A stretch of 64,000 bases of DNA, taken from the NCBI GenBank assembly GCA_030710605.1, contig CP092880.1, forward strand, positions 7,187,619 through 7,251,618. Reading direction: 5' to 3'. The position numbers and the translations under genes are program-made. This document shows, piece after piece, positions 1-64,000 of this stretch (position 1 is its first letter; each line of letters opens with the position of its first letter). Source of the stretch: Cordylochernes scorpioides (Eukaryota > Arthropoda > Arachnida > Pseudoscorpiones > Chernetidae). A model generated the notes under the pieces. That model saw only the letters and a program-made list of their open reading frames with translations, was not told where the DNA came from and searched no databases.

Positions 1-1640
1 GATCCACATACACTCTTTTTTTTATAAAAACATATTTAATAGATCGCCTTTTAACTCAAACTATACATTTTGTGTTACATAGAAATGACTAAAGAGTACA
101 GAAGCCAGGAGCATATTCTAAACTTCAACTCTTTTTTTCGTCTGATTTTATTATAATAATATTAAAAGATTTTAAACGATTTTTATTTTAATTTTAACAA
201 TTTATAATTGATTTAGCTCAAGTCGATTTTCCGCATTTTCTAATACGATTCTTGTTTTCTACATATATTTGACTGTTTGTATTTCTCATCTCGCGTATTT
301 AATCTTGTTTAATATCCAGGGTTATATAAATTAGGTATATAAAAACTCTCTCTAAAAATTAATTGGATATATATTTCGGAAATCTGAGATGGAGTGAATT
401 AGTATTTTAAATTTTTACCTTTAATCTTAGTAAACTTAACACTAAATTAACATCCTATATATAATATAATTTTTAATGAATTAAATGTTTTATTATTGAC
501 TCAAATTCATATTTTAGGTGAATATATGAAAAGAAAAAAATCAAGTGAAACGAAAACTTGGAAAAACTGTCTTGTCTCAAGGGTTAAATGACCCAAAGAA
601 AACACAAGTTAAAGTTTTGACAATTATTTACGATATCCGATGATAAGATGAACTTTAAATCACAGATATCGGATATATTTAATGTATCATAGAATTTGTA
701 TTATTACACGCATTTAAAACTGGTTATTCACTAAACTAATTCAGTTTTACTTTATTTTGAGAGTTTTTTATACGAACTTCAAAATTTTTAATAACAATAG
801 TGCTTCTTTGAGATATACGTAAAAATACTTTTGACTAGTTACGCCATTATTTGTGATGGTTCTTATATTTATGTATTTAATAAATGTTAGGTTGTATTAA
901 GGTCTAATGTGTCCTATTTCTCTATTTGGGCAACATTTCGATTTTTTTTTACTAATGACTTAGAATAAACAACAGTTCTCCAACCACCCCACCAAAAGAC
1001 ATATAAAAAATGAAATATGATAATATATATTTATAAAATTAAGAAAGGTATTGTGGTTTACATTTTTCTGACCCCTATTTCAAAATATTTAACTTTTACC
1101 AAAGATTGCAAGTGTAATTAAAGAAAATATAGAATTTAATAAAACAATATTGACACATACCGTTTATTATTATTATTATTATTAATAAAGAATCTGCAGT
1201 AAATTAATTTATTATAGTATTCCATTTGATTTTTTAAAAAATGCAGAATATAAAAATAGAATATTAACACACAATATTTCAAAATATCTATGTATATTTT
1301 CGTTAATATTCCAAGTTTTGCTTACAATTTTCACCAATTATTTGTAACATCATGACAGATAATACTCTTTATTGGTTCTTCTGCCTTTTTATTGAAATAA
1401 TGCAACATGATGTTACCACTGCAATTAGCAGTGGCGAGCTAAGCCACTTTTCAATGGCTGTAATGCTTATAGGAGTTACTTTCATAATCTTTTGCCCTAA
1501 TGTGACAGATGTAAACAGACGGATGATATCATGACAGATGATAGTTTTATCACATGATTGGCTGTTGTTATCTTTTTCTGATTGTTTTATTATTTTTTTT
1601 TATCAAAATATCTTTATCCTTTAACAGAGTTTCATTTTAA
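1..1640. other. AT-rich intergenic spacer
   Basis: No gene or recognisable transposon end is visible. The stretch is AT-rich with homopolymer runs and a short ATT-type microsatellite near 1166-1185. The one ORF of about 60 codons (1352-1534) has no recognisable motif and is not called. Confidence 0.6.
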
Positions 1641-1641
1641 A

Positions 1642-2042
1642 ACAAGGTAATAAGACCAAATCCAAATAAATAAATAGTGTGTGACATTTCGGTAACAGCA
1701 TTGTTACCATCGCCTTAAAATGCTAAATCTTATAGCATGTAGAAGGCTTAACAATTGTTCAAGCGTTGTTACCATCTTCAGACAAAAGTACTGAATGAGA
1801 AATTTTACCACAGCAGGTTTTAAATAGTTACTATTATCAAGTGTGTAAACAAGATATCTGTGTTTCTCAGAAAACTATCTTCTTCTTATCTGCTATCTTG
1901 TTTACACACTTGATAACAGTAACTATTTAAAACATGCTGTGGTAAATTTTCTCATTCAGTACTTTTGTCTGAAGATGGTAACAACGCTGTTACCGAAATG
2001 TCACACACTATTTATTTATTTGGATTTGGTCTTATTACCTTA
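1642..2042. mobile_element. Fold-back element, family F1, Penelope-like ribozyme type
   Basis: The two ends are inverted copies (AGGTAATAAGACCAAATCC against GGATTTGGTCTTATTACCT), and the arms continue through a long palindrome centred near 1870. The right arm holds an uninterrupted hammerhead-like core. The left arm has an extra stretch of about 60 bp inside the equivalent core. Related pieces lie at 7680, 8944, 20866, 23396 and 23978. Penelope-like retroelements are known to carry hammerhead motifs in their terminal repeats, so assignment to them is an inference; no reverse transcriptase is present. Confidence 0.6.
1966..2005 (+). ncRNA. Hammerhead ribozyme motif, F1 type
   Basis: Core CTGAAGA (fits CUGANGA) at 1969-1975 is followed by a perfect 6-bp stem II (GGTAAC/GTTACC) and GAAA at 1995-1998. 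A GTC cleavage triplet is at 2000-2002. TGT/ACA forms a short stem I. Stem III is minimal, so activity might need a dimer. All invariant core bases are present except that GAAAC reads GAAAT. Activity is untested. Confidence 0.5.
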
Positions 2043-2260
2043 TACATATACTAGACGTATGACCCGGCTTCGCCCGAGAATTCCCCGATTGCAATTTCCT
2101 TCATACTGAAAGTACATCAATATTAAATATTAGAAGTGCCATAGAATAGCAATACAGAAGTAACACATAAACTACAGGAAAAAAGTGTGTGTGATGGCAA
2201 AAATTGTATTATATTAGTGTTTAGGTATTTGATTTAATTAATATAGTTGATATAATAATA

Positions 2261-3569
2261 CAAGGTATGTCCCATAAGTTCCCGGACTGGGTCCATAAAA
2301 AAAAAAGGTAAGATTTTTTTTTAATTTTTTTATTAAAACTTTTCAAAGTAATCTCCCTTGCTTCAACGCACCAGCGCCATCGTTTCTCCCAATTGTCGAA
2401 ACAGTTTTTAGAAGCCTCTTTTGGAATGCTCTTCAATGCTAACGGTGATTTTTCTATTATGTCATCCCTGGTGTCAAAATGTCTTCCTTTTAGAACTGCT
2501 TTAAGTTTGGGGAACAGGAAAAAGTCATTTGGTGCGATGTCTGGGAAATAGGGTGGTTGAAGTAGGATTTGTGTCCCGTTTCTCGCCAAAAAGCTAGTCA
2601 TCAAGTGCGCTGTGTGAGGGCGAGCATTGTCATGGTGTAGGATCCAGCCACCATTAGTCCATTTTTCTGGCCTTTTTTTTCGAATCGCTTCCCTTAGACG
2701 GCGAAGAATGCCCAAATTCATTTCCTTAATAACTGTTTGGCCTGCAGGAAGATACTCGTGATGAACAATGCCCTTGTTATCCGAAAAAGCGACCAGCAAC
2801 ACCTTGTTTCTGGATTTTTTGGGTCTAGGCTCACCCTAACCTCTCCACTCGGCAGATTGAGGTTTGGTTTCAGGGTCATAGCCATAGACCCATGTCTCGT
2901 CGCCTGTGATTATCTTGTCTTTCCATTCTGGATCCGTTCTTGTCATTTCCATCATGTCCTCACAGGTTGCAAGCCGACACAGTTTTTGCTCATTGGTGAG
3001 GAATCTTGGGATGAATTTTGCAGGAGTCTTTTTGAGCTTCAAATCTTCGGTTACGATCCTTCCAATCGTTGTTTTAGAGATGCCTGTGTCTTGCTCTAGC
3101 TCCAGCAAAGTGGTTCGAGGATTTTATTTTATCAAATCGGTGATTTTTTTGCACATTTTCATCAGTCCTTTGAAATTTTGGGCGTCCTTGACGAGGATCA
3201 TCTTCAATGGAAATTCTGCCAGCTTTAAATCTAGAATGCCATTCAAAAACAGTTGTTCTCTTTGGGGCGTCATTGGGGAATGCTTTATTAAGCATTTCAA
3301 AAGTTTCGGTTGCTGATATTTAAAGTTTCACACAAAATTCTATGCAAATCCTCTGCTTAAATTTTTGTTCCATCGTAAAATCGCCGCAGCGATAGGTGTG
3401 ACCTTTAAATAAATTAGAATAACCTTGGCGCGCGCGCAAGTACCGCCTCGATATTGGTACCACCGTGTAGCCAGATATTTTTTCTATAATAAACAGTCAA
3501 ATTCATTTACATTTTTCATTTATTTATTTTTTTATGGACCCAGTCCGGGAACTTATGGGACATACCTTG
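2261..3569 (-). mobile_element. mariner transposon nested in the Helitron
   Basis: Near-perfect terminal inverted repeats begin CAAGGTATGTCCCATAAG and share at least 40 bp. TA target duplications lie at 2259-2260 and 3570-3571. The length, about 1.3 kb, is normal for a full mariner. The transposase reading frame is on the minus strand and is broken. Confidence 0.92.
2262..3373 (-). pseudogene. mariner transposase, broken
   Basis: Reading starts at MEQKFKQRICIEFC (3373) and soon meets an in-frame TAA before ISATETFEMLNKAF. A frameshift near 3140-3150 separates the helix-turn-helix region (TTVFEWHSRFKAG, GISKTTIGRI) from the catalytic part, and a further break near 2820-2840 follows. The DDD catalytic motifs are still visible: TGDETWVYGYDPETK, HHDNARPHTA and PPYFPDIAPNDFFLFPKLK. 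This is the DD34D arrangement of mariner. The copy cannot make an intact protein as read. Confidence 0.9.
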
Positions 3570-3612
3570 TATATATTATATAAATGAGTTTTAAAAATTG
3601 TAAAAAAAAAAA

Positions 3613-3683
3613 TGCATCGGCCGGGAATCGAACCCGGGCCGCCCGCGTGGCAGGCGAGCATTCTACCACTGAACCACCGATGC
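3613..3683 (-). tRNA. tRNA-Gly (anticodon GCC) inside a Helitron
   Basis: The minus strand reads as a full 71-nt cloverleaf: acceptor GCATCGG/CCGATGC with discriminator A, D-arm GGTTCAGTGGTAGAATGC, anticodon loop CTGCCAC with GCC, and T-arm CCGGG-TTCGATT-CCCGG. All stems pair. A run of T, the Pol III terminator, follows at once (3612-3602). Box A and box B are intact. It lies inside the Helitron at 2051-3913, so it is a mobile copy. A mutated second copy is at 48732-48802. Confidence 0.9.
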
Positions 3684-4197
3684 TTATAAAAATGGCCATA
3701 TTTGGGTATTCATTCCATTCCGGATTACTCCGTGTAAAAAAAAGTTCTTCAAATGAAAAAAAGAAATAGCCAAAAATACTAATCAAAATGTAGCCGAAAA
3801 TTTTCCTCAGGTTTATAAAAAGCGACATGCAAAATTTGGTACCAATTGGTTCAGTAGTTTTTGAGTTTATCGCGAAACAGACAGACAGACATTGACTTTT
3901 ATATATATAGAGATATTTATTTTCAGTTTTTTTTTTAATATTTAAAAAATAATAATATTTTATATATTTATAGTCACATATTATAATATTCTCATTGATT
4001 TTTGTGAGCCCTGAATTTTTGAAAAGGAACTAAACCCTGTTCTTCAAAATTTTTGTTTACAAATAATCAAATAAGACTACTACTGTTCATATCCAACATA
4101 TTGGTGACTCCAGGAGTTTAGATTTATTTCAAAAGAAAGAAATATTTCAATTTATAAAAATATATTGTAAGCTTTTCCTCTTGATTAAAATACAATT

Positions 4198-4592
4198 ATA
4201 ACACACTTTGTGTCTTCTTCTTCTTTCTTATCTCCACTCAATCATATCAGGGTATCAAGTTGTGACCCTTGATGGTGTCTGTTTGACAACCATCATGACT
4301 GGGTGAAGTAGAATGCATCTGCCTTTGTCATTAAGACTGGGAGCACTACTCAGTGACAGGCCAACTTAGCTCCAAAAGAAATGGCCGCCTCTGACATGAG
4401 GAACAGACGCCATGTGCAGCTGCTCCTAACAATGGAGTACAAACGCTGCTCATCCTGTATCCCTGGATTAGGAGCCCTTACAGGGTACTATCAGCTGGGC
4501 CAGCTGAGCCCAGGTTTTTTTAGCGAGCTTGTTACTGCTTCCCCTCCTCCTTTTTCATCCGGGATTGGGACCGGCAAAGGCGGAGTTCTATG
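4198..4592 (-). mobile_element. SINE-B copy (LINE-B-tailed)
   Basis: Read on the minus strand it runs from AACTCCGCCTTTGCCGGTCCC to the tail TGATTGAGTGGAGATAAGAA. The family recurs at about ten places here. Its 3' end matches that of LINE-B (17270-17495), the usual relation of a SINE to the LINE that mobilises it. The peptides it encodes are not conserved between copies, so it is not called coding. Confidence 0.6.
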
Positions 4593-4756
4593 TGTTATAT
4601 AAGAGTTATTTTTTTAATTCCATTTTTAGGAGCTACATCATATAAATTGAAACATACCAAAAGAATAAGACTAATCTGTATATATTTTTAAATATAAATC
4701 TTAAAACCAAATACAGTAGAACTTGGATATTTTGAATGTCTTTTTTTGGGGAAAAT

Positions 4757-5345
4757 TATAGATTCATAGCTGTACATGACTGGTACAGAGCTGGAGGGAC
4801 AAGCACCGGTTCTGTCTTCCCAAGAGAAGAACAATCTTTGATTTCCAGACTTAAGTCTGGTCATCTACGGACAATGACTTTCCAGAATGGTTGCAAGGTT
4901 TTTCCACTATGTACTAAGTGTCAACCTGCAACCCCAAAACACATTATTGACTGTATTGACTCATCCATTTTTTTTTTTTTGCTTATCCCTATTACACGTG
5001 GTACAGGCCATGATAATCATGGTGGGTAGAAGTAGGCGACTGCTTTTACTGTAAGTGCACCACATGTCTACACATGTGAAAAGCAGTTCGACTTTGCACT
5101 TACAATTGTACCAGAGCCCAATTTGGTTACTTGCATTTGCTGATGGGGTTGGACTTTTGCAAGAATCGAGGGGGCCATTGGAGCAATTTATTTTTTTTTT
5201 TTAATCAGAAAAAAGTGCCCAATGCGGGAATCGAACCCGGGTTGTAGCAGTCGAAAACCAACGGTTTAGATCATCCTTCCACCAACCCAATAAAACCCTA
5301 ATCCATTGATGAGCTCTACTCATCCCCAGCAGACACTATCAACAA
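4757..5345 (+). pseudogene. LINE-B ORF2 C-terminal remnant
   Basis: Translates through HDWYRAGGTSTGSVFP, ISRLKSGHLRTMTFQNG and CTKCQPATPKHIIDCIDSS. This C-rich C-terminal region resembles the end of non-LTR retrotransposon pol proteins. SINE-A interrupts it at 4966-5294, after which the frame resumes (DELYSSPADTI). The same domain is at 17265-17475. Only the 3' end of the element survives, which fits 5' truncation. Confidence 0.65.
4966..5294 (-). mobile_element. SINE-A, tRNA-derived, inserted in LINE-B
   Basis: The minus strand has a tRNA-like head with a Pol III box B (GGTTCGATTCC) near 5230, a conserved body, and a tail GGGATAAGC plus poly-A at about 4966-4985. ATCCATT is found on both sides and is the likely target duplication. 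Confidence 0.7.
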
Positions 5346-6142
5346 GCTTTACAAGCTTGATACCCTGATATGATTGAGTGGAGATAAGAAAGAAGAAGAC
5401 ACATCCCCAGCAGACACTATCAACAAGCTTTACAAACTTGATACCTTGATATGATTGAGTGGAGATAAGAAATAAGAAGGCACATCCCCAGCAGACACCA
5501 TCAACAAGATTTACAAACTTGATACCCTGATATGATTGAGTGGAGATAAGAAAGAAGAAGACACATCCCCAGCAGACACCATCAACAAGCTCTACAAGCT
5601 TGATACCCTGATATGATTGAGTGGAGATAAGAAAGAAGAAGAATACACATCCCCAGCAGACACCATCAATAAGCTTTACAAGTTTAATACCCTAATATGA
5701 TTGAGTGGAGATAAGAAAGAAGAAAAAGACACATCCCCAGCAGACACTATCAACAAGCTTTACAAGCTTGATACCCTAATATGATTGAGTGGAGATAAGA
5801 AAGAAGAAGACACATCCCCAGCAGACACCATCAACAAGCTCTACAAGCTTGATACCCTGATATGATTGAGTGGAGATAAGAAAGAAGAAGAATACACATC
5901 CCCAGCAGACACCATCAATAAGCTTTACAAGTTTGATACCCTAATATGATTGAGTGGAGATAAGAAAGAAGAAAAAAACACATCCCCAGCAGACACTATC
6001 AACAAGCTTTACAAGCTTGATACCCTAATATGATTGAGTGGAGATAAGAAAGAAGAAGACACATCCCCAGCAGACACCATCAACAAGCTTTACAAGTTTG
6101 ATACCCTGATATGATTGAGTGAAGATAAGAAAGAAGAAGATA
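5309..6142 (+). repeat. Minisatellite of about 81 bp made from a LINE-B tail
   Basis: About ten tandem units each contain CATCCCCAGCAGACAC, then CTTGATACCCTGATATGATTG, then GTGGAGATAAGAAAGAAG. Spacing is about 78-87 bp. The unit equals the last codons of LINE-B ORF2 (SSPADTI...LYKLDTL) plus its 3' UTR and tail. A second array is at 11101-11843. Confidence 0.9.
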
Positions 6143-6346
6143 GATTCTTAGAAGAGAAATATCCTTTATTACTCAAAGATATAAAACAATAAAAGAAGGA
6201 CAAATTATATGTACATCAGCAGCCGACCTGTCCTATCCAATAACCACTAACCAACCAACAATCCAACATGGCTGTGATATATAGACAGAGATGTCAATTA
6301 ACATAGATAATACTACAATGCTATACAAATCACAAGAGTATTGTAT

Positions 6347-6808
6347 CGTAGAAATACCTGGAATTGTCACTTTCAACAGTCTCTAATTCCAATATTTATC
6401 TTGGGCCTTAGAATTTCCGTTTTTGATTCAACAACAACAACAAAGCCTTTATTTAGGGCCTCGCCCTATACAGGATTCGCCAGTTCACAAGGGATGGGGA
6501 GAACACTGTGTGGCCTTTTTCTGAGATATAATCCTGTGGAATCCAAATATCACCACCGCTATATACCTATTCTTTGATATTTCATTAATTAGTGCCGGAA
6601 ATGAAGGACAAAGTTGCCCCGTTTTAACATTTAGTTTTCATCTTTCCTCAGACAGAGTAGCACCATCAAATAAGTAGTGCAACATCTCCATTGTTATTCC
6701 TGATTCACAGAAAGTGTATTCGTTTTTAATTCAAATTTTTGGATAATTCAATTTTTTGGTTCCGTGGGTTTTGAATAAGCCAAGTTTGACTGTATTATGA
6801 TGCATTAG
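6347..6808. mobile_element. Decayed pogo-like MITE, interrupted
   Basis: Sequence resembling the MITE at 9720-9892 is seen as internal motif TTTATCTTGGGCC near 6400 and as the right end CCAAGTTTGACTGTA at 6780-6796. LINE-D (6422-6600) lies between them. A matching left end, CAGTAGAACTTGGAT, is at 4713 beyond other insertions. Confidence 0.4.
6422..6600 (-). mobile_element. LINE-D 3' end
   Basis: The minus strand runs from AATTAATGAAATATCAAAG to CTAAATAAAGGCTTTG followed by TTG repeats. It matches the tandem copies at 63555-63893. Only the 3' end is present. Confidence 0.6.
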
Positions 6809-6905
6809 CGCGCCATCTGTTATTAAACTTCGAAACTATTATAGACCTGTATGTGATTCTTTTAAAATTAAATAATTCCTACCATCATTACTGTAATGGA
6901 AAAAT
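6797..6905. repeat. Fragment of fold-back family F2
   Basis: Contains ATGATGCATTAGCGCGC, CGAAACTATTATAGA and ACTGTAATGGAAAAATT, matching one arm of the F2 fold-back at 7851-8121. Confidence 0.5.
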
Positions 6906-7182
6906 TTTAGTAGTTGGACTGTATTAAAATTTTCTAAGAAAATGAGTTTGTGGTTTCCACACAGAGTACTTCTGGCAAAAAAAATATTCTTTGTTGAAAG
7001 GAAGCAATATTTGCTTCTGAAGGACCATTAGTAATAGCTAAGTACAATTTGAATTATTCTATATACAGTTACAAGCGTCATTCTTCATCTTCTAATCAAT
7101 CAGTCATCAGTTTTCATCTCTGTCACCGTTTGCCTTTTTTTTTTTTGGAATGGCGCCCTCCTATTGGTTGGCTACGGTCACG

Positions 7183-7229
7183 CCACCTTCCCCCCCCCCC
7201 CCCCCCCCCATCAAGCCCCCCCCCCCCCA
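7183..7229. repeat. Poly-C tract
   Basis: Two long C runs are separated by ATCAAG. Another long C run is in the LTR near 50742-50757. The exact length is likely to be unreliable in an assembly. Confidence 0.9.
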
Positions 7230-7449
7230 CTCGCTATTTCGTCTTTGTAACTATTGTGTTGGAGCGGGTCGCTCCCTAAATAAATGCATATATTAGATAA
7301 TAACCAAATGGAATCCTCTCTTTCTTTTTCCCAGTAAGAGACGCCTATGGAAGCCAACAGTACATAGACAGATAAAGCACATAGGCTATAGTTATTAACT
7401 AACACATGCAATTAATTAAGGCGCCAATTTATAATTGTAACAAATAGTA

Positions 7450-7507
7450 TTTATATCAAAACATTCAATCGGGTAAAACACGGGCGTTGCCCGGGTCATT
7501 CGGCTAG
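7450..7507 (+). mobile_element. Helitron 3' end fragment
   Basis: Hairpin ACGGGCGTTGCCCGGGT is followed by CATTCGG and CTAG (7504-7507). It matches, in the opposite orientation, the Helitron ends at 42115, 45865 and 49656. The matching 5' end was not found. Confidence 0.6.
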
Positions 7508-7679
7508 TAGATTATAAACACAAGGTAATAATTAAGGTATTTGGTCAATTCTGGAATAATAAAAAATCAACATCACACAAAATTATCATTTTTTTACTAC
7601 TTAGCAGTTTTCTGGTAAGAGGACACCTCTCTCTAAAGGTTATTTTAGTTCTGTAACTAGATGTTGTAAAGAGTTAACA

Positions 7680-7796
7680 TAAGGTAATAAGACCAAATCC
7701 AAATAAATAAATAGTATGTGACATTTCAGTAACAGCAATGTTATCTGAAACGTCACACACTATTTATTTTTTTGGATTTGGTCTTATTACCTTATG
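7680..7796. mobile_element. Short F1 fold-back
   Basis: Two arms of about 45 bp (AAGGTAATAAGACCAAATCC and its complement) flank a short GTAACAGCAATGTTA loop. It is a deleted version of the F1 element at 1642-2042. The ribozyme core is incomplete. Confidence 0.7.
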
Positions 7797-7850
7797 TTTT
7801 TAATCTATAATCCAAATTGTACCCAATCATTAGAGAGAGGTAGTTCTACT

Positions 7851-8121
7851 ATGAAAATTCGAAACTATTATAGATGCGTATGCTTAATTTAAAAAATTAA
7901 ACAATTTCTACTGCCCTTAATGCAATGGAAAAATTAATGGGAGGGCCTGGCTCATCAGTGGTAAACCCTCCCAGCAGTAGATTAAACTGGCGAAACCGCT
8001 AGGAGGGTTCACCACTGAAGAACCAGGCCCTCCCATTAATTTTAACATTACAGTAAGGGCAGTAGAAATTGTTTAATTTTTAAATTAATCATACGTGTCT
8101 ATAATAGTTTCGAATTTTCAT
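7851..8121. mobile_element. Fold-back element, family F2
   Basis: Arms of about 110 bp (ATGAAAATTCGAAACTATTAT against ATAATAGTTTCGAATTTTCAT) lead into GGGAGGGCCTGGCTC and its complement. The 271-bp element could fold into one long hairpin. Related pieces are at 6797, 23907 and 63105. Confidence 0.75.
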
Positions 8122-8250
8122 AACAGATGATGCACTAATGCATCATAATATGAAAGTTTTACTATTTTATTGTAATTCTCTTTACGGTGTTTTGTCATAA
8201 AATTACATCTTTCAATGTTGATGGGTATATCTAGAACTTGTGTGTTTCAG

Positions 8251-8297
8251 GACGTTGGTTTAAAGCTTTGGTGATGCAAACCTTGGAGCCTTTCAAT
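8251..8297 (+). other. Possible orphan exon (weak)
   Basis: TGTGTTTCAG looks like a 3' splice site, GTGAGT a 5' splice site, and one frame between them is open (RWFKALVMQTLEPFN). It does not match DGKE and no partner exon was found. It could be chance. Confidence 0.15.
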
Positions 8298-8384
8298 GTG
8301 AGTATTGACTGAATATCTGTGTCTACACTCTCTCTCCCTAAGATTTTCACTTGTTTACCTCTCTCCATAAGATATAGATAAGTT

Positions 8385-8447
8385 GTTGTTTCTTATCCCC
8401 TTGTTTAACTATTGCACAAATTCCCTCAATTCATGCTCCTCAAGATG
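8385..8447 (-). mobile_element. LINE-C 3' end fragment
   Basis: GTTGTTTCTTATCCCCTTG and CTCAATTCATGCTCCTCAAG match the LINE-C tail found complete at 36640-36925. Confidence 0.6.
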
Positions 8448-8579
8448 CAATAGATAAATATTTTATAGGGATTGTTTTAGTAACAAGCATTGTTACCATC
8501 ACTTATATCGGTATTCCAGTGTGAGAGAATGGTAACCAATGCTGTTACCAAAACTTCTGTCTTACAGAATAAAGTCCGC

Positions 8580-8623
8580 CCTAGGCTGAAGAGGGCCATT
8601 AGCTCGAAACCATAGTCTCTAGG
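8580..8623 (+). ncRNA. Hammerhead ribozyme motif, decayed stem III
   Basis: CCTAGG (stem I), core CTGAAGA, stem II GGGC/GCTC, GAAAC, then AGTC and TCTAGG closing stem I. Stem I pairs over six positions with one G-U. Stem III (CCATAG) has a mismatch compared with CCATGG in sister copies at 41847 and 49164. It lies in a repeat piece (about 8460-8700) of the family at 49137. Confidence 0.4.
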
Positions 8624-8943
8624 TGAACCTTTCTCAGTTTGCCAAAGCTGGTGTTGTGGCTTTGTCATTAACCCAAGGCCGCTAGTTTGGGGCGACAATC
8701 AATAGATGGCGTCTAGTTTTGATGTTTATTTTGATGGGAGAGGTGACCTTTTATAGATCAATTTCCTCCAGGAAAAATTTCCAACTTCAGTTAAATCGCT
8801 TATTCAGGCTGGAGCTACATACATGAGAGAACATCTTCTCTACAAATAACAGTTTAAATCGCCAAAATTTCCATTTTCACTAATTAGAAACTTTCTCTGC
8901 TAAGAGGACACCTCTCTCTTATGATTAATCAAGAAAAGCTAAC

Positions 8944-9111
8944 CATAAACACAAGGTAATAAAACCAAATCCAAATAAATAAATAATGTGTGACGTTTCA
9001 GTAACAGCGTTGTTACTGAAATGTCACACACTATTTATTTATTTGGATTTGGTCTTATTACCTTGTGTTTATAATCTATAATCCAAATTGTGCCTTATCA
9101 AAAGCTAACCA
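8944..9111. mobile_element. F1 fold-back insertion with 12-bp target duplication
   Basis: AAAAGCTAACCA occurs on both sides (8933-8944 and 9100-9111), while copy B has a single AAAAGCTAAC near 12480. The insert has arms ATAAACACAAGGTAAT and its complement. Confidence 0.75.
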
Positions 9112-9246
9112 TGTACACTATCACATTTGTACTATTTTTTCACATTGTGTTGCGTTCTCACACAATTCTGGCCTTAACTACCCGTTTCATGATTTTTTCA
9201 GAATGCCTGAATGACCAGTTTGTTGGTCGTTGAGGTACGGCTTGCA

Positions 9247-9290
9247 CCACGCTGATGAGGGCCAACAGTCCGAAACACCTACTTGTTTAA
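9247..9290 (+). ncRNA. Hammerhead-like motif (relic)
   Basis: CTGATGA at 9252-9258, stem II GGGC/GTCC and GAAAC at 9272-9276. Downstream, stem I cannot be closed as it can in the paralogue at 12633-12672. Probably inactive. Confidence 0.3.
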
Positions 9291-9719
9291 TCAAGGATAT
9301 GTATTTGGCCAATTCTGGAATAATTAAAAATCAACGAATAGTTGATATTCCGATAGATGGTGCAAGCCATAAGGAGTGCAAGCCATAGGCAAGCGATAAA
9401 GAGATGCCTTTTTTTATTTATTTATTTATACACCTTATCCCAGTACAATATCGCATTTGTATTATTTTTTCATCTTAAGTCTAAATGTTAGGAGTGGCTG
9501 CACATGGTGTCTATTCCTCATATCAGAGGTGACCATTTCTTTTAACCCTCGAGCGCGCGCGCTAAAAATGTAACGTACTTGCGCGCGCTGGGTGAAATAT
9601 ACCCGATATTATAATTATGTAATTTGAACATAAATATTATCTGAGGAAAAACAAAACCTTTTCTATTTCAAAAAGTAACAACATTATAATTTTCAAATAA
9701 GGCAATTATTAATAAAATA

Positions 9720-9892
9720 CAGTAGAACTTGGATAATTCGAACTTCTTTAATTCGAAAACCTCTTTAATTCGAATATTTATCTTGGTCCCTAGAATTTCC
9801 TATATAAATAATTTAACATCTTTAATTCGAATTTTTGGATAATTCGAATTTTTTAATGGTCCCTTGGGGTTCGAATTATCCAAGTTCGACTG
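9720..9892. mobile_element. pogo/Tigger-like MITE inside the piggyBac element
   Basis: Terminal inverted repeats CAGTAGAACTTGGATAATTC and GAATTATCCAAGTTCGACTG, TA on both sides, 173 bp, no ORF. Repeated TTTAATTCGAA motifs lie inside. Confidence 0.8.
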
Positions 9893-10035
9893 TATTTATA
9901 TTTTTTACACAGATTGAACATTTTAAAAATTATTCTTGAATAATGCTCAAAATTGGTAGTGGAATGAAAAATAAGAATCTATTGCTCCTTTCCAATATTA
10001 AATATATAAAATTCCATGAGTAAAATCAAAACAAA

Positions 10036-10197
10036 CTATTTACAATCATTGCAAACTGCAATTGTATGTCCTTTATAAATTGGATTCACACATTTATGGC
10101 ACAAAGTCGAGGTCTTCCAGTCCTTACTGGAGGGACACACTCTACATCTGGTAGGAAGCTTTATCTTCCTGACCTTCTTTATGGCTTGAAGTGTCTT
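10036..10197 (-). pseudogene. piggyBac transposase C-terminal zinc-binding exon
   Basis: An acceptor-like TTTTAG (10203-10198) precedes an open frame with LPTRCRVCPSSKDWKTST, LCHKCVNPIYKGHTIAVC and CNDCK, then TAG at 10038-10036. The C-x2-C, C-x2-C and C-x2-C pattern is that of the C-terminal cysteine-rich domain of piggyBac transposases, which binds the element ends. With the DDD core missing, it cannot be a complete transposase. Confidence 0.75.
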
Positions 10198-10392
10198 CTA
10201 AAAATAAATTGAAATAAATATTTAGAGCATAGATTTATGATTTCAATTAACTTATCTATAAAAAAGTACTTTTTTTTACTTAGTCCTCTATGAAGTGAAG
10301 AAATACTTTTCCTTTGATTTAGTTGCTCTTTGATGAGTTCAAGGGCCAAACATTTCAAGAAATTTCTTCTAAAGAGCTTTTAAAGGTGTATT

Positions 10393-10677
10393 TTAATTTT
10401 TTGCTTCTTCACCTTTCAAGCCTAGTAAATGTGTAATGACATTAGGCGTTCTCAGCTTTACTGTTTGTGAAGGACAATTTTTGGACCATTTGGTTTCCGT
10501 GGATCTCCCTATATAAAAATGTGTTTTTGGGATAATTCCCTTATCCCACAAAATTCCCATATCTGAATATATTCCAGTGTCACTTCCTGAAAAATGTTCA
10601 CTTAGATGATCTTCTTCAATATCACCTTCTACAATAGTCTCTTTTTGATCTACTAAATATGACCTTCTTCCCTCCAT
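10393..10677 (-). pseudogene. piggyBac transposase N-terminal fragment
   Basis: A 94-residue acidic ORF (MEGRRSYLVDQKET...) begins near the 5' end of the piggyBac-like element on the same strand as the C-terminal exon. Acidic, low-complexity N-termini are usual in this family. Residues near its end (KTHFYIGRSTETKW) may belong to the start of the conserved domain. Assignment rests on position. Confidence 0.5.
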
Positions 10678-11100
10678 TTTAGATAGAATTATAGGCTGAT
10701 AAATATATCAACCTATTATAGTTATTTTTTAAATTATTAATTCAAATTATATCTCTCTCTAAAAAAAAAAATCAAAGAAAAATGCGGCAAAAAAATTATG
10801 TGAGTGCGCGCACCGGGTGATTTTTACCCGACAGTGACAATAGATGGAATTTCAGTGGCAGCTGTCAAAATGTGAAACCAAAACTTTAGACTAAATGATG
10901 AGTCAGGAAGCTAAACGAAACCACATCTTCGCCAACCAATTTTTTATTGGTTAATTCTCCACTCAAATGTTGCCATGGGTAATTTTCACCCGGCGCGCGC
11001 AATGCCGGGTTAAAGCTAAGTTGGCCTGCCACTGAGTAGTGCTCTCAGTCTTAATGACAAAGGCAGATGCATTCTACTTCACCCAGTCATGATGGTTGTC

Positions 11101-11843
11101 CTGATGAGCTCTACTCTTCCCCATCAGACACCATCTACAAACTCTACAAGCTTGATACCCTGATATGATTGTTGATTGGAGATAAGAAAGAAGAAGACAC
11201 ATCCCCAGCAGACACCATCAACAAGCTTCGCAAGCTTGATACCCTGATATGATTGTTGAGTGGAGATAAGAAAGAAGACACATCCCCATCAGACACCATC
11301 AACAAGCTCTACAAGCTTGATACCCTGATATGATTGAGTGGAGATAAGAAAGAAGAAGACACATCCCCAGCAGACACCATCAACAAGCTCTACAAGCTTG
11401 ATACCCTAATATGATTGTTGAGTGGAGATAAGAAAGAAGAAGACACATCCCCAGCAGACACCATCAACAAGCTCTACAAGCTTGACACCCTGATATTATT
11501 GTTGAGTGGAGATAAGAAAGAAGAAGATACATCCCCAGCAGACACCATCAACAAGCTCTACAAGCTTGATACCCTAATATGATTGAGTGGAGATAAGAAA
11601 GAAGAAGACATATCCCCAGCAGACATCATCAACAAGCTCTACAAGCTTGATACCCTAATATGATTGAGTGGAGATAAGAAAGAAGAAGACACATCCCCAG
11701 CAGACACCATCTACAAGCTTGATACCCTGATATGATTGAGTGGAGATAAGAAAGAAGAAGACACATCCCCAGCAGACATCATCAACAAGCTCTACAAGCT
11801 TGATACCCTAATATTATTGAGTGGAGATAAGAAAGAAGAAGAC
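11101..11843 (+). repeat. Minisatellite of about 81 bp, second array
   Basis: About nine units of the same LINE-B tail unit as 5309-6142. Some units have GATTGTTGAGTGG instead of GATTGAGTGG. At the paralogous place in copy B (about 13050-13110) only about one unit exists, so the array expanded in copy A, or collapsed in copy B. Confidence 0.9.
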
Positions 11844-12034
11844 AATTGCCCTGTAAACTGAATGAGTCATATAAATGTAGTTCACCCGTGTAAATAAGAA
11901 TGTATGTCTATTCATGATGAAATTGTGAAAAACGTTTAAAAATACAAAATATATTCCCACAATGAGTTTCTTTTTATTTTAAAAATGCCAACTTTCAAGC
12001 GATAATCGCTCTTCAACAGGCTTAATTTTCTTAT

Positions 12035-12375
12035 TCTTTCTTATCTCCACTCAATCATATTAGGGTGTCAAGTTCGTAGAGCCTTGCCTTGTAGAGTGAT
12101 TGGGTGAAGTAGAATGCCTCTGCCTTTGTCATTAAGACTGGGAGTACTACTCAGTGGCAGGCTGACTTAGCTCCAAAAGAAATGGCTGCCTCTGACATGA
12201 GGAACAGATGCCATGTGCAGCCGTCCTAAACTTGGAGTTCAAATGCTGATCATCCTGTATCCCTGGATTAGGAGCCCTTACAGGGTAATATCAGCCGGGC
12301 CAGCTGAACCCAGATTTTTTTTAGTGAGCTTGTTATTGCTCCCCCTCCTCCTTTTTCATCCGGGCTTGGGTTAAG
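12035..12375 (-). mobile_element. SINE-B copy
   Basis: Same body and CTCCACTCAATCATAT tail complement as the copy at 4198. It is the distal part of tandem copy A and pairs with 13303-13662. Confidence 0.6.
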
Positions 12376-12632
12376 TTAACTGGCAAAGTTAAGAACAGTT
12401 TAATTCACCTAAAATTCCCATTTTCACTAATTAGAAACTTTCTCTGGTAAAAGAACACCTCTCTCTTATGATTAATCAAGAAAAGCTAACTACGTACAAT
12501 ATCACATTTGTACTATTTTTTTTTGTTCACATTGTTTTATGTTTTCACGCAATTCTGACCATAACTACCCATTTCATGATTTTTCAGGATGCCTGAATGA
12601 CCAGTTTGTTGGTCATTAAGGTATGGCTTGCA

Positions 12633-12672
12633 CCACGCTGATGAGGGCCAACAGCCCGAAATGCCTTCGTGG
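12633..12672 (+). ncRNA. Hammerhead-like motif
   Basis: Stem I CCACG/CGTGG, core CTGATGA (12638-12644), stem II GGGC/GCCC, then GAAA and TGCCTT before stem I closes. Stem III is unclear, and the cleavage triplet would be CTT. Possibly a ribozyme relic. Confidence 0.35.
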
Positions 12673-13302
12673 TTAGCTTTTCTTGATTAATCAAAAATGG
12701 GTATTTGGCCAATTCTGGAATATTTAAAAATCAACGAATAGTTGATATTTTATTCCGATAGATGATGCAAGCCATCAGCAACTTTCAGTTACACAATAAG
12801 GAGATGCCTTTTATTAATTTTATTTATGCACCTTATCCCAGTACAATGTCACATTTGTACTATTTTTTCACATCAAATCTAAATGTTAGGAGTGGCTGCA
12901 CATGGTGTCTGTTCTTTATATCAGGGGCAGCTATTTCTTTTAAAGCTAAGTTGGCTTGCCACTGAGTAGTGCTCTCAGTCTTAATGACAAAGGCAAATAC
13001 ATTCTACTTCACCCAGTCATGATGGTTGTCCTGATGAGCTCTACTCATCCTCAGCAGACACCATCTACAAGCTTGATACCCTAATATGATTGAGTGGAGA
13101 TAAGAAAGAAGAAGACAATTGCCCTGTAAACTGAATGAGTCATATAAATGTAGTTCACCCGTGTAAATAAGAATGTATGTCTATTCATGATGAAATTGTG
13201 AAAAACGTTTAAAAATACAAAATATATTCCCACAATGAGTTTCTTTTTATTTTAAAAATGCCAACTTTCAAGCGATAATCGCTCTTCAACAGGCTTAATT
13301 TT

Positions 13303-13662
13303 CTTATTCTTTCTTATCTCCACTCAATCATATTAGGGTGTCAAGTTCGTAGAGCCTTGCCTTGTAGAGTGATTGGGTGAAGTAGAATGCCTCTGCCTTT
13401 GTCATTAAGACTGGGAGTACTACTCAGTGGCAGGCTGACTTAGCTCCAAAAGAAATGGCCGCCTCTGACATGAGGAACAGACGCCATGTGCAGCCACCCT
13501 AACATGGAGTACAAACGCTGCTCATTCTGTATCCCTGGATTAGGAGCTCTTACAGGGTACTATCAGTCGGGCCAGCTGAGCCCAGGTTTTTTAGTGAGCT
13601 TGTTACTGCTCCCCCTCCTCCTTTTACATCCGAGCTTGGGACCGGCAAAGGCGGAGTTAACG
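13303..13662 (-). mobile_element. SINE-B copy in tandem copy B
   Basis: Reads on the minus strand from AACTCCGCCTTTGCCGG to the GAGTGGAGATAAGAAAG tail. It ends about 70 bp upstream of the DGKE exon. Confidence 0.6.
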
Positions 13663-13732
13663 GGCTTAATAAAAACATTGACTATACATTACAAGAAATA
13701 TTTTAAAAGAATGTATGTGCATATAGGTGGGG

Positions 13733-14033
13733 ATGTACATGGGAGCCCTCACTGTCACGGCCTACGTGATGATCAAATTGATCCGTAGCCGGCGGCAGCA
13801 AAGACTGACCCTGCAGGATCCAGCCCTGGGCCACCTGTGGGCCTGTGCGGATGTACTGAGCCATGAGCCAGGCTACTGCGGAGTGTGCCAGAAGTTGGTG
13901 CTGGGAGGCTGGGCCTGCGATGCCTGTGGACTCCATGCCCACAAGGAATGCCACCGGCAGGCTGACCGTCGACTGCGCTGCAAGACCTTGGTGCTGCCTT
14001 CCGCTTCTTCCATGGACCATCAGTGGATCAAAG
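13733..14033 (+). CDS. DGKE: DGKE exon 1: membrane segment and first C1 domain
   Basis: Encodes MYMGALTVTAYVMIKLIRSR, a short hydrophobic stretch ending in basic residues as in the epsilon N-terminus. The first C1 domain follows (CGVC, CDAC, HKEC). It ends HQWIK plus one base before GTCTGT (phase 1). The true N-terminus is uncertain because the frame is open 5' to the ATG up to a possible AG acceptor at 13726. Confidence 0.85.
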
Positions 14034-17000
14034 GTCTGTCTGAATCTTTCTTGTGGATTAATGCTATAAATTTTTGGCAAAATTTCCATCTATTTAATGG
14101 TATAATTTAAAAAAAAATGTTCCAATGCCCCCTTATTCTTGCAAAAGTCCTACCCCACCAGCAAGTGCAAGTAAACCAAACGGGGCTCTAGCACATTTGT
14201 AAGTGCAAAGTTGAACTGATTTTCACATGTGTAGACATGTGGTGTACCTACAGTAAAAGCAGTTGGCTACTTCTACCCACCTTGATTATCATGGCCTGTA
14301 CCATGTGTGTTGTTGTTTCTTATCCCCTTGTGTAAAGATTACACGAATTCCATGAGTTCATGCTCCTCGAGCGAGTACCATGTGTACTAGGGATAAGCTA
14401 AAAAAAAAAGACCAAATTAAAATAAATAGTCTGTTTAATTATTTAGATTTGGTCTTGTGTTTATAAACCACTAGTATCTATATTACAATAGGTATTCATC
14501 AATTAACTTGAATACAGTATAAACCACACCTAATACCTCATCTGTGTTTATTAGTTCTTCCATTACAGAAATACCTCCATTACATGAGCAGACATTCCCA
14601 CACAGTTTTCATTGCCAAAATTATCATTTTTTACCAATTAGCTGCTCTCTCCAGTAAGTACACTTTGTCTCTGCAACTAGGTAATTCTTTAGATATCAAC
14701 TATATATATAGGTATTCTTTAGATATTAGGGTCAACTGTATTATAGTCAATAATTCTTGTGGTCTCACTTTCTCTTATCCATTAAGAAAAGGAAAAAAAA
14801 AATGCTCCAATGGCTCCCGATTCTTGCAAAAGTCCACAAGCACCAGCGAGTGCAAGTAACCAAACGGGGCTCTGGCACATTTGTAAGTGCAAAGTCGAAC
14901 TGCTTTTCACATGTGTAGACATGTGGTGCACTTACAGTAAAAGCAGTCGCCTACTTCTACCCACCATGATTATCATGGCCTCTACCACGTGTACTAGGGA
15001 TAAGCAAAAAAAAAAAAAGGTATTCTTTAGATAGAGGGTCCACTGTATTATTCAAGGACTCTGGGGTCAAACATTTTCTTATCCTTTAAGAAAAGGAAAA
15101 ATCTTCAATACAAGTGACAAGTCCCATTTGAAGACCTTGCTAGGAGTGTTGGTGTGGGTGGGTCCAGGCCAGGGACTGGAGGATGACCAGCCTTGCACCG
15201 GCTGCCAGGAAGACTCCGGTGATGATGATGAGGTAGTCCGGTGCTGTTGGTGTCATCTGACGGTGCACAAACACTGCAAGAACTCTGTGTCGGCCGAATG
15301 TGACTTTGGCTCACAGCGCAAGTTTGTGGTGCCTCCTTTCTGCGCCACTAGCCTGAAGACTCTGGGTCGGAGGAGGCAGCCAGTGTTTGACAGCATGACT
15401 GCGCCTCCCTGGAAGCCGTGGAAACCACTGATGGTGCTGGCCAACCGTAGGGCTGGAAACAATGACGGGGAACTGCTGCTTCACTCTTTCCGTGGTCTGC
15501 TCCATCCTTGTCAGGTGAGACATCTCTTGCTGCGCCGAGTTTCTGTGTCATACAGGCAGTGGCGCAGGTGGTGGACCTCGATGAACTCTCCCCAGAGATG
15601 GCTCTCCAGTGGTGTCATGGCCACTCCTGCCTCGTGGTGATTGGAGGTGGCGATGGTACCGTCTCCTGGGTCCTCAACTCCATCGACAAGCTGGGACTGG
15701 AGGTGGGTTCGCACTCTCTCATGATCTGGTAATGCCACCAACTCAACCTTTTGTCAAATCAACCTGTGGATGGAAAACTCATCAACTTTGGATGGTTAGA
15801 TTTTACTGACCCCTTCAGTGACCCACTGCCACATTTTACCTTGAGAATGGTCTTCTTCTTCCTTATCTCCACTCAATCATATTAGGGTATGGGTGAAGTA
15901 GAATGCATCTGCCTTTGTCATTAAGACTGGGATCACTACTCAGTAGCAGGACGACTTAGCTCCAAAAGAAATGGCTGCCTCTGACATGAGGAACAGACGC
16001 CATGTGCAGCTGCTACTAACATGGAGTACAAACGCTGCTCATCCTGTATCCTTGGATTAGGAACCCTTACAGGGTACTATCAGCCGGGCCAGCTGAACCC
16101 AGGTTTTTTAGCGAGCTTGTTACTGCTCCCCCTCCTTCTTTTTCATCTGGGCTTGGGACCGGCAAAGGTGGAGTTTTGAGAATGGTGATAGTGGAATATG
16201 TCTGTCAGAAAAATCTTACCAATCCCCGAGTATTCCATCTATCCACTCCAACTATCTACTTCGGAATATATGGGGGGTCGGTGGAAGGCTGGTTAAACCG
16301 TTTGGTTTCGACCACTACGACCCGGGTTCGATTCCCGCATTGGACACTTTTTATGTTTTAAAAAAAAAAATGCTCCAATGGCCCCCGATTCTTGCAAAAG
16401 TCCAACCCCACCAGCGAGTGCAAGTAACCAAACGGGGCTCTGGCACATTTGTGAGTGCAAAGTCGAACTGCTTTTCACATGTGTAGACATGTGGTGCGCT
16501 TACAGTAAAAGCAGTCGCTAACTACCCACCATGATTATCATGGCTTGTACCACGTGTACTAGGGATAAGCAAAAAAAAAACTTCAGAATATAGAAGTATC
16601 CAGGGTGGTGCTCTCATTAAGAGCTTAGCTAGAAGGGTTATCTTTTTTTTTTCTACTTTTTTTAAAATCTACGTCTCTCTTTTTGCCTTCCAAAAGTTTG
16701 ACAAAGATCCAGTAGATTTTAAAAAACTTGTGTTGGCTATTTTCTTCCATATCTCCCCACACACATGTCCTAGGAAAAAGCCTCATATATCCAAACATTC
16801 TCCCAGAGAACCAAGCAACAACCTGTGGTGTATATGGGGCAAACATCCCATAGTTACATGAACACAATATCTAATGCTGCACATGACTGGTACAGAGCAG
16901 GAGGGACAAGCACCGGTTCTGTCCTCCCAAGAGAACAAGTCTTTTTTTTTTTTGCTTATCCCTAGTACACGTGGTACAGGCCATGATAATCATGGTGGGT

Positions 17001-20000
17001 AGTTAGCGACTGCTTTTTACTGTAAGTGTACCACATGTCTACACATGTGAAAGCAGTTCGACTTTGCACTTACAAATGTGCCAGAGCCCCGTTTGGTTAC
17101 TTGCACTCGCTGATGGGGTTGGATTTTTGCAAGAATCGGGGGGCCATTGGAGCATTTTTTTTTTTAACAGAAAAAAAGTGTCCAATGCGGGAATCGAACC
17201 CGGGTTGTAGTGGTCGAAAACCAAACGGTTTAACCAGCCTTCCACCGACCCCCCTACAACAGTCTTTGATTTCCAGACTTAAGTCTGGTCATCTACGGAC
17301 AATGACTTTCCAGAATGGTTGCAGGGTTTTCCCACTATGTATTAAGTGCAATTCTCAGCCTGCAATCCCAAGACATATTATTGACTGTATTGACTCATCC
17401 ATTGATGAGCTCTACTCTTCCCCGGCAGATACCATCAAAAGTCTCAAGCTTTATAAGCTTGATACCTTAGTGTGATTGAGTGGAGATAAGAAGACATGAA
17501 CCCAATGATCCCTCATACTGTGCTGACAGCTGTGTTGTGGCAGCCCCAGCCTCAAGTGGCTGTTCTCCCATTGGGCACAGGCAATGACCTGGCCCGGGTG
17601 ATGGGTTGGCTGGAACAGCAGCTGGAGGCATCCGCCATCCTGGACTCTCTTGGGTCCGCCACTCCCCAGCCTGTGGACCGCTGGAAGCTAGACATCCTGT
17701 CCCACCGCCGGGCCCTGCGACTGCACTCCACTCCCAAGGTCTGCTGCATTCTCTATCTGGATGTTATGTGATTACATAGCTGTGGGTTCCTTGCTACCTA
17801 GGGCAGTGCTGAATGACATTTCTTACAAACCTTCCAGTTTTGCCACAAAACTTCCTTCCATACATATCTATTTGATATTATAACCCCCATTGAATATAGC
17901 AAAATATTTTTAAAAACTTAATGCTGTTGACGTTATGTGGCGCTGAGTTTGTTGTTGACACACTTTAAAATGTTATTACACCTTGATAAAGGTTGGCGTT
18001 CAGCCAACTGAAATATTGGTAAAATAAATGATATTTTGATCCAATATATGCCTTTTTAATTAAAAATTAAATACATATCTATATAATGGTGTACCATATA
18101 TACCATTATAGCAGTACCAAATTTATGGTCAACAATAGAAGTAGTGACCAACCAGGATGGGTAGTGTTTCTTATCCCCTTGTGTAAATATTACACAAATT
18201 CCATGAGTTCAAGATGGGTGGTGTTAATGAGGTATACCAAGTGATCTTCTTCTAATCTCCTATGTACTGAATTCTATGGTTGTCCTTATTTCTCTCCTGC
18301 TGTGTTCAACAGTTCTCTTATAACAATCTCTACATACAATAATACATACAAACAATCTCTAATAACAAAATCTACCCCACTTGCCCAAAGTGTAGCTTGG
18401 TACCTGGAGCTCCAGAACACATTTTTGCTTGTATTAGATGTACTAAACAAGACCTTTGGGAAAGACTGCTGCTTATCATAAAACAGCAAAAGGAACATGA
18501 ACTCATGGAATTTGTGTAATCTTTACACAAGGAGATAAGAAACAACAACAACAGTTCTCTTGGTCTGATGATCCGCAATTCTACAATCAACTAAAGAGTG
18601 TTATGTTTTCTAAATCCCTTTCCCATCATGTATAATGCTGGAGTTATGGTGACGTGTGTTCAGGAGCTGTTCATGACCAACTACTGTTCAGTAGGGGTGG
18701 ACGCCCTGGTAGCCCTCAAGTTCCACCAGACCCGGGATTCTCGTCTCTACTTCAGCAGCCGCATCTTCAACAAGGTACTGCTGACTCTACCTACATACTG
18801 AATGGTGTAGACATATATACATACTGATTGTTTTTTTGTTTATCCCTAGTACACTTGGTACAGGCCATCATAATCATGGTGGGTAGAAGTAGGCGATTTC
18901 TTTTACTCTAATTGCACCACATGTCTACACATGTGAAAAGCAGTTCGACTTTACACTTACAAATGTGCCAGAGCCCTGTTTGGTTACTTGCACTCGCTGG
19001 TGGGGTTGGACTTTTTCAAGAATCGAGGGCCATTGGAGCATTTTTTTTTTTTTTTTTAATCAGAAAAAAGTGCCAAATGCAGGAATCGAACTCTGGTCGT
19101 AGCGGTCAAAAACCAACGGTTTAGACCATCCTTCCACCGTCTCCTGTACATACTGGTTATTGGTGTAGACATACTGATGGTAGTGTCGATACCCAGACAT
19201 CACATTCTGTAGTTGGGCTTCTTCTTTCTTATCTCTACTCTATCATATTAAGGTATCAAGCTTGTAGAGCTTGGGATTTTGATGGTGTGGGTGAAGTAGA
19301 ATGTGTCTGCCTTTGTCATTAAGACTGAGAGCACTACTCAGTAGCAGGCCAACTTAGCTCCAAAAGAAATGGCCACCTCTAACATGAGGAACAGACATCA
19401 TGTGCAGCTGCTCCTAACATGGAGTACAGACTCTGCTCATCCTGTATCCCTGGATAAGGAGCCCTTACAGGGTACTATCAGCCAGGCCAGCTGAGCCCAG
19501 GTTTTTTAGTGAGCTTGTTACTGCTCCACCTCCTCCTTTTTCATCAGGGCTTGGGACCGGCAAAAGCAGAGTTCTGTAGTGGGTCTGGATTGGAACTTGT
19601 ATGTTCTTGTTATCTAACCTTAAAAATAATCATTGTACAAGTAAGAAGCCTTTTTGTAGTACAGAGAATTAATCATGTTTCACTATTGAAAACTAAGACC
19701 ATAAAATGCACCTTATGCAACGGTGAATTTAGTCTCGATTTTCCACACTACATGTTCTACTGTACGGCAATGGAAGAAGAAAGAGAAATTCTTCGTCAAG
19801 AGACTGGCTATAATAGCAATTTGCCTTATGTTTTAATGGCAAAAGTCGTAAAATCCAGACCCTTTGCATTCGCTTTTTATAAATACTGGAAATTAGCTCA
19901 ATCAAAATATTTAGCACAGATACCGGATCCAACTCGATAATTGGTCGAGGTCAATACCCAATATTTGTATATAACTACGATGCTAATTTGTTATTTATTT

Positions 20001-23000
20001 ATTTTGTCCTACAGAGAGAATCCTGTATGGCACGTGTGCCCAATAAAGGCTATTGTTGTTGTTGTATGTTCTTGTTACTTGGCAAAGTTTTTCTAAGCTG
20101 GAAGACCCTTTTGATTTACTGATCTCCACTATTTGATGGAGTAGACTTTGGGCTATTGAACATGTTCTATGACAACTTTTCACTCCCTCAACAGATCTCA
20201 ACCCCCAAACCACATCCATGGCTCATCCATTAATGAGCTCTATTCATCCCCAGCAGACACCCCATCAAAATTCTTAAGGTCTACAGGTTTGATACCCTGT
20301 TGTTGTTGTTGTTTCTTATCCCCTTGTGTAAAGATTACATGAATTCCATGAGTTCATACCCTATTTTTTTTTTTGTTTTGGTGGTTTTGGTGGTTTGATA
20401 CCCTAATATGATTAATGAGTGGAGATAAGAAAAAATATGGAAATATCTTTATTTACGGGGCTGCTAATCAAAATGAATGATTTTTGAGCCCCGATGGACG
20501 CATAAAGTGGAATATATACAAAGCATTGTTGGAGGGGCCTGGGGATGGGTGGCCAGGGGATCGTCGCCAGGAGAACCGGGATGTAGAGGAGGATCAGGGA
20601 GGTGATCCGCAGAGATCAGAGGGAGGCAGAGACGGGTTCAATAGTGTTGAGCCCAGGGGTGACCGTGGAGAACAGACATACCGCAATGCTTAAAGTGTAT
20701 GATTTTTAAAGAAAAAATACGAAAACACTTGTTCCAACAATTATCTTTGATATCCAATGAAATTTTATCAAAGTCACTTTTTTTTTCAATGTTTGTTAAA
20801 TATGTAAATATAGATAAATTATTTTTGCACCATGATAAGACACAATTTGGATTAAAGATTAGAACTAAGAGGTAATAGGAATAAATAAATAGTGTGTGAC
20901 ATTTCGAACAACAACATTGTTACTGTTGGCCGGAAGAACCTCCCTGTAAAAGCCAACACCTAATTGCAGAGCCAAAGTGTCCTTTAGGGAGAGATGTCCT
21001 CTTACCGGAGAGTTGCTTAATAGTAAAAATAGTAATTTTGTAAATGAAAACTGTTCTTTGTAGAGAGGTGTCCGCTAAAGGGAGTTCTACTGTATAAGCA
21101 GAATGATCCAATACAGTATTAGAGCTCTAAAGAAGCGGTCTGGTAGATTAAATTGGTGAAACTGCTGAGAGGGTTCGTCATTGATGAGCAAAGCACTCCC
21201 AATATATTTTTTCATCGCAGTAAGGACAGTAGAAGTTTATTTGATAAAGAAACATTCGTGTTTTAATGTTTTGTGTATTATGTGTGTGTGGCAGCTGCTG
21301 TATCTGATGTTTGGCACCACGGAGATCTTTGAGCGCGGTTGCAAGAACCTCAGACACAAGCTGGTGTTGAAACTGGACGGCCGTCAGGTGGCCCTGCCTG
21401 AGGTGGAGGCTGTAGTGATCCTCAACATTCCCAGCTGGGGGGCCGGAGTACGGCCCTGGCACATGGGGCCTGATGGGGCCCTGGCTCCAGCTCAGAGGTA
21501 ACACTGTCACTTTGTCCTCTCTCTCTATCTCTCTAAAGGACAACTTCTAATTACACAGCCAAAGTGTCCTTTAAAGATAGGTGTCTTCCTATACTCAGTT
21601 CCAAAATCACTTTACTAGGTACCGCTCAAAAAGAACAACCTAGTTTATGATATTTGCAACAATGAATGTGAAGGTTATTCACATATTAAACAAAATGTTA
21701 ATGTGGGATTCAATCCCGGTTCATGGCTGTCGGGAATCGAGGGAGTTACCCACTCATCCACCAACCTTTTTACCCTCCTATACTGGAATAATAGTTATAA
21801 TTGACACTTTTTTTTGAAGATGAAAACTGTTCTTTGCAGAGAATTGATCTCCTACTGGAATTAGAGAAAGAATTACTATTTTAATGCATATGAAAACCTG
21901 TTCTTTGTAGATAGTATCCCCTCCTATATAATTAGCACAAGTGGCACACTGTCATCTGATCCCAACACTGCTGTTTCTGGTCATTTTTGTAAGTGTTGTC
22001 CATGTCCCTCCTATATACTGGAATAATAGTAAAAATTGGCAATTATTTGATGATGAAAAACTGTTCTTTGTAGAGAGGTGTCCTCCTATACTGGAATAAT
22101 AGTTGAAATTGGCAATTATTTGAAGATGAAAAGCTGTTCTTTGTAGAGAGGTGTCCTCCTATACTGGAATAATAGTAGAAATTGGCAATTATCTGATGAT
22201 GAAAAACTGTTCTTTGTAGAGAGGTGTCCTCCTATACTGGAATAATAGTTGAACTTGGCAATTATCTGATGATGAAAAACTGTTCTTTGTAGAGACGTGT
22301 CCTCCTACTGGAATAATAGTTGAACTTGGCAATTATTTGATGATGAAAAACTGTTCTTTGTAGAGAGGTGTCCTCCTATAATGGAATAATAGTTGAACTT
22401 GGCAATTATTTGATGATGAAAAACTGTTCTTTGTAAAGAGGTGTCCTCCTATACTGAATAATAGTTGAACTTGGCAATTATTTGATGATGAAAAACTTCT
22501 TTGTAGAGAGGTGTCCTCCTATACTGGAATAATAGTTGAACTTGGCAATTATTTGATGATGAAAAACTGTTTTTTGTAGAGAGGTGTCCTCCTACTGTAA
22601 TAATAGTTAAAATTGGCAATTATTTGATGATGAAAAACTGTTCTTTGTAGAGAGGTTTCCTCCTATACTGGAATAATAGTTGAAATTGGCAATTATTTGA
22701 TGATGAAAAACTGTTCTTTGTAGAGACATGTCCTCCTATACTGGAATAATAGTAGAAATTGGCAATTAATTTGATGATAAAAAACTGTTCTTTGTAGAGA
22801 GGTGTCCTCCTACTGGAATAATAGTAGAAATTGGCAATTATTTGATGATGAAAACTGTCTTTGTAGAGAGGTGTCCTCCTACTGGAATAATATTAGAAAT
22901 TGGCAATTATTTGATGATGAAAACTTTTTCTTTGTTAAGAGGTGTCCTCCTATACTGGAATAATAGTCAAAATGGAAATTTTGATATGAGCTTGAGAATT

Positions 23001-26000
23001 TTGAGGGTATCTGCTAGGAATGAGTAAAGCTCATCAAAGATTTGACATCCATAATGAGAGAGATTGGGTAGAGTAGAATGCATCTGCCTTTTTTCATTAA
23101 GATTGGGAACACTACTCAGTAGCAGGCCACTGACTTAGCTCCAATATGTAATAGCCACCTCTGACATGTGGAACAGATCTCATGTACAGCTGCTCCTAAC
23201 ATGGAGTACAGACTCATCCTGTATCCCTGGAGCCTTTACAGGGTACTATCAGCTGTGCCCAGGTTTTTTAACAAGCTTGTTACTGCTCCCCCTCTTCCTT
23301 TTTCTTCTGTGCTTGAAACCAGCAAAGGCGGAGTTGGAGCTTCTTCTAATAAAATGTAGATGAAATGATAAGGCACAATTTGGATTATAGTTATAAACAC
23401 AAGGTAATAAAGACCAATTTGGTCTTCTTACCTTGTGTTTATAACTATAATCCATGGTTCATGCTCCTCAAACTGTTTTATGATAAGCAACAGCCTTTCT
23501 TAAAGGTCCTGTTTAGGGTATCTAATGCAAGCCTAAATGAGTTCTGGAGCTGCAGGTGCCAAGCTACATTTTGGGCAATTGGGATAGATTTTGTCGTTAT
23601 TTTCTTAATAATTGTGGAAAGCAATTTGGTCTTATTACCTTGTGTGTAGATAAAATATAACCTGTCAACTTTGATGGTGTTTTGTTATTATGGGAGGTTG
23701 GCAATAGGTGTTATGGTGAATTGAATTTATTCTCTTGACATCATGGGCTCCACCTTGAACCCTATCCTAGCTTCTAGACAACTTTGTTCTGCTGTAAGAT
23801 GAAATACCAAGGGGATTATCAACAATTCTCAAGCTAAACAAAAAATTCATTTTTATTAAGGTTTTGTACTGTTGAGTCTCCATTTTGGGCATCCATTGTT
23901 GTTGTTAATTCAAAACTATTATAGATGCGTATGATTCTTTTAAAAATTAAACAATTTCCATTGCACAGTAAGGGCAGTAGAAATTATAAGGCACAATTTG
24001 GATTATAGTTATCTGTGTTTCTCAGAAAATTATCTTCTTCTTATCTGCTATCTTGTTTACACACTTGATAACAGTAACTATTTAAAAACATGCTGTGGTA
24101 AAATTTCTCATTCAGTACTTTTGTCTAAAGATAGTAACAACGCTGTTACCGAAACGTCGCACACTATTTATTTATTTGGATTTGGTCTTATTACCTTGGC
24201 AGTATAAATTGTTTAATTTTTAGAAGAATCATACGCATCTATAATAGTTTCAAATTTTCATAACAGATGGTGTGCTGATGCATCATAATATAATTGTTGT
24301 TGTTGTTTCTTATCCCTTTGTGTAAAGACTACACAAATTCCATGAGTTCATGCTCCTCGAGCTGTTTGATGATAAGCAGTGGCCTCTCCCAAAGGACTGG
24401 ACATCCATGGTTCTATGTGTTATCCCAATTGTGTGAGATACAACACTGGTATTTTACGTATAGGACATTGCTTACCCTGTTAGGTCTGTCATTCTGAGAA
24501 GCTTAAAACCAAGTGTAGTAGGTTTAATGATTGCTGTTGTTGTTGTTTCTTATCCCCTTCTGTAAAGATTACACAAATGCCATGAGTTCATGCTCCTCGA
24601 GCTGTTTGATGATAAGCAGTGGCCTCTCCCAAAGGACTGGACATCCATGGTTCTATGTGTTATCCCAATTGTGTGAGATACAACACTGGTATTTTACGTA
24701 TAGGACATTGCTTACCCTGTTAGGTCTGTCATTTTGAGAAGCTTAAAACCAAGTGTAGTAGGTTTAACGATTGCTGTTGTTGTTGTTTCTTATCCCCTTG
24801 TGTAAATATTACACAAATTCCATGAGTTCATGTTCCTCAAGCTGTTTTATGATAAGAAACAGCCTTTCTCAAAGGTACTGTTTAAGGCATCTAATACAAG
24901 TCAAAATGTGTTCTGGAGCTGCGGGTGCCAAACTACATTTTGGGCAAGTGGGATAGATTTTGTTGTTATTTTCTTAATAATTGTGGAAAGCTAATGTTTT
25001 GGTGCTCCCCCAGGGTGGACGACGGCATGTTGGAAGTGATTGGACTCTACTCCTCCTTCCATATTGCCCAGCTGCAGGTTGGACTGTCAGAGCCCCACAG
25101 GTTTGGCCAGGCTCGTCACGTTGAAGTAAGTTTTTCCATATACCAGGACACAACTGCTGTAGAGCTTTCTTGTGGAGAATACCATCTCTTTACCTCTCTA
25201 GCACCCAATGCCTACAGGAATGGAAATCTAATGCTGCACATAACTGGTACTAGACATAATATAGCCACGCTCAATAAATTAAAACAGCAAGTAGGTAAAC
25301 AGCGTGGTAAGTTTCTTTATTGAGAACTACGAGCTTTCGGACATCAGCTGCCCTTCATCAGGTACAGGCCGTCATATACAGATTTTTAGTCTATTTTTTA
25401 GAAATTTCGTACTTTTATCTTTAGTTCCTATGTAAATTTCTTAATTATTTTTTAAATAGATGTTAGTTAGCTTTCTCTTATGCTAATTTACTGCATGTAT
25501 ATATTGGTTCACTTTTTCCAACCACCCATTGTACCTGATGAAGGGCAGCTGATGTCCGAAAGCTCGTAGTTCTCAATAAAGAAACTTACCACGCTGTTTA
25601 CCTACTTGCTGTTTTAATAACTGGTACTATCAGCCGGGCCAGCTGAGCCCAGGTTTTTTTAGTGAGTTTGTTACTGCTCCCCCTCCTCCTTTTTTCATCC
25701 GGGCTTGGGACCAGAAAAGGCGGAGTTAGAATGACTTTGGTAAATCCAAGAATGGTACAGTTAGAACCTCTGTGTAAAGGACAAAACCTAATTGCAGAGC
25801 CAAAGTGTCCCTTAGAGAGAGATGCCCTTTTACCGGAAAGTTACAAATGAAAACTGTCCTTTTTAGAGAGGTCTCCTATCATGGAGGTTGTTCTTCTGTA
25901 TTCATATATGATACATGCATATAACATTAAGCCTTTATTAAGATCTTTCATCTTTAAAGAAGGGGGTCGGTGGAATGCTGGTTAAACCATTTTGTTTTTT

Positions 26001-26449
26001 TGACCACTAGGACCCAGGTTCGATTCCCGCATTGGACACTTTTTTTATGTTAAAAAAAAAAATGCTCCAATGGCCCCCGATTCTTGCAAAAGTCCAACCC
26101 CACCAGCGAGTGCAAGTAACCAAACGGGGCTCTGGCACATTTGTAAGTGCAAAGTCGAACTGCTTTTCACATGTGTAGACATGTGGTGCACTTAGAGTAA
26201 AAGCAGTCGCTAACTACCCACCATGATTATCGTGGCTTTGAGATAAGAAAGAAGAAGATCTTTAAAGAAGGGTTCCTCCCCCAATCCTACCAGTATTGTA
26301 AGAAGTGTTTGAAAGAAGGGTTGTTGATGTCCCAGCTTCAGCTACTGGAGAAGCTCCCAATGCAAGTTGATGGTGAACCTTGGGCTCAGTCTCCTGGCTC
26401 CATCAAGGTCTCCTACCATCGACAATGTACCCTACTGTCTCACCGTTGA
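13733..26449 (+). CDS. DGKE: Diacylglycerol kinase epsilon, eight exons
   Basis: Phosphorylates diacylglycerol to phosphatidic acid at membranes. Exons: 13733-14033, 15168-15514, 15568-15702, 17544-17738, 18664-18774, 21295-21497, 25014-25125 and 26336-26449. All junctions are GT/AG and the phases join into 505 residues. In order the protein has an N-terminal hydrophobic segment, two C1 zinc domains, the catalytic domain with GGGDGT and PLGTGNDL, and the accessory domain (NYCSVGVDALVALKFH). The absence of EF hands or ankyrin repeats and the VDGEPWAQ end fit the epsilon type. It is shorter than the human protein (567) at both ends. Either ATG 13733 or 13739 could start; a possible AG at 13726 would allow an upstream exon instead. 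Exons are GC-rich against AT-rich introns full of repeats. Confidence 0.92.
14118..14411 (+). mobile_element. SINE-A, 5'-truncated, with LINE-C fragment inside
   Basis: Body begins at TGTTCCAATGCCCCC and ends AGGGATAAGC plus A run. A LINE-C tail piece (about 14306-14385) interrupts it, flanked by GTACCATGTGT on both sides. Confidence 0.65.
14789..15017 (+). mobile_element. SINE-A, 5'-truncated, DGKE intron 1
   Basis: Begins at the A run before ATGCTCCAATGGC and ends GGGATAAGC plus poly-A. The tRNA head is missing. Confidence 0.65.
15168..15514 (+). CDS. DGKE: DGKE exon 2: second C1 domain and start of kinase domain
   Basis: Follows GGTCCAG. Encodes the second C1 domain (CTGC, CCWC, HKHC, then CDFG) and the first part of the catalytic domain (PLMVLANRRAGNNDGE). 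An acidic insert DSGDDDEVV lies in the second C1 domain. Ends LLHPCQ before GTGAGA (phase 0). Confidence 0.92.
15515..15567 (+). other. Very short intron, 53 bp
   Basis: GTGAGA to GGCGCAG. An alternative acceptor at TACAG (15555) would add four residues (AVAQ). The downstream site aligns better with the family (HPCQ then VVDL). It is the only DGKE intron here without a transposon. Confidence 0.8.
15568..15702 (+). CDS. DGKE: DGKE exon 3: nucleotide-binding glycine loop
   Basis: Encodes VVDLDELSPEMAL and VVIGGGDGTVSWVLNSI. GGDGT is the ATP-binding signature of diacylglycerol kinases. Phase 0 at both ends; donor GTGGGT. Confidence 0.92.
15849..16175 (-). mobile_element. SINE-B copy, DGKE intron 3
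   Basis: Same family as 4198-4592. Reads on the minus strand from AACTCCACCTTTGCCGGTC to a GAGTGGAGATAAGGAAG tail. Confidence 0.6.
16273..16580 (+). mobile_element. SINE-A, full length
   Basis: A tRNA-like head starts GGGGGTCGGTGGAAGGCTGG and has box B (GGTTCGATTCC) near 16324. The body and the tail TAGGGATAAGC plus A10 follow. Good reference copy of the family. Confidence 0.75.
16845..17495 (+). pseudogene. LINE-B ORF2 C-terminus with SINE-A insertion
   Basis: HDWYRAGGTSTGSVLP (near 16885) and, beyond the SINE-A at 16932-17256, ISRLKSGHLRTMTFQNG, CIKCNSQPAIPRHIIDC, and SSPADTIKSLKLYKLDTLV with stop at about 17478. The tail GATTGAGTGGAGATAAGA follows. This is the clearest copy of the LINE-B end that also makes up SINE-B tails and the 81-bp minisatellites. 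Confidence 0.7.
16932..17256 (-). mobile_element. SINE-A, full length, in LINE-B
   Basis: Tail complement (poly-T, GCTTATCCCTAG) at the left and head with box B near 17195, ending CCACCGACCCCC. Confidence 0.75.
17544..17738 (+). CDS. DGKE: DGKE exon 4: PLGTGNDL motif
   Basis: Encodes PQPQVAVLPLGTGNDLARVM, the second catalytic signature, then WLEQQLEASAILDSL and VDRWKLDIL. 65 codons, phase 0 at both ends, acceptor TGTGGCAG, donor GTCTGC. Confidence 0.92.
17915..18070. repeat. Half of fold-back family F3
   Basis: GCGCTGAGTTTG, TTGATAAAGGTTGGCG and CAATATATGCCTTTTT match one arm of the F3 fold-back at 29836-30221. Confidence 0.5.
18290..18555 (+). mobile_element. LINE-C ORF2 end and tail
   Basis: TCPKCSLVPGAPEHIFACI and LWERLLLIIKQQKEHELM, then a tail with GTGTAATCTTTACACAAG and GATAAGAAACAACAAC. 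Part of a segment that is inverted and duplicated at about 28590-29365. Confidence 0.65.
18664..18774 (+). CDS. DGKE: DGKE exon 5: accessory domain start
   Basis: Encodes ELFMTNYCSVGVDALVALKF and HQTRDSRLYFSSRIFNK, matching the epsilon accessory-domain start. 37 codons, phase 0. An almost identical inverted copy, splice sites included, lies at 28638-28748. Confidence 0.92.
18829..19141 (-). mobile_element. SINE-A, full length, DGKE intron 5
   Basis: Tail complement TTTGTTTATCCCTAGTACAC at the left, box B complement GGAATCGAACT (mutated) near 19082, head end CCTTCCACCG. Confidence 0.7.
19222..19577 (-). mobile_element. SINE-B copy, DGKE intron 5
   Basis: Same family; the tail complement CTTATCTCTACTCTATCATAT lies at the left end. 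Confidence 0.6.
19590..20070 (+). pseudogene. LINE-E ORF2 C-terminus and tail
   Basis: CTLCNGEFSLDFPHYMFYCT has the C-x2-C...H...C pattern near the C-terminus of many non-LTR pol proteins. The frame ends at 19940. A 3' UTR and an AATAAAGGCTATTG plus TTG tail follow. Related to the copy at 38010-38490. 5'-truncated. Confidence 0.6.
20440..20700 (+). other. GC-rich segment with an unrecognised 69-codon ORF
   Basis: Base composition differs from the AT-rich intron around it. The + frame at 20484-20693 is rich in G, D, R and E (GGDPQRSEGGRDGFN) and has no motif I recognise. The opposite strand has AATAAA near 20450, so it may be part of a retroelement end read on the minus strand. Function unknown. 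Confidence 0.35.
20866..20930. repeat. F1 fold-back fragment
   Basis: AATAAATAAATAGTGTGTGACATTTCG matches one F1 arm; the rest is missing. Confidence 0.5.
20935..21092. mobile_element. MITE of the CAGTAGAACCTCC family
   Basis: CCTAATTGCAGAGCCAAAG, GAGAGATGTCCTCTTACCGG and the right end GGGAGTTCTACTGTA match 40222-40562 and 25758-25902. Its internal section GTTCTTTGTAGAGAGGTGTCC is the seed of the array at 22010-22975. Confidence 0.6.
21295..21497 (+). CDS. DGKE: DGKE exon 6: accessory domain middle
   Basis: Encodes LLYLMFGTTEIFERGCKNL, then HKLVLKLDGRQVALPEVEA and VVILNIPSWGAGVRPW. These align with the epsilon accessory domain. Acceptor TGTGGCAG; ends CAGAG before GTAACA (phase 2). Confidence 0.92.
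22010..22975 (+). repeat. Minisatellite of about 72 bp made from a MITE
   Basis: About 13 units containing GAGGTGTCCTCCTATACTGG, AATAATAGTTGAA, TTGGCAATTATTTGATGATG and AAAACTGTTCTTTGTAG. The last part equals the interior of the MITE at 20935-21092. Looser units begin near 21780. It lies in DGKE intron 6. Confidence 0.9.
23044..23336 (-). mobile_element. SINE-B copy, decayed
   Basis: Recognisable by GACTTAGCTCCAAT, CTGACATG and CAAAGGCGGAGTT, with several deletions. Confidence 0.5.
23390..23451. repeat. Short perfect hairpin, F1 terminus
   Basis: TATAGTTATAAACACAAGG against CCTTGTGTTTATAACTATA with a loop of about 20 bp. It is an F1 fold-back reduced to its ends. Confidence 0.7.
23907..24290. 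mobile_element. F2 fold-back split by an F1 fragment
   Basis: The outer arms (AAACTATTATAGATGCGTATG and complement near 24230) belong to F2. The middle (about 23978-24198) is the right half of F1. The F1 ribozyme core there reads CTAAAGA and is inactivated. Confidence 0.65.
24293..24772 (+). repeat. 240-bp tandem duplication with LINE-C tail
   Basis: Two almost identical copies (from about 24293 and 24532), each starting with TTGTTGTTGTTTCTTATCCC and containing GACATCCATGGTTCTATGTG and CCTGTTAGGTCTGTCATT. Only a handful of differences are visible, so the duplication is recent. Confidence 0.85.
24774..24965 (-). mobile_element. LINE-C 3' end in DGKE intron 6
   Basis: The minus strand contains the end of the C-rich domain (CPNVVWHPQLQNTF) and the LINE-C tail. 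It stops about 50 bp before exon 7. Confidence 0.6.
25014..25125 (+). CDS. DGKE: DGKE exon 7
   Basis: Completes an arginine codon, then encodes VDDGMLEVIGLYSSFHIA and VGLSEPHRFGQARHVE, matching the conserved DDGLLEVVG...GQAH region. Acceptor CTCCCCCAG, donor GTAAGT, ends in phase 0. Confidence 0.93.
25328..25364 (-). ncRNA. Hammerhead ribozyme motif, left arm
   Basis: Minus strand: TAC, CTGATGA (25361-25355), stem II GGGC/GTCC, GAAA, the self-complementary AGCT, cleavage after CTC, then GTA closing stem I. Confidence 0.5.
25532..25568 (+). ncRNA. Hammerhead ribozyme motif, right arm
   Basis: TAC (25532-25534), CTGATGA (25535-25541), stem II GGGC/GTCC, GAAA (25558-25561), AGCT, cleavage after C25565, GTA. 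Stem III is a palindrome, as in ribozymes that act as dimers. Confidence 0.5.
25622..25727 (-). mobile_element. SINE-B fragment
   Basis: ACTATCAGCCGGGCC to GGCGGAGTT only. The fold-back at 25268-25620 has inserted next to it. Confidence 0.5.
25758..25902. mobile_element. MITE, AGAACCTC family, with a degenerate left end
   Basis: Ends ACAGTTAGAACCTCTGTG and CATGGAGGTTGTTCTTCTGTA; interior matches 40222-40562. Confidence 0.6.
25962..26237 (+). mobile_element. SINE-A, 3'-truncated, DGKE intron 7
   Basis: Head GGGGGTCGGTGGAATGCTGG, box B GGTTCGATTCC near 26018, body to ACCCACCATGATTATCG. The tail is replaced by GAGATAAGAAAGAAG. Confidence 0.7.
26336..26449 (+). CDS. DGKE: DGKE exon 8: C-terminal end
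   Basis: Encodes LQLLEKLPMQVDGEPWAQSP, then GSIKVSYHRQCTLLSHR and TGA at 26447-26449. MQVDGEPWAQ is strongly conserved in the family. The acceptor could be GTCCCAG (26335) or TTCAG (26341), a difference of two residues. Confidence 0.9.
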   Translation, partial: LQLLEKLPMQVDGEPWAQSPGSIKVSYHRQCTLLSHR

Positions 26450-26653
26450 TTTCTTCTTCTTTGTTTCCATTGTGCATTTACACACTCACTTTGTTTTTAC
26501 ATCCTTCCTTTCTTACATTGCAATTTTGTTATAGCATTGTTATTGTTTTTTATACTTAATTTTATTTACGTTTTTTTTTTTTTTTAGAGGTATTTTTATT
26601 ATTATTTTTTTGTCTTGGTGATGAATCGTGCTCTTTTCGTGAATATATATATA

Positions 26654-26830
26654 CAGTTAAACCTGTCTATAGCGCCCCCTCTAAATAGCACCTTCCTCTC
26701 TATAGCGCCCGATTTTAAATATGTAGTACGATGCGATTTACATTAAAAGTGACCTGTCTATAGCAACCCCTTTCTATAGCACCCTATTTTGGTGAGTCCC
26801 AAGAGGGGGCGCTATAGACAGGTTTAACTG
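26654..26830. mobile_element. pogo-like MITE, CAGTTAAACCTG family
   Basis: Inverted ends CAGTTAAACCTGTCTATAGC and GCTATAGACAGGTTTAACTG, TA on each side, 177 bp, internal CTATAGC repeats. Confidence 0.85.
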
Positions 26831-27085
26831 TATATTTATGTTGTTTAAAAGATACTTTAATAAAATAAATAAGGCTTCCAGGGCGCTGAGTTTCTTGTAT
26901 TACTTTTCTTAAACTTTCTACTTTTCAGCCCTTCAATGGGAGTATGATATTAACTAAACTAAACACCGACATGTAGCATATATAGTTATACAAATTCTCA
27001 TCATTATTTACATATTTTAACTCTATACATATATGATATTATAAGAGCAATCTATTACAAAATTTAAAGAAACGTTTTTTGAAAA

Positions 27086-27130
27086 TACAGAAGAACCTCC
27101 ATGAGAGGACTATAGACAGGTTTAACTGTA
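27086..27130. mobile_element. Tiny hybrid MITE with mismatched ends
   Basis: The left end CAGAAGAACCTCCATGAGAG is from one MITE family (40222) and the right end CTATAGACAGGTTTAACTG from another (26654). Together they are only about 45 bp, with TA outside. Confidence 0.5.
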
Positions 27131-27425
27131 TATATATGTGTGACTCCCCACATTCAATGTACTATATACAAGATGTGTGTAATCTACCAGTATATTTTAG
27201 ATAGAAGAATCCTTTTGATATATCTACAGATTTATTGTATGAGGGTCTACACACTCTTATGTAGATAACAAGGCTACTCTCTATGACATGTTTGCTGCCA
27301 AAGCCCCTCCCCCTGGAACTGAACAAAGCTTGCGTAAATATATACACACATATATTGTCTGTTCATATATCTCTTACTCTGATATATATTATATATGTTG
27401 AGACAATAAAGTTTATTCTTTTTTC

Positions 27426-27546
27426 TCTATTCTTTTTCTTTCTTATATCCACTCAATTATATTAAGATATCAAGTTGTGACCCTTGATCGTGTCTGTTTG
27501 ATAAACATCATGATTGGGTGAAGTAGAATGTGTCTGCCTACTCCAA
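27426..27546 (-). mobile_element. SINE-B 3' fragment
   Basis: CTTTCTTATATCCACTCAAT through GAAGTAGAATGTGTCTGCC matches the tail half of SINE-B. Confidence 0.5.
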
Positions 27547-27637
27547 TCTGTGATGATATCATCATTGATGTAGGCATGTGAGTAGAGTCTACACATGGAT
27601 GTAGGGTATGTTCTTCTATTGCTCTGTGTGTCACCAG

Positions 27638-27691
27638 GCCTATCATGCACAAGAATGTCACCTACAACTGCCGGGTGATCTTCCTCAACAA
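27638..27691 (+). other. Candidate orphan exon
   Basis: The pyrimidine-rich CTATTGCTCTGTGTGTCACCAG ends at 27637 and a consensus donor GTGAGT starts at 27692. Between them one frame reads PIMHKNVTYNCRVIFLN, GC-rich like the DGKE exons and unlike the flanks. I do not recognise the product and it does not extend DGKE. It may belong to a gene whose other exons lie outside the window, or be a relic. Confidence 0.35.
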
Positions 27692-27777
27692 GTGAGTACC
27701 ACAGGGATGGAATGGTCTACAGATCCAATATAGATGTACCGTTACTATCATGATCATCTACAAGGTCTTCTTTTCTT

Positions 27778-28137
27778 CTTCTTTCTTATCTCCACTCAAT
27801 CATATTAGGATATCAAGTTGTGACCCTTGATGGTGTCTGTTTGACAACCATCATAACTGGGTGAAGTAGAATGCCTTTGTCATTAAGACTGGGAGCACTA
27901 CTCAGTGGCAGGCCGACTTAGCTCCAAAAGAAATGGCCGCTTCTGACATGAGAAACAGATACCATGTGCAGCTGCTCCTAACATGGAGTATAAATGCTGC
28001 ACATCCTGTATCCCTGGATTAGGAGCCCTTACAGGGTACTATCAGCCAGGCCAGCTGAGCCCAGGTTTTTTAGTGAGCTTGTTACTGCTCCCCCTCCTCC
28101 TTTTTCATCCGGGCTTGGGACCGGTAAAGGCGGAGTT
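27778..28137 (-). mobile_element. SINE-B copy
   Basis: Full-length family member with CTTATCTCCACTCAATCATA at the left and GGCGGAGTT at the right. Confidence 0.6.
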
Positions 28138-28293
28138 ATTATTAATTGTAAATAACATAAGCTAGGTTTCCTTTTTTGAGTGGCACCTAATAAAGTTATT
28201 TTGGAACAGAACAGATATTGAAAACGATAAATAAGAAAAGATATTAAGGTGAAAACATCAAACTTCCAGGGATAAGTTACTTTTCTTTTTTTC

Positions 28294-28612
28294 TAAAGTG
28301 GTTGGTGGAAAGATGGTCTAAACTGTTGGTTTTCAACCACTACGACCCAGAAATGAATCCCGCATTGGACACTTTTTTTCTCATTAAAAAAAAAATGCTC
28401 CAATGGCCCCCGATTCTTGCAAAAGTCCAACCCCACCAGCGAGTGCAAGTAAACAGACAGGGTTATGGTACATTTGTAAGTGCAAAAGTCGAACTGCTTT
28501 TTACATGTGTATACATGTGGTACATTTACAGTAAAAGCAGTCACCTACTTCTACCCACCATGATTATGATGGCCTGTACCACGTGTACTAGGGATAAGCA
28601 ATAAAAACAATC
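28294..28612 (+). mobile_element. SINE-A copy
   Basis: Head TGGTTGGTGGAAAGATGG with box B mutated (GAAATGAATCCC). The body ends in TAGGGATAAGC. Confidence 0.7.
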
Positions 28613-28637
28613 AGTATGTAGGTAGAGTCAGCAGTAC

Positions 28638-28748
28638 CTTGTTGAAGATGCGGCTGCTGAAGTAGAGACGAGAATCCCGGGTCTGGTGGAACTTGAGGGC
28701 AACCAGGGCGTCCACCCCTACTGAACAGTAGTTGGTCATGAACAGCTC
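28638..28748 (-). pseudogene. Inverted copy of DGKE exon 5
   Basis: The encoded 37 residues are the same as in exon 5 (SVGVDALVALKFHQTRD...). Differences include a silent change in GCCCTGGTTGCC against GCCCTGGTAGCC. AG acceptor (GTGTGCAG) and GT donor (GTACTG) are kept. It lies antisense to DGKE, 2.2 kb past its stop codon, so it cannot be spliced into the normal mRNA. Confidence 0.9.
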
Positions 28749-28869
28749 CTGCACACAGAGTCACCATAACTCCAGCATTATACATGATGGGATTTAGAAA
28801 ACACTCTTTAGTTGATTGTAGAATTGCGGATCATCAGACCAAGAGAACTGTTGTTGTTGTTGTTTCTTA

Positions 28870-29160
28870 TCTCCTTTGTGTAAAGATTACACAAATTCCA
28901 TGAGTCCAAGCTCCTTGAGCTGTTTATAGACAGTGTGTGTTGTTGTTGTTTCTTATTCCCTTGTGTAAAGATTACACAAATTCCATGAGTCCAAGCTCCT
29001 TGAGCTGTTTATAGACAGTGTGTGTTGTTGTTGTTTCTTATTCCCTTGTGTAAAGATTACACAAATTCCATGAGTCCAAGCTCCTTGAGCTGTTTATAGA
29101 CAGTGTGTGTTGTTGTTGTTTCTTATTCCCTTGTGTAAAGATTACACAAATTCCATGAGT
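28870..29160 (-). repeat. LINE-C tail amplified three to four times, about 88-bp unit
   Basis: Units of TTACACAAATTCCATGAGTC, CAAGCTCCTTGAGCTG, TTTATAGACAGTGTGTG and GTTGTTGTTTCTTATTCCC repeat with hardly any change. The original at 18500-18555 has a single tail, so the amplification came after the inverted duplication. Confidence 0.8.
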
Positions 29161-29406
29161 CCATGCTCCTTTAGCTGTTTTATGATAAGCAGCAGTCTTT
29201 CCTAAAGGTCCTGTTTAGTACATCTAATGCAAACCAAAATGTGTTCTGGAACTGCAGGTGCCAAGCTACACTTTGGGCAAGTGGGTTAGATTTTGTTATT
29301 AGAGATTGTTTGTATGTATTATTGTATGTAGAGATTGTGATAAGAGAACTGGCGAAAGCAGCAGGCGAGAATTAATTAGCCATTATCATGGCCTGTACCA
29401 CGTGTA

Positions 29407-29677
29407 CACCTATCTCCCGATATACACAGTAGATACGATCCTGAGAAAAACGTGTAAATCGGGGGATAGGTGTACACAGAAATAAAAATAAAATGCATTG
29501 TCAGGTTAAAATATGTAGTCAGCACATAAGCTCGGGATCCTCGTGAGATGTGTACACAGCGAATGTGTTCAATCACAGTAGCATTTAGTATAGTGCGATA
29601 AAAAAAAAACTTATTTGGAAAACCGTGTAAAAGCGAAAACGTGTAAAACAAGTACCGTGTAAATCGGGGGATAGGTG
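29407..29677. mobile_element. MITE with CACCTATC ends inside a SINE-A tail
   Basis: Ends CACCTATCTCCCGATATACA and CGGGGGATAGGTG with TA on both sides. Interior sequence matches 37737-38006. It splits a SINE-A tail (ATTATCATGGCCTGTACCACG and AGAGATAAGCAAAA). Confidence 0.8.
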
Positions 29678-29835
29678 TATTAGAGATAAGCAAAAAAAAA
29701 AGCTTATTTTAAAAAAATTGTATTCACAAATCTCTAGTTTTCGGGGATAAAAATCTTTCTACAGTATAAAACATGATACATAAATATATACAATACATTT
29801 TGAAAATAGAGCAATCCATATTTAATTCATTAGAT

Positions 29836-30221
29836 AATAAAAAGCCATATATTGGATATAATAAAAGATTTATTTGCCAATATTTCGGTTGGCTGAACGC
29901 CAAACCTTTATCGAGGCATTACATTTTTGTATACACAAACTCAGCGCCGCATAGTGTTATAATATCACAGTTTATATAATTTTAAAATTCTGATTGTAAC
30001 TTTTATAATAATTTTTACATACACAAATTTCCCCCACCTACTTTGTATTTTTAAAAATTATATCAACTGTGATAACACTATGCGGCGCTGAGTTTGTGTA
30101 TATAAAAATGTAATGCCTCGATAAAGGTTTGGCGTTCAGCCAACCGAAATATTGGCAAATAAATCTTTTATTATATATATATATATTTATATATAAATCC
30201 AATATATGCCTTTTTATTATA
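29836..30221. mobile_element. Fold-back family F3
   Basis: Arms of about 140 bp (AAAAGCCATATATTGGATAT and complement) contain GGTTGGCTGAACGCC and complement, then TTTGTGTATACA and CAGCGCCGCATAGTG. The centre is AT-rich. A ribozyme-like fold is suggested but the core is not canonical. Confidence 0.7.
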
Positions 30222-30260
30222 TAATACAATACATTGTTTCGTGTTTTCCCCTGTAGGACT

Positions 30261-30467
30261 TTAATTCCTGAAAGATAGAAATTTGTGAATAAGATTTGTT
30301 TCGGATACGATCACTGCCTCACTTACTAAGCACGGAAATCTTGCCGCATCGTGGATATGTCTGGCCTTATCTAAATAGTTGAGGCAGAGCTTGACTGTAT
30401 CTTCTTGCCAGAGTTCTTCTGGTCTCCAACCGAATTGAAGCCTATATGCTTCCTTAAAAGTGCCCAC
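30261..30467 (-). pseudogene. Fragment of an unrecognised ORF, probably retroelement
   Basis: 68-codon frame (AYRLQFGWRPEELWQEDTV and KARHIHDAARFPCLV) with protein-like composition and no frameshift. I do not recognise the family with confidence. The surroundings are all repeats, so a LINE remnant is likely. Confidence 0.35.
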
Positions 30468-30954
30468 AACACCCTGTTGACACTAATAATTCACCAACAC
30501 CCGATTTATAACTGACACACCTTTATTAAACTTTCACATCCTTATATACAGAATTATATTTACAAAATATGTAAATCTTCTGAATGAATAAGCTAAAAAA
30601 AAAAAAGAGAAATTTACATAACCAGCGTCTCCAAGATTTTTAAAAAGAAATTTATCCCTGGAATATGAAAAAATAGTACAAATGTGACATTGTACTGGGA
30701 TGAAGTTCATAGATTAAGAAAAAGGCATTCAGCAAAATATTGTCGCAATTAAATGAATAGAGGTACACAGAGCTATTTCAGCAGGTTTTATTATTAAATT
30801 AAGGCTCGAAAATTGAGTGAGATCTTTCTCACCTTTTATCTAAAGAAAAAAAAAGGAAATATATACAGTTACAGAATTTACATAACATCGAACTATTAAA
30901 ATATTTACATATTTAATAATTAAACAATTACTTTGATTTCACTCTAAACAAATT

Positions 30955-31985
30955 TCGCGACAATATAACAATGATTGAAAAGGAGTGTCTTATACGAACT
31001 TTATTAGAAAGCATGTGTCTTTCTACAGGCTTTACAAGGACAAAGCAGCAAGCTTTCCGTTTTGTCATTGTAAATGCCTGTAGAAGGATTCATGCGTCCT
31101 AAAGCTTTCTAATAAAGATCGTATAAGACAATACTCTTCAATCATCAAGGAAGCATGGGTCTTTCTACAAGCTTTGCAATGACAAAGCAGCAAACTTTCC
31201 GTTTTGTCATTGTAGAAGCCTGTAGAAGGACGTCCTAAAGCTTTCTAATAAAGTTTGTATAAGATACTCCTCTTCAATCATCAAGGACGCATGGGTCTTT
31301 CTACAAGCTTTGCAATGACAAAGCAGCAAGCTTTCCGTTTTGTCATTGTAAATGCCTGTAGAAGGATTCATGCGTCCTAAAGCTTTCTAATAAAGTTCGT
31401 ATAAGACAATACTCTTCAATCATCAAGGAAGCATGGGTCTTTCTACAAGCTTTGCAATGACAAAGCAGCAAACTTTCCGTTTTGTCATTGTAGAAGCCTG
31501 TAGAAGGACGTCCTAAAGCTTTCTAATAAAGTTTGTATAAGATACTCCTCTTCAATCATCAAGGACGCATGGGTCTTTCTACAAGCTTTGCAATGACAAA
31601 GCAGCAAGCTTTCCGTTTAGTCATTGTAAAAGCCTGTAGAAGGACACATACGTCCTAAAGCTTTCTAATGAAGTTTGTATAAAACACTCATCTTCAATCA
31701 TCAAGGACGCATGGGTCTTTCTACAGGCTTTACAATGACAAAGTAGCAAACTTTCTGCTTTGTCATTGTAGAAGCCAGTAGAAGGACGTCCTAAAGCTTT
31801 CTAATAAAGTTCAGATAAGACACTCCTCTTCAATCATCAAGGACGCATGGGTCTTTCTACAAGCTTTACAATGACAAAGCAGCTAGCTTTCCGTTTTGTC
31901 ATTGTAGAAGCATGTAGAAGGACGTCCTAAAGCTTTCTAATAAAGTTCGTATAAGACCCTCTTCTTCAATCATCGTTATATTTTG
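30955..31985. mobile_element. Terminal-inverted-repeat element filled with hairpin units
   Basis: The two ends are inverted (AATATAACAATGATTGAA against TTCAATCATCGTTATATTT, continuing through GCTTTCTAATAAAGTTCG). Inside are seven tandem units, with ATCATCAAGGAMGCATGGG starts at 31141, 31277, 31419, 31555, 31697 and 31833. Spacing therefore alternates 136, 142, 136, 142, 136. Each unit can form a long hairpin: GGTCTTTCTACA...CTTT..AATGACAAAGC against GTTTTGTCATTGTA..GCCTGTAGAAGGA. There is no ORF. It resembles Foldback-type elements. Confidence 0.8.
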
Positions 31986-32189
31986 CTATTTTTATTCGAA
32001 GAGTTTAATTTAGTCAAAAAGGCATTCCGTTGCACGATAAGTAGATTCCTTTTTCTTAATTATCTCTGAAAGTCAGATAGGTTAACCTTAATATGGATAC
32101 AATAATGTCGCGTCATACTGAACCATGGAACAACTCTATAATACTTATCATAAAGATAGAGGCTGCCTGGCCGGCATTCATATTTCTTT

Positions 32190-32331
32190 AAAAATAAAGA
32201 TACTTCGACCAGTAAATCTTACCAAATGTTTTAATTTTTGTTTGCTTCTGACGAGGACAAAAGTTTTTTTGTCGAAACGTCGAGATAATAAAAAAGATTT
32301 ACTGGCCGAAGTATCTTTATTTTCAAGAAAT
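32190..32331. mobile_element. Small fold-back with ribozyme core
   Basis: AAGATACTTCGACCAGTAAATC and its near complement GATTTACTGGCCGAAGTATC enclose a hammerhead-like core. The same sequence occurs inverted at 41410-41575. Confidence 0.65.
32245..32284 (+). ncRNA. Hammerhead ribozyme motif
   Basis: CTGACGA (32248-32254), stem II GACAAAA/TTTTGTC, GAAAC (32274-32278), self-complementary ACGT, cleavage after GTC, and a short stem I (CTT/GAG with one G-U). Confidence 0.45.
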
Positions 32332-32455
32332 CTATAATACTTTAACAGTTATTTATTACCAAGCCAAAATTACAGTAGACATCTAAAGTAACAAGACTAC
32401 TGGACTTCTAACACTGGATTGGACTCCTCAAATCTATGTCCTATTTATATATATA

Positions 32456-32970
32456 CTAGACGGGTGACCCCGGCAACGCCCGTGTTTTGGGTTTTACCCG
32501 ATTAAATGTTTTTATTCAAATATTATTCGTTACAGTTATAAATTGGCGCCGTGGATGTCACTCTTGTGAAACGTCCCGCTCCAAACTTTGTGTCTGAGAA
32601 GCGATATTTTTATAGAAAGATGATCTGGCTTTTGTTTTCTGCTCGAATGAATGTTTTTCTGTTAGAATTTTGTTCCTGCGTACAAAATAATGAACTGGTT
32701 TCACCCGTGGTCTCTGCTTTTTGGAATTTTTCCCGATATAATTTTGTATCTGATAATCAAACATGATACAGCAATATCGTCATCATCATTTTCTGACTAA
32801 AAATATATAGTTTTAATAATTGATTTATATATATTTTCAAATAGCCTATCGTCTTCCCCGTATTTTTTTACCTATGTATGGAAATTTTGGTTTGAATTAG
32901 TGAACTACTGCGAATTTGTATACCGGACATACAAACAAACATACAAACATTCATTTATATATATATATAT
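32456..32970 (-). mobile_element. Non-autonomous Helitron
   Basis: CTAG complement at 32456-32459 next to hairpin CGGCAACGCCCG. Interior GATGTCACTCTTGTGAAACG is shared with 42115, 45865 and 49656. AT-rich 5' end near 32960-32970. Confidence 0.65.
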
Positions 32971-32971
32971 A

Positions 32972-33352
32972 CTAGACGGGTGACCCGGGCTTCGCCCCGG
33001 GATCGACCCGTGTGCATATCTACCCGAGTGATATATATTTAGATAAGATTTTTAAAATAATTGTTTGTTATTAGCATTATCTATTTGTTTGCATCAGCAT
33101 AATTTAATCTAATCTTTGATAGAGGGCGCTGTTCGTGAGCTAAGTAGAATAATTTGAATATATAGTTTTAATAATTCATTTATATATTTTTTAAAATAGC
33201 CTATCGTCTTCCCCGTATTTTTTTACCTATGTATGGAAATTTTGGTTTGAATTAGTGAACTACTGCGAATTTGTATACCGGACATACATACAAACAAACA
33301 AACATACAAACATTGATTTTTATATATATAATATAAAATATAATATATATAG
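32972..33352 (-). mobile_element. Non-autonomous Helitron abutting the previous one
   Basis: CTAG at 32972-32975, hairpin CCCGGGCTTCGCCCCGGG, 5' part AACATTGATTTTTATATATA. Two Helitrons lie head to tail at one AT-rich site. Confidence 0.65.
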
Positions 33353-33361
33353 ATATATAGA

Positions 33362-33668
33362 TATTGCTTATCCCTATTACACGTGGTACAGGCCATGATA
33401 ATCATGGTGGGTAGAAGTAGGCAACTGCTTTTACTGTAAGTGTACCACATGTCTACATATGTGAAAAGCAGTTCGACTTTGCACTTACAAATGTGCCAGA
33501 GCCCTGTTTGGTTACTTGCACTCGCTGGTGGGGTTGGACTTTTGCAAGAATCGGGGGCTATTGGAGCATTTTTTTTTTTATCAGAAAAAAAGTGTCCAAT
33601 GTGGGAATCGAACCCGGGTCGTAGCGGTCGAAAACCAACGGTTTAGACAATCCTTCAACGGACCCCCC
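33362..33668 (-). mobile_element. SINE-A copy
   Basis: Tail complement GCTTATCCCTATTACACG, box B complement GGAATCGAACC near 33606, head end at CAACGGACCCCCCC. Confidence 0.7.
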
Positions 33669-33772
33669 CCCCCTGTCCAATTTATAGCACAAATAAGTTA
33701 AACCACGTAAATTTTGCTACAACAAAGAACAAATATGCAAAGACTGCTGTTGTTGCTCATTCCTCAAATCGT

Positions 33773-34279
33773 TTAAACAATCTCCATTAGGTTCCATTGT
33801 CTCAGCTTTTCTATTATAGTCCTTATGTTTTCCCAGAGATCTTTTTTGGAGGATTTTACACAATTTAATAGATGTTCAGGACTGGCTGGTTGGGAATCGT
33901 ATTTGGGCATTTCGGGAATGTTTTGATTTTCCATTAAATTTGAGCATTCTAAGATGTCCCGTAATCTTGAAATCGCCATTTGTTCTTCCCTAGTAAGGGT
34001 GTGGAAAGAAGATTCGTTAGGGATGGGGGTGTACCAGGGGTGGTTTAGGGTGGATTTCCAGAGAGAGGTTATTCCTTGTTTGTGAATAGAAGAAATTTCA
34101 GAATAGGTGAGTAGGGAGTTTTCAGGCTGGCCCTCACAGCTTTCTTTAGCCAACTGGTAATCTTGAAATCGCCGTTTGTTCTTCCCTAGTAAGAGTGTGG
34201 AAAGAAGATTCGTTAGGAATGGGGGTGTACCAGAGGTTGAGCAAATGCACAACAAATGGATTATTAACTTTATTAACAT
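33773..34279 (-). pseudogene. LINE pol C-terminus with internal duplication
   Basis: 168-codon ORF: LTREEQMAISRLRDILECSN, PKYDSQPASPEHLLNCVKSS and DLWENIRTIIEKLRQWNL correspond to the C-rich end of LINE-B/C-type pol. A section of about 190 bp is repeated, so FxTLxxE(K/E)Q-like sequence occurs twice (34150-34235 and 33965-34045). It may be an ancient distinct LINE family. Confidence 0.55.
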
Positions 34280-34364
34280 CCTATATCGCGATATCCCAAA
34301 TTCAGGGATATATCCTCAATACATTTCTATTTTTGAATTAAAGGAGTCCCAATAATGGTATTGG

Positions 34365-34480
34365 AGATAAGCACCACCACCACTCTCTGTTTTGTAAAAT
34401 AGACCAAAAAATGCATATAACGTATGCAGAAAGATTAGTTTTCTATAATCACTCATTGTAAATAATTATTGTGATTAATT
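34365..34480. repeat. Direct repeat, copy 1 (partner at 35715-35830)
   Basis: GGAGATAAGCACCACC to CATTGTAAATAATTATTG occurs twice, and in both cases a SINE-A follows. The duplicated segment therefore probably included the SINE. Confidence 0.75.
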
Positions 34481-34499
34481 ATATTAAAAGTGACTGACT

Positions 34500-34735
34500 T
34501 TTTTTTTTTGCTTATCCTTAGTACACGTGGTACAGGCATGATAATCATGGTGGATAGAAGTAGTCGACTGCTTTTACTGTAAGTGTACCACATGACTACA
34601 TATGTGAAGTTTGACTTTGCACTTACAAATATACCAGATCCCCGTTTGGTTACTTACACTCGCTGGTCAGGTAAAACTTTTGCAAGAATCGGGAGCCATT
34701 GGGGCATTTATTTATTTATTTTATCAGAAAGTCTA
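34500..34735 (-). mobile_element. SINE-A, head missing
   Basis: Tail complement TTGCTTATCCTTAGTACACG, body to GGGGCATTTATTTA. The tRNA head is lost. Confidence 0.6.
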
Positions 34736-35144
34736 CTACAGCACATAAGAGATTTGTAGATTAATACATAACAGAAGGAAATGGAATCTATGTTGAAAAA
34801 TGCCACCTGGGACCTATCAAACTCCAGGAAATAACCTAAAGAACGATACCCATTGAGCTATAGAGATGGAAAATATTGTATTTACACAATATATCATTGG
34901 TTATCATGATATCTGTCATGTCGTAGCTTTATTTCTCCATTTACCAACACGACATTACCTACACAAGATAAGGTGCAAGACGAACTTAACGTGCAGCTCA
35001 TCTCTGCACTCTAAAAATGACAACGGTATTTATATTTTCCAAAAGCATAATTAATAACTATGCAAATAGTGAAGATCCAAGAGATAAATAAGCTAATACA
35101 CAACATGTTTGACTTTCAAATTTGGAATGCGATGATGGGGAATA

Positions 35145-35654
35145 CACTCATGGGCAAAACTTTAGGAAGTAAAAAAATCTTTGATGTTCTTGATTGTCTG
35201 GTTTTTTAAAGGAGACAGAGGCAATTTTATTTACACTTGGTTATCTTATGTGTCTTCAATAAAGGTCACTGTAATATCTTTCAGAGTTATTGTCTGAATA
35301 CCGATATACATGCTAAAAGGTATAACTTACTTAAGTTTTGTCCATAAGTGTATCTTTCAGAGTTATTGTCTGAATACCGATATACATGCTAAAAGGTACA
35401 ACTTCCTTAAGTTTTATCCATAAGTGTATCTTTCAGAGTTATTGTCTGAATACCGATATACATGCTAAAAGGTATAACTTACTTAAGTTTTGTCCATAAG
35501 TGTATCTTTCAGAGTTATTGTCTCAATCCCGATATACATACTAAAAGGTACAACTTCCTTAAGTTTTGTCCATGAGTGTATCTTTCAGAGTTATTATCTC
35601 AATCCCGATATACATGCTAAAAGGTACAACTTCCTTAAGTTTTATCCATAAGTG
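35145..35654. mobile_element. Tc1-like MITE with amplified end repeats
   Basis: Ends CACTCATGGGCAAAACTTTA and TTAAGTTTTATCCATAAGTG with TA outside. From about 35270 a unit of about 80 bp (CTTTCAGAGTTATTGTCTGA ... CTAAAAGGTAYAACTT) occurs five times, each ending with a terminal-repeat-like AAGTTTTGTCCATAAGTG. No ORF. Confidence 0.75.
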
Positions 35655-35714
35655 TATGTAACTCCCTTTTTAAAATTGGAGAGGAGTGGATTTCAGGAAT
35701 TGATTTAACCATGG

Positions 35715-35830
35715 AGATAAGCACCACCATCACTCCCTGTTTTGTAAAATAGACAAAAAAATGCATATAACGTATGCAGAAAGATTAGTTTTCTATAATC
35801 ACTCATTGTAAATAATTATTGTAATTAATA
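35715..35830. repeat. Direct repeat, copy 2
   Basis: Matches 34365-34480 with few differences (GGAGATAAGCACCACCATC). Confidence 0.75.
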
Positions 35831-35904
35831 ATAATAAAAATGACTAACTCTCTTTACCTTGGAATGCTTAAGTTTTCTCTTACATTATTATTATTATTAT
35901 TATT

Positions 35905-36613
35905 ATTTTTGCTTATCCCTAGTACACGTGGTACAGGCATCATGGTGGATAGAAGTAGGCGACTGCTTTTTACTGTAACTACACCACATGTCTACATATG
36001 TGAAAATCAGTTCGACTTTTCACTTACAAATATGCCAGATCCCCGTTTGGTTACTTGCACTCGCTGGTCAGGTAAAACTTTTGCAAGAATCGGAAGCCAT
36101 TGGTGCATTTTTCTTTTATCAGAAAAAAAGTGCTCAATGCGGGAATCTACCCGGGTCGTAGCGGTCGAAAACCAACGGTTTAGACCAGGGGTGGCGAACC
36201 TTTTTATATTAGAAGGCCAATTTTCATTTTACCATCTTTGAGAAGGCCGCATCCATATATATAAAAAAATATATGTACGATTTAATTAAAGGGATTTATA
36301 TACAAAAAAAAATACATAATTTTCTTTGTAATTAAATAGTTATAGTGGTATAGTTATGTACTTCATTTTTAGCACGACACTTGAATTACTTTTAGAAATT
36401 TAAATACTTAAATTTACTATATTAAATATATTATATATGACATTTTCGTATTAGATATTTTCAATAAAATAATGAAAGTAATTGAAAACTGCGAAACAAA
36501 AATTATAATTTTGAATTTATGAAAAGGCCACATTTTGGGCAAGAAAAGGCCACACGCGGCCTTAAGGCCGCATGTTCGCCACCCCTGGTTTAGACCATCC
36601 TTCCACCGACCCT
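35905..36613 (-). mobile_element. SINE-A split by a hAT MITE
   Basis: The body lies at 35905-36185 and the head end at 36596-36613 (CATCCTTCCACCGACCC). The hAT MITE between them restores a continuous SINE when removed. Confidence 0.75.
36186..36587. mobile_element. hAT-type MITE
   Basis: Ends CAGGGGTGGCGAACCTTT and CATGTTCGCCACCCCTG. An 8-bp target duplication GTTTAGAC lies at 36178-36185 and 36588-36595. Subterminal AAGGCC repeats. 402 bp, no transposase. Confidence 0.9.
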
Positions 36614-36639
36614 CTCTAAGCACAACTGATACAGTGGAG

Positions 36640-36925
36640 TGGACCCAGGAAGAGTTCTGAACCTCAGACAGCATCAAACAACACTAACAAGATTCAGAAC
36701 AGACAATCTCAAGCAATTGAAGATAGAAAATAATAACAAAATCTACCTCACTTGCCCAAAATGTAGCTTGGCACCTGCGGCTCCAGAACACATTTTGGCT
36801 TGCATTAGATGCACTAAACAGGACCTTTGGGAGAGGCCACTGCTTATCATAAAACAGCTCGAGGAGCATGAACTCATGTAATTCATGTAATCTTTACACA
36901 AGGGGATAAGAAGCAACAACAGTAT
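36640..36925 (+). pseudogene. LINE-C ORF2 C-terminus and tail
   Basis: HQTTLTRFRTDNLKQLKIEN, CPKCSLAPAAPEHILACI and LWERPLLIIKQLEEHELM, stop at about 36880. The tail CATGTAATCTTTACACAAGG and GGATAAGAAGCAACAAC follows. Most complete LINE-C end in the window. Confidence 0.7.
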
Positions 36926-37736
36926 ATATTTATATATACTTGGGGGTATGTGCATATGTTTTACCAGGTTGGCTTTTAACTGGCTAACCTATTGAATCCA
37001 ATGATTACCTGCAATATCCCAAAAAAATCCTGTTTAAAAGTCAATTCATTGATTCATCAATACATTAATGCCTCTAAGGAAATAAGAAGTGTATTGTGGA
37101 ATCATCAGTAGTGACTTCCCCCGGCAGTTTCGCCAGCTTCCAGCCGCTATTGTATAGCTATAATCGGCTTATAGAGCCGGCTTTATAATAGGAAATTCCT
37201 GAGGTGCGCTATAGACGTGTGATGCTGTATAAGTCGATAAATCCCCAATACAAACTGGTTTGGAGATTAAACTGGTGGAACAACCTGGCTCACAACCGAT
37301 GGCAATGTTAATCCCATATATAAGTTTGTCTTAAAAGTTCGTAAAAAAAAAACATATTATAATTTGTGAAACGACATTTGAAAACTATCCCGCATGTGTT
37401 TCTTTTCAACGAAAAATCAAAATTTATTTCAAGGAGAAATGACGATTATTTCTAACCTTTAGGATGAGGTATGGAAGAGTGAATTGTGAAGAGTAATGAT
37501 AAACGGAAAATAAAAGTGTCCAGGGATGGGAATCGAATTAGGGTGAAAATGCAACTCATCCAGGTATAGGTTTCTTCTATTATTTAATTCACCAATCTCT
37601 AGCTTTCGATCATGGAAGCTCTTCTACAGGAGAAATCACTATAGGAAACCTGCGGCTTGCCAGCCTCATGCGGCTCTATGGATGTGAAGTTGCGTGTAGT
37701 ACTTCCTTAAATAAGGTTTTTATTTATACAAGTATA

Positions 37737-38006
37737 CCTATCCCCCGATTTACACGGTACTTGTTTTACACGTTTTCGCTTTTACACAGTTTTCCAAATA
37801 AGTTTTTTTTTTATCGCACTATACTAAATGCTACTGTGATTGAACACATGCGCTGTGTACACATCTCACGAGGAATCCCAAGCTTATGTGCTGACTGCAT
37901 ATTTTAACCTGTCAATGCATTTTATTTTTATTTCTGTGTACACCTATCCCCCGATTTACACGCTTTTCTCAGGAACGTATCTACCGTGTAAATCGGGGGA
38001 TAGGTG
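37737..38006. mobile_element. MITE with CACCTATC ends, second copy
   Basis: CCTATCCCCCGATTTACACG and complement, interior shared with 29407-29677 in inverted order. Confidence 0.75.
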
Positions 38007-38009
38007 TAC

Positions 38010-38490
38010 TATTTATTGTTGGCAAAATATCAAATCTCCCCTTGAAAATTAAACGATTTATAGCCCGTCAAAGGATTCTATGGCTATTTATCCCCGAGGA
38101 TATCACTGGATTTTGGGACAGCGACCCTTTAAATTGCTACTTCTGCAATGCTGTCAACCAAGACAATTTGGTACATTATCTATTCCATTGCCCATTTCTA
38201 CAGGAAAAGAGACGGGAAATTCACGAAATTTCGGGGCTAACTCACTACAATGAACAACATGTATATAAAATTTTTACTACTCTCCTGCTGGATAAAACAT
38301 TTGTTTATAAATATTTAAATTTTTTCAAAGCGATTGATAAAATGAGGGAAGAAGTGCTCAACTCCACAGACAACGGCTGATTGCTCCCCCTCCCCTCTAA
38401 ATTGCTTTTCCTCCTCACTCATGTACATATATAACCTTTTAGGGGAATCCCCTTGTAAGATAACAGTGTCTTAATAAAGGCTATTGTTGC
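38010..38490 (+). pseudogene. LINE-E ORF2 C-terminus and tail
   Basis: CYFCNAVNQDNLVHYLFHC is the C-x2-C...H...C motif, then MREEVLNSTDNG and stop at 38380. The 3' UTR ends AATAAAGGCTATTG plus TTG repeats. 112 codons remain open. 5'-truncated. Confidence 0.65.
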
Positions 38491-38606
38491 TGTTGTTGTT
38501 CATTGTTGGCAAGAAAAAAATTGATATATTTTTAAAACCTTTAAATTTGTAAATTGTAATTTTTGACTCTTCCGATTATAAAGATTGTATAGTGACTATA
38601 CTTTTT

Positions 38607-38876
38607 TTTTTTTGCTTATCCCTAGTACACGTGGTACAGGCCATGATAATCATGGTGATTAGAAGTAGGCGACTGCTTTTTACTGTAAGTGTACCACATG
38701 TCTACACATGTGAAAAGCAGTTCAACTTTGCACTTACAAATGTGCCATAGCCCCGTTTGATTACTTGCACTCGCTGGTGGGGTTGAACTTTTGCAAGAAC
38801 CGGGGGCCATTGGAGCATTTTTTTTTTATCATAAAAAAAAGTGTCCAATGCGGGAATCGAACCCGGGTGTCGTAGT
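38607..38876 (-). mobile_element. SINE-A copy
   Basis: Tail complement GCTTATCCCTAGTACACG, box B complement GGAATCGAACC near 38853. The head is cut at GTGTCGTAGTGAC. Confidence 0.65.
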
Positions 38877-39427
38877 GACTATACAATTAAAAACTTATAA
38901 GGAAACTTATTATAGGATGTATCTCTCTTAAGTACAGGGAATTAAATCCATTACAAATTGTTTTTCAATGAATTATATGGTATCAAATTTCTTCCCGTAT
39001 CTCTACCTTTCATAATACAGTCGAGTCTTCAAAGAGAGACCATAGCTTAAAAACACACACAGAGCTTTGTTAAGACCACCGGTCTTATACAGATTCACCA
39101 TAGGAAGAAAGGAAGTATAGATGGAGCTCCTATACTCCAGGCAACTCAGCACCCAACAACAGTCTCCAGGTCCGACGTATGTCCAATGGCCACACGTTCC
39201 TTCGTACATACGTCAAGGTTAGCGTACCACTGAACATCCATAGCCTAAAAACAGGGCTAAACTGGTGTCTCCTGGAGATTGTCTCCGTGGAGCTAACCCC
39301 AGTTAGTGGCTGTTGTCATCTGGGGGCTTCAACCTGGCGCGCGTCTTAGCGCCCGTGGAGAGTCAATTGATTCAATTGGGGATGATTGGTGGAAATTGGT
39401 CAGGGGGGAACGCTCTTTGGCATTATG

Positions 39428-40110
39428 GGGATTTACTTGTTGGGACTTCCTTGGAATCTTCTTGGACTTGTGTTTACATTTTGTAATCCAGCCTATGAAT
39501 TATATTACCCCAGAATTGAAGTTGGGTTGACGCCTATTACAGGACCTAAGTCAGAAATGGGGATTTACTTATAGGGATTTACTTGTTGGGACTTCCTTGG
39601 AATCTTCCTGGACTTGTGTTTATGGTTTCGAATCCAACCTATGAATGATGGGACCCCAGAACTGGAGTTGGACCGACAGCGCCTATTACAGGACCTAAGT
39701 CAGAAAGGGGATTCACTCATAAGAGTTTACTTGCTGGGACTTCCTTGGAATCTTCCTTGACTTGTGTTTATAGTTCCAAGTCCAACCTATGAACGATGTG
39801 ACCCCAGAACTGAAGTTGGGTTAACATCTATTATTATAGGACCTAAGTCATAAATGGGGGTTTACTTGCTGGGACTTCCTTGGAATCATCCTTGACTTGT
39901 GTTTATGGTTTCAAATCCAACCTATGAATGATATGATCCCAGAACTGTAGTTGGGTTGACGCCTATTGACGGCCGGGACCCAAGTTGGTCAGATTCAGAA
40001 ATGGAGATTTACTTATAGGATTTACTTGCTGGGACTTCCTTGACTTGTGCTTATGGTTTCAAATCCAACCTATGAACGATGTGACCGCAGAACTGGAGCA
40101 TTAGCAACTG
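39428..40110 (+). repeat. Tandem repeat of about 150 bp, five units
   Basis: Each unit contains TTTACTTGYTGGGACTTCC, GACTTGTGTTTA, CCAACCTATGAA and AGGACCTAAGTCAGAAA. Unit starts are near 39428, 39575, 39723, 39859 and 40018. Open frames across parts of it differ between units, so it is not called coding. Confidence 0.85.
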
Positions 40111-40149
40111 CATAGCATTAGTTAAAATAATATTCGCCTGGCAAACATT

Positions 40150-40190
40150 CACTCGGGAAGAAGCTAGGCGAAGCCGGGTCATATTTTAAA
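40150..40190 (+). mobile_element. Helitron 3' hairpin relic
   Basis: AGGCGAAGCCGGGTCATATT resembles the hairpin and end of the Helitrons here, but CTAG is missing. Confidence 0.35.
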
Positions 40191-40221
40191 AATAAGAGTT
40201 AGTTTATAATAATCATTCTAT

Positions 40222-40562
40222 ATACAGTAGAACCTCCATGAGAGGACACTCGCTCTAGAGGACACCTCTCCACAAAGGACAGTTTTCATTTGCAAAATTA
40301 CCATTTTTACTATTTAGCAACTCTCCGGTAAAAGGACACCTCTCCCTAAAGAAAACTTTGGCTCTTCAACTAGGTGTTGTCCTTTACAGAGAGGTAGTTC
40401 TACTGTAAGAGGACACCTCTCTCTAAAGGACACTTTGGCTCTGCAACTAGGTGTTGTCCTTTACAGAGAGGCAGTTCTACTGTAAGAGGATACTTCTCTT
40501 TAAAGGACACTTTGGCTCTGCAATTAGGTGTTGTCCTTTACAGAGAGGTTCTACTGTATCTA
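40222..40562. mobile_element. MITE, CAGTAGAACCTCC family, internally duplicated
   Basis: Left end ACAGTAGAACCTCCATGAG; right end GAGAGGTTCTACTGTA occurs three times (near 40400, 40475 and 40550) because a block of about 75 bp has been repeated. Confidence 0.75.
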
Positions 40563-40707
40563 CAAAATAGGCACTTTTTTGGCTATTTGTATGATATTTC
40601 AGTTAAATGCAATTTTGTCAATGTTTTTCAGTATTGTTGGGGTTAAGAAAATATTAGCAATCATCAATTTATATTCAAAAGAATATTTTCAGTAGTTTTA
40701 TTATTTA

Positions 40708-41261
40708 CTAGCGGACGTACCCGGCTTCGCCCGAGGTTTTACCCGAGTAAAGGTTTGTCTAGCGAACATTTGTTAAAACAATTCTCTAAAAACTTATTTA
40801 AAAAAAAAAGATATATTTTGATAATTTGAAACTCGTAAATTTGAATATCTCGATAAAGTGAACATTTTTTCCCGGTCCCTGTGTGCCGTGTCATCCTGAA
40901 TTTTGTCTTTCCTAATTTTCTACATTAGAAAATCAGTTTTATCTAGTGAACATTTTTTCCCGTGTCACATTGCCGTGTCATCCTGAGATAATCTTACTTT
41001 TGATAAATAATATTTAAGATAACAAACTTAGTGATAAGAAAACTTGTTATCATCGTCACAATGGGGGCGCTGCTTGCCAGTTAAATCTACAAATCTGCAA
41101 ATAACTCTAAGGATATTCAAGATATTCATGAAATTATTTTTCAAAAACCTTCCCGGTGATATACCTAATAATATCCCAAAATTTCACGGCGATTGGATGT
41201 ATGGTTTTTGAATCTATAGAGTACAGACAAACAGACAGACATTCAATTTTATATATATAGA
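40708..41261 (-). mobile_element. Non-autonomous Helitron
   Basis: CTAG complement at 40708-40711, hairpin CCGGCTTCGCCCG, 5' end TCTATATATATAAAATTG at 41261. A related plus-strand element is at 58467. Confidence 0.75.
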
Positions 41262-41409
41262 TTTCGTGAAAATGTAAAATTTATCACGGATATTAAAGAT
41301 AATGGTAGTAATGCATTGTCATTAAAATACGTCAAGGTAAATTGGAGTGGATCTTTAGCCACAAAAAAAAAAAAAACATTTAAAAAAAAATACAATTATT
41401 TACCTTTAG

Positions 41410-41575
41410 AATTATTCATAAAATTAAAGATACTTCGGCCAGTAAATCTTTTTTATTGTCTCGACGTTTCGACAAAAATCTTTTGTCCTCGTCAGGAGCG
41501 AAAAAAATTGAAACATTTGGCAAAGCGTTAAAAATTGTTCAGAACAATTTTTAACGCTTTGCCAAATGTTTTTTT
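41410..41575 (-). mobile_element. Ribozyme repeat ending in a perfect hairpin
   Basis: The minus strand repeats the element at 32190 and ends in an inverted copy of its own edge (ATTTGGCAAAGCGTTAAAAA against TTTTTAACGCTTTGCCAAAT) centred at about 41539. Confidence 0.65.
41460..41498 (-). ncRNA. Hammerhead ribozyme motif
   Basis: Minus strand: CTC, CTGACGA (41495-41489), stem II GACAAAA/TTTTTGTC, GAAAC (41470-41466), ACGT palindrome, cleavage after GTC, GAG. Stem I CTC/GAG pairs perfectly, so this copy is closer to consensus than 32245. Confidence 0.5.
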
Positions 41576-41589
41576 TTTTTTTTTCGGTC

Positions 41590-42015
41590 AATACCTGTAT
41601 CATATATTATCCATACGGGATCTAATGGGATCTTGACAATCTGCCAAAGAGGTGTTTAGCTGGTAAAGTAGCTAGGCCAAATCTATGGATAAAATATAGA
41701 TGGAAATTTTATTGGAAGGATATTGATCTGAAGAGACAAGGGTCGCCTCTTCCCTCAAAACCAGACGTCTTGCCAGCTAAACAACTCTTTGGCAGATTGT
41801 CAAGATTCCATTAGATCTCATGTGGATATCAAGGAATAAAGTCCGTCCTAGGCTCACGATGGCCATTAGCCCGAAACCATGGTCTCTAGGTGGATGCTTC
41901 TCACTTTTCCAAAGCTGGTGTTGTGGCTTTGTCACCGACCCGAGGCAGCTAGTTTGCGGCGGCGGTCAATCGATGTCGTGTGGTATAATAAAACTTCACA
42001 TTTTCGATCAATTCC
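41590..42015. mobile_element. Fold-back with ribozyme, copy 1
   Basis: GGATCTAATGGGATCTTGAC with ATCTGCCAAAGAGGTGTTTAG and complements near 41790 form the arms. The right arm continues into a hammerhead-like stretch. Sister of 49137-49640. Confidence 0.65.
41847..41890 (+). ncRNA. Hammerhead motif with core mutation
   Basis: Stems I, II and III pair well (CCTAGG/TCTAGG, GGC/GCC, CCATGG), but the core reads CTCACGA instead of CTGANGA. This changes the essential G, so it is probably inactive. Confidence 0.4.
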
Positions 42016-42114
42016 TTTATAAAGAATAACATTAGTTGCTGTAAATTTACATTTTTACCGTATATTTAGATTATATGCAATAATTGTATAATACTATATA
42101 TTGTATATATAATA

Positions 42115-42839
42115 CTAGCCGAATGACCCGGGCAACGCCCGGGTTTTACCCGATTAAATTTTTTTATTCAAATACTATTCGTTACAATTATAAATTGGCG
42201 CCGTGGATGTCACTCTTGTGAAACGTCCCGCTCCAAATTTGTGTCTGAGAAGCGATATTTTTTATAGAGAAATGATCTGGCTTTGTGTCTTCTGCTCGAA
42301 TGAATGTTTTTCTGTTAGAATTTTGTTTTTGCATACTAAAAATGAACTGGCTTTACCCATGGTCTCTGCTTTTTGAAAATGTTCTCGTTATAATTTTGTA
42401 TCTGATAATCAAACATGATACAGCAATATTGTCATGATCATTTTCTGAATAAAATGCAGCTATTTTTGTCCAGAACCTTTCAATTTCAAATTTTCTTGGC
42501 TAAAAATCCGATAAATATCTCTTACAGATTTTTATCTATGTCCTGTTGAAACACGTTTTACATGTACATTAGGTCAGCTGATATTCCCTCCCATTTTCAC
42601 CGCTAGAGGCGCTGCTTGCGAGCGAAAGGGCAAATTCGCAACGCAATTTGCAAATAACTCGAAAAATATTTGGGATAGAGACCTGAAATTTTCCCCTAAT
42701 TTTTTCCAGATTCTACTCTATATACTGTTAAAATTTCAGTCAGATTAGTTACGTATTGTGGACGTGTATAGCCGACATTGGAACAAACACACGTACATAC
42801 ATACATACATACATACACGGACTTTTATATATATAGGGA
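42115..42839 (-). mobile_element. Non-autonomous Helitron next to the HECT block
   Basis: CTAG complement at 42115-42118, hairpin CCCGGGCAACGCCCGGG, 5' end TCCCTATATATATAAAAGTC at 42839. Its 5' end abuts the start of the duplicated HECT block. Confidence 0.8.
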
Positions 42840-43110
42840 TAAAAAAGTTCAAAACTGAATTATTAATGTACATGAATTAATGAAAAAAAAAGACAGATTT
42901 TATTAGGAAATTCTAGGGACCAAGATTCAAATTAAAGGCGTTCTACTGTAATTAAAAAATAGATGTAAATTATTTTATTAACTATATACACATCAATTAA
43001 CTATATACACATCAATGATTTATTTTGTAAAATACATTTGGAAATACATTACTTTATATTACAAAGAAATATATTCGATTCTCTAGTCTCAAGCATTCTG
43101 TACTGGAATC

Positions 43111-45036
43111 CTAAATCAATCCAAAGCCTTCTTTATAGGAGATGGCTATCAGCAACTTCTCCTTCAGTTTAGATTTAGTAGAATATTGAGGTAGATAGAG
43201 GATTTTGGAACAGGTACTGGAGGTAGGAAGAAGTTCAGAGTTAGGTCCTGACTGATGGATTGTGAAAATGGTTCCTTCAAGAGGTATCCACTCACTTGCT
43301 GTGATAAATATCAACAAGTCATTCCGCTGAGTATCATCCATTTCTTGAACTACTTCCCAGAAATACTTCACAGCTGTACTATTGTCTGTGTAATCCATGT
43401 ATTTTATTCTCTTTTTCATATCATCTATACTTGTAAATTCGCTTCCTTTTAGTATTTCTAAAAGTTCTTCCGGCCTGAATAGCGTTTTCAGATGATCAAT
43501 CTTTATTATCTTATTGAAGCCCTTTATAATATGATGAAATTCTTTTTTAATACTCTTGTTAAATATTATATCAACATAGAGTTTAACATATTCATCCTTG
43601 TTTTTACGATTTAAAACAATTTGGGATCCATTTTTCTTTAGTTCATGGTCGATATAGGTTTCTTCTCCATTTTGAATGGTAACCAAAAAATTACATATAA
43701 AGACATCTTCAATGTCATCTTCCTCGTAATTCAGAATGTCTGTCAAACCTCTTGCCAGATTGGAGTCAAAATCAAACAGATCATCTAGAGTTCCATCTAG
43801 TCCGTACAATTTCCGGTAAAATATTTTTGGTAATTTTAAATCGACATAAACATTATGGTAAAGTGCCAAAGCAAACAATGATCCAAACCTTTCAAATCTA
43901 TCATACATAGAAGAATCCTGTTCCGTATTACTTTTCAACCAATAAAACCTGTTTTTATTGTAAAACATACTTTTTTCTTTGGTAACAATATTTTTTAAAA
44001 TGGCTGTGAAAAATTCTCTGGAAACTCCACCATAGTCATCTGCTTCTTCATTTCGAAATTTTAAACTAAGAGGTACACCTTTAGATTCAACAAATTTCTC
44101 AATCATACTGATTATATTTGTATAATCGATTTTTGAATATTCACGATGGATAATATAAGGCACAAGATACTTCATAGCTTTCATTCTTGCATTTTCTGTC
44201 CATGATAAAATCATTCCTTTAAAAGCGTCTAACTTTTGATTTAAAGGGAGAATAAATTTATAATTCAAAAGATTATCGGCGTTTGAAGCGAACAAATATT
44301 CATCAACTTCTCCTAATATTATCAATTCATAATTATTGGATAATTCATATATTAAAAATTCTTCTTTAGGAATCTTGGAATTTTTCATTTCATATATTGG
44401 ATCAAAACGCGCGTTAGGAACTCTAAAATAAAAAATAATATATCTTTTAAGATTTGATAATAGTTCAGAGTCGCCTCCAAAGACATTGGCTAAATATAAA
44501 AGTTGAAAATAATAGACCAAATCATATTGATACGTATTAAATTCTTCCATGTTTTTGAAGAGTAATTTACGCAAGTTACGTACCAATGTACTAAAGATGG
44601 GATTGCTAAGACTTATCCAATGAGAAATCAGCTTGTGAAGATATTTCAGGGGCATATTACGTGGAGGCAAAATTATTGGGGCATTCGTAAAGATTATTAA
44701 ATCAAATAAAATCGCAAAGAGATCCATGCTTTCCTCAAAATAATATTTGGAATTCTGCATTTTATCGCAGAATTTTTTATTCAAAAATCGTACTGCTTTA
44801 ATAAGAATTTTTTTCTTGGAATTGGTATCAATTGATAGCAAGAATTCTTCTAACTTCTCAACGTGGATAGCACTTCTTTCATCTGTAGAATCATAATTAA
44901 TATCGGTGAAATAAAGTTGAAGAGTCTTCAAAGAATTGAATTCAGTTTCGACAATATTGCTAAATGAATCCAGAGTTCCATTTTGAAGTGTGTGTAAATA
45001 AGTTTTGTTATTAAAAGTCTTTCTATTGAGTTTCAT
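43111..45036 (-). CDS. HECT-type E3 ubiquitin ligase, intronless, copy 1
   Basis: 641 residues, uninterrupted. The C-terminal ~370 residues form a HECT domain that resembles UBE3A: WTENARMKAMKYLVPYI, ADDYGGVSREFFTAI, YDRFERFGSLFALALYHNVY, VKYFWEVVQEMDDTQ and LLPTSSTCSKILYLPQYST. The active-site Cys is residue 609. The end YKEGFGLI is typical. HECT enzymes take ubiquitin from an E2 onto this Cys and pass it to a substrate. The N-terminal ~260 residues have no motif I recognise. Codons are strongly AT-biased, unlike GC-rich DGKE. There are no introns; AATAAA lies downstream near 42975. Origin could be transfer from an AT-rich eukaryote such as a microsporidian, a retrocopy, or an element-carried gene. 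Confidence 0.85.
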   Translation of the reverse strand: MKLNRKTFNNKTYLHTLQNGTLDSFSNIVETEFNSLKTLQLYFTDINYDSTDERSAIHVEKLEEFLLSIDTNSKKKILIKAVRFLNKKFCDKMQNSKYYFEESMDLFAILFDLIIFTNAPIILPPRNMPLKYLHKLISHWISLSNPIFSTLVRNLRKLLFKNMEEFNTYQYDLVYYFQLLYLANVFGGDSELLSNLKRYIIFYFRVPNARFDPIYEMKNSKIPKEEFLIYELSNNYELIILGEVDEYLFASNADNLLNYKFILPLNQKLDAFKGMILSWTENARMKAMKYLVPYIIHREYSKIDYTNIISMIEKFVESKGVPLSLKFRNEEADDYGGVSREFFTAILKNIVTKEKSMFYNKNRFYWLKSNTEQDSSMYDRFERFGSLFALALYHNVYVDLKLPKIFYRKLYGLDGTLDDLFDFDSNLARGLTDILNYEEDDIEDVFICNFLVTIQNGEETYIDHELKKNGSQIVLNRKNKDEYVKLYVDIIFNKSIKKEFHHIIKGFNKIIKIDHLKTLFRPEELLEILKGSEFTSIDDMKKRIKYMDYTDNSTAVKYFWEVVQEMDDTQRNDLLIFITASEWIPLEGTIFTIHQSGPNSELLPTSSTCSKILYLPQYSTKSKLKEKLLIAISYKEGFGLI

Positions 45037-45589
45037 TTTTGTAAAATTCTGCTTTTTTTCTATTTAATTTATTTTTTCTCTCGAATTTTTTAGTTATCTA
45101 ATCTTTTTTTTTTTTCAAATGAAACAAAAAAGAAAAGTGAATAGATAGTATTCAAAATATATTTCAAAGATTAATCTTTATTTATTTATTTTTTTTTTGC
45201 AGCCGATTTATTTATTAAATTTTATTTTTTAAATATATTTAAAAAGAATCATTTAATTTCAAAATTTTCTTTTAAGAATTTTTTTTTCTAGGACTCCCCA
45301 GAATTTCATTTATTTTATATCAAGCGATCAAATACCTATCATAATCGTCTGCTATAATAAACGCTAAGCGTCTATGAATTGAGAATGGTGTGCGTGTCAA
45401 TTTTGAAATTTAATTTTCTTTCTGAAAGGTATAGGAATTTAAATATAACTGATATTATTGATAATCAAATCAGCATTAAAATATATGTAACTGTCATATA
45501 TTTAAAAATAATTTCAATAAAGTTAAATACACTTTTAAAAGTTTTTATTTGAATGCACTAAAAAGTAAATAATAAAATAGTGTATCTTC

Positions 45590-45786
45590 TTTCATTAAGC
45601 AATTAGATGTATCTGAGTGAAAATAAAAGCGGCGGGGGACGATCATCATGAATTTCGAACCTAATGTGATTTAATATGTAGCAACTGATTTTTATAAGTG
45701 TTTGCTTTATTTTTACCTCTTCTTTAAATATGATCGTCCCTGCCGTTCATTTTCACTCATATACATCTAATTGCTCAATGACAGAA
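45590..45786. repeat. Upstream palindrome of HECT block 1
   Basis: GCAATTAGATGTATCTGAGTG ... GACGATCAT pairs with ATGATCGTC ... CACTCATATACATCTAATTGC across about 100 bp. It lies 550 bp upstream of the ORF start and recurs at 61696-61890. Could be a small MITE or a regulatory hairpin. Confidence 0.7.
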
Positions 45787-45864
45787 AATAATATATATAT
45801 ATTTTTTCCTTTTTAGGGAATTTAAATAGAAGTTTTTTTTTTCATATTTTATATTTATTAATTA

Positions 45865-46388
45865 CTAGCCGAATGACCCGGGCAACGCCCGGGTTTTACC
45901 CGATTAAATGTTTTTATTTAAATACTATTCGTTACAATTATAAATTGGCGGCGTGGATGTCACTCTTGTGAAACGTCCCGCTCCAAACTTTGTGTCTGAG
46001 AAGCGATATTTTTATAGAAAGATGATCTGGCTTTTGTTTTCTGCTCGAATGAATGTTTTTCTGTTAGAATTTTGTTCCTGCGTACAAAATAATGAGCTGG
46101 TTTCACCCGTGGTCTCTGCTTTTCGGAATTTTTCCCGATATAATTTTGTATCTGATAATCTTACATGATACAGCAATATCGTCATCATCATTTTCTGACT
46201 AATAATATATAGTTTTAATAATTGATTTATATATTTTTTAAAATAGCCTATCGTCTTTCCCGTATTTTTTTACCTGTGTATGGAAATTTTGGTTTGAATT
46301 AGTGAACTACTGCGAATTTGTATACCGGACATACAAACCAACAAACAAACAAACAAACATACAAACATTCATTTTTATATATATAGAG
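45865..46388 (-). mobile_element. Non-autonomous Helitron, hit by the hAT element
   Basis: CTAG complement at 45865-45868 with hairpin CCCGGGCAACGCCCGGG. The 5' end TCTATATATATAAAAATGAA is at about 46386. The hAT element inserted exactly at this 5' end. Confidence 0.75.
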
Positions 46389-48684
46389 CAGGGGTCTCCA
46401 AACTTTCCAGCCTTAGGGCCATACTGATGGGGTCTTTCCAGACTTAGGGCCATACTGATTACTCCAGTAAGTTCCGAGGGCCAAGATGGCAACACTGCAT
46501 ATTGTTAATTTTCCTGTATTAATTGTTATATTTATTTGTTATTAAATGTTATTATTAATTGTTGCTTTTGTGTGTGATTTAGCAGAATGGAAAAGAAGCG
46601 AAAAATTGATATTGAATGCAGAAAATTCAAAGATCAGTGGAACATTCAGTATTTCGTAATTGAGTCCAGTAACAAGGCGCTATGTTTGATTTGCAATGAA
46701 AGCATAGCCGTTCTCAAAGAATATAACATGAAACGTCATTATGAAACAAAACATTCTCAAAATTACTCAAAATATACAGGAATTGTGCGGACAGAAAAAT
46801 TCGAAGCTTTGAAGCGCGGATTGAAATCGCAGCAATCTTTATTTACAAAAGTCAAAACTGAACAAGAGGCGGCAACTCGTGCCAGCTTTCGTGTGGCTCT
46901 TGAAATTGCAAAACGTGGAAAACCATTCACCGATGGAGAAATGATCAAGGAATGCATAATTGCAGTAGTCGAAGAAATGTGCCCTGAAAAGGTAAATTTA
47001 TTAAAAACTGTCAGTATGTCAGCAAACACTGTGGCTCGAAGGGTAGAAAACATCGCTGAAAATATATCCTCTCAACTGTTCGACAAAAATGGACATGTTG
47101 AGTGGTTTTCTTTGGCCTTGGATGAGTCAACGGATGTGCCAGATACTGCTCAGGTGTTGATTTATATTAGAGGAGTAGATAAAAGCTATGAAGTGCACGA
47201 AGAACTTCTTGATATGTATAGTATTCATGGCACAACTACTGGTACCGATATTTTTAAAGGAGTTGAAATGGCCATTAATAAAAAGAACCTTCGATGGAAA
47301 AACTTGAAATGTATTACAACTGATGGAGGCAAAAACATGAGTGGGAAAGATAAAGGAGTGGTCGCTCTTGTGTCAAAGGCTGTAGAAAATGACGGCGGCT
47401 CAAAACCATTAGTCTTACATTGTATCATTCATCAACAGTCTTTGTGCGGAAAATGTTTGGATATGTCTGACGTTCTGAAACCAGTCATATCAACTGTTAA
47501 TTTCATCAGATCTTTTGGGCTGAATCACCGACAATTCCGACAATTTATTGCAGAGATTGGAGAAACAGACTTACCTTATCATACTGCCGTACGCTGGCTT
47601 AGTTGTGGGAAAGTCCTTCAGCGCTTTTTTGAACTTCGAGCAGTGATCGAAATTTTTTTGAATGAAAAGCACCGCCCTCTTACTGAATTACAAAACAACG
47701 CATGGCTATGGAAGTTAGCATTCTATGTTGATTTGACAAAACATGTGAACGAACTGAATTTGAGATTGCAAGGAGAAAACCAGCATCTTCCTGATTTATA
47801 CACTAATATCAAGTCATTCCGGATGAAATTGATACTGTTTCAATCACAACTACGAAGTAAATGTTTTTCACATTTTAAAACATGTGAAATATTCAGCCAC
47901 ACTACTGAGACTGAGTTTCCTATCGATTTTGCAATCGAAACTTTGAGTGCTTTGAAGATAAATTTTGATACTCGTTTCTCGGACTTTGATGCCATTGCGA
48001 ATCAAATTAAGATTTTTCAGAATCCTTTTGATGCTGACATTGAAACCCTAGCCCCGGAACTTCAAATGGAAATGATTGATCTTCAGTGCAGTGATATAAT
48101 TAAGAACAAATATGAAAACTCATCTTTGTTGGAATTTTATAAGAGTCTTCCACTGACACAATTTGATAATTTGCATAAATTTGCTCGTGGGCTGTTTTCC
48201 GTTTTTGGTACTACTTATTTGTGTGAGAAAACCTTCTCCAAAATGAAGTACACAAAAAATGTATACAGATCTAAATTAACTGACGAGCATCTTAAATCTC
48301 TTTTAATAATTGGTACAAGTAAAATTAGTCCACAACTACAAACTATTGTCGGTGGAAAATCTCAATTACATACATCTCATTAGCATTTCATATGTCATGT
48401 TTTAAGGTATGTGTTGTTCATTACTTACAATGTATAAAATGTAAGTTGGATTCATTTCAATAATTTGTTAGTTATTATATGCTGAAGTTAAATTTACTGC
48501 ATAAATTATACATGTCTTTACTCATTACCATTCTGTGTTTCTTTATCCAACTTATCACAAACATTTTATTTGCTATAAAAAATATTTGTTCTCTAAAAGG
48601 AGTTTTCAAGTATGTCTCCGCGGGCCGGACAAAATCTGTCTGCGGGCCGGATGTGGCCCTCGGGCCGTAGTTTGGAGACCCCTG
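46389..48684 (+). mobile_element. Complete hAT transposon
   Basis: Terminal inverted repeats CAGGGGTCTCCAAACT and AGTTTGGAGACCCCTG. 8-bp target duplication ATATAGAG at 46381-46388 and 48685-48692. Subterminal GGGCC-rich repeats. One intact transposase ORF. Nothing suggests decay, so it may be young. Confidence 0.95.
46587..48383 (+). CDS. hAT transposase with BED-type zinc finger, intact
   Basis: 598 residues. N-terminal BED-like finger: ALCLICNESIAVLKEYNMKR with HYETKH. RNase-H-like core: LALDESTDVPDTAQVLIYIR (first D), KCITTDGGKNMSGKDKG (second D), and LCEKTFSKMKYTKN in the C-terminal dimerisation region near the catalytic E. HTAVRWLSCGKVLQRFFEL is the family's conserved tryptophan block. 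The closest relatives by eye are the ZBED5/GTF2IRD2-like hAT group, whose host-domesticated copies are known in vertebrates. Here it sits in a full element, so it is a transposase that would cut and reinsert the element. Confidence 0.92.
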   Translation: MEKKRKIDIECRKFKDQWNIQYFVIESSNKALCLICNESIAVLKEYNMKRHYETKHSQNYSKYTGIVRTEKFEALKRGLKSQQSLFTKVKTEQEAATRASFRVALEIAKRGKPFTDGEMIKECIIAVVEEMCPEKVNLLKTVSMSANTVARRVENIAENISSQLFDKNGHVEWFSLALDESTDVPDTAQVLIYIRGVDKSYEVHEELLDMYSIHGTTTGTDIFKGVEMAINKKNLRWKNLKCITTDGGKNMSGKDKGVVALVSKAVENDGGSKPLVLHCIIHQQSLCGKCLDMSDVLKPVISTVNFIRSFGLNHRQFRQFIAEIGETDLPYHTAVRWLSCGKVLQRFFELRAVIEIFLNEKHRPLTELQNNAWLWKLAFYVDLTKHVNELNLRLQGENQHLPDLYTNIKSFRMKLILFQSQLRSKCFSHFKTCEIFSHTTETEFPIDFAIETLSALKINFDTRFSDFDAIANQIKIFQNPFDADIETLAPELQMEMIDLQCSDIIKNKYENSSLLEFYKSLPLTQFDNLHKFARGLFSVFGTTYLCEKTFSKMKYTKNVYRSKLTDEHLKSLLIIGTSKISPQLQTIVGGKSQLHTSH

Positions 48685-48693
48685 ATATAGAGG

Positions 48694-49042
48694 ATATAAT
48701 ATAAATGAGTTTTAAAAATTGTTAAAAAAAATGCATCGGCCGGGAATCGAACCCTGGCCGCCCGCGTGGCAGGCGAGCATTCTACCACTGAACCACCGAT
48801 GCTTTAAAAAAAATGGCCATATTTAGGTATTCATTCCATTCCGGATTAGTCCGCGTAAAAAAAAAAAAGTTCCTCAAATGAAAAAAAGAAATAGCCAAAA
48901 ATACTAATCAAAATGCAGCCGAAAATTTTCCTCAGGTTTATAAAAAGCGACATGCAAAATTTGGTACCAATTGGTTCAGTAGTTTTTGAGTTTATCGCGA
49001 AACAGACAGACAGACAGAAATTGACTTTTATATATATGGAGA
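48694..49042 (-). mobile_element. 5' part of the tRNA-carrying Helitron, copy 2
   Basis: Matches 3575-3913: AATATAAATGAGTTTTAAAA, the tRNA-Gly, AATGGCCATATTTAGGTATTC and the 5' end TCTCCATATATATAAAAGTC at 49042. The 3' half is replaced by the Helitron at 45865. Confidence 0.8.
48732..48802 (-). tRNA. tRNA-Gly (GCC), Helitron copy 2, one T-stem mismatch
   Basis: As 3613-3683 except that T-stem base 50 is A instead of C (minus strand CAGGG against CCCGG), giving an A-G mismatch. Anticodon GCC, box A, box B and the downstream T run are intact. Confidence 0.8.
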
Positions 49043-49163
49043 TTTAAAGTTAGTTTTTAGTCATGTGAATTTACAAAACACTTAGAATCAAAAGTTAAAA
49101 TATTATATATACGAAATCATACTGAAATATTAATTTAAGCTTTGGAAAACTGGAAAGCGTCCA

Positions 49164-49207
49164 CCTAGAGACCATGGTTTCGGGCTAATGGCCCTCGTCA
49201 ACCTAGG
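49164..49207 (-). ncRNA. Hammerhead-like motif, left arm
   Basis: Minus strand: CCTAGG, TTGACGA (first core base C changed to T), stem II GGGC/GCCC, GAAAC, CCATGG, TC, TCTAGG. Stems are perfect; the core has one change. Confidence 0.4.
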
Positions 49208-49475
49208 GCGGACTTTATTCCATGAGATCCACACGGGATCTAATGGAATCTTCACAATCTGCCAAAGAGGTGTTTAGCTGGCAAAGTGGCTGGGCCAAAT
49301 CTATGGCTAGAATATAAATGGAAATTTTGCCGGGAGGATATTGATCTGAAGAGACAAGGGTCGCCTCTCCCATCAAAATAGACATCAAAACCAGACGTGT
49401 TGCTAGCTAAACACCTCTTTGTCAGATTGTCAAGATTCCATTAGATCCCGTGTGGATCTCGTGGAATAAAGCCGC

Positions 49476-49519
49476 CCTAGGCTGATGAGGTCCATTAGCC
49501 CGAAACTATGGTCTCTAGA
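49476..49519 (+). ncRNA. Hammerhead ribozyme motif, right arm
   Basis: CCTAGG, core CTGATGA (49482-49488), stem II GGTC/GCCC with one mismatch, GAAAC (49502-49506), TATGG, cleavage after GTC (49513), TCTAGA. All core bases are present. Confidence 0.5.
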
Positions 49520-49655
49520 TGGACGCTTTTCAGTATACCAAAGCTGGTGTTGTGGCTTTGTCACCAACCCGAGGCCGCTAGTTTGCGGCGACGGTCAATA
49601 GATGGTGTCTGGTATAATAAAACTTCCTATTTTCGATCAATTCCTTTATTAAGAA

Positions 49656-50360
49656 CTAGCCGAATGACCCGGGCAACGCCCGGTTTTTACCCGATTAAAT
49701 GTTTTTATTCAAATACTATTCGTTACAATTATAAATTGGCGCCGTGGATGTCACTCTTGTGAAACGTCCCGCTCCAAATTTGTGTCTGAGAAGCGATATT
49801 TTTATTGAGAGATGATCTGGCTTCGTGTCTTCTCCTCGGATGATTTTTTTTTTCTGTTAGAATTTTGTTCCTGAATACTAAAAAGGAACTGGCTTCCCCC
49901 GTGGTCTCTGCTCTTTGGAATTTTTCCCGATATAATTTCGTATCTGATAATCAAATGATGATACAGCAATATCGTCATCATCATTTTCTGACTAAAAAAA
50001 AAACAACTATTTTTGCCCAAAACCTGTCAATTTCAAATTTTCTTGGCCAAAAATGCGACAAATATCCCTTCCATATTTTTCTCTATGTCCTGTTAAAACC
50101 CCTTTTTACATGTACATTAGGTCAGCTGATATTGCCTTCCATCTTCACCGCTAGAGGCGCTACTTGCGAGCGAAAGGGCAAATTTGCAAATAACTCGACG
50201 AATATTTGGAATAGAGACCTGGAATTTTCACTATAAGTTTTTTCAGATTCTACTCTATATACCGTTAAAATTTCAGTCAGATTAGTTACGTATTGTGGAC
50301 GTGTATAGCCGACATAGGAACAAACACACACACATACACTGACTTTTGTATATATAGGGA
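49656..50360 (-). mobile_element. Non-autonomous Helitron
   Basis: CTAG complement at 49656-49659, hairpin CCCGGGCAACGCCCGG, 5' end TCCCTATATATACAAAAGTC at 50360. Same family as 42115-42839. Confidence 0.8.
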
Positions 50361-50434
50361 TAACATTAGTTGCTGCAAATTTACATTTTTACTGTATATT
50401 TAGATTAGATGCAATAATTGTATGTAAATATATA

Positions 50435-51194
50435 TGGCAATTTAAACCAACAACCCCCTATATTGTAAACTACTTATAACAAGATTGTCATGTTGTATAT
50501 AGAAACACATCTATAAATAATTATACGCATGATTGACCTATGTCCTTGTATCACCATATGTAATGTACTTTGTACAAACTGAGGACAAATAAATAAAACT
50601 ATGTAATAGATTAAGAGCTGAGTTAAAGCAAGATTGAGAAGTTCAAAAACGTCTAAAATCGAGACAACCCTAAAGGAATTCGGCAGCCCGTTGCCATCTG
50701 GTCCAAAGGGTGCGGAATGCCGCAGACGTTTAAAGTCCAACTCCCCCCCCCCCCCCTCCTCGGGAATGGTATATAAACACCTCGGTTTTAGCCGAGCATA
50801 GTTAGTCAGCAGTCACCCCTTTCACCGTCGACGTGAGCCCTTGTCGGTCTTAGCCAGGACTATCTCATCTTCATGTAAAACAGTAAGATCTCCGCTAACT
50901 CCATCTTGCTCTTAACTCGACTCCTATCTGTTCATGGAACTTTCCTACTACAGCTGTGTCTCTTCGTTTTGTGTGTGTGGACATTCCCAAGCTTTCCACT
51001 CTGCCTCGACCACGACTGCCTGTACTCTGTGAAAACTGTTAAAGGTCTTCCAAAGTGCAGAGAGGTACTCGAAAACTCTCCACGCCCTAACTGTCCCTCT
51101 CGGTTACTACAGGTTTGACCACCGGTTACCACAGCTTATAGCGAGAGTCGACAGGATCTCATCACAGATAAGTTGACAGCAACTCTTTATCACA
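50435..51194 (+). repeat. 5' LTR of a decayed LTR retrotransposon
   Basis: Starts TGGCAATTTAAACCAACAAC, ends CTTTATCACA. It matches 57713-58464 along its length with roughly a dozen differences plus a poly-C length change. A TATA box (TATATAAAC at 50770) and a downstream AGTTAGTCAGCAGTC initiator-like region suggest a + strand promoter. Confidence 0.85.
50770..50778 (+). promoter_or_regulatory. LTR TATA box
   Basis: TATATAAAC follows a GC-rich CCTCGGGAATGG. The same box is in the other LTR at 58040. Confidence 0.6.
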
Positions 51195-54100
51195 GTTAAA
51201 GTCGACAGGATGACCACAACGAAGGAGACCACAACGAAGGAGACCACAACGAAGAAGGTAGGAAGTCTGTCCAGATAGAAGCGAGGAAGAGCAAAGATGG
51301 AGGAACAAGCCCGCCGCCATTCCACCCAAACGACCGATCAATCTCTCCCCAACAAGAGACTATATTTCAGGAGCAAGCTGTCAGCACCCCAACGACACAG
51401 CCGAAAATCCCTCAAAATAAGCCGGTGAGAAGTTTCCCCACCTTCGTCCTTACAACGCAACCACCTTCCAGGCGACATGCCGCCGTCACCAAACAGAAGT
51501 TACAAGCTTCTACAAGCTCTACTTGGAGAGTCTTCCTCGTCATCAGCAGGACAACAACCAAAGACCAAGTCTCCTGACTGAATAATAATAAAAACTGTGA
51601 GTTTTTAAAAAATCTACCTAACTCTCTCCTCATGCTCACAACTTGATTCTCCATATATTTAATGTGTATTTTCACTGTAATCATTTTAAATCAATTTTTA
51701 CCTTTTTTTTATCATTTCAATTCAAATTTTAAATAATTTACACCCACATTTATCAATTTTTACTTTATTTCAAGCAACTTATAAGTTTAAATTCATTACT
51801 TTCAATTTTACATTTAAAAAAATCATTATTTTTTATTTCACTCGAATCATAATTCTAAACTTATTTGTGTGTTTTTCTTAATATCATATTTTTATAACAA
51901 ACACCAATTTCTTAATCCTATACTCAAAACTTTGCAGAAATCATTGTTATGTTCACTATTTTATGTAAACGCCCCAGTCAAATTATAAGTCACTATCACG
52001 CCATTGCCCCTTTTACAAGGATAATTTTTACACTACCATAATCAACGATTTAAAAAATATTCAAATTTTAATAAACATAGGTGAAACGCATTTTTTTTTA
52101 ATTGCAAAAATCGAAAGATACAATATCTTCAAAATCACAACTAGAAAAGTAACTATCTTTCCCAAAACAAGTTAAAAATAAAAATCCCATCAACTACCAC
52201 GTCAGTAGCTAAATTAAGTCACAGTCTTCCAAAACTATTACAATCGTTAAATCCCAACATAGCTACACTCCCCCGTCCTTTCCTTTTACATGCATAATTA
52301 TTAATCATCCACACATCTCTCTCAACAAACTACAACACACTTCCCATCACTTTCTACAATTGGCCACCATCTATTAGCGCGCGACTTAGCAACAAATCGA
52401 ATTCGAGCAACACAAGCTCCGTCGCCACTAAACGTGCCAGATTCACTAACAACCAAGATATCTCGATGTGTTTTGTACAACCACCACTCATGACTAGTAA
52501 ATTTGTTGTTCATGATGAAACAAGTTAGATGCTGTACCAAAAACAAAGACTTCACGTGACACCTTTCCATTCAATTCACTCACTCGTGTCACACAGCGCA
52601 TCACAACAATTTTTCTCACTTAAAAGGCCACAAAGACGCCTTCATGCCTGTGACACTTCTCACCCCAAAGCGTGTCCACGTCGAAAGTCGCACTTTTACC
52701 CACATCTAAACCTGACATCATTGAATAACATTTTTACCGCAACAGCGTCGAAAGACAACATTTACGAACACCGAGAAAACTACATCTTCAAATAGACCAT
52801 AAAACTGCCAACAAGCTTTCACCACTCTCAAAGGGAGTTTAACCAGTAAACCAGTACCCTAACGTACATTCAAACCCTCAAAATTGTACTACAACAAGGA
52901 TTTCCAAAACGTCTGTTATCTGACAGAGCACTCGCTTTTACCTCAGAAAAATTCCGCAAATTTCTAATAACACACCCCATTCTGTCACAAGTTTTTCACC
53001 CACCTATTTAATGTTCAATGTTATCCCCACAGATCTAATAATTCATCTTAATCCATACCCCGAAATAACCAGAACTAGAGAGATAGCACGCTCTCTTACT
53101 CAAAATAAGCATAAAAATGGACACTAGTTAACATACTCTCGAGACACCATGCCGCGTCACCTAAATCTATCGCCACTCTTCCCCCTAACTGGCCCCCAGC
53201 CCTACATTGCCTGTCTCCTACATTCCTTTTATGTCACACTTTTTACTGCATTATCAGTCGATTTCTTAACCTAACTTTTAAACATTTAGATATTTGAATT
53301 TGAACAAGACCTTTCTTAAATTGAACATTTTTAAAATTTTGATTCCGTGTAAATCTCTAAATTTTTCTACATATCAAACATTTCACATGTTAAATTGAGA
53401 TCACAATCTTTAATTATATTCTGTTTTTTGTATAAAATATTTTATTTTTTATTTTTGCCTTTCAATTATATAATCACTAGTTATTAATCCAACATTATAT
53501 ATAAAAAAATCAATTTTATTTTTCATAATATTATTTTAGTATTACAAAAGATTTATTTGTTGTCAAAAATCACTTTAATTCTTCATTATTATTACTTTTA
53601 TATATTGATTGTTTGATTTTATCCACTTAAACTTTATTCAACCACAATGATATTGCTATATTTTTATATTTGTTTTTATACCTTTATATAAAATGACTAT
53701 GTTATCATTAACTTTCGGGCATACAACAATCTATTTCTTTAACCACTACTATCTTTCTCAACTAATGTTTCACATCATCGTAGAAAAACGATAGTACTGC
53801 TTGACAATTTTTTGATTTCGTAATTTCAACAAACTCCTTGAACATAGTTCCCCAGATTTAAAAATCCCAACTTCTGGCCTGAACACGTTTCAAAAGTTTA
53901 CTTCAATCATCCGCAGAGCACAAATCACCAACACAAACACAAAGCGTTCACAACTCACAATTTTTTTAGCTCTAGCGGACCACAATCAACCTTTGATTTT
54001 AAGTCAAGTCAGATCACCTACTGTCGCTACAATTCTACTTATCGCATGGTTCTACATTTCACCCCTTTCACAATCATATTAAGGAACAACTTGTTCTTCA

Positions 54101-54379
54101 ACAACTTTTCAACCCAATAACCCTACAATTGTGACAAAGCACTGCAACCCTTATACAGGATCACAGGTGAAACATTGCCTCGGAAGAAGCACAAGTCTAT
54201 ATCCTCGCTTTGCACCTGGATCTAAATATTTGATTACCTGTGTAATACTTACAATTGCTTATTCTTTAACCCCTAACCCTTTCCAACGCCCACCAACAAT
54301 CTCTTAGAACATGATTTTATTTTTATCAGCATTATTTTTAATCAAACAAAGGTTTTATCTTAATTTCTCTTTTATAATG
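51195..54379 (+). mobile_element. Decayed internal region of the LTR retrotransposon
   Basis: Begins after the LTR with GTTAAAGTCGACAGGATG and three 18-bp repeats of ACCACAACGAAGGAG (51216-51256). No long ORF survives. An integrase-like relic lies at 52886-53000. The region is rich in stops and AT-rich from 51600 on. It continues after the Copia insertion at 57520-57712. Confidence 0.6.
52886..53000 (+). pseudogene. Gypsy-type integrase relic
   Basis: VLQQGFPKRLLSDRALAFTS followed by EKFRKFLITH resembles the GFP..IISDRGTAFTS block around the second catalytic D of Gypsy integrases. The frame is lost on both sides. Confidence 0.55.
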
Positions 54380-54384
54380 AATAT

Positions 54385-54594
54385 TGTTGTATTCCAATTG
54401 ATTACACACAGCGCTCAACGTTAATTATACTTTAATTAACTACAGGGTAAAGGGATCATATATAGATTAAATGGTAAACATGTGGAGGAAGAGAAAAAGT
54501 CAGCGATGGCGAGACGCCGCCATGCAGGGTTGCATCAACAGGAAGTGTGACGTCGGCTCCAGCGTTACCAGGCCAACCGCCACGGCCGTCAGCA
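54385..54594 (-). repeat. Copia 3' LTR
   Basis: TGTTGTATTCC at one edge and GTCAGCA at the other. It differs from its partner by GTCGGC against GTCAGC. Confidence 0.92.
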
Positions 54595-54617
54595 ATCTCC
54601 TCCCTCGAAGTGACCTC

Positions 54618-57142
54618 CTATTCATGAATCACTTCGCCGTCCATAAGTCTCGAACGATGAAGTTCGTGTAGGTTTCTCCTCAGTGGCTTGGTCAAAATGT
54701 CCGCTAGGTTTCTTCCACTTGCTTCAAGCCAATGCTCAGCTTCAGGGCCTTGGATAGCTTCTTTATACGAAGTAGGATCTCCCTTATTTACTTCGGTACT
54801 GAGGAGTTCAGTTGAGTTCTGAGCATTTCTCTGGTTCCTTAGGATCATTGGATGAGATCGAGTAGGAGAAGGTTTCACAGTATCTTCATTATGGCTGTCC
54901 TCTTCTGTAGGTGTCACGTCTTCTTGATCTAATAAAGACACTGGATACTCTTCAATCTCCCGTTGAGTCTCATAGCTGTAGTGTTCAACTGATGGAAGCA
55001 TCTCCCGGTTGCTGTCGTTCCTCGATACATCACTCTCTTTGAAGACACAGTCCCGAGATTCCACCACTTTATTCATCTCAGGAATCCACACTCTGTAGCC
55101 ACGTCCTCTGAGTGCATATCCAACAAGGTTACCTTTGACAGCTCTCCTTTCGAGTTTGGATTTACAGACTTGTCTTGGAATATGGACAAATACTTGACAG
55201 CCAATAGCTCTTATGTGTTTAAGACTAGGCTTGTTCCCTGTCCACAGTTCATATGGCGTGCTTTCACCATTGTGATTGTTGAGAACTCTGTTTCTGACAT
55301 AGGCTGCGGTGTAAGTCAGCTCCGCCCAGGAAGCCTTTGGCAGACCACTTCCAGATATAGTGCTCCTGACAAGATCTAGGAGTGTCCTATTCATTCTTTC
55401 TGCCACACCATTCTGTTGAGGTGTATACGTCATAGTGCGTTCATGAACTATTCCGACGCTCGTGCAGAAAGTGTCCCATTCCTTGGAACAAAATTCCAAG
55501 CCATTATCCGTACGTATTCGTTTTAGTTTCCGGTTGGTTTGTTTCTCAGATTCTTGAATCCACTCTTTGAATTTTCCCAGGGTTCCGCCTTTGTTTTTCA
55601 GGAAAAATACACTTGTATATCTCGTAGATTCATCAATGATGGTTAAGACGTACTTGGCTCCTCCCCAGCTCAATACGTCGAGTGGACCCATCAAGTCCGC
55701 ATGCACCAAGTCCAACGGCATGATTTCTTTTTCCTCCTTGTGTGAGTGTTGAAGGAATGGCAGACGGTAAGACTTGCCGATCAAGCAGTCTTCGCACTTT
55801 TCTGGCTTTGCCGGGCTGCAATCAAGTCCTCTTACGCTTTGGTTCTTGGCCATCTTTGCTATCGTATATGCATTTACATGCATCAGCCTTTTGTGCCAAA
55901 GTTCCAGTGTAAGCTCTTCCTTGCATTCAGATACAAGAGAAACACGATCATTCTGATCTATCGGAGAGGATGGAGTAGTCTGGACGTAGTAAAGTCTACC
56001 CAACTTCTTTCCCTCTATCAAGAGTTTACCTTTCATGTCCATAATGTGGCAACCACTCTTGTTGAAAACAACTTTTCTACCGTTTTCTATCATTTGGAGT
56101 ACAGACAGAACACTGTGACGCATATCTGGAACATACAAGGTGTTCTGGGCAACCAAATTGCTGGCATCTCCCTTGTGTCCAACAATATTGGCACTGACAG
56201 TACCGATACCACATACTTCTATAGAAGAGCCATTCGCAATAGTGATCGAACTAATATTGCTTGCGCACTCTTTCAGACATGTGAAGTAATCTCTCTTGGG
56301 AGTCATATGGTGCGTCGCTCCAGAATCTATGATTCAGGTCTCGGCGGTAGCTCCAAACAAAGTGTTGCACATTGCCGACATATTTACGCCTTTGTTTTGG
56401 TCAAACCTCTTTGGTCTTTGTTCATTCTTTCCTTTCTTCCTGCATTCCCTTGCATAATGGCCTTTACCTCCACATTTGAAACAAACAACCTTTGCTTTAA
56501 ATTGTTTTTCTGTTTCAATGGGCTTTGAAGAGGCATTAACGACCATGGCACCCACATCTTTTGGTAGATTTGACGAACGCCTTTCTGCTTCTGCCAACAG
56601 CCGTCTTTTAACTGTGGCGGTCGTGAAGTCTGAATCAGGCAAGTTACATATGGTTGAGAAAACGGTGTCCCAATCCTCTGGTAATCCACCCAAAAGAACC
56701 ATAGCCAAATCGCCATCATCAATTTTGTCGCCAATTTGGGCCAGTTCGTTTACAATGTAGTTTATCTTCCCCATATACCCTTCCATATTGCTGTGCTGAG
56801 TCAACCTTTCGCCATATAACTGCCTTCTTAGTTGTACGGCTCGATATCTACTATCCTTTGGTGCGTATAATTTTTCCAGTTCCTCCCAGACCTCTTTCGG
56901 AGTATTCAAATGTTGAACATGCAATTGTTGTTCATCATTAATCCCGAGGCAAATTTTTGCAAACGCCTTACCCTCCCGCGACAAAAAAAAAGTTTTGTTG
57001 CAACAAGGTCACTAGGGTCAGGCTTAGCCTCTCCTGGATTGATCAAACTCCACAAATCGTTTTCGATTAGAACGAGTTTCATCTGGAAGCTCCAGCTGGA
57101 GTAATTAGCACCATTTAATTTTGTAATCGTCGTGTTTGCCAT
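54618..57142 (-). pseudogene. Copia gag-pol, RT deleted, one stop and one frameshift
   Basis: Starts MANTTITKLNGANYSSWSFQ (57142). A frameshift in an A9 run near 56985-56993 separates it from the gag body. Zinc knuckle CFKCGGKGHYARECRKKGK. An in-frame TGA (56336-56334) lies where W is expected before IIDSGATHHMT, the protease site. Integrase: HKRLMHVNAYT...CEDCLIGK, LVHADLMGP, RIRTDNGLEF and NGVAERMNRT give HHCC and DDE. After SYKEAIQGPEAEHWLEASG, the start of RT, the frame jumps to NLADILTKPLRRNLHE, the C-terminus. RT and most of RNase H are thus deleted in frame. Confidence 0.9.
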
Positions 57143-57304
57143 TTTACAAAATATTTGGTAAGTAGAAAAAGGATGTTCCAAGTAAACAAAGGAAATTTGG
57201 TTACTCACGTTTTAGGCTTTGCGCTTCTTCAGTCTGACGTTTTAAGTCTTGTGCTTCTTCAGTTTCACGTTTTAGGCCTTGCGCTTCTTCAGTCTCATAA
57301 TCTT

Positions 57305-57514
57305 TGTTGTATTCCAATTGATTACACACAGCGCTCAACGTTAATTATACTTTAATTAACTACAGGGTAAAGGGATCATATATAGATTAAATGGTAAACA
57401 TGTGGAGGAAGAGAAAAAGTCAGCGATGGCGAGACGCCGCCATGCAGGGTTGCATCAACAGGAAGTGTGACGTCAGCTCCAGCGTTACCAGGCCAACCGC
57501 CACGGCCGTCAGCA
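57305..57514 (-). repeat. Copia 5' LTR
   Basis: Partner of 54385-54594. No clear primer-binding site was recognised next to it on the minus strand. Confidence 0.92.
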
Positions 57515-57712
57515 AATATCATAACTTTTAAATGAAACATAAGTTTTATTTTTTTTATAATTTTCAGATATATCCAAACAAAAATCTTGTTATAGCCCTT
57601 GTTAACCCTCACAGTTTAAATTAATTAAAAGAAATTTTAATTACTTACCTGTGTTAGAGAGGCTTTACCCGTTTAAACCCGGATAAACTCTTTAACTCCC
57701 GGGGCTCATCTA

Positions 57713-58464
57713 TGGTAATTTAAACCAACAACCCTATATTGTATACTACTTATAACAAGATTGTCATGTTGTATATAGAAACACATCTATAAATAAGTAT
57801 ACGCATGATTGACCTATGTCCTTATATCACCATATGTAATGCACTGTGTACAAACTGAGGACAAATAAATAAAACTATGTAATAGAATAAGAGCTGAGTT
57901 AAAGCAAGATTGAGAAGTTCAAAAACGTCTAAAATCGAGACAACCCTAAAGGAATTCGGCAGCCCGTTGCCATCTGGTCCAAAGGGTGCGGAATGCCGCA
58001 GACGTTTAAAGTCCAACTCCCCCCCCTCCTCGGGAATGGTATATAAACACCTCGGTTTTAGCCGAGCATAGTTAGTCAGCAGTCACCCCTTTCACCGTCG
58101 GCGTGAGCCCTTGTCGGTCTTAGCCAGGACTATCTCATCTTCATGTAAAACAGTAAGATCTCCGCTAACTCCATCTTGCTCTTAACTCGACTCCTGTCTG
58201 TTCATGGAACTTTCCTACTACAGCTGTGTCTCTTCGTTTTGTGTGTGTGGACATTCCCAAGCTTTCCACTCTGCCTCGACCACGACTGCCTGTACTCTGT
58301 GAAAACTGTTAAAGGACTTCCAAAGTGCAGAGAGGTACTGGAAAACTCTCCACGCCCTAACTGTCCCTCTCGGTTACTACAGGTTTGACCACCGGTTACC
58401 ACAGCTTATAGCGAGAGTCGACAGGATCTCATCACAGATAAGTTGACAGCAACTCTTTATCACA
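57713..58464 (+). repeat. 3' LTR of the decayed LTR retrotransposon
   Basis: TGGTAATTTAAACCAAC to CTTTATCACA, partner of 50435-51194. A clear target duplication could not be matched (ATATA before the first LTR, TATCT after this one). A Helitron starts immediately after it. Confidence 0.85.
58040..58048 (+). promoter_or_regulatory. LTR TATA box, second LTR
   Basis: TATATAAAC in the same setting as 50770. Transcripts from here would run toward the HECT block 2 on the opposite strand. Confidence 0.55.
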
Positions 58465-58466
58465 TA

Positions 58467-58948
58467 TCTATATATATAAAAATGAATGTATGTGTGTGTG
58501 TGTGTCCTTTATGCCTGACCAAACCACTCATTGGAACGCCATGAAACTTTGGGAAGTTTTTTAGTATAGTACTGGGAAGGTTTCTAGCAAATAAAATTTT
58601 TGAAATAACTCTTCGCCTAAAAATAATCAAGATAAATATTCTAATTTATCTGTTATAAATCAACAATCTGCTCTAAATATTATCATGATGATACGATGAT
58701 TTTGTAAGTTAGAAAATTAGGAAAGACAAAATTCAGGATGACACGGCAATTTATTTGAGACAAGAATAATTATACAATTCCAAGGCAAGATACTATTCCT
58801 TTAACTTCCAATTACCGAGAGAACCAATTAATATTGATTTTATTCAACTTATCGAGTATTTTTCAAGGGACCGGGAAAAAATGTTCACTTTATCGAGAGA
58901 TTCGTTAGACAAACCTTTACTCGGGTAAAACCTGGGCGAAGCCGGGTA
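58467..58948 (+). mobile_element. Non-autonomous Helitron, 3' end incomplete
   Basis: 5' TCTATATATATAAAAATG at 58467, hairpin CTGGGCGAAGCCGGG at the other end, but CTAG is missing. Related to 40708-41261. It abuts HECT block 2. Confidence 0.65.
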
Positions 58949-59203
58949 TATATAATATAAAAAAGTTCCAAACTGAATTATTAATGTACATGAATTAATG
59001 AAAAAAAAAAGACAGATTTTATTAGGAAATTCTAGGGACCAAGAATTAAAATTAAAGATGTTCTACTGTGTAATTAAATGTAAATTATTTTATTAACTAT
59101 ATACCCATCAATGATTTATTTTGTAAAATACATTTGAAAAATTACTTTATATTACAAAGAAATATATTTGATTCTCTAGTTCCAAGCATTCTGTACGGGA
59201 ATC

Positions 59204-61129
59204 CTAAATCAATCCAAAGCCTTCTTTATAGGAGATGGCTATCAGCAACTTCTCCTTCAGTTTAGATTTAGTAGAATATTGAGGTAGAAATAGGATTTTG
59301 GAACAGGTACTGGAGGTAGGAAGAAGTTCAGAGTTAGGTCCTGACCGATGGATTGTGAAAATGGTTCCTTCAAGAGGTATCCACTCACTTGCTGTGATAA
59401 ATATCATCAAGTCATTCCGCTGAGTATCATCCATTTCTTGAAATACTTCCCAGAAATACTTCACAGTTGTACTATTGTGTGTGTAATCCATGTATTTTAT
59501 TCTCTTTTTCATATCATCTATACCTGTAAATTCGCTTCCTTTTAGTATTTCTACAAGTTCTTCCGGCCTGAATAGCGTTTTCAGATAATCAATCTTTATT
59601 ATCTTATTGAAGCCCTTTATAATATGATTAAATTCTTTTTTAATACTCTTGTTAAATATTATATCAACATAGAGTTTAGCATATTCATCCTTGTTTTTAC
59701 GATTTAAAACAATTTGGGATCCATTTTTCTTTAGTTCATGGTCGATATATGTTCCTTCTCCATTTTGAATGGTAACCAAAAAATTACATATATAGACATC
59801 TTCAATGTCATCTTCCTCGTAATTCAGAATGTCTGTCAAACCTCTTGCCAGATTGGGGTCAAAATCAAACAGATCATCTAGAGTTCCATCTAGTCCGTAC
59901 AATTTTCGGTAAAATATTTTTGGTAATTTTAAATCGACATAAACATTATGGTAAAGTGCCATTGCAAACAATGATCCAAACCTTTCGAATCTATCATACA
60001 TAGAAGAATCCTGTTCCGTATTACTTTTCAACCAATAAAACCTGTTTTTATTGTAAAACATACTTTTTTCTTTGGTAACAATATTTTTTAAAATGGCTGT
60101 GAAAAATTCTCTGGAAACTCCACCATAGTCATGTGCTTCTTCATTTCGATATTCTAAACTAAGAGGTACACCTTTAGATTCAACAAATTTCTCAATCATA
60201 CTGATTATACTGGTATAATCGATTTTTGAATGTTCACGACGGATAATATAAGGCACAAGATACTTCATAACTTTCATTCTTGCATTTTCTGTCCATGATA
60301 AAATCATCCCTTTAAAAGCGTCTAACTTTTGATTTAAAGGGAAAATAAATTTATAATTCAAAAGATTATCGGCGTTTGAATCGAACAAATAATCATCAAC
60401 TTCTGCTAATATTTCAAATTGATAATTATTGGATAATTCAGACATTAAAAATTCTTCTTTAGGAATCTTGGAATTTGTCATTTCATATATTGGATCAAAA
60501 CGCGCGTTAGGAACTCTAAAATAAAAAATAATATATCTTTTAAGATTTGATAATAGTTCAGAGTCGCCTCCAAAGACATTGGCTAAATATAAAAGTTGAA
60601 AATAATAGACCAAATCATATTGATACCTATTAAATACTCCCATGTATTTGAAGAGTAATTTACGCAAGTTACGTACCAATGTACTAAAGATGGGATTGCT
60701 AAGACTTATCCAATGAGAAATCAGCTTGTGAAGATATTTCAGGGGCATATTACGTGGAGGCAAAATTATTGAGGCATTCGTAAAGATTATTAAATCAAAT
60801 AAAATCGCAAAGAGATCCATGCTTTCCTCAAAATAATCTTTGGAATTCTTCATTTTATCGCAGAATTTTTTATTCAAAAATCGTACTGCTTTAAAAAGAA
60901 TTTTTTTCTTGGAATTGGTATCTATTGATTGCAAGAATTCTTCTAACTTCTCAACGTGGATAGCACTTCTTTCATCTGTAGAATCATAATTAATATCGGT
61001 AAAATAAAGTTGAAGAGTCTTCAAAGAATTGAATTCAGTTTCGACAATATTGCTAAATGAATCCAGAGTTCCATTTTGAAGTGTGTGTAAATAAGTTTTG
61101 TTATTAAATGTCTTTCTATTGCGTTTCAT
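59204..61129 (-). CDS. HECT-type E3 ubiquitin ligase, intronless, copy 2
   Basis: The frame is open from 61147 (MQNFTKM). The start shared with copy 1 is the ATG at 61129, giving 641 residues. Some 45 residues differ by eye (about 93% identity), spread along the whole protein. The HECT motifs are kept: HDYGGVSREFFTAI, LFAMALYHNVY, LLPTSSTCSKILFLPQYST. The active-site Cys is residue 609 from the shared start. Both copies remaining open with no stop or frameshift suggests selection or a very recent duplication. Role and origin as discussed for copy 1. Confidence 0.85.
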   Translation of the reverse strand: MKRNRKTFNNKTYLHTLQNGTLDSFSNIVETEFNSLKTLQLYFTDINYDSTDERSAIHVEKLEEFLQSIDTNSKKKILFKAVRFLNKKFCDKMKNSKDYFEESMDLFAILFDLIIFTNASIILPPRNMPLKYLHKLISHWISLSNPIFSTLVRNLRKLLFKYMGVFNRYQYDLVYYFQLLYLANVFGGDSELLSNLKRYIIFYFRVPNARFDPIYEMTNSKIPKEEFLMSELSNNYQFEILAEVDDYLFDSNADNLLNYKFIFPLNQKLDAFKGMILSWTENARMKVMKYLVPYIIRREHSKIDYTSIISMIEKFVESKGVPLSLEYRNEEAHDYGGVSREFFTAILKNIVTKEKSMFYNKNRFYWLKSNTEQDSSMYDRFERFGSLFAMALYHNVYVDLKLPKIFYRKLYGLDGTLDDLFDFDPNLARGLTDILNYEEDDIEDVYICNFLVTIQNGEGTYIDHELKKNGSQIVLNRKNKDEYAKLYVDIIFNKSIKKEFNHIIKGFNKIIKIDYLKTLFRPEELVEILKGSEFTGIDDMKKRIKYMDYTHNSTTVKYFWEVFQEMDDTQRNDLMIFITASEWIPLEGTIFTIHRSGPNSELLPTSSTCSKILFLPQYSTKSKLKEKLLIAISYKEGFGLI

Positions 61130-61695
61130 TTTTGTAAAATTCTGCATTTTTTTCTATTTAATTTATTTTATCTCTCTCTCTCTCTCTCGAATTTTTTAGT
61201 TATCTGTTTTTTTTTTTCAAATGAAACAAAAAAGAAAAGTGAATTGATAGTATTCAAAATATATTTCAATGAATAATTTTTATTTATTATTTTTTTTGCA
61301 GCAGATTTATTATTTTTAAATTTTTTTTTCTTAATTATATTAAAAAAGCGCCCTCTAATTTCAAAAATTTCAATGAAGAATTTTTTTTCCTTGTAATCCC
61401 CATAATTTTTATTTATTTTATATCAAGTGATCAAATACCTATCATAATCGTCTGCTATAATAAACGCTAAGCGTCTATGAATTGAGAATGGTGTGCGTGT
61501 CAATTTTGAAATTCAATTTTCTTTCTGAAGGGTATAGGAATTTTAATATAATTGATATTATTGATAATAAATTCAGCATTAAAATATATGTAACTGTCAT
61601 ATATTTAAAAATAATTTTAATAAAGTAAAATACATTTTTAAAAAGCTATAATTTAAATGCACTAAAAAGAAAATAATAAAATATTTTAACTTCTG

Positions 61696-61890
61696 TCATT
61701 GAGCAATTAGATGTATCTGAGTGAAAATAAAAGCAGCGGGGACGATCATCATGAATTTCAAACCTAATGTGATTTAATATGTAGCAACTGATTTTTATAA
61801 GTGTTTGCTTTATTTTTACCTCTTCTTTAAATATGATCGTCCCCCGCCACTTGTATTTTCACTCAGATACATCTAATTGCTCAAAATGAC
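61696..61890. repeat. Upstream palindrome of HECT block 2
   Basis: GAGCAATTAGATGTATCTGAG and its exact complement CTCAGATACATCTAATTGCTC lie about 150 bp apart. The outer arm of 29 bp is perfect here, better than in block 1. Confidence 0.75.
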
Positions 61891-62018
61891 AAAAGATAAA
61901 ATATTTTATTTTTTCCTTTTTAGTGAATTTAAAAAGAAGCTTTTTAAACAAAATTGTCTATTAATGAATGTAATGAATTTACAGAACTTTGAATCATAAT
62001 TTAAAATATATACGAAAT

Positions 62019-62041
62019 CACACACACACACACACACACAC
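62019..62041. repeat. (CA)n microsatellite
   Basis: About 11 CA units precede the TRIM. Confidence 0.9.
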
Positions 62042-62069
62042 TAAAATATTTAAATATACACATCAATAT

Positions 62070-62820
62070 TGTAACATGGTATTTATCAATTTTATTTATG
62101 TAACATAGTATTTATTAATTTTATTAACAGAGTGGTCATTTTTATTCTTATATCTTGCGACTCTGTAAATTTCCCCTCGTGGCTTATCTTTTGTTTTTAC
62201 CTTTCTTAGTCTGTCCTTCCCTGAAATAAATTTTGTTTCCTCCTGAAGTTTTTGTCTTCCCTAATTTTCCACGTGGCATTTTGGTGGAGATGCTGGGTAA
62301 GTTAGGGAAGACAAACTGAAGATCGCCGAGAAGACCTTGAAGCCATGGGTGCTGTGATCTACATTTTCGAAGACTGACTCCAGGATTCCACCGCCGTGTC
62401 AAAGCCAAGACTTCCCTCGAAGATGACGATGTACCTATAGACGATACGACGACAAAGCCGCTCTACACGCCGCAAGAAAAAAAAGACGCAAAGGTACTAG
62501 GGACAAAGTTCCAAGACTTCGATGGAATCCTTGGCAGAAGCACGTCAAATCCACGTCAGTATCTACAATAATTGCTAGCTGTGGGTCACAGCTCCCATAG
62601 GGAAGAAGCTATGTAACATGGTATTTATCAATTTTATTTATGTAACATAGTATTTATTAATTTTATTAACAGAGTGGTCATTTTTATTCTTATATCTTGC
62701 GACTCTGTAAATTTCCCCTCGTGGCTTATCTTTTGTTTTTACCTTTCTTAGTCTGTCCTTCCCTGAAATAAATTTTGTTTCCTCCTGAAGTTTTTGTCTT
62801 CCCTAATTTTCCACGTGGCA
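62070..62820. mobile_element. TRIM (miniature LTR retrotransposon)
   Basis: Two 209-bp LTRs (62070-62278, 62612-62820) look identical and run TGTAACATGG...CACGTGGCA. 4-bp target duplication ATAT on both sides. The 333-bp interior starts TTTTGGTGGAGATGCTGGGT, which may contain a primer-binding site (TGG first, complement of tRNA CCA). A reverse ORF of 74 codons inside is not convincing. Confidence 0.85.
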
Positions 62821-62856
62821 ATATTAAACCTATTGTTATCTCTACTTGTACAACTA

Positions 62857-63096
62857 TAGGTTTTTAACTTTTAATTAGACAATTCTAATTTATATTTAGA
62901 CATTTTTCATTTTAATTTAGACATTTTCAATTTTAATTTAGACATTTTTCATTTTAATTTAGACACATGGCCTTTTTATAGAAAAGTCGATGTGTCTAAA
63001 TTAAAATGAAAAGTGTCTAAATAAAAATTAAAGTGTCTAAATTAAAATGAAAAAGTCTAAATATAAATTAAAATTGTCTAATTAAAAGTTAAAAAC
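62857..63096. repeat. Fold-back with internally repeated arms
   Basis: ATAGGTTTTTAACTTTTAATTA pairs with TAATTAAAAGTTAAAAACCTAT. The arms consist of short TTTAATTTAGACATTTTTCA units repeated four to five times. Loop CATGGCCTTTTTATAGAAAAG. Confidence 0.8.
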
Positions 63097-63099
63097 CTA

Positions 63100-63265
63100 T
63101 ATATCATGATGCATTAGCGCGCTATCTGTTATCAAAATTCCAAACTATTATAGACGTGTATGATTCTTTTTTGAAAATAAACAATTTCTACTGTCCTTAC
63201 TGCAATGGAAAAATTAATGGGAGGGCCTGGCTCATCAGTGGTGAACCCTCCCAGCGGTTTCATAC
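63100..63265. repeat. F2 fold-back fragment
   Basis: ATGATGCATTAGCGCGC to GGGAGGGCCTGGCTCATCAG, one arm of the family at 7851-8121. Confidence 0.6.
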
Positions 63266-63554
63266 AACTATTCACACACTATGATAATAGAAAATTATAG
63301 ATATACAAATATCTCTCTAGAAAATTTAACCCCCCTTTGGTAACGTTTTTTTACCCTTATTGTCGCGTATATGGGCCTTCAAAACACCTACAACCTTTTC
63401 CAATAGAAGTCGTTTTGGCCTATATCCTGTCTGGAACTAGTGTAGGAATCGCCGACTGCTGTGGTCCTGTTTCCTCGGACAAATTATTGTAAATATTTGT
63501 TTATATTTACCCTGGGATGTAAAATAATGTAAATACCTGTTGATTAATATTCGA

Positions 63555-63893
63555 GTTATTATGTAATGTGGGGTTTAATTAATGAAATATCAAAGAATAG
63601 GTATATAACGGTGGCGATATTTGGATTCCACAGGATTATATCTCGGAACACAGTGTTCTCCCCATCCCTTGTGAACTGGTGAATCCTGTATAGGGCGAGA
63701 GGCCCTAAATAAAGGCTTTGTTGTTGTTGTATGTAATGTGGTTTAATGAAATATCAAAGAATAGGTATATAGCGGTTGCGATATTTGGATTCCACAGGAT
63801 TATATCTCGGAACACAGTGTTCTCCCCATCCCTTGTGAACTGGTTAATCCTGTATTGGACGAGAGGCCCTAAATAAAGGCTTTGTTGTTGTAT
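63555..63893 (+). repeat. LINE-D 3' end, two tandem copies
   Basis: A unit of about 172 bp (TATGTAATGTGG to CTAAATAAAGGCTTTGTTG) occurs twice with few differences. Upstream (63271-63554) may be more of the same LINE 3' UTR; no ORF was recognised. Confidence 0.65.
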
Positions 63894-64000
63894 GTAATAT
63901 GGTTTAAAGATGACAATAAAAAAAGTGGAGTGTTATTAGACTTGTTGCTGTTGTGACTCTCTCGCCAACACCAAAGTCGCTACTCTACTGGTAAGTCTCT

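Follow-up and report, generated by a model that had tools for sequence, protein, structure and literature searches.

HECT enzymes take ubiquitin from an E2 onto a cysteine of their own and pass it from there to the target. To our knowledge, the fast-evolving families of ubiquitin ligases described so far belong for the most part to adaptors (F-box, MATH-BTB) or to RING proteins (TRIM), and in the nematode F-box and MATH-BTB families positive selection was reportedly found by Thomas in 2006 in the target-binding part. These nematode adaptors form large lineage-specific families of ubiquitin-ligase target receptors (PMC8665587); they serve cullin-RING ligases, whereas in the family described below the head and the catalytic domain share one protein. 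The rodent Tdpoz/Rtdpoz genes are clustered intronless retrogenes of the ubiquitin system (PMC2724483) and differ from the present family as BTB adaptors of a mammal, with a smaller cluster and germline and embryo expression. For mammalian HERC5 and HERC6 (PMC7775381, PMC4021598, PMC6002735), paralogues that recombine, changes in copy number and positive selection lying mostly outside the HECT domain have been interpreted as an antiviral arms race. HERC5/HERC6 and our family are both HECT-type ligases with recombination or copy-number change and with selection concentrated outside the HECT domain, but the former have few copies, an RCC1-like N-terminal domain and introns, and are vertebrate. 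As its title announces, Grau-Bove et al. 2013 (cited in PMC7697756) deals with HECT genes that expanded independently in several lineages.

Among solved structures, the nearest relative is UBE3A/E6AP (human; 8jrn, 8r1f, 9cht), which has the same HECT domain and catalytic Cys, aligns along the whole chain including the N-terminal helical half and occupies the same branch of the tree. The family differs from it by the absence of the AZUL domain and of coding introns, by its length (about 640 aa versus about 850-900), by a HECT identity of 36-42% (copies L001 and L002, 36% to human UBE3A and 41-42% to that of the host), by more than 100 copies and by an N-terminal half that appears to diversify. 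A literature search with most subscription journals outside its coverage yielded no paper describing an intronless family of E6AP type in animals.

The two ORFs and their surroundings

The window, i.e. the whole stretch of 64,000 nucleotides of Cordylochernes scorpioides that was analysed, contains two minus-strand ORFs separated by 16 kb, each within a copy of a duplicated block of 3.0 kb (93.9% identity between copies 1 and 2 over 3037 columns), which agrees with the arrangement reported in an earlier note made from the sequence alone. Both ORFs had been given 641 residues; this length is correct for copy 1, but copy 2 reaches 647 aa with its first ATG as start; the position corresponding to the start of copy 1 lies 6 codons further in and gives 641 aa. 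The features of the two copies are the following:

43111..45036, minus strand: ORF of copy 1, 641 aa, predicted single-exon E6AP-like HECT ligase without AZUL
59204..61147, minus strand: ORF of copy 2, 647 aa counted from the first ATG
43117..44001, minus strand: HECT domain of copy 1, residues 346-640 (Pfam PF00632, E 2.1e-74)
59210..60094, minus strand: HECT domain of copy 2, residues 352-646 (Pfam PF00632, E 5.5e-73)
43210..43212, minus strand: catalytic Cys codon of copy 1 (C609, motif SSTCSKI), from sequence reading
44074..45036, minus strand: N-terminal half of copy 1, residues 1-321, predicted mostly helical E6AP-like scaffold (AlphaFold2, Foldseek, selection tests)
42828..45838, minus strand: duplicated block of copy 1, aligned to copy 2
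58947..61945, minus strand: duplicated block of copy 2, aligned to copy 1
45533..45838, no strand: palindromic element of about 300 bp upstream of copy 1, at the block edge, a dispersed MITE-like repeat
61637..61948, no strand: palindromic element upstream of copy 2, the same repeat by sequence comparison

HECT is the sole Pfam domain in either ORF, and its profile is covered nearly full-length in both (positions 3-305 of 306). All 36 aligned relatives have Cys at the column of C609, the core HECT residues are invariant in 36 sequences whose identity goes down to about 25%, and a Thr-Cys pair close to the C terminus is present in 62 of 62 fetched ORFs, loci chosen for their completeness. The domain and active-site Cys are thus complete as first described and, on these grounds, copies 1 and 2 belong among the HECT E3 ubiquitin ligases, with a predicted activity. 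The AT bias of the codons was also recovered (GC3 0.29, versus 0.60 for the host UBE3A, measured on its large exon), and each coding frame is uninterrupted, so that the absence of introns is shown for the ORF itself, and the 5' UTR may still have some.

The surroundings of the ORFs are rich in repeats, with a hAT transposase ORF, Copia remnants and palindromic repeats, and the multi-exon host gene noticed earlier in the window proved to be a diacylglycerol kinase:

~13700-26450, plus strand: multi-exon diacylglycerol kinase gene, with C1, DAGK_cat and DAGK_acc pieces
46587-48383, plus strand: uninterrupted hAT-type transposase ORF, 598 aa, with a Spin-doc zinc finger and a hAT dimerisation domain
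54384-57515, minus strand: Copia-type gag and integrase remnants (Pfam, self-comparison)
3613-3683 and 48732-48802, minus strand: two tRNA-Gly (GCC) predictions, perhaps real genes or tRNA-derived repeats
5321-6140, 11118-11844, 22001-22980, 28852-29180, 31009-31974, 35275-35657 and 40328-40549: elements made up internally of repeats of about 73-136 bp, with short palindromes in several of them

Segments 54384-54595 and 57304-57515 match at 99.5% and are probably the two LTRs of a Copia element.

The palindrome upstream of copy 1 is common by descent to copies L002-L004. The possibility that this hairpin represents a shared promoter or a transposon end was rejected after a genome search (3035 first-look candidates, the best 40 places at 87-91% or better): it is an independent dispersed repeat and not a device of the gene. 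One proposal is that the gene is cargo or part of a mobile element moving as a 3-kb unit. Such a unit would account for the homology between the pairs of copies at 7.2 Mb and 18.6 Mb, which ends at nearly equal points beside the palindromic repeat; in four close copies, likewise, homology stops near the same points, at the palindrome upstream and shortly past the stop codon. However, the palindrome is dispersed without the gene, the block encloses no transposase, neither terminal repeats nor target-site duplications were seen at its ends, the more distant copies have only the coding region in common, and the copies are clustered and not scattered. We therefore regard transport by a mobile element, one of the origins suggested by the earlier note, as highly improbable; the shared ends could reflect an old duplication unit trimmed by later insertions.

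Descent from the UBE3A/E6AP lineage and number of copies

The N-terminal half, first taken as novel, finds a known fold. An AlphaFold2 model of copy 1 (36-row alignment, mean pLDDT 82.8, pTM 0.79) is almost wholly helical in this half, and the best Foldseek matches are full-length E6AP complexed with E6, over 687-698 columns (top match 8jrn_A: E 1.4e-28, TM-score 0.70, 693 columns, rmsd 8.5). Since the match involves full-length E6AP, the N half is, according to this model, a diverged E6AP scaffold without AZUL and not a new domain, so that an E6AP-type scaffold and a HECT domain are predicted in one chain.

The genome (2.62 Gb, 24 contigs) is that of an arthropod by its cuticle-protein domains (PF00379, at least 150 matches scored from 333 candidates). 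Hemocyanin_M (PF00372) gave no match among 5 candidates and mollusc hemocyanin (PF14830) none among 2, blanks that do not prove absence, although the host may be an arachnid that lacks hemocyanin. The AZUL domain (PF16558) has one match in this genome, at C1:29.064 Mb. It marks the host UBE3A, a minus-strand gene of C1 that reaches about 29.041 Mb. The gene comprises an AZUL exon, one large exon and no fewer than five exons that carry HECT pieces; the position of one exon was not found. Transposase frames, presumably Mariner-like, were observed on the minus strand within this region (L073). The family copies are separate genes outside the host UBE3A; Pfam gives HECT alone and no AZUL in copies 1 and 2, and the parental introns are absent, the copies having in one frame what the host has in at least five exon pieces. 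Another locus, L031 (C23:52.627 Mb), encodes 725 aa in a single frame without AZUL, matches solved UBE3A from residue 145 to the end (E 1e-201) and has a HECT part 66% identical to that of the host UBE3A; by these features L031 is a recognisable UBE3A retrocopy, and with a GC3 of 0.25 it is equally AT-rich at third positions.

A HECT-domain tree was computed with IQ-TREE from 19 family copies, L031 and two UBE3A proteins, with SMURF-like and HUWE1-like outgroups. The 19 copies, L031 and the two UBE3A form one group (support 100), in which UBE3A and L031 split off at 72 and the remaining copies come together at 93. The family consequently branches beside UBE3A and not inside it; this places it on the UBE3A/E6AP branch, as far as a tree with long branches and without HECTD2 can tell. 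HECTD2 is a near paralogue of UBE3A and may be the parent instead. Neither a poly(A) tract nor a target-site duplication, features whose loss is expected in old copies, was seen at the block ends. Among the three origins offered by the earlier note, a retrocopy still under selection comes nearest: introns are absent, the branch is that of UBE3A, the catalytic residues are kept and the HECT half is constrained, and from these traits we infer the retroposition itself.

Horizontal transfer, for example from a microsporidian donor, had been proposed on account of the low GC3 of the intronless ORFs, and several microsporidia are indeed AT-rich. However, the host's own retrocopy L031 is similarly AT-rich, the position in the HECT tree is on the UBE3A branch, and the fold is that of full-length E6AP. 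Furthermore, animal UBE3A is the closest of the solved relatives (199.6 bits), far above the Nematocida HUWE1 chains (110.8 and 106.5 bits), the only microsporidian HECTs compared. Limited scans with two peptide patterns each gave 40 pattern matches in IMG/VR and 31 in GTDB, none of which was confirmed as a relative. With more than 100 copies on 14 contigs and UBE3A as nearest solved relative, horizontal transfer is unsupported; we consider it disfavoured to the point of being very improbable.

The copy count suggested by the earlier note revealed a large family. Copy 1 as query gave at least 69 scored matches from 281 candidates, and the HECT model at least 130 (129 scored, 283 candidates), both numbers being lower bounds. 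Seven of the 130 HECT rows were dropped: L030 for its C2 and WW domains, C2:70060913 as interrupted (not fetched), two rows at C2:69.89 Mb (L072), and L069, L070 and L071, which are other HECT genes by sequence reading. Among the matches listed, 123 loci thus remain for the single-frame, intronless family, although some of the unfetched rows may be exons that belong to further HECT genes. In 86 of these 123 loci the HECT match sits in an open frame of 560 codons or more without stop, the other 37 listed loci being short or interrupted. By reading of the listings, about 8 extra places come from a class-B query and about 4 from copy 1. The 123 loci are spread over 14 of the 24 contigs and lie mostly in local clusters, since linkage at 1.5 Mb assigns 109 of them to 22 groups with at least two members each. 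At C1:25.17-25.21 Mb, tandem class-B HECT copies with a 6.6-kb period and equal scores suggest a very recent amplification or an assembly effect. The fetched set comprises 62 loci, picked for completeness, with single-frame HECT ORFs of 566-725 aa, and includes L030 (C2:118.305 Mb, 971-3115, plus strand). The latter is a SMURF/NEDD4-like C2-WW-HECT protein of 714 aa in one open frame, an unusual state, since such a gene is normally interrupted by introns.

Selection on the two halves and gene conversion

Across 31 pairs analysed by NG86, the N half exceeds the HECT half in dN/dS for most of the recent ones. When 13 independent recent pairs were pooled, the N half showed 476 non-synonymous and 102 synonymous changes (pN/pS 1.24), an excess over neutrality that is borderline (p 0.052), whereas the HECT half showed 153 and 75 (ratio 0.56, p 7e-5); the difference between the halves is clear (Fisher odds ratio 2.29, p 5e-6). 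Mean omega is 0.73-1.88 in the N half, significantly above 1 in 4 of 7 clades (the 0.73 of clade B1 is not significantly below 1), and 0.35-0.96 in the HECT half, significantly below 1 in 4 of 7.

Site models M1a and M2a were compared with our own implementation, not PAML or HyPhy. For the whole gene, p is below 0.01 in 7 of 8 clades, and a posterior above 0.9 is reached by 80 of 2347 codons of the N half, against 12 of 2555 for HECT. Fitted alone, the N half gives p < 0.05 in all 7 clades and the HECT half in 3 of 7 (A1, A2, B1), which indicates that selection also reaches beyond the N half. Tests of this type can give inflated results under gene conversion; triplets, each having one possible unrooted tree, lessen this effect without removing it, and 23 of 24 N-half triplets exceed 5.99. 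Among 16 data sets simulated under the null (7 + 9), none exceeds this value (maximum 1.8). Selected sites of the sister clades A1 and A2 agree within one residue in 12 of 26 cases (4.3 expected, p 0.016), and none of the other 9 clade comparisons shows a significant agreement. Taken together, the N half of recent copies appears to be under diversifying selection, with the HECT half more constrained.

Synonymous difference between copy pairs was also scanned in windows of 64 codons. Between L022 and L027, it stays at 0.35-0.64 in each window as far as the one at codon 325 and drops to 0.02-0.03 in the three windows from codon 389. The comparison of L022 with L060 repeats this pattern, although L027 and L060 are sisters; weaker drops occur in L022/L026 and L038/L043, and no drop was found in L001/L005 and L034/L041. 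Because constraint on amino acids cannot lower synonymous change in this way, we read this homogenisation of the catalytic end as conversion or recent exchange, and in one cluster the HECT-domain end looks homogenised by gene conversion.

The two copies of the window are themselves less informative. Their clade, A4, has four copies; there the site test over the whole gene does not reach significance (p 0.25), and the N half alone gives an uncorrected p of 0.043; the HECT half of the pair has a dN/dS of 0.89 (18 versus 5 changes), with no visible constraint, so the selection signal of this pair is weak. The expectation that the ORFs are still under selection, for which the earlier note proposed Ka/Ks between the copies, is borne out by the HECT half in the pooled family pairs and not by the window pair, whose dN/dS is 1.05. 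The latter value would fit ordinary retrocopies drifting after duplication under relaxed constraint, in which high N-half rates mean lost function and intact frames are merely young; the 37 of 123 listed loci that are short or interrupted and the 3 of 7 clades in which mean HECT omega is not significantly below 1 point in the same direction. However, relaxed constraint yields no class of sites above 1 and does not explain a two-fold difference between halves of the same gene, and the Thr-Cys pair (in ORFs picked for completeness) and the HECT core are retained throughout the sequences compared. We consequently hold drift to be rather unlikely.

A putative repertoire of ligases with diversifying heads

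We consider it fairly probable that these loci are a host family of intronless HECT ligases from the UBE3A/E6AP lineage, forming a repertoire whose target-binding heads diversify to track changing targets. A repertoire of ligases is the most likely outcome of an N half that diversifies, a HECT half that is constrained and conversion at the HECT end. An E6AP messenger would most likely have been reverse-copied long ago, with loss of the introns and of AZUL; its later multiplication was due mainly to local duplication of DNA, as the clustered and tandem copies show. Judging from its conserved residues, the working-looking HECT domain is predicted to accept ubiquitin on its Cys from an E2 and transfer it to a target, which the E6AP-like helical half would bind by analogy with E6AP. 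This N half would diversify while the HECT half stays more constrained, its end being apparently kept alike by conversion in at least one cluster. The copies are presumably expressed, and conflict is probably the driver of head diversification, candidate targets being proteins of parasites, viruses or selfish elements.

The opponent may nevertheless be of another kind, since sequence evidence for conflict is silent about it. The copies may be specific to germline or gametes and subject to meiotic drive, toxin-antidote or dosage conflict, as rodent Tdpoz clusters, and not serve infection defence; clustered intronless copies of a ubiquitin-ligase gene do resemble the rat Rtdpoz cluster (PMC2724483). 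We regard this as possible but doubtful. Alternatively, the head could change to avoid a parasite or virus factor that seizes it. Papillomavirus E6 contacts the N-terminal part of human E6AP, and the best fold matches are solved E6AP-E6 complexes. Escape from such hijacking would account for the fast change but not for the retention of more than 100 copies, and we give it little credence.

The unexpected part is what appears to be fast evolution of the N half beside a more constant catalytic half, as in an arms race. Tentatively, we suggest that the more than 100 self-contained ligases might constitute an E6AP-derived multigene recognition system, with interchangeable heads and a catalytic tail kept by conversion, diversifying under attack and possibly taking part in cell-intrinsic immunity. 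If the repertoire reading is true, the family would amount to hundreds of natural variants of a single E6AP surface, from which the positions that set target choice could be read; and, since the scaffold is the one exploited by papillomavirus E6 in humans, it would point to an unknown arthropod antagonist.
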